A stretch of DNA of 64,000 bases, taken from positions 1,868,499 through 1,932,498 of the forward strand of contig NC_092565.1 of the NCBI RefSeq assembly GCF_037975245.1, in the 5' to 3' direction. Shown in pieces: positions 1 to 64,000 of the stretch. The translations under genes were made by a program, and so were the position numbers. Numbering within the stretch: the first letter of the stretch is position 1; every line of letters begins with the position of its first letter. Under the pieces are notes generated by a model. That model was given only the letters and a program-made list of their open reading frames with translations, was not told where the DNA came from and ran no database searches. The DNA is from Apostichopus japonicus. Taxonomy: Eukaryota; Echinodermata; Holothuroidea; Aspidochirotida; Stichopodidae.

Positions 1-1575
1 ATAAACAGCCTCAACCAATGTCTTTCGTCATACACTGCAGTCATTAGGCTGCAATTATTGTTCGAGAGGTTTCTGCAATACTTTTCATAGTGATGTAGTA
101 TAAACAGCCTCAACCAATGTCTCTCACCATACATTGCAATCAGTAGGCTGCAATCATTGTTCGAGAAGTTTCTGCAATACATTTAATAGTTATGTAAGTA
201 TAAACTCACTCAACTAATGTCTCTCACCAGACACTGCTATTAGTCAGCTGCAATCATTCTTCGAAAAGTTTCTGCAATACATTTCATAGTTATGTAAGTA
301 TAAACTCACTCAACTAATGTCTCTCACCATACACTGCAGTTAGTCAGCTGCAGTCATGTTCGAGAAGTTTCTGCAATACATTTAATAGTTTTGTAGTATA
401 AATTCCCTTAACAAAATGTCTATCACCAGATACTGCTATTAGTCAGCTGCAATCATTGTTCGAGAAGTTTCTGCAATACATTTCATAGTGTTGTAGTATA
501 AACAACCTCAACTAATGTCTCTCACCCTATAGTGCAGTGATCAGGCTGCAAACGTTGTTCGAGAAGTTTCTGCAATACATTTCATAGTTATTTAGAATAA
601 ACTCCCTCAACCAATGTCTCTCACCATACGCTGCAAGTCAGTAGGCTGCAATCATTGTTCGAGAGGTTTCTTCAATACATTTCATAGTTATGTAAGTATA
701 AACTCACTCAACTAATGTCTCTCACCATACACTGCAGTTAGTCAGCTGCAGTCATTGTTCGAGAAGTTTCTGCAATACATTTAATAGTTTTGTAGTATAA
801 ATTCCCTTAACAAAATGTCTATCACTATACACTGCTGTTAGTCAGCTGCAATCATTCTTCGAGAAGTTTCTGCAATACATTTCATAGTGTTGTAAGTATA
901 AACTCACTTAACAAATGTCTCTCACCATACTCTGCAGTCATTAGGCTGCAATCGTTGTTCGAGAAGTTCCTGCAATACATTTCATAGTTATGTAGAATAA
1001 ACTCCCTCAACCAATGTCTCTCACCATACACTGCAGTCATTAGGGTGCAATCATTGTTCGAGAGGTTTATGCAATACATTTCATAGTGATGTAGTATAAA
1101 CAGCCTCGACCAATGTCTCTCACCATACATTGCAATCAGTAGGCTGCAATCATTGTTCGAGAAGTTTCTGCAATACATTTAATAGTTATGTAAGTATAAA
1201 CTCACTCAACTAATGTCTCTCACCATACACTGCAGTTAGTCAGCTGCAGTCATTGTTCGAGAAGTTTCTGCAATACATTTAATAGTTTTGTAGTATAAAT
1301 TCCCTTAACAAAATGTCTATCACCATACACTGCTGTCAGTAAGCTGTAATCATTGTTCGAGAAGTTTTTGCAATACATTTCATAGTTTTGTAGAAAAAAC
1401 TCCTTCAACCAATGTCTCTCACCATACACTGCAGTCATTAGGCTGCAATCATTGTTCGAGAGGTTTCTGCAATACTTTTCATAGTGATGTAGTATAAACA
1501 GCCTCAACCAATGTCTCTCACCATACATTGCAATCAGTAGGCTGCAATCATTGTTCGAGAAGTTTCTGCAATACA
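1..1575 (-). repeat. 99-bp satellite array, orientation A
   Basis: Tandem monomers of about 99 bp with recurrent words such as CAATCATTGTTCGAGAAG, CTGCAATACATTTCATAG and AATGTCTCTCACCATACA. The minus strand keeps a mostly stop-free frame because 99 is divisible by 3, but indels of 1-2 bp and 20-40 bp partial monomers break it repeatedly. I treat it as satellite, not coding sequence. Confidence 0.97.
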
Positions 1576-4500
1576 TACAACACCTATGAAATGTATTGCA
1601 AAACCTCTCGAATAATGATTGCAGCCTACTTACTGCAATGTATGGTGTGAGACATTTGTTGAGTGAGTTTATGCTACATAACTATGAAATGTATTGCAAA
1701 GCCTCTCGAACAATGATTGTAGCCTAAAGACTGCAGTGTATGGTGAGAGACATTGGTTGAGGGAGTTTATGCTACATAACTATGAAATGTATTGCAAAAA
1801 CATCTCGAACAATGATTGCAGCCTACTTACTGCAATGTATGGTGAGAGACATGTTGAGGGAGTTAATTCTACATAACTAATGAAATGTATTGCAAAAGCT
1901 TTTCAAACAACGATTGCAGCCTACTGACTGCAATGTATAGTGAGAGACAAATGGTTGAGAGAGATTTTGATACAACACCTATGAAATGTTTGACGGAGTT
2001 TATTCTACATAACTATGAAATGCATTGCAAAAACTTCTCGAACAATGATTGCAGCCTACTAAGTTAATTCTACAAAAACTATGAAATGTATTGCAGAAGA
2101 TTTTCGAACAACGATTGCAGCCCGATGACTAATGTATAGTGAGAGACAATGGTTGAGAGAGATTATGCTACAACACCTATGAAATGTATTGCAAAACCTC
2201 TCGAACAATGATTTCAGCCTACTGACTGCAGTGTATGGTGAGAGACATTGGTTGAGGGAGTTTATGCTACAACACTATGGAATGTATTGCAAAACCTCTC
2301 GAACAATGATTGCAGCCTACTTACTGCAATGTATGGTGAGAGACAATGGTTGAGAGAGATTATGCTACAACACCTATGAAATGTATTGCAAAACCTCTCG
2401 AACAATGATTTCAGCCTACTGACTGCAGTGTATGGTGAGAGACATTGGTTGAGGGAGTTTATGCTACAACACTATGGAATGTATTGCAAAACCTCTCGAA
2501 CAATGATTGCAGCCTACTTACTGCAATGTATGGTGTGAGACATTTGTTGAGTGAGTTTATGCTACAACACTATGAAATGTATTGCAAAAACATCTCGAAC
2601 AATGATTGCAGCCTAGTGACTGCAGTGTACGGCGAGAGACATTGTTTGAGGTTGTTTATTCTACATAACTATGGAATGTATTGCAGAAACCTCGCGTACA
2701 ATGAATGCAGATTACTAACTGCAATGGATGGTGAGAGACATGTTGAGGGAGTTAATTCTACATAACTAATGAAATGTATTGCAGAAGCTTTTCAAACAAC
2801 GATTGCAGCCTACTGACTGCAATGTATAGTGAGAGACAAATGGTTGAGAGAGATTTTGATACAACACCTATGAAATGTTTGACGGAGTTTATTCTACATA
2901 ACTATGAAATGTATTGCAAAAACTTCTCGAACAATGATTGCAGCCTACTGAGTTAATTCTACAAAAACTATGAAATGTATTGCAGAAGATTTTCGAACAA
3001 CGATTGCAGCCCGATGACTAATGTATAGTGAGAGACAATGGTTGAGAGAGATTATGCTACAACACCTATGAAATGTATTGCAAAACCTCTCGAACAATGA
3101 TTTCAGCCTACTGACTGCAGTGTATGGTGAGAGACATTGGTTGAGGGAGTTTATGCTACAACACCTATGAAATGTATTGCAAAACCTCTCGAACAATGAT
3201 TTCAGCCTACTGACTGCAGTGTATGGTGAGAGACATTGGTTGAGGGAGTTTATGCTACAACACTATGAAATGTATTGCAAAACCTCTCGAACAATGGTTA
3301 CAGCCTACTGACTGCAGTGTATGGTGAGAGACATTGGTTTGAGGTTGTTAATGCTACATAACTATGAAATGTATTGCAAAGCCTCTCGAACAATGATTGT
3401 AGCCTAAAGACTGCAGTGTATGGTGAGAGACATTGGTTGAGGGAGTTTATGCTACATACCTATGAAATGTATTGCAAAAACATCTCGAACAATGATTGCA
3501 GCCTAGTGACTGCAGTGTACGGCGAGAGACATTGTTTGAGGTTGTTTATACTACATAACTATGAAATGTATTGCAGAAACTTCTCGCGCATGACTGCAGC
3601 TTACTAACTGCAATGGATGGTGAGAGACATGTTGAGGGAGTTAATTCTACATAACTATGAAATGTATTGCAGAAACTTCTCGAACAGTGATTGCAGCCTA
3701 CTTACTGCAATGTAGGGTGAGAGGCATTTGTTGAGTGAGTTTATGCTTACAACACCATGAAATGTATCGCAAAAACATCTTCGAACAATGATTGCAGCCT
3801 ACTGACTGAAGGGTAGGGTGAGAGACAACGGTTGAGGGAGTTTATTCTACATTACTATGAAATGTATTGCAAAAACTTCTCGAACAGTGATTGCAGCCTA
3901 CTGACTGCGATGTATGGTGAGAGACATAAGTTGAGAGAGTTTATTCTACATAACTATGAAATGAATTGCAGAAACCTCTCGAACAATGATTGCAGCTTAC
4001 TTACTGCAATGTGAGAGACATTGGTTGAGGTTGTTTATGCTACAACACTATCAAATGATGCGCAGAAACTTCTCGAACATCACTGCAGCTTACTAACTGC
4101 AATGCATGGTGAGAAACATTGGTTGAGGGAGTTTATGCTACAACACCATGAAATGTATTGCAAAAACATCTCGAACAATGATTGCAGCCTACTGACTGAA
4201 GGGTATGGTGAGAGACATTGGTCTAGGTTGTTTAAACTACATAACTATGAAATGTATTGCGGAAACTTCTCCAACAACGATTTCAGCTTATTTACTGCAA
4301 TGTATGGTGAGAGACAATGGTTGAGGTAGGTTATGCTACAACAACTATGAAATGTGTTGCAAAAACATCTCGAACAATGATTGCAGCTAACTTACTGCAA
4401 TGTAGGTTGAGAGACATTGGTTGAGGTTGTTCATATGATAGATGTATGAAATGTATTACAGAAACTTCTCTAACAAGGACTGTAGATTACTAACTGCAAG

Positions 4501-4655
4501 TGTAAGGTGTGAGAAATAAGGTGGAGTTTATTCTACATAAGAATGAAATGTATTGCAGAAACTGCTCGAACAATGATTGCAGCTATGAAATATTGCTGCA
4601 GAAACTTCTTGAACAATGATTGCGGCTTACGAACTACAATGAATGGTGGCTGCAA
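1576..4655 (+). repeat. 99-bp satellite array, reversed orientation B
   Basis: The same monomer family as 1-1575 but reverse-complemented: words such as ATGAAATGTATTGCAAAA and CTCGAACAATGATTGCAG now read on the plus strand. The flip occurs just after TGCAATACAT at 1566-1575, followed by a short linker and then ATGAAATGTATTGCA. The array decays toward its right end (4440-4655), where monomers are shortened and diverged before the core begins. Confidence 0.95.
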
Positions 4656-6635
4656 TGGGTTTTTTTCACAGAACAGAAAAAGGAAACTTTTTTGAAGATG
4701 GATCTTTGTAATCTGGTCATTTGATTTGCCATTTGCATGCAAAATACGCTCTATTCCAGTCTATGAAATAGAACCATAGGTCATACTTTTTGGGTAGGAC
4801 TTTTTTCAATGATTTGTGCTTCATTACAATAACAGAACAGAGAGCTTATAAGTGTTATTTTCACCATTTTATTTCTTTAAATGTTATGATAAACATCCTT
4901 ACATTTTCTGCAACATTTTCAAAAGGTTGTTCTTTACATCGAAATAACAATATATCAAAACGCTTTAAAGTTTTGGTCCTGTGTTTCTTAACGTCATTTG
5001 TCATGTTTATTTGTTTTTTGTTGTCTCGTCTGCAACATGTTGTGCTGACATCGTTATACCAATCGCTGAAATTGTTATCCTGCTATTTTAGCGAATCAAC
5101 ATTGAACGTTTTAATAAAACAATTATAGCGTTATCATTTCCTGAAATTTGAAGAACTTTTTGTGTTTGTTCATAACCGAGTTCGTGGTCAAACGTTTATT
5201 CATATCTGTTATTATACCAATTATACTATACAAAATACTTATCTGGTCATTCCCATACCATATGAATTCGAGCACCAATGCCAAATATTAAACGTTATTG
5301 TCATTGAGCACAATCCATTAGAGTAGGAAATGGTCTCTATATGTTGTTAATGTAATATGCGAATGACGAAATTATATCATAACGGTTAGTCGGTCGAAAA
5401 AAGTTTATAGTATGGCCAAGAGTGCCATGTGCAATTAAGACCGAACTGCCTGTTTACCGGCTTGGATAGGGCTCCAAACCTGTGAGAAGCACAGTTTTGA
5501 GAAGGGGCGTCTCCTTTCGCTTGACAACCATGAAAGGCACCGTTTCGCGGTGGGGTGACTCCTCCGTGAGTTTTTGATCGAAATAGCCTTTTCCACGAAA
5601 CGGATTGGGCTCCAAATTGGTGACACCCACCAATTCCTGGCGGGGTGCCTGATTATAATGAGGAGCACCCCAGTATATTTCCAACCGATCTTGAGACCAA
5701 TGGTGTGACCGTTTCTCGAATAATTGTCTCGTCTCGCCCAGAGGAGCGTTTTGGACCAAAATGACCTGTTCCCCGTCCCAGATTGTTCTCCGCCTTCAAT
5801 GGGGCTCGAATATGGTGGTACAAACAAATTCACGGAGGGGTTCTCGGACTAGATGTGGCTCGAAGCTGTTGGCATCAATTCCTGGAGGGGTGACTCGTTT
5901 CACGGAGAAGGGCAATCCTTGCGTTTTCAACTGAAACTGAATGTTCTTCGTCCCCAGATTTAACTTGAATCTTGTTGACAGGTACCGTTTCCCAGAGCGG
6001 CGACTCCCCTCACCGACAGATGCATAGGCATCGAAAGTCTTCACGGAGGAGTAAATGATCTCGCAATAAGCTCCGCAGTTTGGTCCCGAAACTGTTCGCA
6101 CCCACCGATTCACGAAGGAGTGTCTCCTCTTGCGATGGGAGCACCCAGGTGAATCACAAGGCGAAGTGCTTCCTTCGGCGAGACTGCACACCCCTCGGGG
6201 AAACGACCAGTTTCGAGATCCGTTTGGGAAAAAAGCTTCTTCCAAACAATTTTGATCCCATGATGAGGGGCGGGGTTCATTCCCTAATTGGGACGGGAGA
6301 AAGCTCCGTGAAACTGCATCATTCCACGTGTTTTGAGACACCGTTTTGATATTATTTCGTCGTTCGCATATGACATTTACAGCCAGTTCCTACTTTAAAG
6401 GAGTTGTGCCGTATGACAAAGACACAATAATAATGATTTCTCATTGTGGTGGCTGTCATTAAAGCCTATCACAAATTAACAAGTCTGAGAATTACCAGGT
6501 AAAAACAGCCAACGAACACTTAATGTTATTCATATTTCAGGTAATGAACCCTGGAAAGAAATTACCTCAATGGGACATTCAAACATTATTTGTGTTCATT
6601 CGTCGGAGAACAATTTGGAGAGTAAAGACCTCTAA
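4656..6635. other. Non-satellite core of macro-repeat, copy 1
   Basis: About 2 kb without 99-bp monomers. The left part (4656-5430) is AT-rich with no recognisable gene; the open frame at 4790-5128 has no features of a known protein. The middle (about 5440-6345) is GC-richer with degenerate short repeats. The right edge (about 6540-6633) matches part of the dispersed TTGGCCCC repeat found at 31.5-37 kb, including the words GTGTTCATT, CGTCGGAGAACAATTTGGAG and AGTAAAGACCTC. The whole core is present again at 14158-16137. Confidence 0.9.
5440..6345 (-). repeat. GC-rich degenerate minisatellite in core (copy 1)
   Basis: Imperfect short repeats built on motifs like TTCACGGAGGGGTGACTC and GGGCTCCAAA recur at irregular spacings, several near 50 bp or multiples of it (for example at about 5500, 5551, 5641, 5836, 5886, 5997 and 6115). 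On the minus strand one frame is open from 6341 down to 5454 except for a single TGA at 5796-5798. Its translation shows a recurring pattern of the type P-x(4-6)-V-x-x-T-x-[LF]-E-P. I recognise no protein family. It may be repeat-generated or the remnant of a repetitive coding exon. Confidence 0.6.
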
Positions 6636-7766
6636 AAATGTCTCTAATCATACATTGCAGTTAGTCAGCTGCAATCATTATTCGAGAAGTTTCTGCAACA
6701 CATTTCATATAGTGTTGTAGTATAAATCAACCTCAACTAATGTCTCTCACCCTACATTGCAGTCAGTAGGCTGCAATCATTGTTCGAGAAGTTCTTGCAA
6801 TACATTTAACAGGTGTTGTAGTGTAATCTTCATCAAACATTGTCTCTTACCATACATTGCGGTTAATAAGCTGCAATCGTTGTTCGAGAAGTTTCTGCAA
6901 TACATTTCATAGTCATGTAGCATAATCTCCCTCAACCATTGTCTCTCACCATACATTGCAGTCAGTAGGGCTGCGATCATTGTTCGAGAAGTTTTTGCAA
7001 TACATTTAACAGGTGTTGTAGCATAATCTTCCTCAAACATTGTCTCTTACCATACATTGCGGTTAATAAGCTGCAATCATTGTTCGAGAAGTTTCTGCAA
7101 TACATTACATAGTGATGTAGTATAAACAACCTCAACCAATGTCTCTCACCAAAGACTGAAGTCAGTAAGCTGCTATTATACATTTCATAGTTTTGTAGTA
7201 TAAACAGCCTCAACCACAGTCTCTCACCATACATTGCAGTTAGTAAGCTGCTATACATTTCATGGTTATGTAGAATCAACTCACTCAACAAATGTATCTC
7301 ATCATGCATTGCAGTCAGTAAGCTGCAATCATTGTTCGAGAGGTTTTTGCAATACATTTCATAGGTGTTGTAGCATTACTCACTCAACCATTGTATCTCA
7401 CCATACATTGCAGGTTAGTAAGCTGAAGTCATTGTTCGAGAAGTTTCTGCAGTACATTTCATAGTTATGTAGCAAAATCTCCCTCAACCATTGTCTGTCA
7501 CCAATACATTTCAGTCAGTAGGCTGCAAACATTGTTCGAGAAGTTTCTGCAATACATTTCATAGTAATGTAGTATAAACTACCTCAACCAATGTCTCTCA
7601 CAAAAGACTGAAGTCAGTAAGCTGCTATTATACATTTCATAGTTTTGTAGTATAAACAGCCTCAACCACAGTCTCTCACCATACATTGCAGTCAGTAGGC
7701 TGCAATCACTTCTCAAAAAGTTTCTGCAATACATTGAATAGTTATGTAGAATCAACTCACTCAACA

Positions 7767-9525
7767 AATGTCTCTCACCATACACTGCAGTTCGTCAGCT
7801 GCAATCATTATTCGAGAAGTTTGTGCAATACATTTCATATTTATGTAGAATAAACTCACTCAACAAATGTCTCTCATCATGCAATGCAGTCAGTAAGCTG
7901 CCAATCATTGTTCGAGAAGTTTCTGCAATACATAGTTATGTAGTATAAACTCCCTGAACCAATGTCTCTCACCACAAAGACTGAAGTCAGTAGGCTGCAG
8001 TCATTGTTCGAGAAGTTCCTGAAATACATTTCATAGTTATTTAGAATAAACTCCCTCAACCAATGTCTCTCACCATACGCTGCATTCATTAGGCTACAAT
8101 CATTGTTCCAGAGGTTTCTGCAATACTTTTCAAAGTGATGTAGTATAAACAGCCTCAACCAATGTCTCTCACAATACATTGCAATCAGTAGGCTGCAATC
8201 ATTGTTCGAGAAGTTTCTGCAATACATTTCATAGTTATGTAAGCATAAACTCACTCAACAAATGTCTCTCACCATACACTGCAGTTAGTCAGCTGCAGTC
8301 ATTGTTCGAGAAGTTTCTGCAATACATTTCATGGTTCAGGGAGTTTATACTACATAACCATACATTGCAGTCAGTAAGCTGTAATCATTGTTCGAGAAGT
8401 TTTTGCAATACATTTCATAGTTTTGAAGAAAAAACTCCTTCAACCAATGTCTCTCACCATACACTGCAGTTCGTCAGCTGCAATCATTATTCGAGAAGTT
8501 TGTGCAATACATTTCATATTTATGTAGAATAAACTCACTCAACAAATGTCTCTCATCATGCAATGCAGTCAGTAAGCTGCCAATCATTGTTCGAGAAGTT
8601 TCTGCAATACATAGTTATGTAGTATAAACTCCCTGAACCAATGTCTCTCACCACAAAGACTGAAGTCAGTAGGCTGCAGTCATTGTTCGAGAAGTTCCTG
8701 AAATACATTTCATAGTTATTTAGAATAAACTCCCTCAACCAATGTCTCTCACCATACGCTGCATTCATTAGGCTACAATCATTGTTCCAGAGGTTTCTGC
8801 AATACTTTTCAAAGTGATGTAGTATAAACAGCCTCAACCAATGTCTCTCACAATACATTGCAATCAGTAGGCTGCAATCATTGTTCGAGAAGTTTCTGCA
8901 ATACATTTCATAGTTATGTAAGCATAAACTCACTCAACAAATGTCTCTCACCATACACTGCAGTTAGTCAGCTGCAGTCATTGTTCGAGAAGTTTCTGCA
9001 ATACATTTCATGGTTCAGGGAGTTTATACTACATAACCATACATTGCAGTCAGTAAGCTGTAATCATTGTTCGAGAAGTTTTTGCAATACATTTCATAGT
9101 TTTGAAGAAAAAACTCCTTCAACCAATGTCTCTCACCATACACTGCAGTTCGTCAGCTGCAATCATTATTCGAGAAGTTTGTGCAATACATTTCATAGTG
9201 ATGTAGAATAAACTCACTCAACAAATGTCTCTCATCATGCAATGCAGTCAGTAAGCTGCCAATCATTGTTCGAGAAGTTTCTGCAATACATAGTTATGTA
9301 GTATAAACTCCCTGAACCAATGTCTCTCACCACAAAGACTGAAGTCAGTAGACTGCAAACATTGTTCGAGAAGTTCCTGAAATACATTTCATAGTTATTT
9401 AGAATAAATTCCCTCAACCAATGTCTCTCACCATACGCTGCATTCATTAGGCTACAATCATTGTTCCAGAGGTTTCTGCAATACTTTTCATAGTGATGTA
9501 GTATAAACAGCCTCAACCAATGTCT
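7767..9525. repeat. 679-bp higher-order repeat, about 2.6 copies
   Basis: Sequence at 7788 recurs at 8467 and 9146, an exact 679-bp spacing corresponding to about seven monomers. The third copy carries small differences (for example ATTTCATAGTGATG instead of ATTTCATATTTATG) and ends when it joins the motif that begins the macro-unit. The same block is present in macro-unit copy 2 at about 17269-19027. Confidence 0.93.
8331..8361. repeat. Micro-inverted monomer segment (type example)
   Basis: The 31 bp starting ATGGTTCAGGGAG and ending ACATAACCAT are the reverse complement of the corresponding segment in ordinary monomers (from about GTTATGTAGTATAAACTC to CTGAACCAAT). Just after it, the usual GTCTCTCACC is missing. 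The same variant starts at 9010, 17833, 18512, 20982, 21366, 22321, 24099, 27468 and 29127. Confidence 0.88.
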
Positions 9526-11077
9526 TTCGTCATACACTGCAGTCATTAGGCTGCAATTATTGTTCGAGAGGTTTCTGCAATACTTTTCATAGTGATGTAG
9601 TATAAACAGCCTCAACCAATGTCTCTCACCATACATTGCAATCAGTAGGCTGCAATCATTGTTCGAGAAGTTTCTGCAATACATTTAATAGTTATGTAAG
9701 TATAAACTCACTCAACTAATGTCTCTCACCAGACACTGCTATTAGTCAGCTGCAATCATTCTTCGAAAAGTTTCTGCAATACATTTCATAGTTATGTAAG
9801 TATAAACTCACTCAACTAATGTCTCTCACCATACACTGCAGTTAGTCAGCTGCAGTCATGTTCGAGAAGTTTCTGCAATACATTTAATAGTTTTGTAGTA
9901 TAAATTCCCTTAACAAAATGTCTATCACCAGATACTGCTATTAGTCAGCTGCAATCATTGTTCGAGAAGTTTCTGCAATACATTTCATAGTGTTGTAGTA
10001 TAAACAACCTCAACTAATGTCTCTCACCCTATAGTGCAGTGATCAGGCTGCAAACGTTGTTCGAGAAGTTTCTGCAATACATTTCATAGTTATTTAGAAT
10101 AAACTCCCTCAACCAATGTCTCTCACCATACGCTGCAAGTCAGTAGGCTGCAATCATTGTTCGAGAGGTTTCTTCAATACATTTCATAGTTATGTAAGTA
10201 TAAACTCACTCAACTAATGTCTCTCACCATACACTGCAGTTAGTCAGCTGCAGTCATTGTTCGAGAAGTTTCTGCAATACATTTAATAGTTTTGTAGTAT
10301 AAATTCCCTTAACAAAATGTCTATCACTATACACTGCTGTTAGTCAGCTGCAATCATTCTTCGAGAAGTTTCTGCAATACATTTCATAGTGTTGTAAGTA
10401 TAAACTCACTTAACAAATGTCTCTCACCATACTCTGCAGTCATTAGGCTGCAATCGTTGTTCGAGAAGTTCCTGCAATACATTTCATAGTTATGTAGAAT
10501 AAACTCCCTCAACCAATGTCTCTCACCATACACTGCAGTCATTAGGGTGCAATCATTGTTCGAGAGGTTTATGCAATACATTTCATAGTGATGTAGTATA
10601 AACAGCCTCGACCAATGTCTCTCACCATACATTGCAATCAGTAGGCTGCAATCATTGTTCGAGAAGTTTCTGCAATACATTTAATAGTTATGTAAGTATA
10701 AACTCACTCAACTAATGTCTCTCACCATACACTGCAGTTAGTCAGCTGCAGTCATTGTTCGAGAAGTTTCTGCAATACATTTAATAGTTTTGTAGTATAA
10801 ATTCCCTTAACAAAATGTCTATCACCATACACTGCTGTCAGTAAGCTGTAATCATTGTTCGAGAAGTTTTTGCAATACATTTCATAGTTTTGTAGAAAAA
10901 ACTCCTTCAACCAATGTCTCTCACCATACACTGCAGTCATTAGGCTGCAATCATTGTTCGAGAGGTTTCTGCAATACTTTTCATAGTGATGTAGTATAAA
11001 CAGCCTCAACCAATGTCTCTCACCATACATTGCAATCAGTAGGCTGCAATCATTGTTCGAGAAGTTTCTGCAATACA

Positions 11078-14000
11078 TACAACACCTATGAAATGTATTG
11101 CAAAACCTCTCGAATAATGATTGCAGCCTACTTACTGCAATGTATGGTGTGAGACATTTGTTGAGTGAGTTTATGCTACATAACTATGAAATGTATTGCA
11201 AAGCCTCTCGAACAATGATTGTAGCCTAAAGACTGCAGTGTATGGTGAGAGACATTGGTTGAGGGAGTTTATGCTACATAACTATGAAATGTATTGCAAA
11301 AACATCTCGAACAATGATTGCAGCCTACTTACTGCAATGTATGGTGAGAGACATGTTGAGGGAGTTAATTCTACATAACTAATGAAATGTATTGCAAAAG
11401 CTTTTCAAACAACGATTGCAGCCTACTGACTGCAATGTATAGTGAGAGACAAATGGTTGAGAGAGATTTTGATACAACACCTATGAAATGTTTGACGGAG
11501 TTTATTCTACATAACTATGAAATGTATTGCAAAAACTTCTCGAACAATGATTGCAGCCTACTAAGTTAATTCTACAAAAACTATGAAATGTATTGCAGAA
11601 GATTTTCGAACAACGATTGCAGCCCGATGACTAATGTATAGTGAGAGACAATGGTTGAGAGAGATTATGCTACAACACCTATGAAATGTATTGCAAAACC
11701 TCTCGAACAATGATTTCAGCCTACTGACTGCAGTGTATGGTGAGAGACATTGGTTGAGGGAGTTTATGCTACAACACTATGGAATGTATTGCAAAACCTC
11801 TCGAACAATGATTGCAGCCTACTTACTGCAATGTATGGTGAGAGACAATGGTTGAGAGAGATTATGCTACAACACCTATGAAATGTATTGCAAAACCTCT
11901 CGAACAATGATTTCAGCCTACTGACTGCAGTGTATGGTGAGAGACATTGGTTGAGGGAGTTTATGCTACAACACTATGGAATGTATTGCAAAACCTCTCG
12001 AACAATGATTGCAGCCTACTTACTGCAATGTATGGTGTGAGACATTTGTTGAGTGAGTTTATGCTACAACACTATGAAATGTATTGCAAAAACATCTCGA
12101 ACAATGATTGCAGCCTAGTGACTGCAGTGTACGGCGAGAGACATTGTTTGAGGTTGTTTATTCTACATAACTATGGAATGTATTGCAGAAACCTCGCGTA
12201 CAATGAATGCAGATTACTAACTGCAATGGATGGTGAGAGACATGTTGAGGGAGTTAATTCTACATAACTAATGAAATGTATTGCAGAAGCTTTTCAAACA
12301 ACGATTGCAGCCTACTGACTGCAATGTATAGTGAGAGACAAATGGTTGAGAGAGATTTTGATACAACACCTATGAAATGTTTGACGGAGTTTATTCTACA
12401 TAACTATGAAATGTATTGCAAAAACTTCTCGAACAATGATTGCAGCCTACTGAGTTAATTCTACAAAAACTATGAAATGTATTGCAGAAGATTTTCGAAC
12501 AACGATTGCAGCCCGATGACTAATGTATAGTGAGAGACAATGGTTGAGAGAGATTATGCTACAACACCTATGAAATGTATTGCAAAACCTCTCGAACAAT
12601 GATTTCAGCCTACTGACTGCAGTGTATGGTGAGAGACATTGGTTGAGGGAGTTTATGCTACAACACCTATGAAATGTATTGCAAAACCTCTCGAACAATG
12701 ATTTCAGCCTACTGACTGCAGTGTATGGTGAGAGACATTGGTTGAGGGAGTTTATGCTACAACACTATGAAATGTATTGCAAAACCTCTCGAACAATGGT
12801 TACAGCCTACTGACTGCAGTGTATGGTGAGAGACATTGGTTTGAGGTTGTTAATGCTACATAACTATGAAATGTATTGCAAAGCCTCTCGAACAATGATT
12901 GTAGCCTAAAGACTGCAGTGTATGGTGAGAGACATTGGTTGAGGGAGTTTATGCTACATACCTATGAAATGTATTGCAAAAACATCTCGAACAATGATTG
13001 CAGCCTAGTGACTGCAGTGTACGGCGAGAGACATTGTTTGAGGTTGTTTATACTACATAACTATGAAATGTATTGCAGAAACTTCTCGCGCATGACTGCA
13101 GCTTACTAACTGCAATGGATGGTGAGAGACATGTTGAGGGAGTTAATTCTACATAACTATGAAATGTATTGCAGAAACTTCTCGAACAGTGATTGCAGCC
13201 TACTTACTGCAATGTAGGGTGAGAGGCATTTGTTGAGTGAGTTTATGCTTACAACACCATGAAATGTATCGCAAAAACATCTTCGAACAATGATTGCAGC
13301 CTACTGACTGAAGGGTAGGGTGAGAGACAACGGTTGAGGGAGTTTATTCTACATTACTATGAAATGTATTGCAAAAACTTCTCGAACAGTGATTGCAGCC
13401 TACTGACTGCGATGTATGGTGAGAGACATAAGTTGAGAGAGTTTATTCTACATAACTATGAAATGAATTGCAGAAACCTCTCGAACAATGATTGCAGCTT
13501 ACTTACTGCAATGTGAGAGACATTGGTTGAGGTTGTTTATGCTACAACACTATCAAATGATGCGCAGAAACTTCTCGAACATCACTGCAGCTTACTAACT
13601 GCAATGCATGGTGAGAAACATTGGTTGAGGGAGTTTATGCTACAACACCATGAAATGTATTGCAAAAACATCTCGAACAATGATTGCAGCCTACTGACTG
13701 AAGGGTATGGTGAGAGACATTGGTCTAGGTTGTTTAAACTACATAACTATGAAATGTATTGCGGAAACTTCTCCAACAACGATTTCAGCTTATTTACTGC
13801 AATGTATGGTGAGAGACAATGGTTGAGGTAGGTTATGCTACAACAACTATGAAATGTGTTGCAAAAACATCTCGAACAATGATTGCAGCTAACTTACTGC
13901 AATGTAGGTTGAGAGACATTGGTTGAGGTTGTTCATATGATAGATGTATGAAATGTATTACAGAAACTTCTCTAACAAGGACTGTAGATTACTAACTGCA

Positions 14001-14157
14001 AGTGTAAGGTGTGAGAAATAAGGTGGAGTTTATTCTACATAAGAATGAAATGTATTGCAGAAACTGCTCGAACAATGATTGCAGCTATGAAATATTGCTG
14101 CAGAAACTTCTTGAACAATGATTGCGGCTTACGAACTACAATGAATGGTGGCTGCAA
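11078..14157 (+). repeat. 99-bp satellite array, orientation B (copy 2)
   Basis: Counterpart of 1576-4655, shifted by 9,502 bp, with the same flip junction, the same monomer order and the same degraded right end. Confidence 0.95.
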
Positions 14158-16137
14158 TGGGTTTTTTTCACAGAACAGAAAAAGGAAACTTTTTTGAAGA
14201 TGGATCTTTGTAATCTGGTCATTTGATTTGCCATTTGCATGCAAAATACGCTCTATTCCAGTCTATGAAATAGAACCATAGGTCATACTTTTTGGGTAGG
14301 ACTTTTTTCAATGATTTGTGCTTCATTACAATAACAGAACAGAGAGCTTATAAGTGTTATTTTCACCATTTTATTTCTTTAAATGTTATGATAAACATCC
14401 TTACATTTTCTGCAACATTTTCAAAAGGTTGTTCTTTACATCGAAATAACAATATATCAAAACGCTTTAAAGTTTTGGTCCTGTGTTTCTTAACGTCATT
14501 TGTCATGTTTATTTGTTTTTTGTTGTCTCGTCTGCAACATGTTGTGCTGACATCGTTATACCAATCGCTGAAATTGTTATCCTGCTATTTTAGCGAATCA
14601 ACATTGAACGTTTTAATAAAACAATTATAGCGTTATCATTTCCTGAAATTTGAAGAACTTTTTGTGTTTGTTCATAACCGAGTTCGTGGTCAAACGTTTA
14701 TTCATATCTGTTATTATACCAATTATACTATACAAAATACTTATCTGGTCATTCCCATACCATATGAATTCGAGCACCAATGCCAAATATTAAACGTTAT
14801 TGTCATTGAGCACAATCCATTAGAGTAGGAAATGGTCTCTATATGTTGTTAATGTAATATGCGAATGACGAAATTATATCATAACGGTTAGTCGGTCGAA
14901 AAAAGTTTATAGTATGGCCAAGAGTGCCATGTGCAATTAAGACCGAACTGCCTGTTTACCGGCTTGGATAGGGCTCCAAACCTGTGAGAAGCACAGTTTT
15001 GAGAAGGGGCGTCTCCTTTCGCTTGACAACCATGAAAGGCACCGTTTCGCGGTGGGGTGACTCCTCCGTGAGTTTTTGATCGAAATAGCCTTTTCCACGA
15101 AACGGATTGGGCTCCAAATTGGTGACACCCACCAATTCCTGGCGGGGTGCCTGATTATAATGAGGAGCACCCCAGTATATTTCCAACCGATCTTGAGACC
15201 AATGGTGTGACCGTTTCTCGAATAATTGTCTCGTCTCGCCCAGAGGAGCGTTTTGGACCAAAATGACCTGTTCCCCGTCCCAGATTGTTCTCCGCCTTCA
15301 ATGGGGCTCGAATATGGTGGTACAAACAAATTCACGGAGGGGTTCTCGGACTAGATGTGGCTCGAAGCTGTTGGCATCAATTCCTGGAGGGGTGACTCGT
15401 TTCACGGAGAAGGGCAATCCTTGCGTTTTCAACTGAAACTGAATGTTCTTCGTCCCCAGATTTAACTTGAATCTTGTTGACAGGTACCGTTTCCCAGAGC
15501 GGCGACTCCCCTCACCGACAGATGCATAGGCATCGAAAGTCTTCACGGAGGAGTAAATGATCTCGCAATAAGCTCCGCAGTTTGGTCCCGAAACTGTTCG
15601 CACCCACCGATTCACGAAGGAGTGTCTCCTCTTGCGATGGGAGCACCCAGGTGAATCACAAGGCGAAGTGCTTCCTTCGGCGAGACTGCACACCCCTCGG
15701 GGAAACGACCAGTTTCGAGATCCGTTTGGGAAAAAAGCTTCTTCCAAACAATTTTGATCCCATGATGAGGGGCGGGGTTCATTCCCTAATTGGGACGGGA
15801 GAAAGCTCCGTGAAACTGCATCATTCCACGTGTTTTGAGACACCGTTTTGATATTATTTCGTCGTTCGCATATGACATTTACAGCCAGTTCCTACTTTAA
15901 AGGAGTTGTGCCGTATGACAAAGACACAATAATAATGATTTCTCATTGTGGTGGCTGTCATTAAAGCCTATCACAAATTAACAAGTCTGAGAATTACCAG
16001 GTAAAAACAGCCAACGAACACTTAATGTTATTCATATTTCAGGTAATGAACCCTGGAAAGAAATTACCTCAATGGGACATTCAAACATTATTTGTGTTCA
16101 TTCGTCGGAGAACAATTTGGAGAGTAAAGACCTCTAA
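14158..16137. other. Non-satellite core of macro-repeat, copy 2
   Basis: Counterpart of 4656-6635. It includes the AT-rich left part, the GC-rich degenerate minisatellite (about 14942-15847, with the single TGA interrupting the minus frame now at 15298-15300) and the dispersed-repeat fragment at the right edge (about 16042-16135). No gene is recognised. Confidence 0.9.
14942..15847 (-). repeat. GC-rich degenerate minisatellite in core (copy 2)
   Basis: Counterpart of 5440-6345, shifted by 9,502 bp. The minus-strand translations of the two copies are the same, so the nearly open frame was duplicated intact with its one stop. Confidence 0.6.
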
Positions 16138-17268
16138 AAATGTCTCTAATCATACATTGCAGTTAGTCAGCTGCAATCATTATTCGAGAAGTTTCTGCAA
16201 CACATTTCATATAGTGTTGTAGTATAAATCAACCTCAACTAATGTCTCTCACCCTACATTGCAGTCAGTAGGCTGCAATCATTGTTCGAGAAGTTCTTGC
16301 AATACATTTAACAGGTGTTGTAGTGTAATCTTCATCAAACATTGTCTCTTACCATACATTGCGGTTAATAAGCTGCAATCGTTGTTCGAGAAGTTTCTGC
16401 AATACATTTCATAGTCATGTAGCATAATCTCCCTCAACCATTGTCTCTCACCATACATTGCAGTCAGTAGGGCTGCGATCATTGTTCGAGAAGTTTTTGC
16501 AATACATTTAACAGGTGTTGTAGCATAATCTTCCTCAAACATTGTCTCTTACCATACATTGCGGTTAATAAGCTGCAATCATTGTTCGAGAAGTTTCTGC
16601 AATACATTACATAGTGATGTAGTATAAACAACCTCAACCAATGTCTCTCACCAAAGACTGAAGTCAGTAAGCTGCTATTATACATTTCATAGTTTTGTAG
16701 TATAAACAGCCTCAACCACAGTCTCTCACCATACATTGCAGTTAGTAAGCTGCTATACATTTCATGGTTATGTAGAATCAACTCACTCAACAAATGTATC
16801 TCATCATGCATTGCAGTCAGTAAGCTGCAATCATTGTTCGAGAGGTTTTTGCAATACATTTCATAGGTGTTGTAGCATTACTCACTCAACCATTGTATCT
16901 CACCATACATTGCAGGTTAGTAAGCTGAAGTCATTGTTCGAGAAGTTTCTGCAGTACATTTCATAGTTATGTAGCAAAATCTCCCTCAACCATTGTCTGT
17001 CACCAATACATTTCAGTCAGTAGGCTGCAAACATTGTTCGAGAAGTTTCTGCAATACATTTCATAGTAATGTAGTATAAACTACCTCAACCAATGTCTCT
17101 CACAAAAGACTGAAGTCAGTAAGCTGCTATTATACATTTCATAGTTTTGTAGTATAAACAGCCTCAACCACAGTCTCTCACCATACATTGCAGTCAGTAG
17201 GCTGCAATCACTTCTCAAAAAGTTTCTGCAATACATTGAATAGTTATGTAGAATCAACTCACTCAACA

Positions 17269-19027
17269 AATGTCTCTCACCATACACTGCAGTTCGTCAG
17301 CTGCAATCATTATTCGAGAAGTTTGTGCAATACATTTCATATTTATGTAGAATAAACTCACTCAACAAATGTCTCTCATCATGCAATGCAGTCAGTAAGC
17401 TGCCAATCATTGTTCGAGAAGTTTCTGCAATACATAGTTATGTAGTATAAACTCCCTGAACCAATGTCTCTCACCACAAAGACTGAAGTCAGTAGGCTGC
17501 AGTCATTGTTCGAGAAGTTCCTGAAATACATTTCATAGTTATTTAGAATAAACTCCCTCAACCAATGTCTCTCACCATACGCTGCATTCATTAGGCTACA
17601 ATCATTGTTCCAGAGGTTTCTGCAATACTTTTCAAAGTGATGTAGTATAAACAGCCTCAACCAATGTCTCTCACAATACATTGCAATCAGTAGGCTGCAA
17701 TCATTGTTCGAGAAGTTTCTGCAATACATTTCATAGTTATGTAAGCATAAACTCACTCAACAAATGTCTCTCACCATACACTGCAGTTAGTCAGCTGCAG
17801 TCATTGTTCGAGAAGTTTCTGCAATACATTTCATGGTTCAGGGAGTTTATACTACATAACCATACATTGCAGTCAGTAAGCTGTAATCATTGTTCGAGAA
17901 GTTTTTGCAATACATTTCATAGTTTTGAAGAAAAAACTCCTTCAACCAATGTCTCTCACCATACACTGCAGTTCGTCAGCTGCAATCATTATTCGAGAAG
18001 TTTGTGCAATACATTTCATATTTATGTAGAATAAACTCACTCAACAAATGTCTCTCATCATGCAATGCAGTCAGTAAGCTGCCAATCATTGTTCGAGAAG
18101 TTTCTGCAATACATAGTTATGTAGTATAAACTCCCTGAACCAATGTCTCTCACCACAAAGACTGAAGTCAGTAGGCTGCAGTCATTGTTCGAGAAGTTCC
18201 TGAAATACATTTCATAGTTATTTAGAATAAACTCCCTCAACCAATGTCTCTCACCATACGCTGCATTCATTAGGCTACAATCATTGTTCCAGAGGTTTCT
18301 GCAATACTTTTCAAAGTGATGTAGTATAAACAGCCTCAACCAATGTCTCTCACAATACATTGCAATCAGTAGGCTGCAATCATTGTTCGAGAAGTTTCTG
18401 CAATACATTTCATAGTTATGTAAGCATAAACTCACTCAACAAATGTCTCTCACCATACACTGCAGTTAGTCAGCTGCAGTCATTGTTCGAGAAGTTTCTG
18501 CAATACATTTCATGGTTCAGGGAGTTTATACTACATAACCATACATTGCAGTCAGTAAGCTGTAATCATTGTTCGAGAAGTTTTTGCAATACATTTCATA
18601 GTTTTGAAGAAAAAACTCCTTCAACCAATGTCTCTCACCATACACTGCAGTTCGTCAGCTGCAATCATTATTCGAGAAGTTTGTGCAATACATTTCATAG
18701 TGATGTAGAATAAACTCACTCAACAAATGTCTCTCATCATGCAATGCAGTCAGTAAGCTGCCAATCATTGTTCGAGAAGTTTCTGCAATACATAGTTATG
18801 TAGTATAAACTCCCTGAACCAATGTCTCTCACCACAAAGACTGAAGTCAGTAGACTGCAAACATTGTTCGAGAAGTTCCTGAAATACATTTCATAGTTAT
18901 TTAGAATAAATTCCCTCAACCAATGTCTCTCACCATACGCTGCATTCATTAGGCTACAATCATTGTTCCAGAGGTTTCTGCAATACTTTTCATAGTGATG
19001 TAGTATAAACAGCCTCAACCAATGTCT
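17269..19027. repeat. 679-bp higher-order repeat in macro-unit copy 2
   Basis: Counterpart of 7767-9525. Repeats are spaced 679 bp apart (for example the micro-inverted monomers at 17833 and 18512). Confidence 0.92.
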
Positions 19028-20579
19028 TTCGTCATACACTGCAGTCATTAGGCTGCAATTATTGTTCGAGAGGTTTCTGCAATACTTTTCATAGTGATGT
19101 AGTATAAACAGCCTCAACCAATGTCTCTCACCATACATTGCAATCAGTAGGCTGCAATCATTGTTCGAGAAGTTTCTGCAATACATTTAATAGTTATGTA
19201 AGTATAAACTCACTCAACTAATGTCTCTCACCAGACACTGCTATTAGTCAGCTGCAATCATTCTTCGAAAAGTTTCTGCAATACATTTCATAGTTATGTA
19301 AGTATAAACTCACTCAACTAATGTCTCTCACCATACACTGCAGTTAGTCAGCTGCAGTCATGTTCGAGAAGTTTCTGCAATACATTTAATAGTTTTGTAG
19401 TATAAATTCCCTTAACAAAATGTCTATCACCAGATACTGCTATTAGTCAGCTGCAATCATTGTTCGAGAAGTTTCTGCAATACATTTCATAGTGTTGTAG
19501 TATAAACAACCTCAACTAATGTCTCTCACCCTATAGTGCAGTGATCAGGCTGCAAACGTTGTTCGAGAAGTTTCTGCAATACATTTCATAGTTATTTAGA
19601 ATAAACTCCCTCAACCAATGTCTCTCACCATACGCTGCAAGTCAGTAGGCTGCAATCATTGTTCGAGAGGTTTCTTCAATACATTTCATAGTTATGTAAG
19701 TATAAACTCACTCAACTAATGTCTCTCACCATACACTGCAGTTAGTCAGCTGCAGTCATTGTTCGAGAAGTTTCTGCAATACATTTAATAGTTTTGTAGT
19801 ATAAATTCCCTTAACAAAATGTCTATCACTATACACTGCTGTTAGTCAGCTGCAATCATTCTTCGAGAAGTTTCTGCAATACATTTCATAGTGTTGTAAG
19901 TATAAACTCACTTAACAAATGTCTCTCACCATACTCTGCAGTCATTAGGCTGCAATCGTTGTTCGAGAAGTTCCTGCAATACATTTCATAGTTATGTAGA
20001 ATAAACTCCCTCAACCAATGTCTCTCACCATACACTGCAGTCATTAGGGTGCAATCATTGTTCGAGAGGTTTATGCAATACATTTCATAGTGATGTAGTA
20101 TAAACAGCCTCGACCAATGTCTCTCACCATACATTGCAATCAGTAGGCTGCAATCATTGTTCGAGAAGTTTCTGCAATACATTTAATAGTTATGTAAGTA
20201 TAAACTCACTCAACTAATGTCTCTCACCATACACTGCAGTTAGTCAGCTGCAGTCATTGTTCGAGAAGTTTCTGCAATACATTTAATAGTTTTGTAGTAT
20301 AAATTCCCTTAACAAAATGTCTATCACCATACACTGCTGTCAGTAAGCTGTAATCATTGTTCGAGAAGTTTTTGCAATACATTTCATAGTTTTGTAGAAA
20401 AAACTCCTTCAACCAATGTCTCTCACCATACACTGCAGTCATTAGGCTGCAATCATTGTTCGAGAGGTTTCTGCAATACTTTTCATAGTGATGTAGTATA
20501 AACAGCCTCAACCAATGTCTCTCACCATACATTGCAATCAGTAGGCTGCAATCATTGTTCGAGAAGTTTCTGCAATACA
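19005..20579. repeat. Partial third copy of the 9,502-bp unit
   Basis: It matches unit positions 1-1575. At 20579, where the full unit flips into reversed monomers, this copy instead continues in orientation A with sequence like unit position ~170 onward. The third copy therefore ends exactly at the inversion junction, without the reversed arm or the core. Confidence 0.93.
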
Positions 20580-22093
20580 TTTAATAGTTATGTAAGTATA
20601 AACTCACTCAACTAATGTCTCTCACCAGACACTGCTATTAGTCAGCTGCAATCATTCTTCGAAAAGTTTCTGCAATACATTTCATAGTTATGTAAGTATA
20701 AACTCACTCAACTAATGTCTCTCACCATACACTGCAGTTAGTCAGCTGCAGTCATGTTCCAGAGGTTTCTGCAATACTTTTCATAGTGATGTAGTATAAA
20801 CAGCCTCAACCAATGTCTCTCACAATACATTGCAATCAGTAGGCTGCAATCATTGTTCGAGAAGTTTCTGCAATACATTTCATAGTTATGTAAGCATAAA
20901 CTCACTCAACAAATGTCTCTCACCATACACTGCAGTTAGTCAGCTGCAGTCATTGTTCGAGAAGTTTCTGCAATACATTTCATGGTTCAGGGAGTTTATA
21001 CTACATAACCATACATTGCAGTCAGTAAGCTGTAATCATTGTTCGAGAAGTTTCTGCAATACATTTAATAGTTATGTAGAATAAACTCCTTCAACCAATG
21101 TTTCTCGTCATACACTGCTGTCATTAGGCTGCAATCATTGTTCGAGAGGTTTTTGCAATACATTTCATAGTGATGTAGTAAAAACAGCCTCAACCAATGT
21201 CTCTCACAATACATTGCAATCAGTAGGCTGCAATCATTGTTCGAGAAGTTTCTGCAATACATTTCATAGTGATGTAAGTATAAACTCACTCAACTAATGT
21301 CTCTCACCATACACTGCAGTGATTAGGCTGCAATCGTTGTTCGAGAAGTTTCTGCAATACATTTCATGGTTCAGGGAGTTTATACTACATAACCATACAT
21401 TGCAGTCATCAGGCTGCAATCATTGTTCGAGAGGTTTCTGCAATACATTTCATAGTGATGTAGTATAAACAGCCTCAACCAATGTCTTTCGTCATACACT
21501 GCAGTCATTAGGCTGCAATCATTGTTCGAGAGGTTTCTGCAATACTTTTCATAGTGATGTAGTATAAACAGCCTCAACCAATGTCTCTCACCAAAGACTG
21601 AAGTCAGTAAGCTGCTATTATACATTTCATAGTTTTGTAGTATAAACAGCCTCAACCACAGTCTCTCACCATACATTGCAGTCAGTAGGCTGCAATCACT
21701 TCTCAAAAAGTTTCTGCAATACATTGAATAGTTATGTAGAATCAACTCACTCAACAAATGTCTCTCACCATACACTGCAGTTCGTCAGCTGCAATCATTA
21801 TTCGAGAAGTTTGTGCAATACATTTCATATTTATGTAGAATAAACGCACTCAACAAATGTCTCTCATCATGCAATGTAGTCAGTAAGCTGCCAATCATTG
21901 TTCGAGAAGTTTCTGCAATACATAGTTATGTAGTATAAACTCCCTGAACCAATGTCTCTCACCACAAAGACTGAAGTCAGTAGGCTGCAGTCATTGTTCG
22001 AGAAGTTCCTGAAATACATTTCATAGTTATTTAGAATAAACTCCCTCAACCAATGTCTCTCACCATACGCTGCATTCATTAGGCTACAATCAT

Positions 22094-25000
22094 TGTTCCA
22101 GAGGTTTCTGCAATACTTTTCATAGTGATGTAGTATAAACAGCCTCGACCAATGTCTCTCACAATACATTGCAATCAGTAGGCTGCAATCATTGTTCGAG
22201 AAGTTTCTGCAATACATTTCATAGTTATGTAAGCATAAACTCACTCAACAAATGTCTCTCACCATACACTGCAGTTAGTCAGCTGCAGTCATTGTTCGAG
22301 AAGTTTCTGCAATACATTTCATGGTTCAGGGAGTTTATACTACATAACCATACATTGCAGTCAGTAAGCTGTAATCATTGTTCGAGAAGTTTTTGCAATA
22401 CATTTCATAGTTTTGTAGAAAAAACTCCTTCAACCAATGTCTCTCACCATACATTGCAGTCAGTAGGCTGCAATCATTTCTCAAGAAGTTTCTGCAATAC
22501 ATTTAATAGTTATGTAGAATCAACTCACTCAACAAATGTCTCTCACCATGCATTGTAGTTAGTAGGCTGCAGTAATTGTTCGAGAAGTTTCTGCAATACA
22601 TTTCATAGTTATGTAGAAACAACTTCTTCAACCAATGTCTCTCACCATACATTGCAAGTCAGTAGGCTGCAATCATTGTTCGAGAAGTTTCTTCAATACA
22701 TTTCATAGTTATGTAAGTATAAACTCACTCAACTAATGTCTCTCACCATACACTGCAGTTAGTCAGCTGCAGTCATTGTTCGAGAAGTTTCTGCAATACA
22801 TTTAATAGTTTTGTAGTATAAATTCCCTTAACAAAATGTCTATCACTATACACTGCTGTTAGTCAGCTGCAATCATTCTTCGAGAAGTTTCTGCAATACA
22901 TTTCATAGTGTTGTAAGTATAAACTCACTTAACAAATGTCTCTCACCATACTCTGCAGTCATTAGGCTGCAATCGTTGTTCGAGAAGTTTCTGCAATACA
23001 TTTCATAGTTATGTAGAATAAACTCCCTCAACCAATGTCTCTCACCATACACTGCAGTCATTAGGGTGCAATCATTGTTCGAGAGGTTTATGCAATACAT
23101 TTCATAGTGATGTAGTATAAAACAGCCTCGACCAATGTCTCTCACCATACATTGCAATCAGTAGGCTGCAATCATTGTTCGAGAAGTTTCTGCAATACAT
23201 TTAATAGTTATGTAAGTATAAACTCACTCAACTAATGTCTCTCACCATACACTGCAGTTAGTCAGCTGCAGTCATTGTTCGAGAAGTTTCTGCAATACAT
23301 TTAATAGTTTTGTAGTATAAATTCCCTTAACAAAATGTCTATCACCATACACTGCTGTCAGTAAGCTGTAATCATTGTTCGAGAAGTTTTTGCAATACAT
23401 TTCATAGTTTTGTAGAAAAAACTCCTTCAACCAATGTCTCTCACCATACACTGCAGTCATTAGGCTGCAATCATTGTTCGAGAGGTTTCTGCAATACATT
23501 TCATAGTGATGTAGTATAAACAGCCTCAACCAATGTCTTTCGTCATACACTGCAGTCATTAGGCTGCAATTATTGTTCGAGAGGTTTCTGCAATACTTTT
23601 CATAGTGATGTAGTATAAACAGCCTCAACCAATGTCTCTCACCATACATTGCAATCAGTAGGCTGCAATCATTGTTCGAGAAGTTTCTGCAATACATTTA
23701 ATAGTTATGTAAGTATAAACTCACTCAACTAATGTCTCTCACCAGACACTGCTATTAGTCAGCTGCAATCATTCTTCGAAAAGTTTCTGCAATACATTTC
23801 ATAGTTATGTAAGTATAAACTCACTCAACTAATGTCTCTCACCATACACTGCAGTTAGTCAGCTGCAGTCATGTTCCAGAGGTTTCTGCAATACTTTTCA
23901 TAGTGATGTAGTATAAACAGCCTCAACCAATGTCTCTCACAATACATTGCAATCAGTAGGCTGCAATCATTGTTCGAGAAGTTTCTGCAATACATTTCAT
24001 AGTTATGTAAGCATAAACTCACTCAACAAATGTCTCTCACCATACACTGCAGTTAGTCAGCTGCAGTCATTGTTCGAGAAGTTTCTGCAATACATTTCAT
24101 GGTTCAGGGAGTTTATACTACATAACCATACATTGCAGTCAGTAAGCTGTAATCATTGTTCGAGAAGTTTTTGCCATACATTTCATAGTTTTGTAGAAAA
24201 AACTCCTTCAACCAATGTCTCTCACCATACATTGCAGTCAGTAGGCTGCAATCATTTCTCAAGAAGTTTCTGCAATACATTTAATAGTTATGTAGAATCA
24301 ACTCACTCAACAAATGTCTCTCACCATGCATTGTAGTTAGTAGGCTGCAGTAATTGTTCGAGAAGTTTCTGCAATACATTTCATAGTTATGTAGAAACAA
24401 CTTCTTCAACCAATGTCTCTCACCATACATTGCAAGTCAGTAGGCTGCAATCATTGTTCGAGAAGTTTCTTCAATACATTTCATAGTTATGTAAGTATAA
24501 ACTCACTCAACTAATGTCTCTCACCATACACTGCAGTTAGTCAGCTGCAGTCATTGTTCGAGAAGTTTCTGCAATACATTTAATAGTTTTGTAGTATAAA
24601 TTCCCTTAACAAAATGTCTATCACTATACACTGCTGTTAGTCAGCTGCAATCATTCTTCGAGAAGTTTCTGCAATACATTTCATAGTGTTGTAAGTATAA
24701 ACTCACTTAACAAATGTCTCTCACCATACTCTGCAGTCATTAGGCTGCAATCGTTGTTCGAGAAGTTTCTGCAATACATTTCATAGTTATGTAGAATAAA
24801 CTCCCTCAACCAATGTCTCTCACCATACACTGCAATCAGTAGGCTGCAATCATTGTTCGAGAAGTTTCTGCAATACATTTAATAGTTATGTAAGTATAAA
24901 CTCACTCAACTAATGTCTCTCACCATACACTGCAGTTAGTCAGCTGCAGTCATTGTTCGAGAAGTTTCTGCAATACATTTAATAGTTTTGTAGTATAAAT

Positions 25001-25549
25001 TCCCTTAACAAAATGTCTATCACCATACACTGCTGTCAGTAAGCTGTAATCATTGTTCGAGAAGTTTTTGCAATACATTTCATAGTTTTGTAGAAAAAAC
25101 TCCCTCAACAAATGTCTCTCACAATACACTGCAGTCATTAGGCTGCAATCATTGTTCGAGAGGTTTCTGCAATACATTTCATAGTGATGTAGTATAAACA
25201 GCCTCAACCAATGTCTTTCGTCATACACTGCAGTCATTAGGCTGCAATTATTGTTCGAGAGGTTTCTGCAATACTTTTCATAGTGATGTAGTATAAACAG
25301 CCTCAACCAATGTCTCTCACCATACATTGCAATCAGTAGGCTGCAATCATTGTTCGAGAAGTTTCTGCAATACATTTAATAGTTATGTAAGTATAAACTC
25401 ACTCAACTAATGTCTCTCACCAGACACTGCTATTAGTCAGCTGCAATCATTCTTCGAAAAGTTTCTGCAATACATTTCATAGTTATGTAAGTATAAACTC
25501 ACTCAACTAATGTCTCTCACCATACACTGCAGTTAGTCAGCTGCAGTCA
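22094..25549. repeat. 1,778-bp higher-order repeat, two copies
   Basis: The word TTCCAGAGGTTTCTGC and the following ~1.7 kb at 22094 recur at 23872. The second copy is about 100 bp shorter because roughly one monomer is missing: matches are offset by 1,778 bp at 22903/24681 but by 1,678 bp at 23272/24950. Another partial version starts near 20757. Confidence 0.88.
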
Positions 25550-27989
25550 TGTTCGAGAAGTTTCTGCAATACATTTAATAGTTTTGTAGTATAAATTCCC
25601 TTAACAAAATGTCTATCACCAGATACTGCTATTAGTCAGCTGCAATCATTGTTCGAGAAGTTTCTGCAATACATTTCATAGTGTTGTAGTATAAACAACC
25701 TCAACTAATGTCTCTCACCCTATAGTGCAGTGATCAGGCTGCAAACGTTGTTCGAGAAGTTTCTGCAATACATTTCATAGTTATTTAGAATAAACTCCCT
25801 CAACCAATGTCTCTCACCATACGCTGCAAGTCAGTAGGCTGCAATCATTGTTCGAGAGGTTTCTTCAATACATTTCATAGTTATGTAAGTATAAACTCAC
25901 TCAACTAATGTCTCTCACCATACACTGCAGTTAGTCAGCTGCAGTCATTGTTCGAGAAGTTTCTGCAATACATTTAATAGTTTTGTAGTATAAATTCCCT
26001 TAACAAAATGTCTATCACTATACACTGCTGTTAGTCAGCTGCAATCATTCTTCGAGAAGTTTCTGCAATACATTTCATAGTGTTGTAAGTATAAACTCAC
26101 TTAACAAATGTCTCTCACCATACTCTGCAGTCATTAGGCTGCAATCGTTGTTCGAGAAGTTCCTGCAATACATTTCATAGTTATGTAGAATAAACTCCCT
26201 CAACCAATGTCTCTCACCATACACTGCAGTCATTAGGGTGCAATCATTGTTCGAGAGGTTTATGCAATACATTTCATAGTGATGTAGTATAAACAGCCTC
26301 GACCAATGTCTCTCACCATACATTGCAATCAGTAGGCTGCAATCATTGTTCGAGAAGTTTCTGCAATACATTTAATAGTTATGTAAGTATAAACTCACTC
26401 AACTAATGTCTCTCACCATACACTGCAGTTAGTCAGCTGCAGTCATTGTTCGAGAAGTTTCTGCAATACATTTAATAGTTTTGTAGTATAAATTCCCTTA
26501 ACAAAATGTCTATCACCATACACTGCTGTCAGTAAGCTGTAATCATTGTTCGAGAAGTTTTTGCAATACATTTCATAGTTTTGTAGAAAAAACTCCTTCA
26601 ACCAATGTCTCTCACCATACACTGCAGTCATTAGGCTGCAATCATTGTTCGAGAGGTTTCTGCAATACATTTCATAGTGATGAAGTATAAACAGCCTCAA
26701 CCAATGTCTCTCACCATACATTTGCAGTCAGTAGGCTGCAATCGTTGTTCGAGAAGTTTCTGCAATACATTTCATAGTTATTTAAAATAAACTCCCTCAA
26801 CAAATGTCTCTCACAATACACTGCAGTCATTAGGCTGCAATCATTGTTCGAGAGGTTTCTGCAATACATTTCATAGTGATGTAGTATAAACAGCCTCAAC
26901 CAATGTCTTTCGTCATACACTGCAGTCATTAGGCTGCAATTATTGTTCGAGAGGTTTCTGCAATACTTTTCATAGTGATGTAGTATAAACAGCCTCAACC
27001 AATGTCTCTCACCATACATTGCAATCAGTAGGCTGCAATCATTGTTCGAGAAGTTTCTGCAATACATTTAATAGTTATGTAAGTATAAACTCACTCAACT
27101 AATGTCTCTCACCAGACACTGCTATTAGTCAGCTGCAATCATTCTTCGAAAAGTTTCTGCAATACATTTCATAGTTATGTAAGTATAAACTCACTCAACT
27201 AATGTCTCTCACCATACACTGCAGTTAGTCAGCTGCAGTCATGTTCGAGAAGTTTCTGCAATACATTTAATAGTTTTGTAGTATAAATTCCTTTAAAAAA
27301 TGTCTATCACCAGATACTGCTATTAGTCAGCTGCAATCATTGTTCGAGAAGTTTCTGCAATACATTTCATAGTGTTGTAGTATAAACAACCTCAACTAAT
27401 GTCTCTCACCCTATAGTGCAGTGATCAGGCTGCAAACGTTGTTCGAGAAGTTTCTGCAATACATTTCATGGTTCAGGGAGTTTATACTACATAACCATAC
27501 ATTGCAGCTGTAATCATTGTTCGAGAAGTTTTTGCAATACATTTCATAGTTTTGTAGTATAAACAGCCTCAACCACAGTCTCTCACCATACATTGCAGTC
27601 AGTAGGCTGCAATCATTTCTCAAAAAGTTTCTGCAATACATTGAATAGTTATGTAGAATCAACTCACTCAACAAATGTCTCTCACCATGCATTGTAGTTA
27701 GTAGGCTGCAGTCATTGTTCGAGAAGTTTCTGCAATACATTTCATAGTGATGTAGTATAAACAGCCTCAACCAATGTCTCTCACCATACATTGCAGTCAG
27801 TAGGCTGCAATCATTGTTCGAGAAGTTTCTGCAATACATTTCATAGTTATGTAAGTATAAACTCACTCAACTAATGTCTCTCACCATACACTGTAGTAAG
27901 TCAGCTGCAGTCATTGTTCGAGAAGTTTCTGCAATACATTTAATAGTATAAACTCCCTTAACAAATGTCTCTCACCATACACTGCAGTC

Positions 27990-28440
27990 ATTAGGCTGCA
28001 ATCATTGTTCGAGAGGTTTCTGCAATACATTTCATAGTGATGTAGTATAAACAGCCTCAACCAATGTCTCTCGTCATACACTGCAGTCATTAGGCTGCAA
28101 TCGTTGTTCGAGAGGTTTCTGCAATACATTTCATAGTTTTGTAGAAAAAACTCCTTCAACCAATGTCTCTCACCATACACTGCAGTCATTAGGCTGCAAT
28201 CATTGTTCGAGAGGTTTCTGCAATACATTTCATAGTGATGTAGTATAAACAGCCTCAACCAATGTCTCTCGTCATACACTGCAGTCATTAGGCTGCAATC
28301 GTTGTTCGAGAGGTTTCTGCAATACATTTCATAGTTTTGTAGAAAAAACTCCTTCAACCAATGTCTCTCACCATACACTGCAGTCATTAGGCTGCAATCA
28401 TTGTTCGAGAGGTTTCTGCAATACATTTCATAGTGATGAA
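27990..28440. repeat. 198-bp dimeric higher-order repeat
   Basis: Monomer starts (ATCATTGTTCG or ATCGTTGTTCG) fall at 28001, 28100, 28199, 28298, 28397 and 28496, exactly 99 bp apart. Two monomer types alternate, one with CAGCCTCAACC and the other with AAAAAACTCCTTCAACC, giving a 198-bp dimer. This is the most regular part of the array and defines the monomer length well. Confidence 0.93.
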
Positions 28441-29488
28441 GTATAAACAGCCTCAACCAATGTCTCTCACCATACATTGCAGTCAGTAGGCTGCAATCGT
28501 TGTTCGAGAAGTTTCTGCAATACATTTAATAGTTTTGTAGTTTAAATTCCCTTACCAAAATGTCTATCACCATACACTGCTGTTAGTCAGCTGCAATCAT
28601 TATTCGAGAAGTTTCTGCAATACATTTCATAGTATTGTAGTATAAACAACCTCAACTAATGTCTCTCAACCTACATTGCAGTCATAAGGCTGCAATCGTT
28701 GTTCGAGAAGTTTCTGCAAATACATTTCATAGTTATTTAGAATAAACTCCCTCAACCAATGTCTCTCACCATACACTGCAGTCATTAGGCTGCAATCATT
28801 GTTCGAGAGGTTTCTGCAATACATTTCATAGTTATGTAAGTATAAACTCACTCAACAAATGTCTCTCACCATACACTGCAGTAAGTCAGCTGCAGTCATT
28901 GTTCGAGAAGTTTCTGCAATACATTTAATAGTTTGATAGTTTAAATTCCCTAACCAAAATGTCTATCACCATACACTGCTGCTAGTCAGCTGCAATCATT
29001 ATTCGAGAAGTTTCTGCAATACATTTCATAGTATTGTAGTATAAACAACCTCAACTAATGTCTGTCACCCTACATTGCAGTCATTAGGCTGCAATCGTTG
29101 TTCGAGAAGTTTCTGCAATACATTTCATGGTTCCGGGAGTTTATACTACATAACCATGCATTGCAGTTAGTAAGCTGCAGTCATTGTTCAAGAAGTTTCT
29201 GCAATACATTTCATAGTTATGTAGAATAAACTCCCTCAACCAATGTCTCTCACCATACACTGCAGTCATTAGGCTGCAATCATTGTTCGAGAGGTTTCTG
29301 CAATACATTTCATAGTGATGAAGTATAAACAGCCTCTACCAATGTCTCTCACCATACATTGCAGTCAGTAGGCTGCAATCATTGTTCGAGAAGTTTCTGC
29401 AATACATTTAATAGTTTTGTAGTATAAATTCCCTTAACAAAATGTCTATCACCATACACTGCTGTTAGTCAGCTGCAATCATTATTCG

Positions 29489-30255
29489 GTATAAACTGGT
29501 AGAAAACCACCAGTGTGAACATTGAAGAATCTACTCTGTGAAACAACATGTTTATGCTCCACAATAACATGTGATACGAAGTTCATAATGTCTTTATAAC
29601 TATATAATAGTTGTTTGGAGGCTTAACAGCTCCAGTTTTTTTCCATCATTGAGTGAGAAACATGAACCACTCCTGAGTCTCAACCAGCAATGGTATTTAT
29701 TCAAAGGTCTGTTTTTGAACAATAATTTTACTAAGAATTCTTCTCTTTGATCTGATACTTAGTTGATATGATCAAAGTTTAGACCTTTTAATGAAAATAT
29801 TATTTGAAGTTATATCAAAACAAATTCTTTCTTGAGGTACTTGTTCACTATGACTTTGAAAAGCATTGTCTCTTTGAAAGACAACGATCATCTTTTCTGA
29901 CAAGTTAAGCTGTACAACTCTCAAAATGGTAAAGCAAGTTTTCCTTTAAACTTGCCCATTTTTCCAAGGAAGTCATAGCTAAAATCAAGCTTTTGAAGAA
30001 TTTCTTTAGGAAGCTTGTTGTTGAAAGTAGTTAATGTATTGGTCACCTAAGAATGTGAAATGTATTATCCTTCTAAACATGTTCGTCTGTTGAGGGATGC
30101 TTTTACCTTCACTCTCAGTGAAGAAAATTAAAGCCTAGTTGAATAGCAAAACGTATGTGATATATAGCGTTGTGACTTCATATTCCTAAGATACTGTGTC
30201 TATAAATGATGTATTTCTTTTCGTTAGCTCAGTGCATTTTATTTTCACTCCCAAT
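29489..30255. other. Unique AT-rich sequence right of the satellite
   Basis: There is no satellite homology, no open frame of note and no recognisable RNA. A phrase near 29990-30060 (AGGAAGCTTGTTGTTGAAAG) recurs at about 34757 and 36943, so part of this stretch belongs to the complex repeat of the next region. Confidence 0.6.
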
Positions 30256-30277
30256 ATTTTACATGTTGAAAGATATG

Positions 30278-30580
30278 CAGTGGCGTAGGAAGTTACTTTT
30301 TAGTGGGGGGCTGAAGACTCCCCTTTGGATTTTTTTGCATTTGCAGGTGGCCTCAGATGCAATTTTGTGCAATATAGCACACTTCAACTCCCACTCCATT
30401 TTGTAAACTAAATTTTGTATTTTCACCTGGCCTTAGATGTAATTTGGTGCTCCAAATGAGATTTTTTTCACATTTGGAAATGAAATAGGGGTTTTCTGAC
30501 TTGCGAAGCGGGGGGGGGGGGGCGGAATGATACTTCCGCCCCTCCACATTTTCTCAGCCCCCCCGGTTCCTACGCCCTTG
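30278..30580. mobile_element. 303-bp non-autonomous hAT-like element, nested
   Basis: It starts CAGTGGCGTAGGAA and ends TTCCTACGCCCTTG, so the ends are imperfect inverted repeats (CAGTGGCGTAGGAA against CAAGGGCGTAGGAA). It is flanked by the 8-bp direct repeat AAGATATG at 30270-30277 and 30581-30588. An 8-bp target duplication and CA-starting termini are typical of the hAT superfamily. It has G/C-rich homopolymer runs inside and no coding capacity. It interrupts a copy of the TTGGCCCC dispersed repeat: the joined flanks read like the uninterrupted copy at 37201. Confidence 0.85.
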
Positions 30581-31439
30581 AAGATATGCATTGGCTCCAA
30601 AACACGCCAGACTTTCAAATATGGTGGTCACCTTTAGTCAAACTTCTTAAACGATGTGTGTGATGCTGTCAATATCATGTCATTAAAAAAAATAAGGCCT
30701 AGCTAAATAGCAAATCGTATGGTGGTCACCGTTAGTCAAACTTCTTTAACTAATTTTGTTATCTATAATCTTGAAGGAAATTTACCGCACTGTGCCTGAG
30801 ATAAAGAGAGAAGTTGCAGAGACCTTGAATCACGCCCCCAACCAAACCAGGAGGTACCAACGTTAATCTTTGGGTATAAAATTGGAAAGAGAACATTTTT
30901 TATATGTATGTCGGTATTGCTTGGAGGAAATAACTATGAAAATTTAGATTAAATTAGAAAAGCAAACTATGTACAGACAATCGGGGTAAAGAAAAATCAG
31001 GGGTTCCTGTTGCAAACAACCGCAGAAAAAACCTCGAATAGCATCAGTATTAACTTTTTACTTCAATTAATAAAGAATTAAAATTAAACTCTTCCCTACA
31101 GATTAGAACAGCTATATTAAATGTTTAAATCTACATCAATATCTTTTGGACATGTACGAGTTTTTTTGTTCTAACGTTCTTAACTTAGCCTAACCTAGCC
31201 ATCTATTTATTAGCTGAAATTGTGATGCAGTTATAAGATAATACCCATGAAATACGTTCGTTATTGCTGTTATTTTCGATCACGTCACGCGGTAGCCTAA
31301 CACCACACTAAGTCAATGGGAAATCTGCCTTACCATCGGTTTGCCAAAAAAAAAAAAAAATAACACTTTGCGTAGGATTCGGATAATAAATTAGGAACCG
31401 GGTAGTATCCCGTGGGGCGGGTACCCGGATAACCTGTGC

Positions 31440-31720
31440 AAACACTATTTTATATGTTTAAATGTGTGCTGTATTGGCCCCAAACATGCCAGATTTTCAA
31501 ATATGGTGGTCACCTTTAGTCAAACTTCTTAAACTAATTTTGTTATCTATCATTCTGGAGGAAATTGACCTTACTGGGACATTCAAACATCTTTTGTGTT
31601 CATTTAGAATCGTCGGAGAACAATTTGGAGAGTAAAGACCTCCAGCAAAGTACTTTTTGAAAACTTGTAGCAATAATACTATGCCCCAGATTATAATCTG
31701 GGGCCTATATATATTTAAAT
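31440..31720. repeat. Dispersed TTGGCCCC repeat, copy
   Basis: It begins near TGTTTAAATG, followed by CTGTATTGGCCCCAAACATG, and ends at GGGGCCTATATATATTTAAA. Both ends carry TTTAAA, so TTAA flanks are possible, and GGCCCCAAA at one end faces GGGGCC at the other as a weak inverted repeat. A perfect 20-bp palindrome, CCCCAGATTATAATCTGGGG, lies at 31684-31703. Related copies start near 32765, 34378, 34925, 36560 and 37196. Confidence 0.75.
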
Positions 31721-33000
31721 GTATAAATATCCATCAATAATTGAAAATATCTTTTTGACATATCTTGTTTTATGTATTTTTAATACAACATGTTTAACGT
31801 TAGTCAGTGCATTTGAAGCAAAATGTTAACCCTCATATTTGATGGAAATCAAATCAAACAATGTAATTAAATGAATATACTTGCGAACAATTCACGGGGT
31901 GATTTCTTGCAGAAGCCTGTGCACGATCCCACAAGGGTACGTGTGTGTCTTTCGAAGAGATAGAAGTTGCAGAGACCTTGAAGCACGCCCCCAACCAAAC
32001 CAGGAGGTATCAACGTCACGTTAATCTTTGGGTATAAAATTGAAAAAAGAGGACTTTTTTATATCTATGTCTGAAATTGCTTGAAGGAAATAACTATGAA
32101 AAGTTAACTTAAACTAGAAAATCGGGGTAAAGAAAAATGAGGGATGCCTGTTGCAAACAACCATAGAAAAAACCTGGAATAGCATCAGTATTAACTTTTT
32201 ACTTCAATTAATAAAAAATCATTAAAATTAAGCTCTTCCCTACAGAATAGGACAGCTATTTTAAATATTTAAATCTACATCAATATCTTTTTGACATGTA
32301 CGAGTTTTTTGTTCTAACGTTCTTAACTTAAGTACTCCATAGTACAACAACAATGAAAACCATTTGACTAAGCTGGTGTTGAAAGCAGTTAATGTATTGA
32401 TTCCCTTAGAATGCAAACTAAAATATCCTTCCAATCATGTTCGTATGTTGTGTGATGCTTTTAAATATCATTTTCATTAAATAAATTTAAGGTCTAGCTC
32501 AATAGCAAAATAATAAATTTATTAGCTGAAATTGTGACCGCAGTTATAACATACCCATGAAATACATTCCATCGCTGTTATTTTCGATCACGTCACTTGG
32601 TAGCCTAACACCACACTAAGTCAATGGAAATCTGCCTTACCATCGGTTTGCAAAAAAACAGACAAAAAAACAAAAAATAACACTTTGTGTAGGATTCGGG
32701 TAATAAATTAGGAACCGGGTTAAGTATCACGTGGGGCGGGTACCCGGATAACCCGTGCAAACACTATTTTATATGTTTAAATGTATGCTGTATTGGCCCC
32801 AAAACATGTCAGATTTTCAAATTGTGGTGGTCACCTTTAATCAAATTTCTTAAACTATTTTGTTATTCAGCCAGGAGGAAATTTACCTTCCTGGGACATT
32901 TAAACATCTTCTGTGTTCATTTAGAATCGTCGGAGAACAATCTGGAGAGTAAAGACCTCCAGCAAAGTACTTTTTGAAAACTTGTAGCAATTATACTATG

Positions 33001-33020
33001 CCCCAGATTATAATCTGGGG
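33001..33020. repeat. Perfect 20-bp palindrome in dispersed repeat
   Basis: CCCCAGATTATAATCTGGGG is identical to its reverse complement. It also occurs at 31684-31703, and at 35169-35188 with one change (ATTTGGGG), so it is a conserved part of the dispersed repeat. Confidence 0.9.
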
Positions 33021-33839
33021 CCTATATATATTTAAATGTATAAATCTCCATCAATAATTGAAAATATCTTTTTGACATACCTTGTTTTATGTACTTTTAA
33101 TACAACATGTTTAACGTAAGTCAGTGCATTTGAAGCAAAATGTTAACCCTCATATTCAATGTAATTAAATGAATATACTTGCGAACAATTCACAGGGTAA
33201 TTTCTTGCAGAAGTCTGTGTACGATCCCACAAGGGTATGTCTGTGTCTTTCGAAGAGATAGAAGTTGCGGAGACCTTGAAGCACGCCCCAAACCAAACCA
33301 GGAGGTATCAACGTCACGTTAATCTTTGGGTATAAAATTGAAAAAAGAGGACTTTTTTTATATCTATGTCTGAAATTGCTTGAAGGAAATAACTATGAAA
33401 AGTTAAATTAAACTACAAAAGCAAACTTTTTACAGAAAATCGGGGTAAAGAAAAATGAGGGATGCCTGTTGCAAACAACCATAGAAAAAACCTGGAATAG
33501 CATCAGTATTAACCTTTTACTTCATTTCATAAAAAATCATTAAAATTCAGCTCTTCCCTTACAGAATAGAACAGCTATATTAAATGTTTAAATCTTCATT
33601 CAATATCTTTTTGACATGTACGAGTTTTTTGTTCTAACGTTCCTAACTTGAGTACTCCATAGGACAACAACAATGAAAACCATTTGACTAAGCTGGTGTT
33701 GAAAGCAGTTAATGCATTGGTTCCCTTAGAATGCAAACTAAAATATCCTTCCAATCATGTTCGTATGTTGTGTGATGCTTTTAAATATCATTTTCATTAA
33801 ATAAATTTAAGGTCTAGCTCAATAGCAAAATAATAAATT

Positions 33840-34290
33840 TCTTCCACATGGTAGCCTAACACCGCACTAAGTCAATGAGAAATCTAAGCCTAACCATATG
33901 TTTATTCGCTGAAATTGTGACGCAGTTATAAGATATCCATGGAATATTTCCATTATTGTTGTTACGTTCGACCACATGGTTGCCTAACACCACACTAAGT
34001 CAATGGGGTAAACTAGCCTAGCCATCTGTTTATTAGCTGAAATTGTGATGCAGTTATAAGATATCCATGGAATATATTCATTATTGCTGTTACGTTCGAC
34101 CACATGCATGGTACCCTAACACTACACTAAGTCAATGGGGTAAACTAGCCTAGCCATCTGTTTATTAGCTGAAATTGTGACGCAGTTATAAAATATCCAT
34201 GAAATACATTCGTTATTGCTGTTATTTTCGATCACGTCACGTGGTAGCCTAACACCACACTAAGTCAATGGGAAATCTGCCTTACCATCG
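33840..34290. repeat. ~130-bp tandem sub-repeat, 3-4 copies
   Basis: The phrase ACACTAAGTCAATG recurs at intervals of about 130 bp (near 33863, 33993, 34123 and 34258), each followed by TAGCTGAAATTGTGA-type sequence. It is present only in the longer units of the surrounding repeat. Confidence 0.85.
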
Positions 34291-36027
34291 GTTTGCAGAA
34301 AAATGATTCGTGTAAAAAATTAGGAACCGGGTAGTATCGCGTGGGGCGGGTACCCGGATAACCCGTGCAAACACTATTTTATATGTTTAAATGTATGCTG
34401 TATTGGCCCCAAACATGCCAGATTTTCAAACTGTGGTGGACATCTTTAATCAAACTTCTTAAACTATTTTTGTTATCAGCCAGGAGGAAATTTACCTCAC
34501 TGGGACATTTAAACATCTTTTGTTGTTCATTTATAATCGTCGGAAGACAATTTGGAGAGAAAAGACCTCCAGTAAAGTACTTTTTGAAAATTCGTGGCAA
34601 CTACAGCATGATATCATCTGGGACCTATACATAATAATGTACAAATCTACATCAATAATCAGGAAATATCTATTTGACATGTACAATTTGTATTTTTAAG
34701 CTTTTCATTACCATGAGTACTCGATAGGGCCAACAACTTTTGAAGAATTTCTTTAGGAAGCTTGTTGTTGAAAGTAGTTAATGTATTGGTCACCTGGGAA
34801 TGTAAAATGTATTATCCTTCTAATCATGTTCGTCTGTTGAGTGATGCTTTTACTTTCACTCTCAGTGAAGAAAATTAAATAAATGATGTATTTCTTTTCA
34901 TTAGCTCAGTGCATTTTATTTGTACTCTTACATTTTACATGTTTAAAGGTATGCTGTATTGGCCCCAAACATGCCAGATTTTCAAATATGGTGGTCACCT
35001 TTAGTCAAACTTCTTAAACTAATTTTGTTATCTATCATTCTGGAGGAAATTGACCTTACTGGGACATTCAAACATCTTTTGTGTTCATTTAGAATCGTCG
35101 GAGAACAATTTGGAGAGTAAAGACCTCCAGCAAAGTACTTTTTGAAAACTTGTAGCAATTATACTATGCCCCAGATTATAATTTGGGGCCTATATATATT
35201 TAAATGTATACATATCCATCAATAATTGAAAATATCTTTTTGACATACCTTGTTTTATGAACTTTTAATACAACATGTTTAACGTAAGTCAGTGCATTTG
35301 AAGCAAAATGTTAACCCTCATATTTGATGGAAATCAAATCAAACAATGTAATTAAATCAATATACTTGCGAACAATTCACGGGGTGATTTCTTGCAGAAG
35401 TCTGTGTACGATCCCACAAGGGTATGTCTGTGTCTTTCGAAGAGATAGAAGTTGCGGAGACCTTGAAGCACGTCCCCAACCAAACCAGGAGGTATCAAAC
35501 ATCACCTTAATCTTTGGGTATAAAATTGAAAAAAGAGGACTTTTTTATATCTATGTCTGAAATTGCTTGAAGGAAATAACTATGAAAAGTTAAATTAAAC
35601 TACAAAAGCAAATTTTTTACAGAAAATCGGGGTAAAGAAAAATGAGGGATGCCTGTTGCAAACAACCATAGAAAAAACCTGGAATAGCATCAGTATTAAC
35701 CTTTTACTTAATTTCATAAAAAAATCATTAAAATTCAGCTCTTCCCTACAGAATAGAACAGCTATATTAAATGTTAAAATCTACATCAATATCTTTTTGA
35801 CATGTACGAGTTTTTTGTTCTAACGTTCTTAACTTGAGTACTCCATAGGACAACAACAATGAAAACCATTTGACTAAGCTGGTGTTGAAAGCAGTTATTG
35901 TATTGGTTCCCTTAGAATGCAAACTAAAATATCCTTTCAATCATGTTCGTATGTTGTGTGATGCTTTTAAATATCATTTTCATTAAATAAATTTAAGGTC
36001 TAGCTCAATAGCAAAATAATAAATTTC

Positions 36028-36480
36028 TTCCACATGGTAGCCTAATACCACACTAAGTCAATGAGAAATCTAAGCCTAACCATATGTTTATTCGCTGAAA
36101 TTGTGACGCAGTTATAAGATATCCATGGAATATTTTCATTATTGTTGTTACGTTCGACCACATGGTTGCCTAACACCACACTAAGTCAATGGGGTAAACT
36201 AGCCTAGCCATCTGTTTATTAGCTGAAATTGTGATGCAGTTATAAGATATCCATGGAATATATTCATTATTGCTGTTACGTTCGACCACATGCATGGTAG
36301 CCTAACACTACACTAAGTCAATGGGGTAAACTAGCCTAGCCATCTGTTTATTAGCTGAAATTGTGACGCAGTTATTAGATATCCATGAAATACATTCGTT
36401 ATTGCTGTTATTTTCGATCACGTCACGTGGTAGCCTAACACCACACTAAGTCAATGGGAAATCTGCCTTACCATCGGTTT
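36028..36480. repeat. ~130-bp tandem sub-repeat, second block
   Basis: Counterpart of 33840-34290, about 2.19 kb downstream, with the same 3-4 copies of the ACACTAAGTCAATG unit. Confidence 0.85.
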
Positions 36481-37390
36481 GCAAAAAATGATTCGGGTAA
36501 TAAATTAGGAACCGGGTAGTATCGCTTGGGGCGGGTACCCGGAAAACCCGGGCAAACACTATTTTATATGTTTTAATGCATGCTGTTTTGGCCCCAAACA
36601 TGCCAGATTTTCAAATTGTGGTATTCACCTTTAATCAAACTTCTTAAACTATTTTTGTTATCAGCCAGGAGGAAATTTACCTCACTGGGACATTTAAACA
36701 TCTTTTGTTGTTCATTTATAATCGTCGGAAGACAATTTGGAGAGTAAAGACCTCCAGTAAAGTACTTTTTGAAAATTCGTGGCAACTACAGCATGACATA
36801 ATCTGGGGCCTATACATAATATATGTACAAATCTACATCAATAATCAGGAAATATCTATTTGACATGTACAATTTGTATTTTTAAGCTATTCATTACCAT
36901 GAGTACTCGATAGGGCCAACAACTTTTGAAGAATTTCTTTAGGAAGCTTGTTGTTGAAAGTAGTTAATGTATTGGTCACCTGGGAATGTAAAATGTATTA
37001 TCCTTCTAATCATGTTCGTCTGTTGAGTGATGCTTTTACTTTCACTCTCTCAGTGAAGAAAATTAAAGCCTAGTTGAATAGCAAAACGTATGTGATATAG
37101 CGTTGTAACTTAATATTCCTAAGATACTGTGTCTATTAATAATGTATTTCTTTTCATTAGCTTAGTGCATTTTATTTTTACTCTTACATTTTACATGTTT
37201 AAAGATATGCTCCATTGGCCCCAAACATGCCAGAATTTGAAATTATGGTGGTCACCTTAGTCAAACTTCTAAAACTACTTTTGTTATCTATCATCCTAGA
37301 GGAAATTTACCTCACTGGGACATTCAAATATTTATAAAATTTTACAAAGCTGATGTTGAAAGTAGTTAACGTATTGGTTCCCTTGGAATG

Positions 37391-38046
37391 TCAAAATTCA
37401 TTAAAATTAAGCTCTTCCCACAGAATAGCGTTACAAGACTGATAGCTCTCTATAAGAGGGATTCAACCCCTCGAGATTAACCAACAGTCACGAACATAAA
37501 AGAAGCCGGGAAATGAGAATTTGTTCTGTTAAACTATCATTAAAGCATACAGTAAGTTAACACATAACAAATTCATTTCAATTACTTGCAATAGAATGAA
37601 GTCGCTGAGAGCAGTGCGTTGTTCCTGGTAGGTCGGCGAAAGTTGTTCTGTACCAGTTGGCTAGTCAGGTTTTCGGAAGAACGTGGTTTTGAAATTGACC
37701 AATATATATATTTTGTAGAAAAGGTCCTCTTGAAAAGGTCCCAAAAGTGAAGGTAATACACAACAGTCCAAATCGAGAACATCAAAATGAACGAGAGTAT
37801 TCTCCAGGTAAATGGATTGACGGAAATTAAGAACTAGCGAGAGAGAGAGATGAATCAGCATAGATGTTTTCATTGCGTATGATACAGTTACAACCACGTG
37901 GAATCGGGCACGGGCAGAACAGAACGGCAATGTCAAATTTGGCAAAGTAGAACGGCGTTGACAGATAATGAAAAGATAGGCAACATGTGTAGTGAAGAGA
38001 CCCTTCTTGTTGGGAGGAGTGAATTGAACTGAACCAATTCAGTTAA
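37391..38046. other. Unique sequence without recognised gene
   Basis: It holds a short purine-rich stretch (GAGAGAGAGA near 37840). Minus-strand frames at 37582-37785 and 37661-37945 overlap each other and show no family features. I see no splice-bounded exon here. Confidence 0.5.
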
Positions 38047-38174
38047 AGCTACTGCCAAAGAAGAGCTTGCACGGCGTAGCGATTACGTAATACTTTAAAT
38101 GTATTAACACAGCTACTGCCAAAGAGGATCTAGCACGGCGTAGCGATTACGTAACACTTTAATTGTATTAACAC
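38047..38174. repeat. 64-bp tandem duplication
   Basis: AGCTACTGCCAAAGA begins at 38047 and again at 38111. Both copies continue with GCACGGCGTAGCGATTACGT and end at TATTAACAC, with a few substitutions. Confidence 0.9.
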
Positions 38175-38590
38175 ATTCTTAAGGTTTACCCAATCAATTA
38201 AACATAGCTACGTACAATGTATAAATGAATTAATTCATTCAAAAGGCACACAACTAAACTACGTACGACAGATGTACATTCCTTGAATAGAATGCACAGA
38301 CATTAGTCCATCGGCTGAGTATCAAATTTCCACACTTTCGTTGCACCCCCCTTGCAGCTTTAGTTTGAGTAATGAAATGGGCAGTTAAAAGTAAAAGAAA
38401 CAATATTCAGTGTGTTTTCCGCAACGACATGAGTTATTTTGGAAGAAAACAGTGGTTAAACATGGGCATATTTTAAATGAGCGGAAGCCCAAAAGCAGTA
38501 ATGAGGCCCTTCCACTGCTGCACTTTCAACCAATGAATGACATTTATTTAGGTCATGTGATCTGCTTTCAGTATTTTGTCAACACAAAAC

Positions 38591-38885
38591 ATGGCTGCCC
38601 CCACAACTGGCTGTTGTTTGTGTCATACGCGGTTAAAAAACGACGAGAAACTGTCACATTTTACAGATCGTAGTCGGAAAACGTTTGCGTCAAGTGCAAG
38701 AGAGTGGAAAGAAATTGATTCCGGGAGGAAATTTCAAATTGCACAGCAAACGGAGGCATTATGGAATGTAGTAGGCCTAGCTAACTTCGACCAATTCGTT
38801 CACCATCGCCGTTGCTATCAAGACTTTACCAATAAAGCAAATCAAGCAAAGGCCAGAAGGAGGCTACATTCGGCAACGACTGAAG
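38591..38885 (+). CDS. Zinc-finger-like first exon of an unrecognised gene
   Basis: The ATG at 38591 has a good context (AACATGG). The frame is open for 98 codons to a plausible donor (GAAG|GTAATT at 38886). The protein starts MAAPTTGCCLC and has a C-x2-C pair near residues 8-11 and an H-x3-C near residues 78-82 (HHRRCYQDFTN), followed by a basic run KARRR. From memory, this Cys-pair plus [YH]HxxCYxxFT layout is common at the N-termini of long, transposon-like proteins in cnidarians and echinoderms that also carry an HAFTGCD-type domain. That link is not tested here. Starts upstream of 38591 would be non-ATG. No confident second exon was found; 44224-44310 has a compatible phase. Confidence 0.55.
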
Positions 38886-38959
38886 GTAATTAGGCCCTAA
38901 TAATATTGTTATCACTTTGAAATACAGATTCAGAAATGCATTTATGGTGTCTATAATCT

Positions 38960-39340
38960 GAATTTATTACCTATGCTATCCTAGGCTATAGGCCTAACTT
39001 TAGGCCTAACAAGTAAACGTTAGGGTAACTGTTTACTATAGTTACTAGGCAAGGCCTAACGTTAGTAACGGTACTAGCCTATATAGGCTAGGCCTAGGCT
39101 AGTATACGTTAGACTAGGTTTAACGTTATTGTTAGCTAACGTTATGGGCCAACCAAAGGTGTACACAGTCACATACTTGACATTGAAACAATATGCAAAG
39201 GTTAAGAGGCTTGATTTACGAATTACGAACTACGCTATGACTTAATGAGACTGGGTTAGCTTCGATTTGCTGGTGAATGTAGTTTACCCGGCTTTAGGCA
39301 TAGGCTAGGCTTACTAGGATATTCATCTTAGGCCTAAATA
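38960..39340. repeat. Low-complexity TAGGCCTA-rich stretch
   Basis: Words such as TAGGCCTAAC, CTAGGCCTAGGCTAG and TAACGTTA recur in both orientations with no fixed period. No coding potential. It lies in the presumed intron after the exon at 38591-38885. Confidence 0.75.
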
Positions 39341-39579
39341 TTTAGGGACTGTCATATTAGTATTGATAAGGTAAAGATTGGGGACAGGGTTAGGAAAAAG
39401 GGTGTCGAAGTAACAAGGCGGAAACAGGGGCCACTGCATGATTCTTAAATCAAGCCAGTCAAGATTTCAATATCAAAAGTATTTTGATTAAAATGTGACT
39501 GAATCCAAACACTATGATTCGTCAAAAAACCTTATTAGCCTAAAATCTCTGGAAGTTTGTGCAGTAGACTAGGCCTAAT

Positions 39580-40074
39580 TTAGTTGAAGGCCCAGCCGAA
39601 ATTGTTGCCGTATTGGATACATGGTTATATTAAGCATTGGCCTATCCTAAGTTGTAGCCTGCATTTCTTTCCACAAAATGTGCCGTTAATATAACAAAAA
39701 AGAAAATGTTCTATAGTAGGCCGAAGGCCGTGCAAATATTTGGCTGCATCGAATACACCGTCGTGTTTAGCCTTGGCCTGTCCTATTAGCCTAGCCTACA
39801 TTTCTTTACATCAAATGTGCTGTTAAAAGACACAAATGTTGTAGTATAGGCCGAAGGCCCCTCCAAACTTTTTGCTGTATCAGATACACATTTATATTTA
39901 GCCTTGGCCTATAGCCTAGCCACCATTCTTTACATGTGCCGTTAAAAATCAAATGTTTTAGTATAGGCCGAAGGCCCTGCCAAAATGTTTGCTGTATCAG
40001 ATACACATTTATTTTTAGCCTATAGCCTAGCCAACATTTCTTTACATCAAATGTGCTGTTAAAAGAAACAAATG
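39580..40074. repeat. ~117-137-bp tandem repeat, about four copies
   Basis: GGCCGAAGGCC recurs at 39719, 39849 and 39966, with a diverged copy near 39582. Each is followed by GCTGTATCAGATACAC-like sequence and TTTACATCAAATGTGCTG. The open frame at 39806-40006 is produced by the repeat. Its last copy abuts the coding fragment at 40075-40260. Confidence 0.85.
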
Positions 40075-40260
40075 CTCATCCTTCAGTAGTAGATCATAGC
40101 CCTTTACTTTACCCTTTCCAGTGAAAGCACTTACAGCATCACAACCATTGAAGGCATGGAGACCTAATAGTCCTGAAGACTTTTTTTCACCAAGTTGATG
40201 AATATTATGCAACTTTAAGCATTCTTGCATATTTGTAAATGTGCTTTTACGCGTATGAGG
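40075..40260 (-). pseudogene. Fragment of an HAFTGCD-type transposon-like protein
   Basis: The minus strand reads through to residues LLGLHAFNGCDAVSAFTGKG, then KVKGYDLLLKDE, preceded by PHTRKSTFTN and an IHQLG helix-like stretch. From memory, LxGLHAFTGCD[ST]xSAFxGxGK is a signature of large, poorly characterised proteins abundant in marine invertebrates. The GCD loop also resembles the metal-site loop of FEN1/XPG-type nucleases, which is only an inference. After residue E the sequence runs into the ~120-bp tandem repeat, giving FLLTAHLM and a stop, so the domain is cut. An upstream in-frame TGA limits it on the other side. No splice donor is visible at the break. Probably a relic; the zinc-finger exon at 38591 is on the opposite strand. 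Confidence 0.5.
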
Positions 40261-41807
40261 TTCAAGGGTACATTTTCATAACTCTTATGATGGCAATAAT
40301 ATCTATTGGAATTTAAAATGATGTGATTCCAGAACAAATGTGCTACGTTGACTTAGTTAACAGTATAATATTTAATTAATGCACATAAATTACGAATGTA
40401 TGCATACTTGATTTACTTGCAAATTAACACCTCTCAGACTGGAAAACATACAGATTTATATTGCTCAGGGATGTATTTACCAAACCCAACTATGCAAACA
40501 AGGCTGCCAGGGGGGTGCAACGGAACCAATTTTCTAGGCCTCTTTTTGGTACTCAGCCGATGGACTATAATCAGGCATATCGTTTCTGACATAGACAATT
40601 TTTTCCTGAGCTCCCCTTTACTACGAGAACTACATGTGGCCACAACAATTGATTTTTTTTTATAAAGCTGCAGTGTTGAAAGTAGTTAAGGTATTGGTTC
40701 CCTGACGATGTAAAATGTACTATCCTTCCAATCATGTTTGTCTGTTGTTTGATGCGTTACTATCACTTTCATTAAAGAAAATTAAGGCCTAGTTTGAATA
40801 GCAAAACGTATGTGAAACAGCGTAGTAACTTTCTATTCCTAAGAGAGAGGTGGCACAGTAATAACTGCAAAGCTGTTACACGTTGAACTACGAGTCCGAA
40901 AGGTAAAAATGCGCGGCGGCTGGGTAACGAAGACTACTCCCTAGCCATACAGTACGGTTGTGCATGGTCGGCGCTGGCACAACACGTAATATAGCCAACA
41001 CACTGCAGCGGCGGATATTTAATACTGTATGCGAGATTCAGATGGTAGCCTAACTTTTCTCTAATCGTTTTAGTAAATCCATTTGATTGAAACATTCTTC
41101 ACGGACAGGTGAGTGTGTCAAATAGATAGAAACAGATACACAAAATGGGACTGAAGGTGGAGGGAAGGGGAACCTAGATTAGCCTTATGGGTAGTTCCAC
41201 TTCTAAATTAGGCCTTAATATAGTAATACAATAGTTTACCAGCATAATGACTCGGCAGTGCTACTACTACATTACTACTACTAGTATACCCTGCATCGTG
41301 CGTTAGTTTTTGCAAATGCGGGAGTGTTGGGTGGTCAGAATTTAAAACAAGTCCCACTAGGTTATTAAAGTTGTGCAGTCTCTATACCAGGTACCTAAGG
41401 TTTTCCATAACAAAAGTAAACTTATAGTAGTATTTAATCCGAATCTAGGTCTAGTGCCATTCCGCCATAGCCTAGGCATATGCCGCCATACCTTTCCGCC
41501 ACAGGATTCGAGCATTTCCTCCATGGCGCCGCCTAGGGCGGAAACGTATATATTTTGAAGTACTTTAATTTACACTGGTGTACAGGAATGTACCGGTGAA
41601 ACTTAATTAAAATCGCATGGAAGGAGAGGTACACCGTCTTCAAATGTTCAAATGTTGGTTGAATTAAAATAAAATTTGACAGATTCTAGTTGTTGATTTA
41701 GAAATAAGAAGACCTATTTGGGGACAGACGGGCCTTAATTGGTAGTGTGAAGTGGAGCAATTTACAGTGCATGTGTTGAACATTGAACAGTGCTTGAATC
41801 ATAAATT
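40261..41807. other. Intergenic or intronic sequence, no gene recognised
   Basis: It contains a fragment related to the 34.7-kb repeat (TGAAAGTAGTTAAGGTATTGG near 40677-40800) and several small open frames on both strands (40396-40665, 40434-40643, 41373-41558) without family features or convincing splice sites. Confidence 0.5.
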
Positions 41808-42702
41808 CAGACCTGTCGACCTGTTTGACCCCAAAATAGGGAGAATAACATTTTTCAGGGCCAAAAAACGGGAGAATAAGGGGAAAATAGGGAGGTTGGT
41901 AATTTTCAAATGAAATTATATCAATACTCCTAAATAAATAGTCTACAGTACCGCTCATGTATAACTGGACATGTGTACGCGCACAGGATCGTATAAAGAC
42001 GTATAAACAAGTACAATCGCGTATAAAATCGTTGACAAACAAATTGCCGTGTAGACACCTCGTATAATCCCTGTACGAGTTTATACGCAGGTTATGCTAT
42101 TGTGCTCAATGAATAGGGATTAAAGTCGCCGAAAGAATTAGTGAGATGTTTGAATCAGCCATTTCTTAAATCGTAGTTTAAGACGTGATATTCACCTAGC
42201 ATCGAAGAGGATGCAGGTAAAGTGTGTGCCGGCATAGAACTTAACTGTTTTTTTGTCGTATACAAGTAGCCTACATGCGAACTGCACACATTCGGTACGC
42301 CCCATTTACAAACAATTAGTGACAACTTGTGTTTATTAAACTTGTGCACCATGGCATATGCACAGTGCACGCCGTACTACTGTACTGTATTCAGGACTCG
42401 ACCAAGGCCAACGTACAATAACGACATTGGGCGAAGTCTGAGAACTGACAAAGCAGCCTGATATTGGTTAACAGTCCCGCACAGCACTGTGTCAGTCATA
42501 ACGTGTTTGTAAACAATCAATCTATTTTTAGATTACACTTATTACGCGAATAAGCATAGGACTAACTGTTGGCTATTTTCAGAAATTTCGCAAGTGATGA
42601 AACATTAAAAAACCGGGAAAATAGAATATGAAACCGGGAGGCCGGGAGATTCGGGTAAAAACCGGGAGTCTCCCGGTAAAACTGGGAGAGTTGACAGGTC
42701 TG
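41808..42702. mobile_element. 895-bp inverted-repeat element, non-autonomous
   Basis: It starts CAGACCTGTCGAC and ends GTTGACAGGTCTG, so the outer 13 bp are inverted repeats with one mismatch. It is flanked by the direct repeat TAAATT at 41802-41807 and 42703-42708. Near both ends there are sub-terminal GGGAGAATA/CCGGGAG-type repeats, including a perfect hairpin ACCGGGAG-T-CTCCCGGT at 42661-42677. No transposase-like frame is inside. A 6-bp duplication is unusual, so I do not assign a superfamily. Confidence 0.75.
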
Positions 42703-42827
42703 TAAATTGTCTAAACAAAGCTTAACAATTAGGTTATTCCTTACCTCATAATTCTGGGAATTTCTTGTACTTTTAATTTACTCTTACCGCCATCATAGAA
42801 AAAGTGCTTTACCGCCATAGTGTTAAC

Positions 42828-42858
42828 ATGGCGAAAAGGCATGCACCTTTCTATTGTG
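42828..42858 (+). CDS. Candidate very short first coding exon
   Basis: The ATG at 42828 in strong context (AACATGGCG) is followed by ten codons (MAKRHAPFYC) and a consensus donor G|GTAAGT at 42859. The exon ends in phase 1. The cysteine-cluster exon beginning at 43823 accepts phase 1 and stays in frame, so the two may be spliced together. The surrounding CCGCCAT and AACATGGCG words resemble YY1-type promoter sites. This is a prediction from splice signals only; a 31-bp open exon is weak evidence by itself. Confidence 0.35.
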
Positions 42859-43822
42859 GTAAGTACCCCTTTTGACCCTTATTTCTAAAGGCGTATGTAG
42901 TTGTAGAAAGCATAGATATTTTTGTGACATTTAGGTTAGGCCTAAACTGTCACTAAACTGACAGACAGGCATTCCTGGTATTATACAATTTACACAGTAA
43001 TATATATATAGGCCTCTATATGTACGAGAAGGTGAATCACTTTTAAGCAATGTAGCACCAAATTGTCCACCCTTGCCCTTAAGTTTCGGAAAAAACAGGT
43101 ACTTTATGCAATCGTTAATACCTTGCAACTGAAAAGTATAACCTTTTGGTTTGAACTGAGCAGTAAACTACATATACTAAATGCATGAGAAACAACTCTG
43201 GATTGTAATTTGAAGGGGTAAAATTGAATGCAATTAAGGCAGAGGAAATAGGATTTTTACTTTTGAGTTTGGTGCTAGATTGACGAGAATCGATTCTCCT
43301 TCTCGCATATAGGCATATATTTATATTAACCTACCGTTGAAATTGTATAATGCTAGGAAACAAAAATGGTCACTGTTTGTGATAAACATAACTCAAGCAT
43401 GTCAAAGACATTAAAGGTGTAGCACATTTGTTTTCTTTTTTGCAAATGCCACTTATTCAGTCAAGGTGGTGCAGTTTTCAACACAAATCCTCATAATACT
43501 ACCACAGACCTAGGCGTCCTTGAAGTATTGCTGTGTACGGTGTTTGATTCTTTGTACATTATCTAGTCTAATATTATATTGTCTTACTTGCTAAGCCTAG
43601 GATAGGTCTTCTGTGCATTAGAAGGTGAAATTTGCCCCTTAAGAAATGTCTGCTCTAGCTAGTTATCAAAAGGGTTTTAAACTTCAGCTTCTCAATCTGT
43701 ATGCAACTAAAATAATGTCACTGCTAATTTCTTCACAGTATGTGTGATTATCACATTTGGTGATTACATTTAGTTGCTGGTAACCAGACAGTTTGAAAAA
43801 CCAGGAGAAATCTGTTAGCCAG

Positions 43823-44052
43823 TGGGTGTGCATGTACCATGCATGGACAAACATGTGACATATCCCATGGTGGCACGTAGTTGTTATTTCCCAAGCTCCA
43901 ACATGTGTGATTCCTGCAACACTGTAACTTCAGAACCAGTAATGTGTGAAGACTGCACCTCGAGACCTATCTTTTGTGGGGAGTGTGCGGTAGAAAGTCA
44001 CAGAGAGAATGCACAGAGAGAATGCACAGTTCCACCATTTAGTACAATTTAG
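43823..44052 (+). pseudogene. CxC/B-box-like cysteine-cluster exon, frameshifted
   Basis: The frame contains C-x2-C-x9-C-x2-C-x6-C-x2-C-x4-H (MCDSCN, then MCEDC, then FCGECAVESH). From memory this matches the cysteine clusters associated with KDZ (Kyakuja-Dileera-Zisupton) transposases, or a B-box finger. A 13-bp tandem duplication (CAGAGAGAATGCA at 44001-44013 and 44014-44026) shifts the frame just after the last His and leads to TAG at 44050. Read without one copy, the frame instead continues HRENAQFHHLVQF and stays open to about 44112, which suits the His-rich end of a CxC domain better. The acceptor at 43821-43822 (GCCAG) has a weak pyrimidine tract. Likely a broken transposon-derived exon. 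Confidence 0.5.
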
Positions 44053-44223
44053 GGTTAAAGCCATTAATGTGTTCAGAGAGCATATTTTACACCTGCCCTC
44101 CAGATTGAGGTAGCCAATGCTCTAGTTGAAGATTACCAAACTACACACAAGTAACTTCAAAACCATTTATTATATTCACACAAAGTAAAAAAAATAATGA
44201 GAATATGTGACTTTGTTCTTTAG

Positions 44224-44310
44224 CGCCATGTTTAGGGTTGGCACTGCGATGCCAATTTCTGAAATTGGATCACAATAAAGTAGATTTTTTTGGTCTTTGC
44301 GTTGTGATCT
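44224..44310 (+). CDS. Candidate internal exon, unrecognised
   Basis: A strong acceptor (TTTGTTCTTTAG|CGCC) and a consensus donor (ATCT|GTAAGTA) bound 87 bp. One frame is open: after two bases, PCLGLALRCQFLKLD and on to GLCVVI. It enters and leaves in phase 1, compatible with the upstream exons ending at 38885 or 42858. There is no family recognition, and the other two frames have stops. Confidence 0.35.
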
Positions 44311-45398
44311 GTAAGTACTTATACATGTATGGCCTGTCAAGTACGGGATATCATTATTTCATGCCCAAAATTATAACCTTATGGATATATATAATTTGAA
44401 CCGTGAATAATTTTTCTGCATTGGCATTTGGCTCCAAGAAATAGCTGTTCTGCAAGAAATATTGAAACAGTAGGCATATGACATTTGCTGAAAATTTCAC
44501 AACATGGTAACACAAGATTTCTTTTGGTACCTTTTAGTGAATGGTCCCAAGGTGGGATTTACAGTATGGAAAACACGGCTTTCACTAACAGTAGTTCCTC
44601 CTAGCTTTTAGTTTCTGAATAGGAACTTACAGTATATGCCAATTTCTAGTGTTCTTGTATGGTTACATTTCTATGGTACTGTAATTTGTAGTGGCATGGA
44701 TGAATTAAAGCAGTACACTCAATGAAGCTACAAATTCTGATTCTCCCCTCACCTATTACAGTATGACCTTTATGAATTATGAATGTAATGCATTTTGTAA
44801 TATTGTGTGTTGCACAGTTAAAAAACCATGATGTTATGTGAAGTTACTAAGATTAAACTGCAGGTTAGGACAATTGATTTTCATGCTCATATCGATCATA
44901 ATCTTACCACTCTGTACTCTACTAGGCTGAGCTTTATGTAACGCAATAACATGCAGGGGAGGGGTTGGGGAGAGGGGCATTGAAGAGACATCTTCAGTAC
45001 TGGTTGATAATTTCTGGTAAATTTGGATAAATAACGACTAACTGTTAATTTAAACAGAAAAAGTTTAGTGTAAGCTGCCTGTAGATTGCAATGATATCCA
45101 ACGATTTATGTAAAATCATGTACAGGAAGAGAAATATAACACCCACACGTGGTACACTGGGCCTTCCATTTTGATGGAGTCAAACTGTCTGCTTGGGGGC
45201 CTACAAAGATAAAAAAGTATAATGGGCATGGCAGACAGAGACATTACTCTAAGATCCAAGATATTAAAAAGACATGTTATTTAATGCAACAGTCTGTGCA
45301 AGACACCTCCCATCTGCACCCCCCCCCACTTCAAAAACCATGTAAAATGAATCTTGCACATATGGAGCTTTCATAAACTTTTACACCACCCTTGTAAT
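44311..45398. other. AT-rich sequence, no gene recognised
   Basis: Probably intron. A strong acceptor-like site occurs at about 44740-44759 (CCCCTCACCTATTACAG), but the sequence after it soon meets stops in two frames and has no good donor in the third, so no exon is called. Confidence 0.5.
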
Positions 45399-45406
45399 AC
45401 ACTGAG

Positions 45407-45974
45407 CATTGGCGGCGCCAGGAATTTTTAGTTGGGGAGGCTAAGGGGGGGCTGAGCCAATTTTTTGGGTGGCTTACAAGATTGAGTGATCGCCGTCCTG
45501 GGGGAGCGGTATAAGGGGAGGGGGTGCCCCCCTCCCCTTTTGAAATTTTTCCCAATCCTGGAAAGGCCTACATGCAAAATGGTGGCATTTAGCAAGGCTT
45601 TTGTCGCCTGAAAATTTCTCCAAAAATATGCATTTTTTTTGTGAGTAACTTTAGTCAAATTAGAATGGAAGATACCAATTTACAGTTTTCGTATCACTAA
45701 AATATTACCTGCTGTGAAAGATCCAATTCCTTTGCTCAATTATTATATGGCGCTCTCTGACACAACTCCTGTTTTAGTCTGTATACACGCTGTTTGTGAA
45801 ACGCACACGACATTGCCGTATGAGAACACCTATCGTTATGGCTGACAAAATTTGGGTAGGCTATATTGTTTCAATGAGGTTTTTTTTTTGTTGTTGCCTA
45901 TTTCAGTTGGGGGGGCTAATGGGGGGCTGACTACTTCAGTGGGAGGCTAAAGCCCCCCCTTGGCACCGCCACTG
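45407..45974. mobile_element. 568-bp non-autonomous hAT-like element
   Basis: The termini CATTGGCGGCGCCAGG and the reverse complement of the right end (CAGTGGCGGTGCCAAG) match at 13 of 16 positions. Perfect 8-bp flanking repeats, ACACTGAG, are at 45399-45406 and 45975-45982. Sub-terminal G-runs on the left and C-runs on the right are like those of the 303-bp element at 30278. Short frames inside (45331-45658, minus) are not coding. Confidence 0.88.
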
Positions 45975-46207
45975 ACACTGAGAAATTATGGCATTCTTCA
46001 AAGTTGGGGTAGTACACAAATTTTCAAGATCCTTTATTAAAACTACCTTCTGGAGAGATTAAAAAGGACCCTGCTGCACAGTATTATGAAAACCTTCAAG
46101 AAATGAAAATTGCTTTTACATGACAAAACTTTTTTTGACCTTTAAGTGATGAGCATAATGTAGTCTAGATAGCTATCTTTCTGCTTTTTATGTTAATTTG
46201 CTCACAG

Positions 46208-46310
46208 AATGGATACTGCTCAACTTTTAATTTCTGCAGAGAGCTCACTGCCTCACAACACAGCTGTAACAAGAAATATTTGAAGTCAATGAGGTTATTT
46301 GACAAACATG
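46208..46310 (+). CDS. Candidate internal exon, unrecognised, Cys-rich
   Basis: An acceptor TTTGCTCACAG|AATGG and a donor CATG|GTAAGAG bound 103 bp. Only phase 0 entry is open: NGYCSTFNFCRELTASQHSC and then NKKYLKSMRLFDKH. It leaves in phase 1. The three cysteines (residues 4, 10 and 20) and His 18 could bind metal, but I recognise no domain. It may belong to the same plus-strand transcription unit as the exons at 42828-44310; the phase does not follow directly from 44310, so a further exon would be needed. Confidence 0.4.
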
Positions 46311-46508
46311 GTAAGAGTTACACACCATAGTGGAATACATACACTGTATAATATCATGCTGTGATATGATTCTATTCGCATTCAACTGATAATGCCATGT
46401 TGCAATTTTTGTGTTCAAGGATATGGGTTTGTGACTTTTTATTGTGTGGGATAACCACACAAGGGAGTAACTCATTATCATCATATGTGGCGGGTGGATT
46501 TAGGGCCA

Positions 46509-46598
46509 GGTCGGTAACGCGGAAATCGAGAAACCGGGTTCGATATCAACGGTTTCCGTGTTTTCCGCGTTATCGACCTTGCTATATAGCAAGGTCGA
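46509..46598. repeat. Hairpin and overlapping 26-bp perfect palindrome
   Basis: GGTCGGTAACGCGGAAA at 46509 pairs with TTTCCGCGTTATCGACC ending at 46578 (one mismatch), with an inner AAACCG/CGGTTT pair, so the 70 bp can fold into a long stem. Immediately overlapping, 46573-46598 is a perfect palindrome centred on TATATA (left half TCGACCTTGCTAT). It stands at the head of the ~145-bp tandem array, whose units repeat GGTCGAAAACGCGGAAA. Confidence 0.9.
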
Positions 46599-47680
46599 AA
46601 ATGCCGAAACGAGAGGAATTTGTCAAGGGAGGGTGACGAAGTCTTTTGGGCGCATTTGAGCCTATATTTGCCAAAAAGGGGTTCAGGTTTAAAGCTTTTT
46701 CACTAAATGTAGGTCGAAAACGCGGAAATGTTTTTTTTTACAATGGCGAAACTAGATGATTTTGTCAAGAGAGGGTGAAAAAGTTTTTTGGAGCGCATTT
46801 CAGCCAGTGTGCGCCAGGAGGGGTGGAGAAGGGCTTAGGTTTTTGTATTTTTACTAAATGCAGGTCGAAAATGCGGAAATGTTTTTTTACACAAGGAAAT
46901 GCAAAATAAGAGGATTTCGTCAAGGGAGGGTGAAGACTCTTCGGCGCATTTCAGTCAATATGCGCCAGGGAGGTGATGGGGTTGTAGGCTTTTGCCCTAA
47001 CTGCATGTCGAAAACGTGTTTTTTTTTTTTTTTTTTTACAATGGCGAAACTAGATGATTTGTCAAGTGAGGGTGAAAAAGTGATTTAGGTGCATTTCAGC
47101 TGTAATGCGCCAAGAAGGGGTTTGGGTGGAAGATTTTATTTCACTAAATGCCGGTCGAAAACGCGGAAATGTTTATTACAATTGCGAAACTAGAGAATTT
47201 TGTCCAGGGAGGGTTGAGAGTTTTCAGTGCATTTCAGTCAATATGCGCCAGGAAGGTGAGGGGTTGTAGGCTTTTATCACGAAATGCAGGTTGAAAATGC
47301 GGAAAAAGTGTTTGCCGATATGTGCAAGGATGGAGTGGGGGTATGAGACTTTTTTCAGTTAGTGTAGGTCGAAAACGCGGAAATGTTTTCTTTATTTTCA
47401 CAACATTTGGCGAAACTAGATGATTTTGTTAAGAGCGGGTGAAAAAGTGTTTTGGGGCGCATTTTAGCCAATAGGCGCCAGGAAGGGGTGAGGTTGAGGT
47501 CTTTTCACTAAAGGCATGTTTTTTTAAACAATGGTGGAAATTCTCTAAATGCATGCAGGAAAAGTAAAGAAATGTTTTGGGCGCATTTCAGCCAACATGT
47601 GCCAAGAAGGGTTTGGGTTTGAAGCTTTTTTTCACTAAATACAGGCAGAAAACTCAGAAATGTTTGTTAACGTCCATTTG
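46590..47680. repeat. ~145-bp tandem repeat array, about eight copies
   Basis: GGTCGAAAACGCGGAAATG (with variants) recurs at about 46592, 46712, 46862, 47006, 47151, 47288, 47366, 47548 and 47643. Each is followed by GCGAAACTAGATGATTTTG and GCGCATTTCAGCCAATATGC-type sequence. Units are diverged and some are truncated. Open frames in it (46397-46636, 46858-47088) are incidental. Confidence 0.88.
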
Positions 47681-47739
47681 GTATGCAGGGATGGTTCCAG
47701 GATTTCTCCAACACGGGAGCTAAGGTCCCCGGAAACAAT

Positions 47740-47761
47740 TGTGTGCAAGTTGTAATATTAA

Positions 47762-47809
<48 letters not shown>

Positions 47810-47890
47810 CACTGGACCTTAGCCCCCCTGTGTGCAAGTTGTAATATTAAATGTATACATATATATATATATATATATATAGCACTGGAT
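47740..47890. repeat. AT dinucleotide runs in a duplicated ~85-bp segment
   Basis: GTGTGCAAGTTGTAATATTAAAT precedes an (AT)n run ending in ATAGCACTGGA twice, at about 47740 and 47829. The Tyr/Ile-rich frame seen on the minus strand is an artefact of the AT run. Confidence 0.88.
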
Positions 47891-48249
47891 TGGGGCATAT
47901 GTTGACACCCTTCTAAGTGGGGTTGCCATTTGGACATGTGACCAAACACCATGGTAGGGGTGTCATGTTGTACCTTGTATACCACTTGTCACAAACAAGG
48001 GGGTATATGATGGCAAAACTATTTAGGGGGTATTCTATAGCCCATAAGGGAACGGTATATCCATTTCGGTTAACATATACCCAGAGCGCTTTTCATATCC
48101 CATTTTCGGGGTGTTTGTTTACCACCATACATTTTAGTGTTATTATTTATGGCACCAATGCTATCATGGTATATATCTTCAGTAACAAAATTATGCAATC
48201 GATAAGGGAGGATGCTCCAAATATGTTTTGCATTGGTTCATGGCATGCC

Positions 48250-49690
48250 AAGGGGGGGGGAGGTGCGTGCGAGGCGGTGGAAAGTAGGGCAGGGGGAGGT
48301 GAGTGGGGCAGGGGGTGAAAGGTGTGTGCGAGGCAGTGGAAGGTGCGTGCGAGGCGGTGGAAGGTGAGTGGGGGGAGGTGATTGCAAGGTGCGTGGGAGG
48401 GGATGGAAAATGGGTGCGAGGCGGTGGAAGGTGAGGCAGGGGATGGAAGGTGGGTGCGATTCGGTGAGAGGTGCGTACGAGGGGGTGGAAGGTGAGTGCG
48501 AGGGGGGGGAGGTGTGTGCGAGGGGATGGAAGATCAGTGAGAGGCGGTGGAAGGTTAGTGCGAGGGGGGAGGTGTGTGCTAGGGGATGGAAGGTGCGTGC
48601 GAGGCGGTGGAAGGTGAGGCAGGGGAGGGTGAGTGGGAGGGGTGAAGGTGAGTGCGAGGGGAGGGGGGGGCGGGGAGGTGTGTGCGAGGGGATTTAAGAG
48701 CCGTGAGAGGCGATGGAAGGTGCGTGCGAGACGGTGGAAAGTGAGGCAGGGGAGGGTGAGTGGGAGGGGTGAAGGTGAGTGCGAGGGGAGGGGGGGCGGG
48801 GAGGTGTGTGCGAGGGGATGGAAGAGCCGTGAGAGGCGGTGGAAGGTGAGTGCGAGGGGGAAGGTGTGTGCTAGGGGATGGAAGGTGCCTGCGAGGCGGT
48901 GGAAGGTGAGGTAGGGGAGGGTGAGTGGGAGGGGGTAAAGGTGAGTGCGAGGGGGGAAGGTGAGACAGGGGGAGGTGAGTGGGAGGGGGTGAAAGGTGTG
49001 TGCGAGGGGATGGAAGGGGCGTGCGAGGCGTTGGAAGGTGAGGCAAGGGGAAGGTGAGTGGGAGGGTGTGAAGGTGAGTGCTAGGGGGGAAGGTGAGTGG
49101 GAGGGGGTGAAGGTGAGTGCTATAGGGGGGAAGGTGAGTGGGAGGGGGAGGTGCGTGCTAGGGTATGGCAGGTGCTTGCGAGGCGGTGGAAGCTGAGGCA
49201 GGGGAGGGTGAGTGGGAGGGGTGAAGGTGAGTGCGAGGGGAGGGGGAGCGGGGAGGTGTGTGCGAGGGGATGGAAGAGCCGTGAGAGGCGATGGAAGGTG
49301 CGTGCGAGGCGGTGGAAGGTGAGGCAGGGGAGGGTGAGTGGGAGGGGTGAAGGTGAGTGCGAGGGGGGAAGGTGAGTGAGAGGGGGTGAAGGTGAGTGCT
49401 ATAGGGGGGAAGATGAGTGGGAGGGGGTGAAAGGTGTGTGCGAGGCGTTGGAAGGTGAGTGCGAGGGGGGAGGTGTGTGCTAGGGGATGGAAGGTGCTTG
49501 CAAGGCAGTGGAAGCTGAGGCAGGGGGAGGTTGAGTGGGAGGGGGTGAAGCTGAGTGCGAGGGGAGAAGATGAGGCAGGGAGAGGTAAGTGGGAAGGGAT
49601 GGAAGATATGTGTGAGGCGATGGAAGGTGCGTGCCAGGCGGTGGAAAGTGGAAGGTGAGTGGGGGGGGGGAGGTGTGTGTGAGGCGGTGG
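48250..49690 (+). repeat. 1.4-kb G-rich minisatellite
   Basis: Short variable units such as GGTGAGTGCGAGGGG and GATGGAAGGTGCGTGCGAG are repeated with longer-period blocks (one ~124 bp, for example 48655 and 48779). The plus strand has many runs of four or more G and could form G-quadruplexes. The Pro/His-rich or Arg/Gly-rich frames on either strand come from the repeat. It is bounded on both sides by the G-rich segment of one ~380-bp unit, so it expanded inside that unit. Confidence 0.92.
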
Positions 49691-50271
49691 AAGGTGATGG
49701 ACACACAGGGGAGTGGAGTAAAACTATAAAGTGGCACAGTTATTGGTGAAATATCCAGGAATACTAACTATGACATTAATGTACCGATTACCAAAGACGA
49801 AAGGAAGGGTCAGGGACGTAGCTAAGGCCTGATAATTGGAGGGGGGGGTTGTACTGGCTGAAATTCCAACTGGATGGGTTTTGGAGCCAGAAAATTCCGA
49901 CTGCTGCCTTGTACCCCCACCCCCCCGCACTACTCGCCAACGATACGGTCAGTTACAGTCAGACACCGTACCTATCTTTCACGACTGCACTTTTGTTCCG
50001 ATCTTTTTTCGGTACATTTGTACCACTGGCCCTCACTTCACAAACATAATCACTCTGGTTAAGCAAGTAAGCAACTGAGTGTATGTTATCTGCTTGATAG
50101 GCTACATAAATTACTAAGTACAAAAGCTATGTTAACGTAATAAAGGGGGAAAATGCAGTGCTTTTTCCTAGCGCGCTTAATATTTTTTTCTTAGGGGGGA
50201 GGGGGGTTGGGGCTATTTATCACTCACATCAAGTGTTCACAAATCAAATGTTCACTTCATTCCAACTGAGC

Positions 50272-50480
50272 GTTTGGAAGTGAACAATTCAACATTTTGC
50301 AGAAAAACGTTGAGTTGACGAGATACGATAAGTTGTCAATTAACCATTTTGCAAAAATATTTTCAATTGCTCAGATGGAATGAAGTGAACAATTGAACAT
50401 TTTGCAGCAAAATGTCCAATTTACGAGATATGATAAGTTGTCAATTAAACATTTTTCATATAATTGTTCAATTGCTCAGT
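50272..50480. repeat. 105-bp tandem duplication inside the hAT-like element
   Basis: Matched words are exactly 105 bp apart: TGAACAATT at 50281 and 50386, AAGTTGTCAATTAA at 50330 and 50435, TCAATTGCTCAG at 50363 and 50468. Confidence 0.92.
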
Positions 50481-50826
50481 CTGTTTTTACCTCCATGGTT
50501 AAAGCAACTGAGCAATCCAACATTTTTCTGTCTTTTGATCAGATTTTATCTTGTTATCTAAACAATTTACTGAAAATTTTGCCTTATGGGGCAAAGTTTT
50601 TCTTATGTTGATGGCACTTTTAAGCTTCCATAGATTAGCATTGAGTTTTATGCTTATGTTGCACAGTGGTTCAGGTTTAGGCATTTTTTTTGTATGGTGG
50701 AGTATAAGGATCGCGAGACACAAGTTTTCAAAGTGACAAGGAAAACGTGGTAAATATGACTGATTAAAGGTCAATTTTGACTGGAAATTTTAGGTCACTC
50801 AAAATTACAAGAATGTATGTAAATTA

Positions 50827-50884
50827 GAGTGCGACAGTCGGAAAAATTAGAGTGCGACAGTAGGAAATTCCGACTGTCGCACTC
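50827..50884. repeat. Direct repeat plus near-perfect hairpin
   Basis: GAGTGCGACAGTCGGAA (50827) is repeated as GAGTGCGACAGTAGGAA (50850-50866), followed after one base by TTCCGACTGTCGCACTC (50868-50884). The last two form a 17-bp inverted repeat with one mismatch and almost no loop. Confidence 0.93.
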
Positions 50885-51445
50885 ATATTTTACAACTATC
50901 GTCAGTTTACCAAGATTGGGGTGAGACATCCCCACACCCCCCTCTAGCGACGTCCCTGGGAAGGGTACCACACCGCCTCCCCTTACTTCCATGAAAAACA
51001 AAGGGAAATGATTCACAGCTCCTACCCCCCCCTCCCCCAACAAAAATGGGGTGTATGTTAACCTCTATATATATATATAGTGTTATTAGATATCGCACTT
51101 ACGTTTGTAAGGTTTAAATCTGGTGTAAAGAAACATAAGTATGCAATCGATATAGGTGGCAACTCCCAATGTGCTTTTATATGGCAGTGGTGGTTGGGGC
51201 AGGTGGGGGGGGGGTTGGGAGTATGGGTGGTGACTGGACACAAAGGGGCAAGTGGAGTGTTAAAACACTGAGTACAGTATAGGCAAAGCTATTGTAGTGA
51301 AATTTCCTGGAATACTAACTTTGATGCAATGTACAGGTTACCCATAGACAATAGGTAGGGTAGGACACCATGTCACATTAACTGCATGCAAAACAAAGGG
51401 AAATTATTCACTGTCCTTACAAATGGGGTGTATGTTAACCTCTAC

Positions 51446-51447
<2 letters not shown>

Positions 51448-51530
<83 letters not shown>
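51448..51530. repeat. (AT)41 microsatellite
   Basis: 83 bp of uninterrupted AT dinucleotides directly after GTTAACCTCTACAG in a ~380-bp repeat unit. Sister units have only TATATATATATAG (51066) or ACATATATTTAG (52256) at the same place, so the tract expanded in situ. Confidence 0.95.
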
Positions 51531-51533
<3 letters not shown>

Positions 51534-52900
51534 TTAACAGATATGGCATTAATGTTTTAAAGGTATATATCTGGTGTAAAGGAAAGAAATGCAATAGATA
51601 AGGGAGGCAGCTCCCAATAGTATTTTGCATTGCTTCACTGCACGCAATGGTTGGAGGAGGGAAGGTTAGGGTGGGGCTGCACACAAGGGAGAAAATGTAT
51701 CAAAGTTGTGTAACATTATATATAGGCAAAGTTATTGTAGTGAGATATCCTACAATACTAACTTTGATGTAATGTCAGGTTACAAATAAACAAAAGAAAG
51801 GCCAGCACCCCCCTCCCATTAACAGCATGAAAAAAATAAAGAACAATAATTCACAGCCCCCTAAACCTGGGGTGTATGTTAACATCTACATACATTTAGC
51901 ATTTGCAGTTATGGCATTAATGTTGTAGGCTGGTCTTTATCTGGTGTGAAGGAAACAAAATTATGCAATTATCTAGGGAAGAAGCCCCAATGTGTTTTTG
52001 CTTTGGTTCACTGCATGCTAGGGGGAGAGGATGGGTAAGGGTGGGCCCTGGACACAAAGGGTAAAATGTTTTGGAGTGGTGTAAAATCATATATAGGCAA
52101 AGTTATGTGTTAAATTATCCTGGAATACTAACTTTGTGCAGGTAACCCATAGACGAAAGGAAAGGCAGGACACCCACTTCCCCTCAGTTGCATAAAAGAC
52201 AAATGGAAATGATTCACAGCCCCCCCCCACCAAAAATGGGGTGTATATTAATCTCCACATATATTTAGTGTTATCAGATTTAGCACTTACGTTTTGAAGG
52301 TCTGTATCTGGTGTGAAAGAAACAATATTATGCAATCAATAAAGGAGGCAGCTCCCAATGTCATTTTGGATTGCTTCAGTGCATGCCGGGGATGTAGGGG
52401 GCAGGGTGGACACAAAGTGGAAAATGATTTTGAGTCGTGAAACATTATATATAGGCAAACTTGTTAGTTAATGCTTTAGGAATACTTACTTTTATGACAA
52501 TGTACAGGTCATAGAAAAAAGTAGGGCCAAAACCCCCTCCGCCTAGTTGCATTAAAACAACAGGAAAGGCTTCACTGTCCAAAAAGTGGGATGTATGTTA
52601 ACCAGTATATTTAACCAGTAACCAGTATACGGGAGGTAGCTCTCAATTTGAGTTTGCATTGGGTCTGCATAGCACGAGATGGAGAATGGGTAAGGGTACA
52701 GATTGAAGAAACAGGGGATGGTGTTTTGGAGTTGGGGGTAACATAAGTAAATGAAATATCGAACACTGTTAATGAGTGGGCAGGCTTTGTACCTCCCCCT
52801 TTTTGCAAGACAGATACATTGATTCACTGCATACCAGGGGTGAAGGATGTGTAAGGGCAGCGATTAAGAGAAAGAAGAAGATGTTTTGGAGTAGGTTCAT

Positions 52901-54060
52901 TTAGTTTACAAATGGTATAAGTGAAATATCCAGGACTGCTACTACATTGACCTGAATGGACAGGTCAGCCACTGAAAAGGGAGGATGATACATAACACCT
53001 CATTAGGTACATAGCCAAGGTAAATTGGACAGTTTTAACACCCCTCTCCTATAGTATAAGGTTCAATCATGGAAAACAAACAATGAAGCTGAAATTATTT
53101 GTTCCAAATGAGTGTTTGAAACTTTGAAGAAACACATTCCTCAGTCTAAATGTAGAAGAAAGACAAGGATGGGGAAATGTACTGCAAAGTGAATTACTAC
53201 ATTTTCCATCTTGTTCCATCTGGTTGCCTAAATAATCTACAAAAGCACAAACACAAATGAAGACAAACTTCATGCTTTTTTAATTGTCACATTTATTAAC
53301 CTACACAAAGGGTTTTACTTGTGTTATGTTATCCCAAGAGGATTAAACTTATGCCAAGCGTTTGGCCTGGCAAGATGTTACATAATATTTCAATTGTGAG
53401 TTAACAAATATATTCAAAAGTAGGACAGGTGGATGAACCATTAATGAATGGGTCTATTATGCATATAGGACAATACCAATTTGTGACAGTTCACTTTAAA
53501 CAATACCTGAAACAGAGGATTCCATCACTATGAAATGCTTAATTTAGGCAGAATTCTGGCCTTGAAATCTTATAGTACCGGTACTACAAAATAGCGGAAT
53601 ATGAGCCTAAGTTGTTTCCTTCTGTCTTTTATATAATTTTTTTTTGATTTTATCTTTTATTTTCAAGCTTTCATGCTGCTTTCTTTAACCTGCAAACCTA
53701 AGGGTAAAATGTTTTATCAGCGAATCTGGCTCCACAAGACCACTTAGGCTTGACTACAATGCCTTTTGTCCTTCATAAATTGTGAATGTCTTTGAACATG
53801 GGATTGTCAGTGCAGGCCATAGAAGTCCTAGTGGGGTATGTGTGCTAGACTGAGTAGTACTCCAGCTACTTGGAATGATTAGGCAAGAATGCTTAAAGCG
53901 TAATTTTTCAGCCAGTTATTTCCATTTCAATTGTTAACTCTACTGTTAAAAGTGCATACATGATCCTTAACATACCAAGTATAAAGGCACTTTCAGTGTG
54001 CATTTAAATAAAAAAATTACATCTGAATGGTGGGACTATCTATATCATATTTTAAGTCAT
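52901..54060. other. AT-rich sequence, no gene recognised
   Basis: No repeats of note, no long open frame and no splice-bounded exon that I could support on either strand. Confidence 0.5.
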
Positions 54061-54390
54061 TCTCAATATTGACTTTCACAGTAGGTTTGGTGATTTCTTT
54101 TCATGAGAAGGTGATCAAAGATAGCTGCAATACATATGCATGAAATGAAGAATGCACCATGCTATTTCTTTAACATTAAGTGAAGTACATGGTGGCTACA
54201 GCACAAAATGAATGAAATGAAGAATTCCAATGCTTGACACTATATGCTTGGTTATTTTATACATAGGAGGTCAAAGATACAACACAGAATGCATGAGATG
54301 ATTAATTTCAATGTGTGACAGTATATTAGGTGATTTTTTCATGCAAAATTATGTCAATTATGGCTACAACACTGAATGCAAATATTTTTA
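54060..54390. repeat. Diverged ~75-80-bp tandem repeat, about four copies
   Basis: GCATGAAATGAAGAAT-like words recur at about 54139, 54213, 54291 and 54370, with GGTGATTT...CATG and GGCTACAACAC between them. Strongly diverged. Confidence 0.6.
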
Positions 54391-55297
54391 GGAAAATCCT
54401 TGTTGAATAATTGAAGTCAACAATGCAAAAACAACTCCAGAGATCAAAATGATCCAATGAAAAATGAAGATTAAGATTAGGTCATTTCATAACAATAATT
54501 CAATACAATTCAATATAATATAATAATTCAATTTATAGAATGAAGACAGTTATACTGGTGATAATTAGCTTCAGTGACAAGAGTCTCAACATAACTCATA
54601 CAGACACTTATGATTAACAAACAAGAGCCAAACTAAGTGTCATACAATAGGGTATCAATTATGATTGGTTTTATCGAATTGACAGATTTGGTTTCTCCCT
54701 GTTAATACAGCAAATTCCAATGAAACTTGTTTCAACCTGTTGTGACTTAAATGATAAATACAGCAGGAACCACTACTGCTTTCTATTGTATAAACTTGTA
54801 AGTATCTTGTTGAACTTGTTGTGACTAATAACAGTTAATTGGTGTTGAACTTGCTAAACCTTTTTTCTTTTTTATTTCTTTTTAAAGTCTCTTTTCTTAT
54901 TCCAATGTGGCATATTGATTCCACTATTAAGAAGGGAAAATAAACAAAACTCTCTAAGAAAAATGTGTTGTGTGAATATTGTGTGTTGAAAAATAAGTAA
55001 ACTTTGATAAATAATTTAGAAAATTGGCAATGAACAGTCACATAACAACAAGAGAACAGCTAAAGTAGAAGGATTTATGCTCTGCAAGAAGGAAGATTGT
55101 GCTGATGATCAGATATGCACATTTTAATGAATCACCCATGGTACAATGTTTGTAATGTGCATCGTGTAACAACAATGTATCATGATGATATATTGATGAA
55201 AAACTAAGCTGAGTAAAGCCATGTGAAATTTACTTTAACTATTATTTGAGATTCATCCAAATGGGCATCACATTTACAGTAGACTGTCAATTTTGCT

Positions 55298-55303
55298 TTT
55301 ATT
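55298..55303 (-). promoter_or_regulatory. Candidate polyadenylation signal AATAAA
   Basis: TTTATT on the plus strand reads AATAAA on the minus strand, about 150 bp downstream of the stop codon of the minus-strand gene model at 55455. It is the nearest canonical signal I noticed; usage is unproven. Confidence 0.4.
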
Positions 55304-55384
55304 AAACATGAAAGTTGTACTGATAAGAAATCAAAATTTCACATTAATGAATCAATGGAGGTAAAGTGATAGAAATGAACAGTG

Positions 55385-55458
55385 TATCAAAGGTATGCTC
55401 TATTGGCCCCAAATATGCTATATAGTCAAATATGGTCACCTTTTGTCAAAATTCTTAA
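55385..55458. repeat. Truncated dispersed TTGGCCCC repeat at gene 3' end
   Basis: GGTATGCTCTATTGGCCCC through GTCAAAATTCTTAA matches the first ~75 bp of the dispersed repeat (compare 34945-35025). The match ends in TTAA at 55455-55458, overlapping the stop codon of the minus-strand gene. Confidence 0.85.
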
Positions 55459-55579
55459 TTGAAATGGTTCTTGATTTCTTTTTGTCGAGAAAGCTGAGAT
55501 CCAGCCAAGGTCTTTGAACAGAATGGGCACTGTGACAATCTCTGTGGACATCCTTGCCTTTGCTGAAGCGGTTTATGAG
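55455..55579 (-). CDS. Last coding exon of the minus-strand gene model
   Basis: A very good acceptor (TTTCTTTTACTTCTTATTTACAG) opens the exon. The two leading bases complete an Ala codon with the G left by exon 4. It encodes 40 further residues including CPQRLSQCPFCSKTL and ends KNHFN-stop, with the stop codon lying in repeat-derived sequence. Confidence 0.65.
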
Positions 55580-58500
55580 CTGTAAATAAGAAGTAAAAGA
55601 AATGACAAATTGCACTTAAACCATGGTTGCAAATGCATTGGTAACACCCACGGTCACTACAAACTGCCCAATTACATTCACTGTACACAGAGCCAATCAT
55701 TACTGATATCGACATTGATGTCTTCTTTATTTAAAAAGAAATATAGATTTCAATAAATTCAGATGAAGACACTTTCACAACTTTCACGAAGTGTTCCCAG
55801 TTCCATGCTTCTTTCATCAGGTTCTGGTGTAAATTTTCCTGTGGTATATGATATGATAACAGCCTGAATTACTTATGAACTCTGGTTGGATTATTCATCA
55901 ACATAGCCATATTGTGGTTCAGAATGATTTAAGGGACAAGGAGTTTTACAGTGTAGTTAGTCCAGTCTTGTCTTACAGTGTAGTTAGTCCACTCTTGTCC
56001 ATTCTGTGTGTTTCACCACTTGATTTCACATTGCAATAAATCAATATTACATGTGAGTGACAGATTAGCAATGTTGTGTAGCAACGGTACATAACGATGA
56101 AGAGAATGAATAATACAGGCTTCTACATTTTAAAGGAAAAACAAAATACTTCATTTCTGTTTTACTACACTTAACTGTTTCAAACTTTCATTCTGGCTGA
56201 CCCAAAACAAACTACGATGGCAATTAAAGGGTGTGAAGACTCGCGCAAAAGGAACATCTAATGCCGGTAATCTGACCTAGTTTCGAATGAGGTGTAACAG
56301 AAGTGTTAGACACCACCATCGATGCCAGAAAATACACACACAGCTTGCTACCGTCGGTAATAAGACACTAGTGTACAGTCAGTACATACAGCTGCGGTCA
56401 ATACCCATGGCATAGTGTATACATGATACAGCAATGGACATCTCAGGTCCAGCTAAAGATAACACGGTATCACGTTTCATTACTGTCGGCATTTTGTAGC
56501 GACACGAACAAAACTTCCCTTGCAAGGAACAGAAAGTTAAGTGTTGCAGATGGCCGCACGCGGTTTGGGGCGAGTCTTCATTGCCTTAAATCTGAAGTAA
56601 CATAGACATAAAAACTATAGGCTATGAGCTTCCTGGTTGACTATGGTTTTACTTCTTGACATTTCCAAAAGCAAAGCAAGCTTTTTTCAGTCAATATGGT
56701 GCAAAAACACATGAGTTTAATCAAATTCAACTCTTGTATGAGACATAACTTGGAAGTTAAAGAGGGGATGAAATGGTGGATTTTCATGTCTTAGAAATAT
56801 TTATCTACATTACTTCAACACCATGCATTCACTACTTCCCGTAAATGCAGCTGCCAAAGCCAGAAATTCGCTGTCGAAGTATTGCCTAGAAAACTCCCGA
56901 GCAGACACTTGTGAAAAAACCTGCAGTTCATATGACGTCAGTAAAGGGACCATTTCAGCCAAAGCCGACTGCCGGATATTTACTGTTATGGCGTCATTCA
57001 GTTTACTACGTACAGGTAACTACAACACACTCTCCTCATCAACTGAAAAGTCATCTCCCGAATCTTCCGATTCCGAGGAAATGGACCTTTACCTATCAGA
57101 ACATTCAAAAGCTTTGACAACAATTATTTTCTTGAGGAAGAAGAAGAAGAGGAAATAGTTTTGAGGGTGATGAAGATATTGGTGTTTTATCCTATCAATT
57201 GAGGCCCCTTGCAGAAGAATTGTAATACGTTCCCAATGGCCGAGACGCGTTGCTGCCGATGGAAGTCCCGAGCAGAATGGTTGGACTATCCCGAACCGAA
57301 ATTGGACGGTTGAGCATAAACAAAACTACCATTATTAAGACCATAATATGAGTTAAATTTACTCGAATGTCGATGATCCTGCTACTTAACATAGTAGCAA
57401 ATCTTCTAGAAATTGTGTTACTTACAGTGCAAGTGCAACCCTATAGTACTAGTAGTAGTAACATGGGTCTAGACCTAACTAATAGACGTTCTATAACAGG
57501 CTAGCCTGTGTAAGTTGTATCATCCAATTGTTACGTTAAAATCATAACACAAGGCCAGTCACCTAATCTCAATTACTATAGAGCCCTGCAACAGTGTAAT
57601 GTTGTGTGTACTCAGAAGTTTAAGAATGTAAAAAAAGCGTCTCGGAAGTGAGCTGGGTTCCTCGACCATATATACAACAATTTTTTGGAAAGAATTTATT
57701 GCCCGAGAATTTTTGATTGTTTATTCCTGGAGGATGCAAGCTTTGTTTGACACAAATTGTGTATCATTGGAAAGCTACGAGTGTATATAAAATGATGATT
57801 CATATAAATCTGTCCATTTCACCCCCTCTTTAAGTGTCATGTATGCCTACAGATTGTGTGCTTGTCCTTATGTAAATGAGTATTAATGGTTGACCAGCTT
57901 ACTGTGATGAGGGTGAATTTCCCCATGCTCTTTCTTCTCCTCATATCGGACATGCTTAAATGTGAATGCTTGATTATAGTCTGACTAAATTTGTATATGA
58001 AAGGATGAATTCAGGCAAGTTTTTGAGTGGAATTCTTCTTTATAAATTGATCAATGTCTAAAGATAAAGAGTTAATATCTAAACAATGTACCCACTGCTA
58101 CTTGAGGTTTTCAGACTTTGGCCTTGAATTTCAACTGAACCCTCTAGCCTTTAGATGAAAATGGTCCCTAAATAGCCTTAATTGTTGTTTCCAGTTTATT
58201 ACCAAAGTAAGAAAAGTTTGTATTTCAGTATGTGTAAATGCTACATTGCAAAATCTGTTGTGTTGTGACCAATTATAGCACGCAATAGCTAGGAAAGTTT
58301 CGTAATTATGTTATCAACCTGCCACCTTCACTGATGGTCACCATCCCGGTAAATGAATCTGGAGGATTCATGTCATGGAGGGTCATGTGATGTGTTCCAG
58401 GGTGGTACCAAACTGATATTTCTGTGTAGCAGTTCGAGAATAGTGTTAGTGACTTCGTGAAAGATTTGTCGGTTCGGACATGGGAACTAACGGCATAAGA

Positions 58501-61500
58501 AGGTACTGGTACTTCATAGCTAATATGCTAACGTTAGACATGCTGGCACAGAACAAGTACAGATACATTGGGCTTGCAGCGGGAAATGTCGATGTCTGAA
58601 TTGTATTATCAAGAACGATTTTTTGTCCAAAAGGATTGTTGAACTGGACGTGTTGATGTGGGGAGATGTTTAGTTCAGTGCAACCATGGAATTCTCCATG
58701 GGACAGAGCCTAATGCTGCTCGACGGGAATATAGCTATCACGTTAGGCTACATGCACGGTTATTGCTAGGTAACGGGTGTCGTCTGCTGCTCTAAGCACG
58801 CGTACACATTTACACACTAGTTGGGTGACATCATCATGCGTAATGGGGAGAGTAATATATTAGTACCACCCTGGAACACATCACATGACCCTCCATGCAT
58901 GGTACGCACGTACGCGCGTATTTACTGTGTGATAGTTTCTCCAGATTCATTTACCTCGATGATGGTCACTATGAAGTAGTCTGCACAGCTTGACACTGTG
59001 AGGTTCTTCGTGTAAACACTGTGTGGTAATATATCGTTATATGTCGACAGTGTAGTTTACAAGACAGTGTCTATACACAAAGATTCTGATACAAGGAAAG
59101 ATATGTGCCAGGCAGTGCAGGCTAACTGTTAAAATGAGGTCATTTTACGACCATGGCAGGTGGATTACATAATTGTAGGAAACTTTTTTTTGCGGTAGCA
59201 TGCTATATTTGGGGCCAATACAGCAGTATGACCTATAAGATTATATCTTCAACAGTTGTTCTGTTCTAGTCATATACCTCACTTTTTTATATGTGGTTTA
59301 TTGTACAGTAACATAAAGATGACATCAAAGCAAGCAGAGTGCAGTTAGCTGGAAATTGACAAGGTACTACATTTAGTTAGCCGGCTAAGGACAATCCTGT
59401 GGAGAAACAGTCAAACTCACCATCCTCATCTGATTCAGAGACTGAATATTTTCCATCTGTCTTGTTGTTGCAGTCAGTTTGTGTGTGTTTCTGCAAAACA
59501 AATATCCAACACATCATAATTTTGGAAGATCAGGAAGATTGAACATAACCAGCTGAATGAGATGAAATCATGTACAATTAAAATAGTATATGATGTCAAA
59601 AGTCCTATATACAACATTTTAAAATCAAATAGTAGATTATTCAAAAACTATTTTACACCATATATGATTAGCTGTTATCAGCATGCTTCTATTCAATTGT
59701 GTGACATGTCAGGGTAATTGCTTACTCTACAGAGAGTCATTGCATTTTTTTTTGTACAGGAGAGTCAAATTCTTATAGCAAGAGAAAATAGGTGGGACAT
59801 ATACTATGTGGTATGTACATCCCTTCAGCTGAAGTGGAAGCCAAGAGATACAAATTTACAGCCCATTTGCCATCACCATTCCCCCTACCCTTCAATGGGG
59901 TGTATACTAAACCTATACAGGTTATAGCAAGTTTCAAGGTATACAATATTTTGTGTGAAAGTAACAAAATCACAAAATCAATAAGGGAGTTATCTCTCAA
60001 TGTGATTTGGCATTGGTTCAATACATACCAGGAGTAGATGATGGTAAATGTAGGAATTGAACAGAAAGTGGGAGGGTTCTTTAACGTGGGTTAAAATAGT
60101 ACATAAATGAAATACTACTATTGCTACCTTTAACCTCAAAGTACAGGATAGCCAAAGCAATGGAGGTCAAGGCAACTCCAACAAACCCCCCCCCCCCCCA
60201 ACATCCTTAGCTTCAAGACAGAACGGAAATGTTTCACAGCCCGGCCCCTGAATGATTCTCCCATTTCAAACAGGGTAAAAAGGGTCTATGTTAAAGGTAT
60301 GCTGTATTGACCCCAAACATGCAAAATTTTCAAATATGGTCCATTGCATATGGTCATAATTTTTATACTCTTCATATTACCACCCTGAAGGTAATTTACC
60401 TCACTGGGACATCCAGCCATCTTCTTTGCTTATTTAGCATGATGGGAAAAGTTTAGAGGGTAATGCCTCCAGGAAAAGTGCAGTTTGAAATCATATAGCA
60501 AGTATAGCATTTAGTTAGGGGCCTATACATCTTTAACCTCTATACGTTAAGAGTGATCAAGAGAAATATATTGGGTTGGGATAACTTAAGTACATATAGG
60601 CAAAGGTATTAGTAAGTATATAGGAATACCACCTTTGAAATTAATTTATTAGCCAGGCAACAAAAAAGGAGGGCAGAGGATATACCCAGTAGCTTATCAA
60701 AAGGAAGGGGATCAAACGGGGATCAGGACCGCCAAGAAGTCATCCCTTAGCTTCCAGATGGAAGGTATAACAGAAGTTTTTTAAACAATACCGCTGACAT
60801 TTGTTCATCCCTTAGGTAGAAAAGAACAGGGCAGGAATATGCCCAGTAGCTTGGACAAACAAGGGGGGGGGGGGAGGCAGAGCATCCACAGGGAAGACTT
60901 AAAAACATAATCAGGACCACCAAGAAGTCTACCCTCAGCTTCCAGATGGAAGCCAGCTGGGGGTACACTTCAGAGCCCCAATGATCACCCCCCCTCCGAT
61001 CCTTCCGTTGGAAACAGTTTAAAATAGGGTCTATGTTAACCTATACACATTGAGTATTGCAGTTATCAAAATTAGACAATCAATAAAGGAAGCACCTCTC
61101 AATTTGATTTTACATCGTTTCATGCACACGAGGGCATGGAGAATGGGTGAGGGTAGAGATTAAAGGAAAAATGTGACAAAGATATTTGGGAGTAGATGAA
61201 CATTATTACATATAGACAAAGGTATATTGGAAAGTATATCTAAGAATACTACCGTGAAATTAAATCGGTTAGATAATAAAAAGAAGAAAAGTAGGGTAGG
61301 GATATATCCTGTAGTTTAGCCAAACAAGGAGGGGAGGATAAGGGGGGGGGGATAAATCAGGACCACCAAGAAATCTACCCTTAGCTTCCAGATGGTAGCC
61401 AGCTGGGGGAATATTTGATAGCCCACAATAAATCCCTGTGGCCCATTGCAAATATGGATAATTGGGGTCTATGTTTACCTCTTCATAATTGAAAGTTATC

Positions 61501-63509
61501 AATAACATAATAAGGCAATCTAAAAGGGAGGAAACTTTCAATGTTATCTTGCATTGGGTCTGCTTAACAGGTTTAGAGGAGGGGTAGGGTCGAGATTGAA
61601 GAGAAAGGGGGAGATGTTTTGGAGTGGGGCAACATTATTAAGTATGCTATATTAATAGTGAAATGTCTAGCAGTGCTAATTTTGACCTTAATGTACGTAC
61701 AGAGCAATACAGGACAAGAAATTCCCCATCCCCTTGCCATTTGTTGCAAAACAGAAGCCAAGGGATAATTGTTCACAGCCCCAATGTTTCTCCCCATTAC
61801 AAACAGGGTCAAAAGGGATCAATGTTAACCTCTGCACATGCAGTATTGCCTGCAGTAACAAAATTAGGCAATCAACAGAGGAGGCAACTCTCAATGTGGT
61901 TTTAGAGTGAGTATTCTAACTGGGCATACACAATTTCTTAAAGTTATTGAATGAATGAACAAACATTTACAGATACACAATGAACATGAAGTTTACCCAC
62001 TAAAAATCCCAAATGCATAAATGGCAATAAGATGTATACAGATCAACCTCACTGTAGTGCTTTAATATTGGATTCTATGCAGTACTCTTTTTGCCTTTTT
62101 CCAATTTATTTGGTATTGACTAGTGAATACTTTAGGATATATTATTCCTTTCAACATTTCATCATGGACTGGTTTAACTTTAAGTTATGAGTAGGGGATA
62201 GTTGCTATCTGTATGGAATAACATATGAAGCAAGCATGTATGAGTTCTGACACATTATTACAATGTCAACATTAAGTTTATTTAAGGTGATCCTAGCAGG
62301 CTAGGGTCATGTACCATAGATCCTATTGCTCAATTGACACATGCTTTTGCAATTTGCTTTCTTGCATTGTAATTGCAAAGAGATATCTTATAGTTTTAAC
62401 ACATTGACATAGTCTTAGATTTATCCATTTTTATTAAATGTTTTCTTTTAATGGGGTTGCAATGAAAATAGATATTTAAATAATCAAACATAACCAACTA
62501 ATCAACCAAGTAAACTGTAAAATAAAAGCAAGCCTTTGTCAAAGTTAATGTACAGTAAAGGCTGTTAATTGAACTACAGTATTGATTAGATGAGCATGAT
62601 TTATATTGCTCTGTTTTACACAGCCTTAATTTCTATTGATGAATCTTTCTTAGATGATCAATAAAGCAGGATTACCTTCAAAAGGCCACAAAAGGACATG
62701 TTTTCCAGGCTGGAACTGTCATTGGTCGCTGCCTGGAAGAAATTTCATTTTGTAGATTTGAATGAAGTATAATGAAAGAGTATTTTAAATAAAGGGCAAC
62801 ACTAAATATAAGTGTATTTTATATGAAATAGATTTGTGGTTTCAAACCAGTGTACTTAAACCAGTAGTCAGCCAACTTTTGACTGCAAGAACTTTTGACA
62901 GCAAGAAATTCAGGCACTCAGCCATGAACACACTGAATACCAGCCAATCCCATGCTATCCCCCCTCCCCCCACCCCGCCACACACCTCCACAGAAATACA
63001 AAGTCTTAACTCTCCAGAGAAAGGGATTATCAGAGTATCACTTTTCTGTGTGGTAAAAAGAGCTAGTGCACAGGTGCAATCATATCCATAAATGTCTGCA
63101 ACTTACCTGACTTATAAACAAATTTGTCCGAAACAACAGAATGGAAAACAAGTGCAACAAAAACTTACGGGTACTACAGAGTTATCTCTGACATCACTGT
63201 CTGTAGCTTCTTCCTCATTCTCTGGCTGCTAAAGAGAAACAAATACTCCTCAATTGATTTTCATATAAATGAAATTCAATGCACTTTAAAGAATTGATGT
63301 AAGTAGAGATATGAAGGAGAAGGGGGGGGGGGGAGGTTCAGGTACCTAACGGTACTGTGGTAACTTCTCTAGAATTACTGTAGAACATTACCAGACAGAA
63401 CATAACATAAAGAAATCATAACAACTAAAAACTACTCCAATGTTGCTTTTTAACTTGGGAAGTTTACACTTACTTGTGCATCATTACTTTGAGTAAAAAT
63501 ATTGGCCAT
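55455..63509 (-). CDS. Five-exon gene model: small acidic protein with C-terminal zinc-finger-like end
   Basis: Coding exons on the minus strand: 63474-63509, 63169-63228, 62676-62732, 59421-59490 and 55455-55579. The ATG at 63509 has a good context (AATATGG) and an in-frame TAA lies about 30 bp upstream. Junctions are phase 0, 0, 0 and 1, and all agree, giving 115 residues. Residues 1-75 are hydrophilic with acidic clusters (ENEEEATDSD, SESDED) and look disordered. The end has C92-x2-C95 (CPFC) and H113, preceded by C85. In a ubiquitin-binding UBZ4/RAD18-type finger a fourth ligand would be at about 117, but the stop is codon 116, at the edge of a dispersed repeat. Donors are GTAAGT, GTAAGT, GTAATC and GTGAGT; most acceptors are good. 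I cannot name the gene. A missed exon in the two introns longer than 3 kb is possible. Confidence 0.6.
55948..56001. repeat. 27-bp tandem duplication
   Basis: ACAGTGTAGTTAGTCCA starts at 55948 and 55975. It creates two copies of a GTAAGAC donor-like site on the minus strand, but no phase-compatible exon is attached. Confidence 0.85.
56100..57400. other. GC-richer intronic block with open frames, no gene called
   Basis: The plus-strand frame 56823-57158 (111 codons, Ser/Glu-rich, ending in a Lys/Arg run) and the alternative frame ending near 57225 (NSFEGDEDIGVLSYQLRP) look slightly protein-like. A perfect CRE word TGACGTCA lies at 56933-56940. There are no convincing splice sites and no recognised family, so I leave this as a possible exon or promoter area of an unrecognised plus-strand gene. 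Confidence 0.3.
58348..58955. mobile_element. 608-bp element with long two-part inverted repeats
   Basis: Outer arms of 17 bp (GGTAAATGAATCTGGAG at 58348-58364; complement at 58939-58955) and inner arms of 35 bp that are perfect complements (58374-58408 and 58863-58897). The spacer between outer and inner arms is 9 bp on the left but 41 bp on the right. GATGGTCAC occurs just outside both ends (about 58333 and 58960), possibly part of longer termini or an imperfect target duplication. No coding capacity. It lies in the last intron of... the largest-intron group of the minus-strand gene (intron 4). Confidence 0.85.
59196..59232 (-). repeat. Fragment of the dispersed TTGGCCCC repeat, inverted
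   Basis: GCATGCTATATTTGGGGCCAATACAGC is the reverse of the left end of the dispersed repeat (TGCTGTATTGGCCCCAAA). Only about 35 bp are recognisable. Confidence 0.65.
59421..59490 (-). CDS. Exon 4 of the minus-strand gene model
   Basis: Acceptor GTTTTGCAG, donor GTGAGTTT. 70 bp, phase 0 to 1, encoding KHTQTDCNN through SVSESDED. A Ser/Asp/Glu patch at the end resembles a CK2-type acidic motif. Confidence 0.55.
59790..61910. repeat. ~380-bp tandem repeat family, array 2
   Basis: Diverged relatives of the units at 48150-52900: GGGGTGTATACTAAACC (59897), AGGGTCTATGTTAA (60281, 61026), GGGGTCTATGTTTACC (61465) and GGGATCAATGTTAACC (61815). Each is followed by AATCAATAAGGGAG-type sequence. Units are more diverged and more irregular than in array 1, and they lie in intron 3 of the minus-strand gene model. 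Confidence 0.8.
60295..60532. mobile_element. 238-bp TTAA-flanked short element
   Basis: It lies between TTAA at 60291-60294 and TTAA at 60533-60536. The left end AGGTATGCTGTATTGACCCC and the reverse of the right end (AGATGTATAGGCCCC) are weak inverted repeats. Closing the gap with one TTAA gives GGTCTATGTTAACCTCTATA, the normal sequence of sister units at 61027, 51427 and 61817. This is the dispersed TTGGCCCC repeat seen with an empty site. TTAA duplication suits piggyBac- or Kolobok-type mobilisation. Confidence 0.88.
61911..62675. other. AT-rich intronic sequence
   Basis: No repeats or open frames of note. It lies inside intron 3 of the minus-strand gene model. Confidence 0.5.
62676..62732 (-). 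CDS. Exon 3 of the minus-strand gene model
   Basis: Acceptor ATTTCTTCCAG, donor GTAATCC. 57 bp, phase 0 to 0, encoding AATNDSSSLENMSFCGLLK. It is open only in the frame required by its neighbours. Confidence 0.55.
63169..63228 (-). CDS. Exon 2 of the minus-strand gene model
   Basis: The acceptor TTTGTTTCTCTTTAG is excellent and the donor is GTAAGTTT. 60 bp, phase 0 to 0, encoding an acidic stretch beginning QPENEEEATDSD and ending NSVVP. The best supported of the small exons. Confidence 0.65.
63474..63509 (-). CDS. Exon 1 of the minus-strand gene model
   Basis: It encodes MANIFTQSNDAQ and ends before donor GTAAGTG. The ATG is favoured because codons upstream in the same frame soon meet TAA. 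Confidence 0.55.
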
Positions 63510-63607
63510 ATTCCGAGGCCTGTTCTTATGTTACAACTGAACATTAGGCGTAACATACATCAATTCTAGAAGAATCAGACGTGTTTACTGATGAAATACA
63601 GTAGCAG

Positions 63608-63890
63608 CTTGTGACCAAGGGCGGCGGAACCGGGGGGGCACAGGGGGCACGTGCCCCCCCACTTTTCCTCAGGTTAAAAATGTGCCCTTTTTCTACATAA
63701 AAATTGAGGTGTCTCAAGTCAGCAAGAGGCCAGGGAACCAGAATGAACACTCGGGAAGGGCCGTTTCCGGCCATCTGAGGGCATTGTAAAACCAAAAATT
63801 TTCTTGTATGCTCCGCGCCAACCTATGGTGGCACTCCGCTCAGATAGCCGTGCATACAACTTTGCTAATCCTGGCTATGCCCCTGACTTT
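63608..63890. other. Possible fused or partial DNA-transposon ends
   Basis: The left boundary CAAGGGCGGCGGAACCGG resembles the termini of the hAT-like elements above, and a perfect 16-bp palindrome GGGGGCACGTGCCCCC lies at 63643-63658. On the right, CCTGGCTATGCCCCTG reads like a terminus of a different type (reverse CAGGGGCATAGCCAGG). The two ends do not match and no target duplication is visible, so I do not call a complete element. It is upstream (5') of the minus-strand gene's first exon. Confidence 0.35.
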
Positions 63891-64000
63891 TAATGAATTT
63901 CTGTGGGTCAAACTCAAAGCCTTTTTGAATGGAAACAATTTTTTTAAGATATTAACAAGGAATAAAGTCTAATTCGGAAGATTCCTACATTAGCAACTAA

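Follow-up and report, generated by a model that had tools for sequence, protein, structure and literature searches.

The genome of the sea cucumber Apostichopus japonicus contains a dispersed, layered, foldback-like repeat family, as is evident from outer layers recurring at a second locus (C14), from core relatives at C21 and C23 and from the dispersal of its GC-rich cassettes. The window, i.e., the stretch of 64,000 nucleotides of contig NC_092565.1 analyzed here (locus C5), carries satellites and cores that form the centre of a palindrome of ~66 kb (C5:1.8436-1.9091 Mb), each side of which measures about 20-25 kb. Within this larger palindrome the centre has been triplicated and constitutes a young array with a period of 9,502 bp. 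We lean towards reading the C5 stretch as the central part of a giant, layered, foldback-like unit, relic or non-autonomous, to which local amplification and copying between the arms gave its present form.

Architecture of the palindrome at C5

From the outside inward, the layers at C5 are an outer arm made of tandem units of 1.3-2.2 kb, the 99-bp satellite, an inner inverted repeat and a middle of GC-rich cassettes (Table 1). A profile of the 99-bp monomer yielded 411 matches in 94 kb, of which 30 kb lie to the left of the window; TRF likewise gave a period of 99-100. The matches form six strand-pure blocks that alternate in strand, so that the satellite is not a plain head-to-tail array on one strand, and the ~2-kb cores are placed where the strand switches from plus to minus. 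The arrangement described in an earlier sequence-only reading, a ~2-kb core with reversed 99-bp monomers on its left (1584-4660) and forward ones on its right (6624-11078), was thereby confirmed, and the core limits given there (4656-6635) lie close to the measured ones.

Table 1. Features of the C5 palindrome in window coordinates (negative positions lie to the left of the window).
Feature	Position	Strand	Basis or partner
S+ satellite block, 11,645 bp	-16488..-4844	+	monomer profile
S- satellite block, 4,455 bp; the window part 1..1576 ends the arm of a unit starting to the left	-2878..1576	-	profile, TRF
Duplication junction, S- arm meets S+ arm	1576..1583	.	comparison with both parent sites
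S+ satellite arm, 3,077 bp (3.08 kb)	1584..4660	+	profile, sequence reading
Core, copy two of three	4661..6623	.	sequence comparison, profile blocks
Dispersed-repeat piece inside core	4706..4811	+	81-87% identity at scored places
Second inner inverted repeat	5134..5170	+	partner 6511-6547, 81% over 37 bp
Inner inverted repeat A, left	5298..5386	+	partner 6340-6419; 74% over 90 columns, E 4e-12
Degenerate ~100-bp GC-rich cassette array	about 5425..6333	+ to 6151, then two weak - copies	profile searches
Inner inverted repeat A', right	6340..6419	-	partner of 5298-5386
S- satellite arm, 4,455 bp (4.46 kb)	6624..11078	-	profile
S+ satellite arm of third unit, 3,077 bp	11086..14162	+	profile
Core, copy three	14163..16125	.	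sequence comparison, profile blocks
Long terminal S- satellite arm, 13,365 bp (13.4 kb)	16126..29490	-	profile
Right outer arm, tandem 1.3-2.2 kb units	29491..37330	+	inverted copies of parts of -21636..-16482, 86-94% (best pieces)
Right outer arm segment	37007..38175	+	inverted copy of -22462..-21312, 95.6%
Outermost arm segment	38047..40567	+	inverted copy of -24913..-22398, 99.2%
Dispersed element copy in outermost arm	38310-40560		sequence matches
Final arm-type repeat on right	40567..40844	+	sequence comparison

Beyond the satellites the inverted outer arms are near-identical over the outermost 2,521 bp (99.2%), followed by 1,172 bp at 95.6% and further inward by best pieces at 86-94%; this outward rise of identity mixes genuine partners with adjacent tandem copies, and one 500-bp bin within the outer arm had no match longer than 200 bp. 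The two arms also share one dispersed element at 99%, compared with 94-96% for the three longest matches of this element at other places. As the pieces that make up the arms are themselves dispersed in high copy number (the best 40 scored out of 3,837 and out of 1,181 first-look candidates), part of the kinship between loci may reflect shared insertions.

On either side of the core the satellite arms pair at about 78%, and between the long outermost arrays (118 and 137 profile matches) no mirrored order of monomers was found among the best matches of 106 and 123 monomers (Spearman -0.05), with all monomer pairs giving a very small trend (rho -0.026, p 0.003). In the S+ arm adjoining core copy two, the monomers lose regularity toward the core.

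The young 9,502-bp triplication

Three cores are present in the tandem array, one of them to the left of the window, and the copies are 99.96-99.99% identical: positions 1-11078 correspond to 9503-20580 at 99.99%, and 1576-9502 to the copy on its left at 99.96%. The junction between S- and S+ arms is clean, and its parent sites are located on opposite palindrome arms with 1 base in common. The segment 1576-9502, taken in the sequence-only reading as the boundary of the unit, is one period of this array, with the forward arm continuing beyond it to 11078. Of the foldback structure suggested there, the architecture is real, far larger than proposed and repeated in its outer layers at C14, but the segment 1576-9502 itself is a tandem duplication and not a transposed unit.

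That the near-exact triplication was made by the assembler is very improbable. A mean read length of 14.7 kb was published for the sea cucumber genome (PMC10344927), which makes three consecutive near-exact copies of 9.5 kb hard to span. However, inverted satellite arms are found again at C14 and the outer arms have diverged, which limits the doubt to how many copies of the 9.5-kb unit there are.

A second locus and relatives elsewhere in the genome

Long inverted arms with tandem sub-repeats are present at both C5 and C14, and at the latter the two outer layers occur in the polarity seen at C5 and with the same right-hand junction. The order at C14:3.571-3.612 Mb is outer arm, 99-bp satellite, strand switch, inverted satellite and inverted outer arm, with outer-arm clusters on the minus strand at 3.571-3.580 Mb and on the plus strand at 3.600-3.612 Mb, and with S+ satellite in four left and S- in two right samples. 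The right satellite-to-arm junction is homologous to that of C5 (score 58.5; the highest of 100 shuffles was 19.5). The check proposed in the sequence-only reading, for the core with inverted arms at other loci, speaks against that reading: the whole core was found at C5 only, and C14 has the inverted satellite arms but no room for a 2-kb core, with at most 0.92 kb where it would sit (strand switch at 3,592,881-3,593,800). Monomers best resemble those of their own array (0.955-0.989), then those of the other arm of the same locus (0.90-0.92) and then those of the other locus (0.85-0.89).

At C21 and C23, core relatives are set between satellites other than the 99-bp one, which at C23 differ on the two sides. 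Both loci have inner repeat A, cassettes and arm pieces in common with C5; in the 50 kb examined at C21 no right outer arm came into view, and another tandem repeat starts there. Arm clusters at C6 and C8 are on one strand only, and the candidate at C19 consists of two plus-strand arm matches. Further candidates were rejected: C16:1.417 Mb and C20:10.896 Mb are chance pattern matches, neither with a core match; C22:23.62-23.68 Mb has five short one-strand blocks of the 99-bp satellite at 10-18 kb spacing in duplicated units and is not palindromic; C7 and C16:25.378 Mb hold just small satellite scraps. In total, arm clusters or cassettes were found at at least 14 places on 13 chromosomes (candidates scored: 6 of 6, 40 of 54 and 40 of 1,181), a count that omits short dispersed arm pieces (mostly query 4-283) on many chromosomes. 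As the satellite search (best 11 of 15 candidates) missed C14 and the cassette search (best 40 of 54) missed C23, the locus lists are lower bounds.

Origin of the palindrome

On the preferred reading of a layered foldback-like unit, the unit would first have been dispersed, through segmental duplication or as a non-autonomous element of foldback type. Arm pieces may then have expanded locally into satellites through unequal exchange inside each arm, and the outermost arms may have been kept or made alike via arm-to-arm copying, by which one dispersed element also reached both of them. The final step, at C5, would have been a duplication of the middle with its adjoining satellite (about 3 kb on one side and 4.5 kb on the other) via a breakpoint at which one base is shared; the duplicated unit probably rose to three copies through unequal crossing-over, resulting in the 9,502-bp repeating unit.

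A less probable but serious alternative is a plain palindrome, in which a repeat-rich region underwent inverted segmental duplication and gene conversion preserved the likeness of its arms, no element taking part and C14 being a segmental duplicate of C5. The near-identity of the outermost arm including its shared insertion, the homologous C14 junction and the failure to find marks of mobility all agree with it, while the core relatives among other satellites (C21, C23) and the one-strand clusters (C6, C8) suggest dispersal beyond one duplication. A strict foldback transposon of the FB, TU, Galileo or Tetris type, active or recently so, with a transposase acting on long inverted ends, is unlikely. 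It would account for the modular build, in which inverted arms with tandem repeats enclose a middle, for the same outer layers at two loci and for a plan as described for Tetris (PMC4079207). However, target duplications, which such a mobile unit should leave, were not convincing at C5: the longest direct match is 10 bp and A/T-rich, and 200 shuffles reach 11 bp (mean 8.2). Defined ends of the palindrome were not found, with the left end abutting another sequence, and five frames tested gave neither a Pfam domain nor a transposase, which leaves active transposition of the palindrome unit unsupported. Further, even the best-matching monomers of C5 and C14 are about 11-15% apart, which speaks against a recent hop between these loci, and at 40-66 kb the structure is far larger than Tetris, whose arms reach at most 1.7 kb (PMC4079207).

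Least to be expected is that the layered palindromes mark regional centromeres or pericentromeres on the plan known from fission yeast and Candida tropicalis, a separate arm satellite being amplified on every chromosome. A core with inverted arms would fit, as would the spread of places over 13 chromosomes, for which the simulated chance of at least 13 distinct chromosomes is 0.06 if 23 are equally likely; yet this place count rests on best-scored candidates and post hoc grouping with short arm pieces left out, large 146-bp arrays on C3 and C18 are other candidates, and C14 has no core.

Relation to known systems

The foldback elements FB and TU, the latter from sea urchin, possess long inverted repeats made of sub-repeats at the kilobase scale. 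Long inverted repeats of sub-repeats are also found at C5, in analogy to FB, TU and Galileo, but with a unit of 66 kb; in contrast to Galileo, which has a transposase, none was found at C5 in the frames tested. FB and TU are also cited in the description of Tetris, a foldback transposon of Drosophila virilis with 8-10 bp target duplications, whose arms contain three domains (outer flanking, ~220-bp tandem repeats and inner) around a variable non-coding middle (PMC4079207). In Tetris the tandem domain expands into satellite DNA, only three complete copies are reported and no transposase was found (PMC4079207). With an outer domain followed inward by tandem repeats, an inner inverted repeat and a middle, the C5 plan resembles Tetris; it differs in the length of its sides, in its outermost 99-bp arrays with 118 and 137 profile matches and in that target duplication and ends were not found. 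Human Y palindromes are large inverted repeats with arm-to-arm copying and arms above 99.9% (PMC3723533), whereas the C5 arms, themselves consisting of repeats, reach 99.2% only over the outermost 2.5 kb, with 86-96% elsewhere and less in the satellite arms. Candida tropicalis centromeres comprise inverted repeats around a centre (PMC4741521; PMC7292649), as does the C5 palindrome; C14 lacks the core.

A foldback-like repeat of 40-66 kb, present at C5 and C14 and sharing one junction between them, would widen the link between foldback elements and satellites known from Tetris to a much larger scale, and would probably extend it to echinoderms. Several steps would be caught within one genome: the change of foldback-like arm pieces into satellites private to a locus, copying between palindrome arms and the origin of a new higher-order unit at a near-blunt junction. 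Thereby, the origin of inverted satellite arms becomes directly testable in related species.

Components of the core

The core, regarded in the sequence-only reading as unique, holds a dispersed repeat found at at least 37 places beyond the three cores (among the best 40 of 1,573 candidates) and a cassette array that also occurs at other loci. As a whole it was found at C5 only (3 places). Cassettes, with a unit of about 100-103 bp, were found at seven further loci (two on C2 and one each on C11, C12, C15, C18 and C20), around which no inverted satellite arms were seen within the 7-10 kb examined each; at C15 the array fills the examined stretch and at the first C2 locus it overruns the right end, so that the flanks there were only partly viewed. 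Cassettes as structured RNA were rejected, as the consensus fold is little above shuffles (z -1.36, equalled by 16 of 200) and an alignment of 32 cassettes gave no consensus pairs; an Rfam scan of the window gave no match at gathering scores. A coding role was also rejected, given the unit length and two core frames that were tested against Pfam and gave no match. The cassette locus on C18 contains one 180-bp inverted pair.

Structure and Origin of the C5 Palindrome

Window position p corresponds to C5 position p + 1,868,498, negative values lying to the left of the window. Genome searches covered 671,581,487 bases in 35 contigs, with at most 40 candidates scored per search. The sequence-only reading had taken 1576-9502, a core of approximately 2 kb between inverted arms of 99-bp satellite monomers, for a foldback-like unit. 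From C5:1,864,499 onward, 499 or 500 of 500 bases are equal at an offset of 9,502 in each of 30 consecutive bins, and this near-exact repetition reduces the proposed unit to a single period within a tandem array of very recent origin; an offset of 9,504 accounts for a copy further left. The monomer profile of the window and 30 kb leftward resolved six strand-pure satellite blocks and three cores, each at a + to - switch between blocks.

At the junction, the sequence matches one parent site (20,580) through base 1576 and the other (-7,928 on) from the same base, with 1 base common to both. As each parent site belongs to a different arm of the palindrome, a layered inverted repeat of approximately 66 kb (C5:1.8436-1.9091 Mb), the initial duplication did not arise by ordinary homologous recombination. 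The third 9.5-kb unit could be accounted for by unequal crossing-over.

Beyond the satellites, the left and right flanks are mutual inverted copies (see table), the best pieces of the remaining pairs further in showing 86-94% identity. These arm pieces are high-copy dispersed repeats, which counts against the reading as a foldback-like unit. The three longest matches of the 2.25-kb dispersed element elsewhere (C15, C17, C5:2.10 Mb) are 94-96% identical and shorter pieces 73 to 98%. Its two C5 arm copies are 99% alike, above the values for the three longest outside matches, and therefore a single insertion was probably copied into both arms. Different sequence follows beyond the left end of the palindrome, whose ends show no convincing target duplication. 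The 132-bp repeat of the right outer arm also forms short arrays on many chromosomes, a spread suggestive of a mobile element that carries a tandem repeat inside it.

Coordinates of repeat features (window positions unless a chromosome is named)
Feature	Position	Details
Inverted pair, C5 core (inner repeat A)	5298-5386 / 6340-6419	
Inverted pair, C5 core	5134-5170 / 6511-6547	
Outer-arm pair	-24913..-22398 / 40567..38047	2,521 bp, 99.2% identity
Outer-arm pair	-22462..-21312 / 38175..37007	95.6% identity
Dispersed element	38310-40560	2.25 kb
132-bp tandem repeat	33847-34272; 36033-36458	right outer arm
Diverged tandem repeats	46697-47305	151 and 138 bp
Minisatellite	48261-49697	21/42/292-bp units, 59% GC
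C14 outer-arm clusters	3.571-3.580 Mb; 3.600-3.612 Mb	- strand; + strand
C14 samples L037, L038, L039, L042		+ satellite strand
C14 samples L040, L041		- satellite strand
C21 cassette core	C21:6.891-6.928 Mb	2,216-bp higher-order unit
C21 tandem repeat beyond right arm	C21:6927637 on (L024 from about 7637)	TCT-rich blocks about every 260 bp
C23 cassette core	C23:5.730-5.750 Mb	146-bp satellite left, ~345-bp right
146-bp satellite beside C23 core	L028 1-9740	
Cassette array L034	C2:7328501-7338500	- to + switch around 6.9 kb
Cassette array L033	C15:8992001-9001000	one strand, units about 591 and 884 bp
99-bp satellite blocks L010-L016	C22:23614001-23684000	five, 0.5-1.0 kb, single strand

Turnover of the Satellite Arms

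For the 356 monomers that span 90% or more of the model, shorter ones being excluded, the best matches averaged an identity of 0.955-0.989 within the own array, 0.90-0.92 to the opposite arm of the same locus and 0.85-0.89 between C5 and C14. No mirrored monomer order was found between satellite arms (Spearman -0.05, reached by 175 of 1,000 rotations). With identity highest within arrays and order unmirrored, satellite turnover is mainly inside each arm; the outermost arms seem to have recently exchanged sequence.

The Core and Related Loci

The inner inverted pairs enclose a degenerate array of an approximately 100-bp GC-rich cassette. In 154 kb searched (E up to 1), the 207 matches of the cassette model were confined to the C5, C21 and C23 cores, with none in the separately read stretches L010, L011, L022, L025 and L026. 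Cassettes run + then mostly - in C5 and C21, the C5 minus-strand cassettes being two weak copies, and C23 has more than one strand switch.

Thirteen other places were compared, C6, C8 and C19 from search matches alone, C14 from six samples and the remainder from sequence segments 7-50 kb long. At C14, the six samples of the middle (10,550 bases) consist of 99-bp satellite except for the last ~80 bases of L041, and the + and - samples bound the strand switch to 3,592,881-3,593,800 (at most 0.92 kb). The right satellite-to-arm junction, the side compared, aligns with its C5 counterpart. Because of C14, the core is not obligate to the unit. Cassettes also occur elsewhere with no arms in the stretches read. 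The C2 array is a cassette palindrome in its own right (arms about 65-74% alike), and the C15 cassettes occupy the entire read of nearly 9 kb. The C22 satellite blocks share the same flanks and have 10-18 kb spacing inside duplicated units.

The C21 core sits between inverted arms of a different satellite (~281-340 bp) and has its own tandem duplication (10.7 kb, 99.6%); its right outer arm was not met within the 50 kb read. Inner repeat A and arm pieces are common to C5, C21 and C23 at about 62-82%, and parts of the C21 and C23 satellites look like amplified arm sequence. Arm-unit polarity relative to the centre is identical at C5, C14, C21 and C23, the loci with a known centre. C19 has a - cluster plus two + matches 47 kb away, and C6 and C8 have + matches alone; the kinship of these three is weak. 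Pieces related to the 146-bp satellite give many matching points over hundreds of kilobases at C3:10.78-11.23 Mb and C18:11.45-11.70 Mb, possible centromere arrays.

Comparison With Known Systems and Other Repeats

The layering of the C5 unit resembles that of the foldback transposon Tetris, on a far larger scale and without the target duplications of Tetris. No layered satellite-arm palindrome family is described among the literature matches listed, most subscription journals lying outside coverage. Elsewhere in the window, the minisatellite has a strong G skew (+0.6 to +0.7) and a minus-strand open frame of 510 aa that is almost wholly repeat, and the two diverged tandem repeats lie close to each other.
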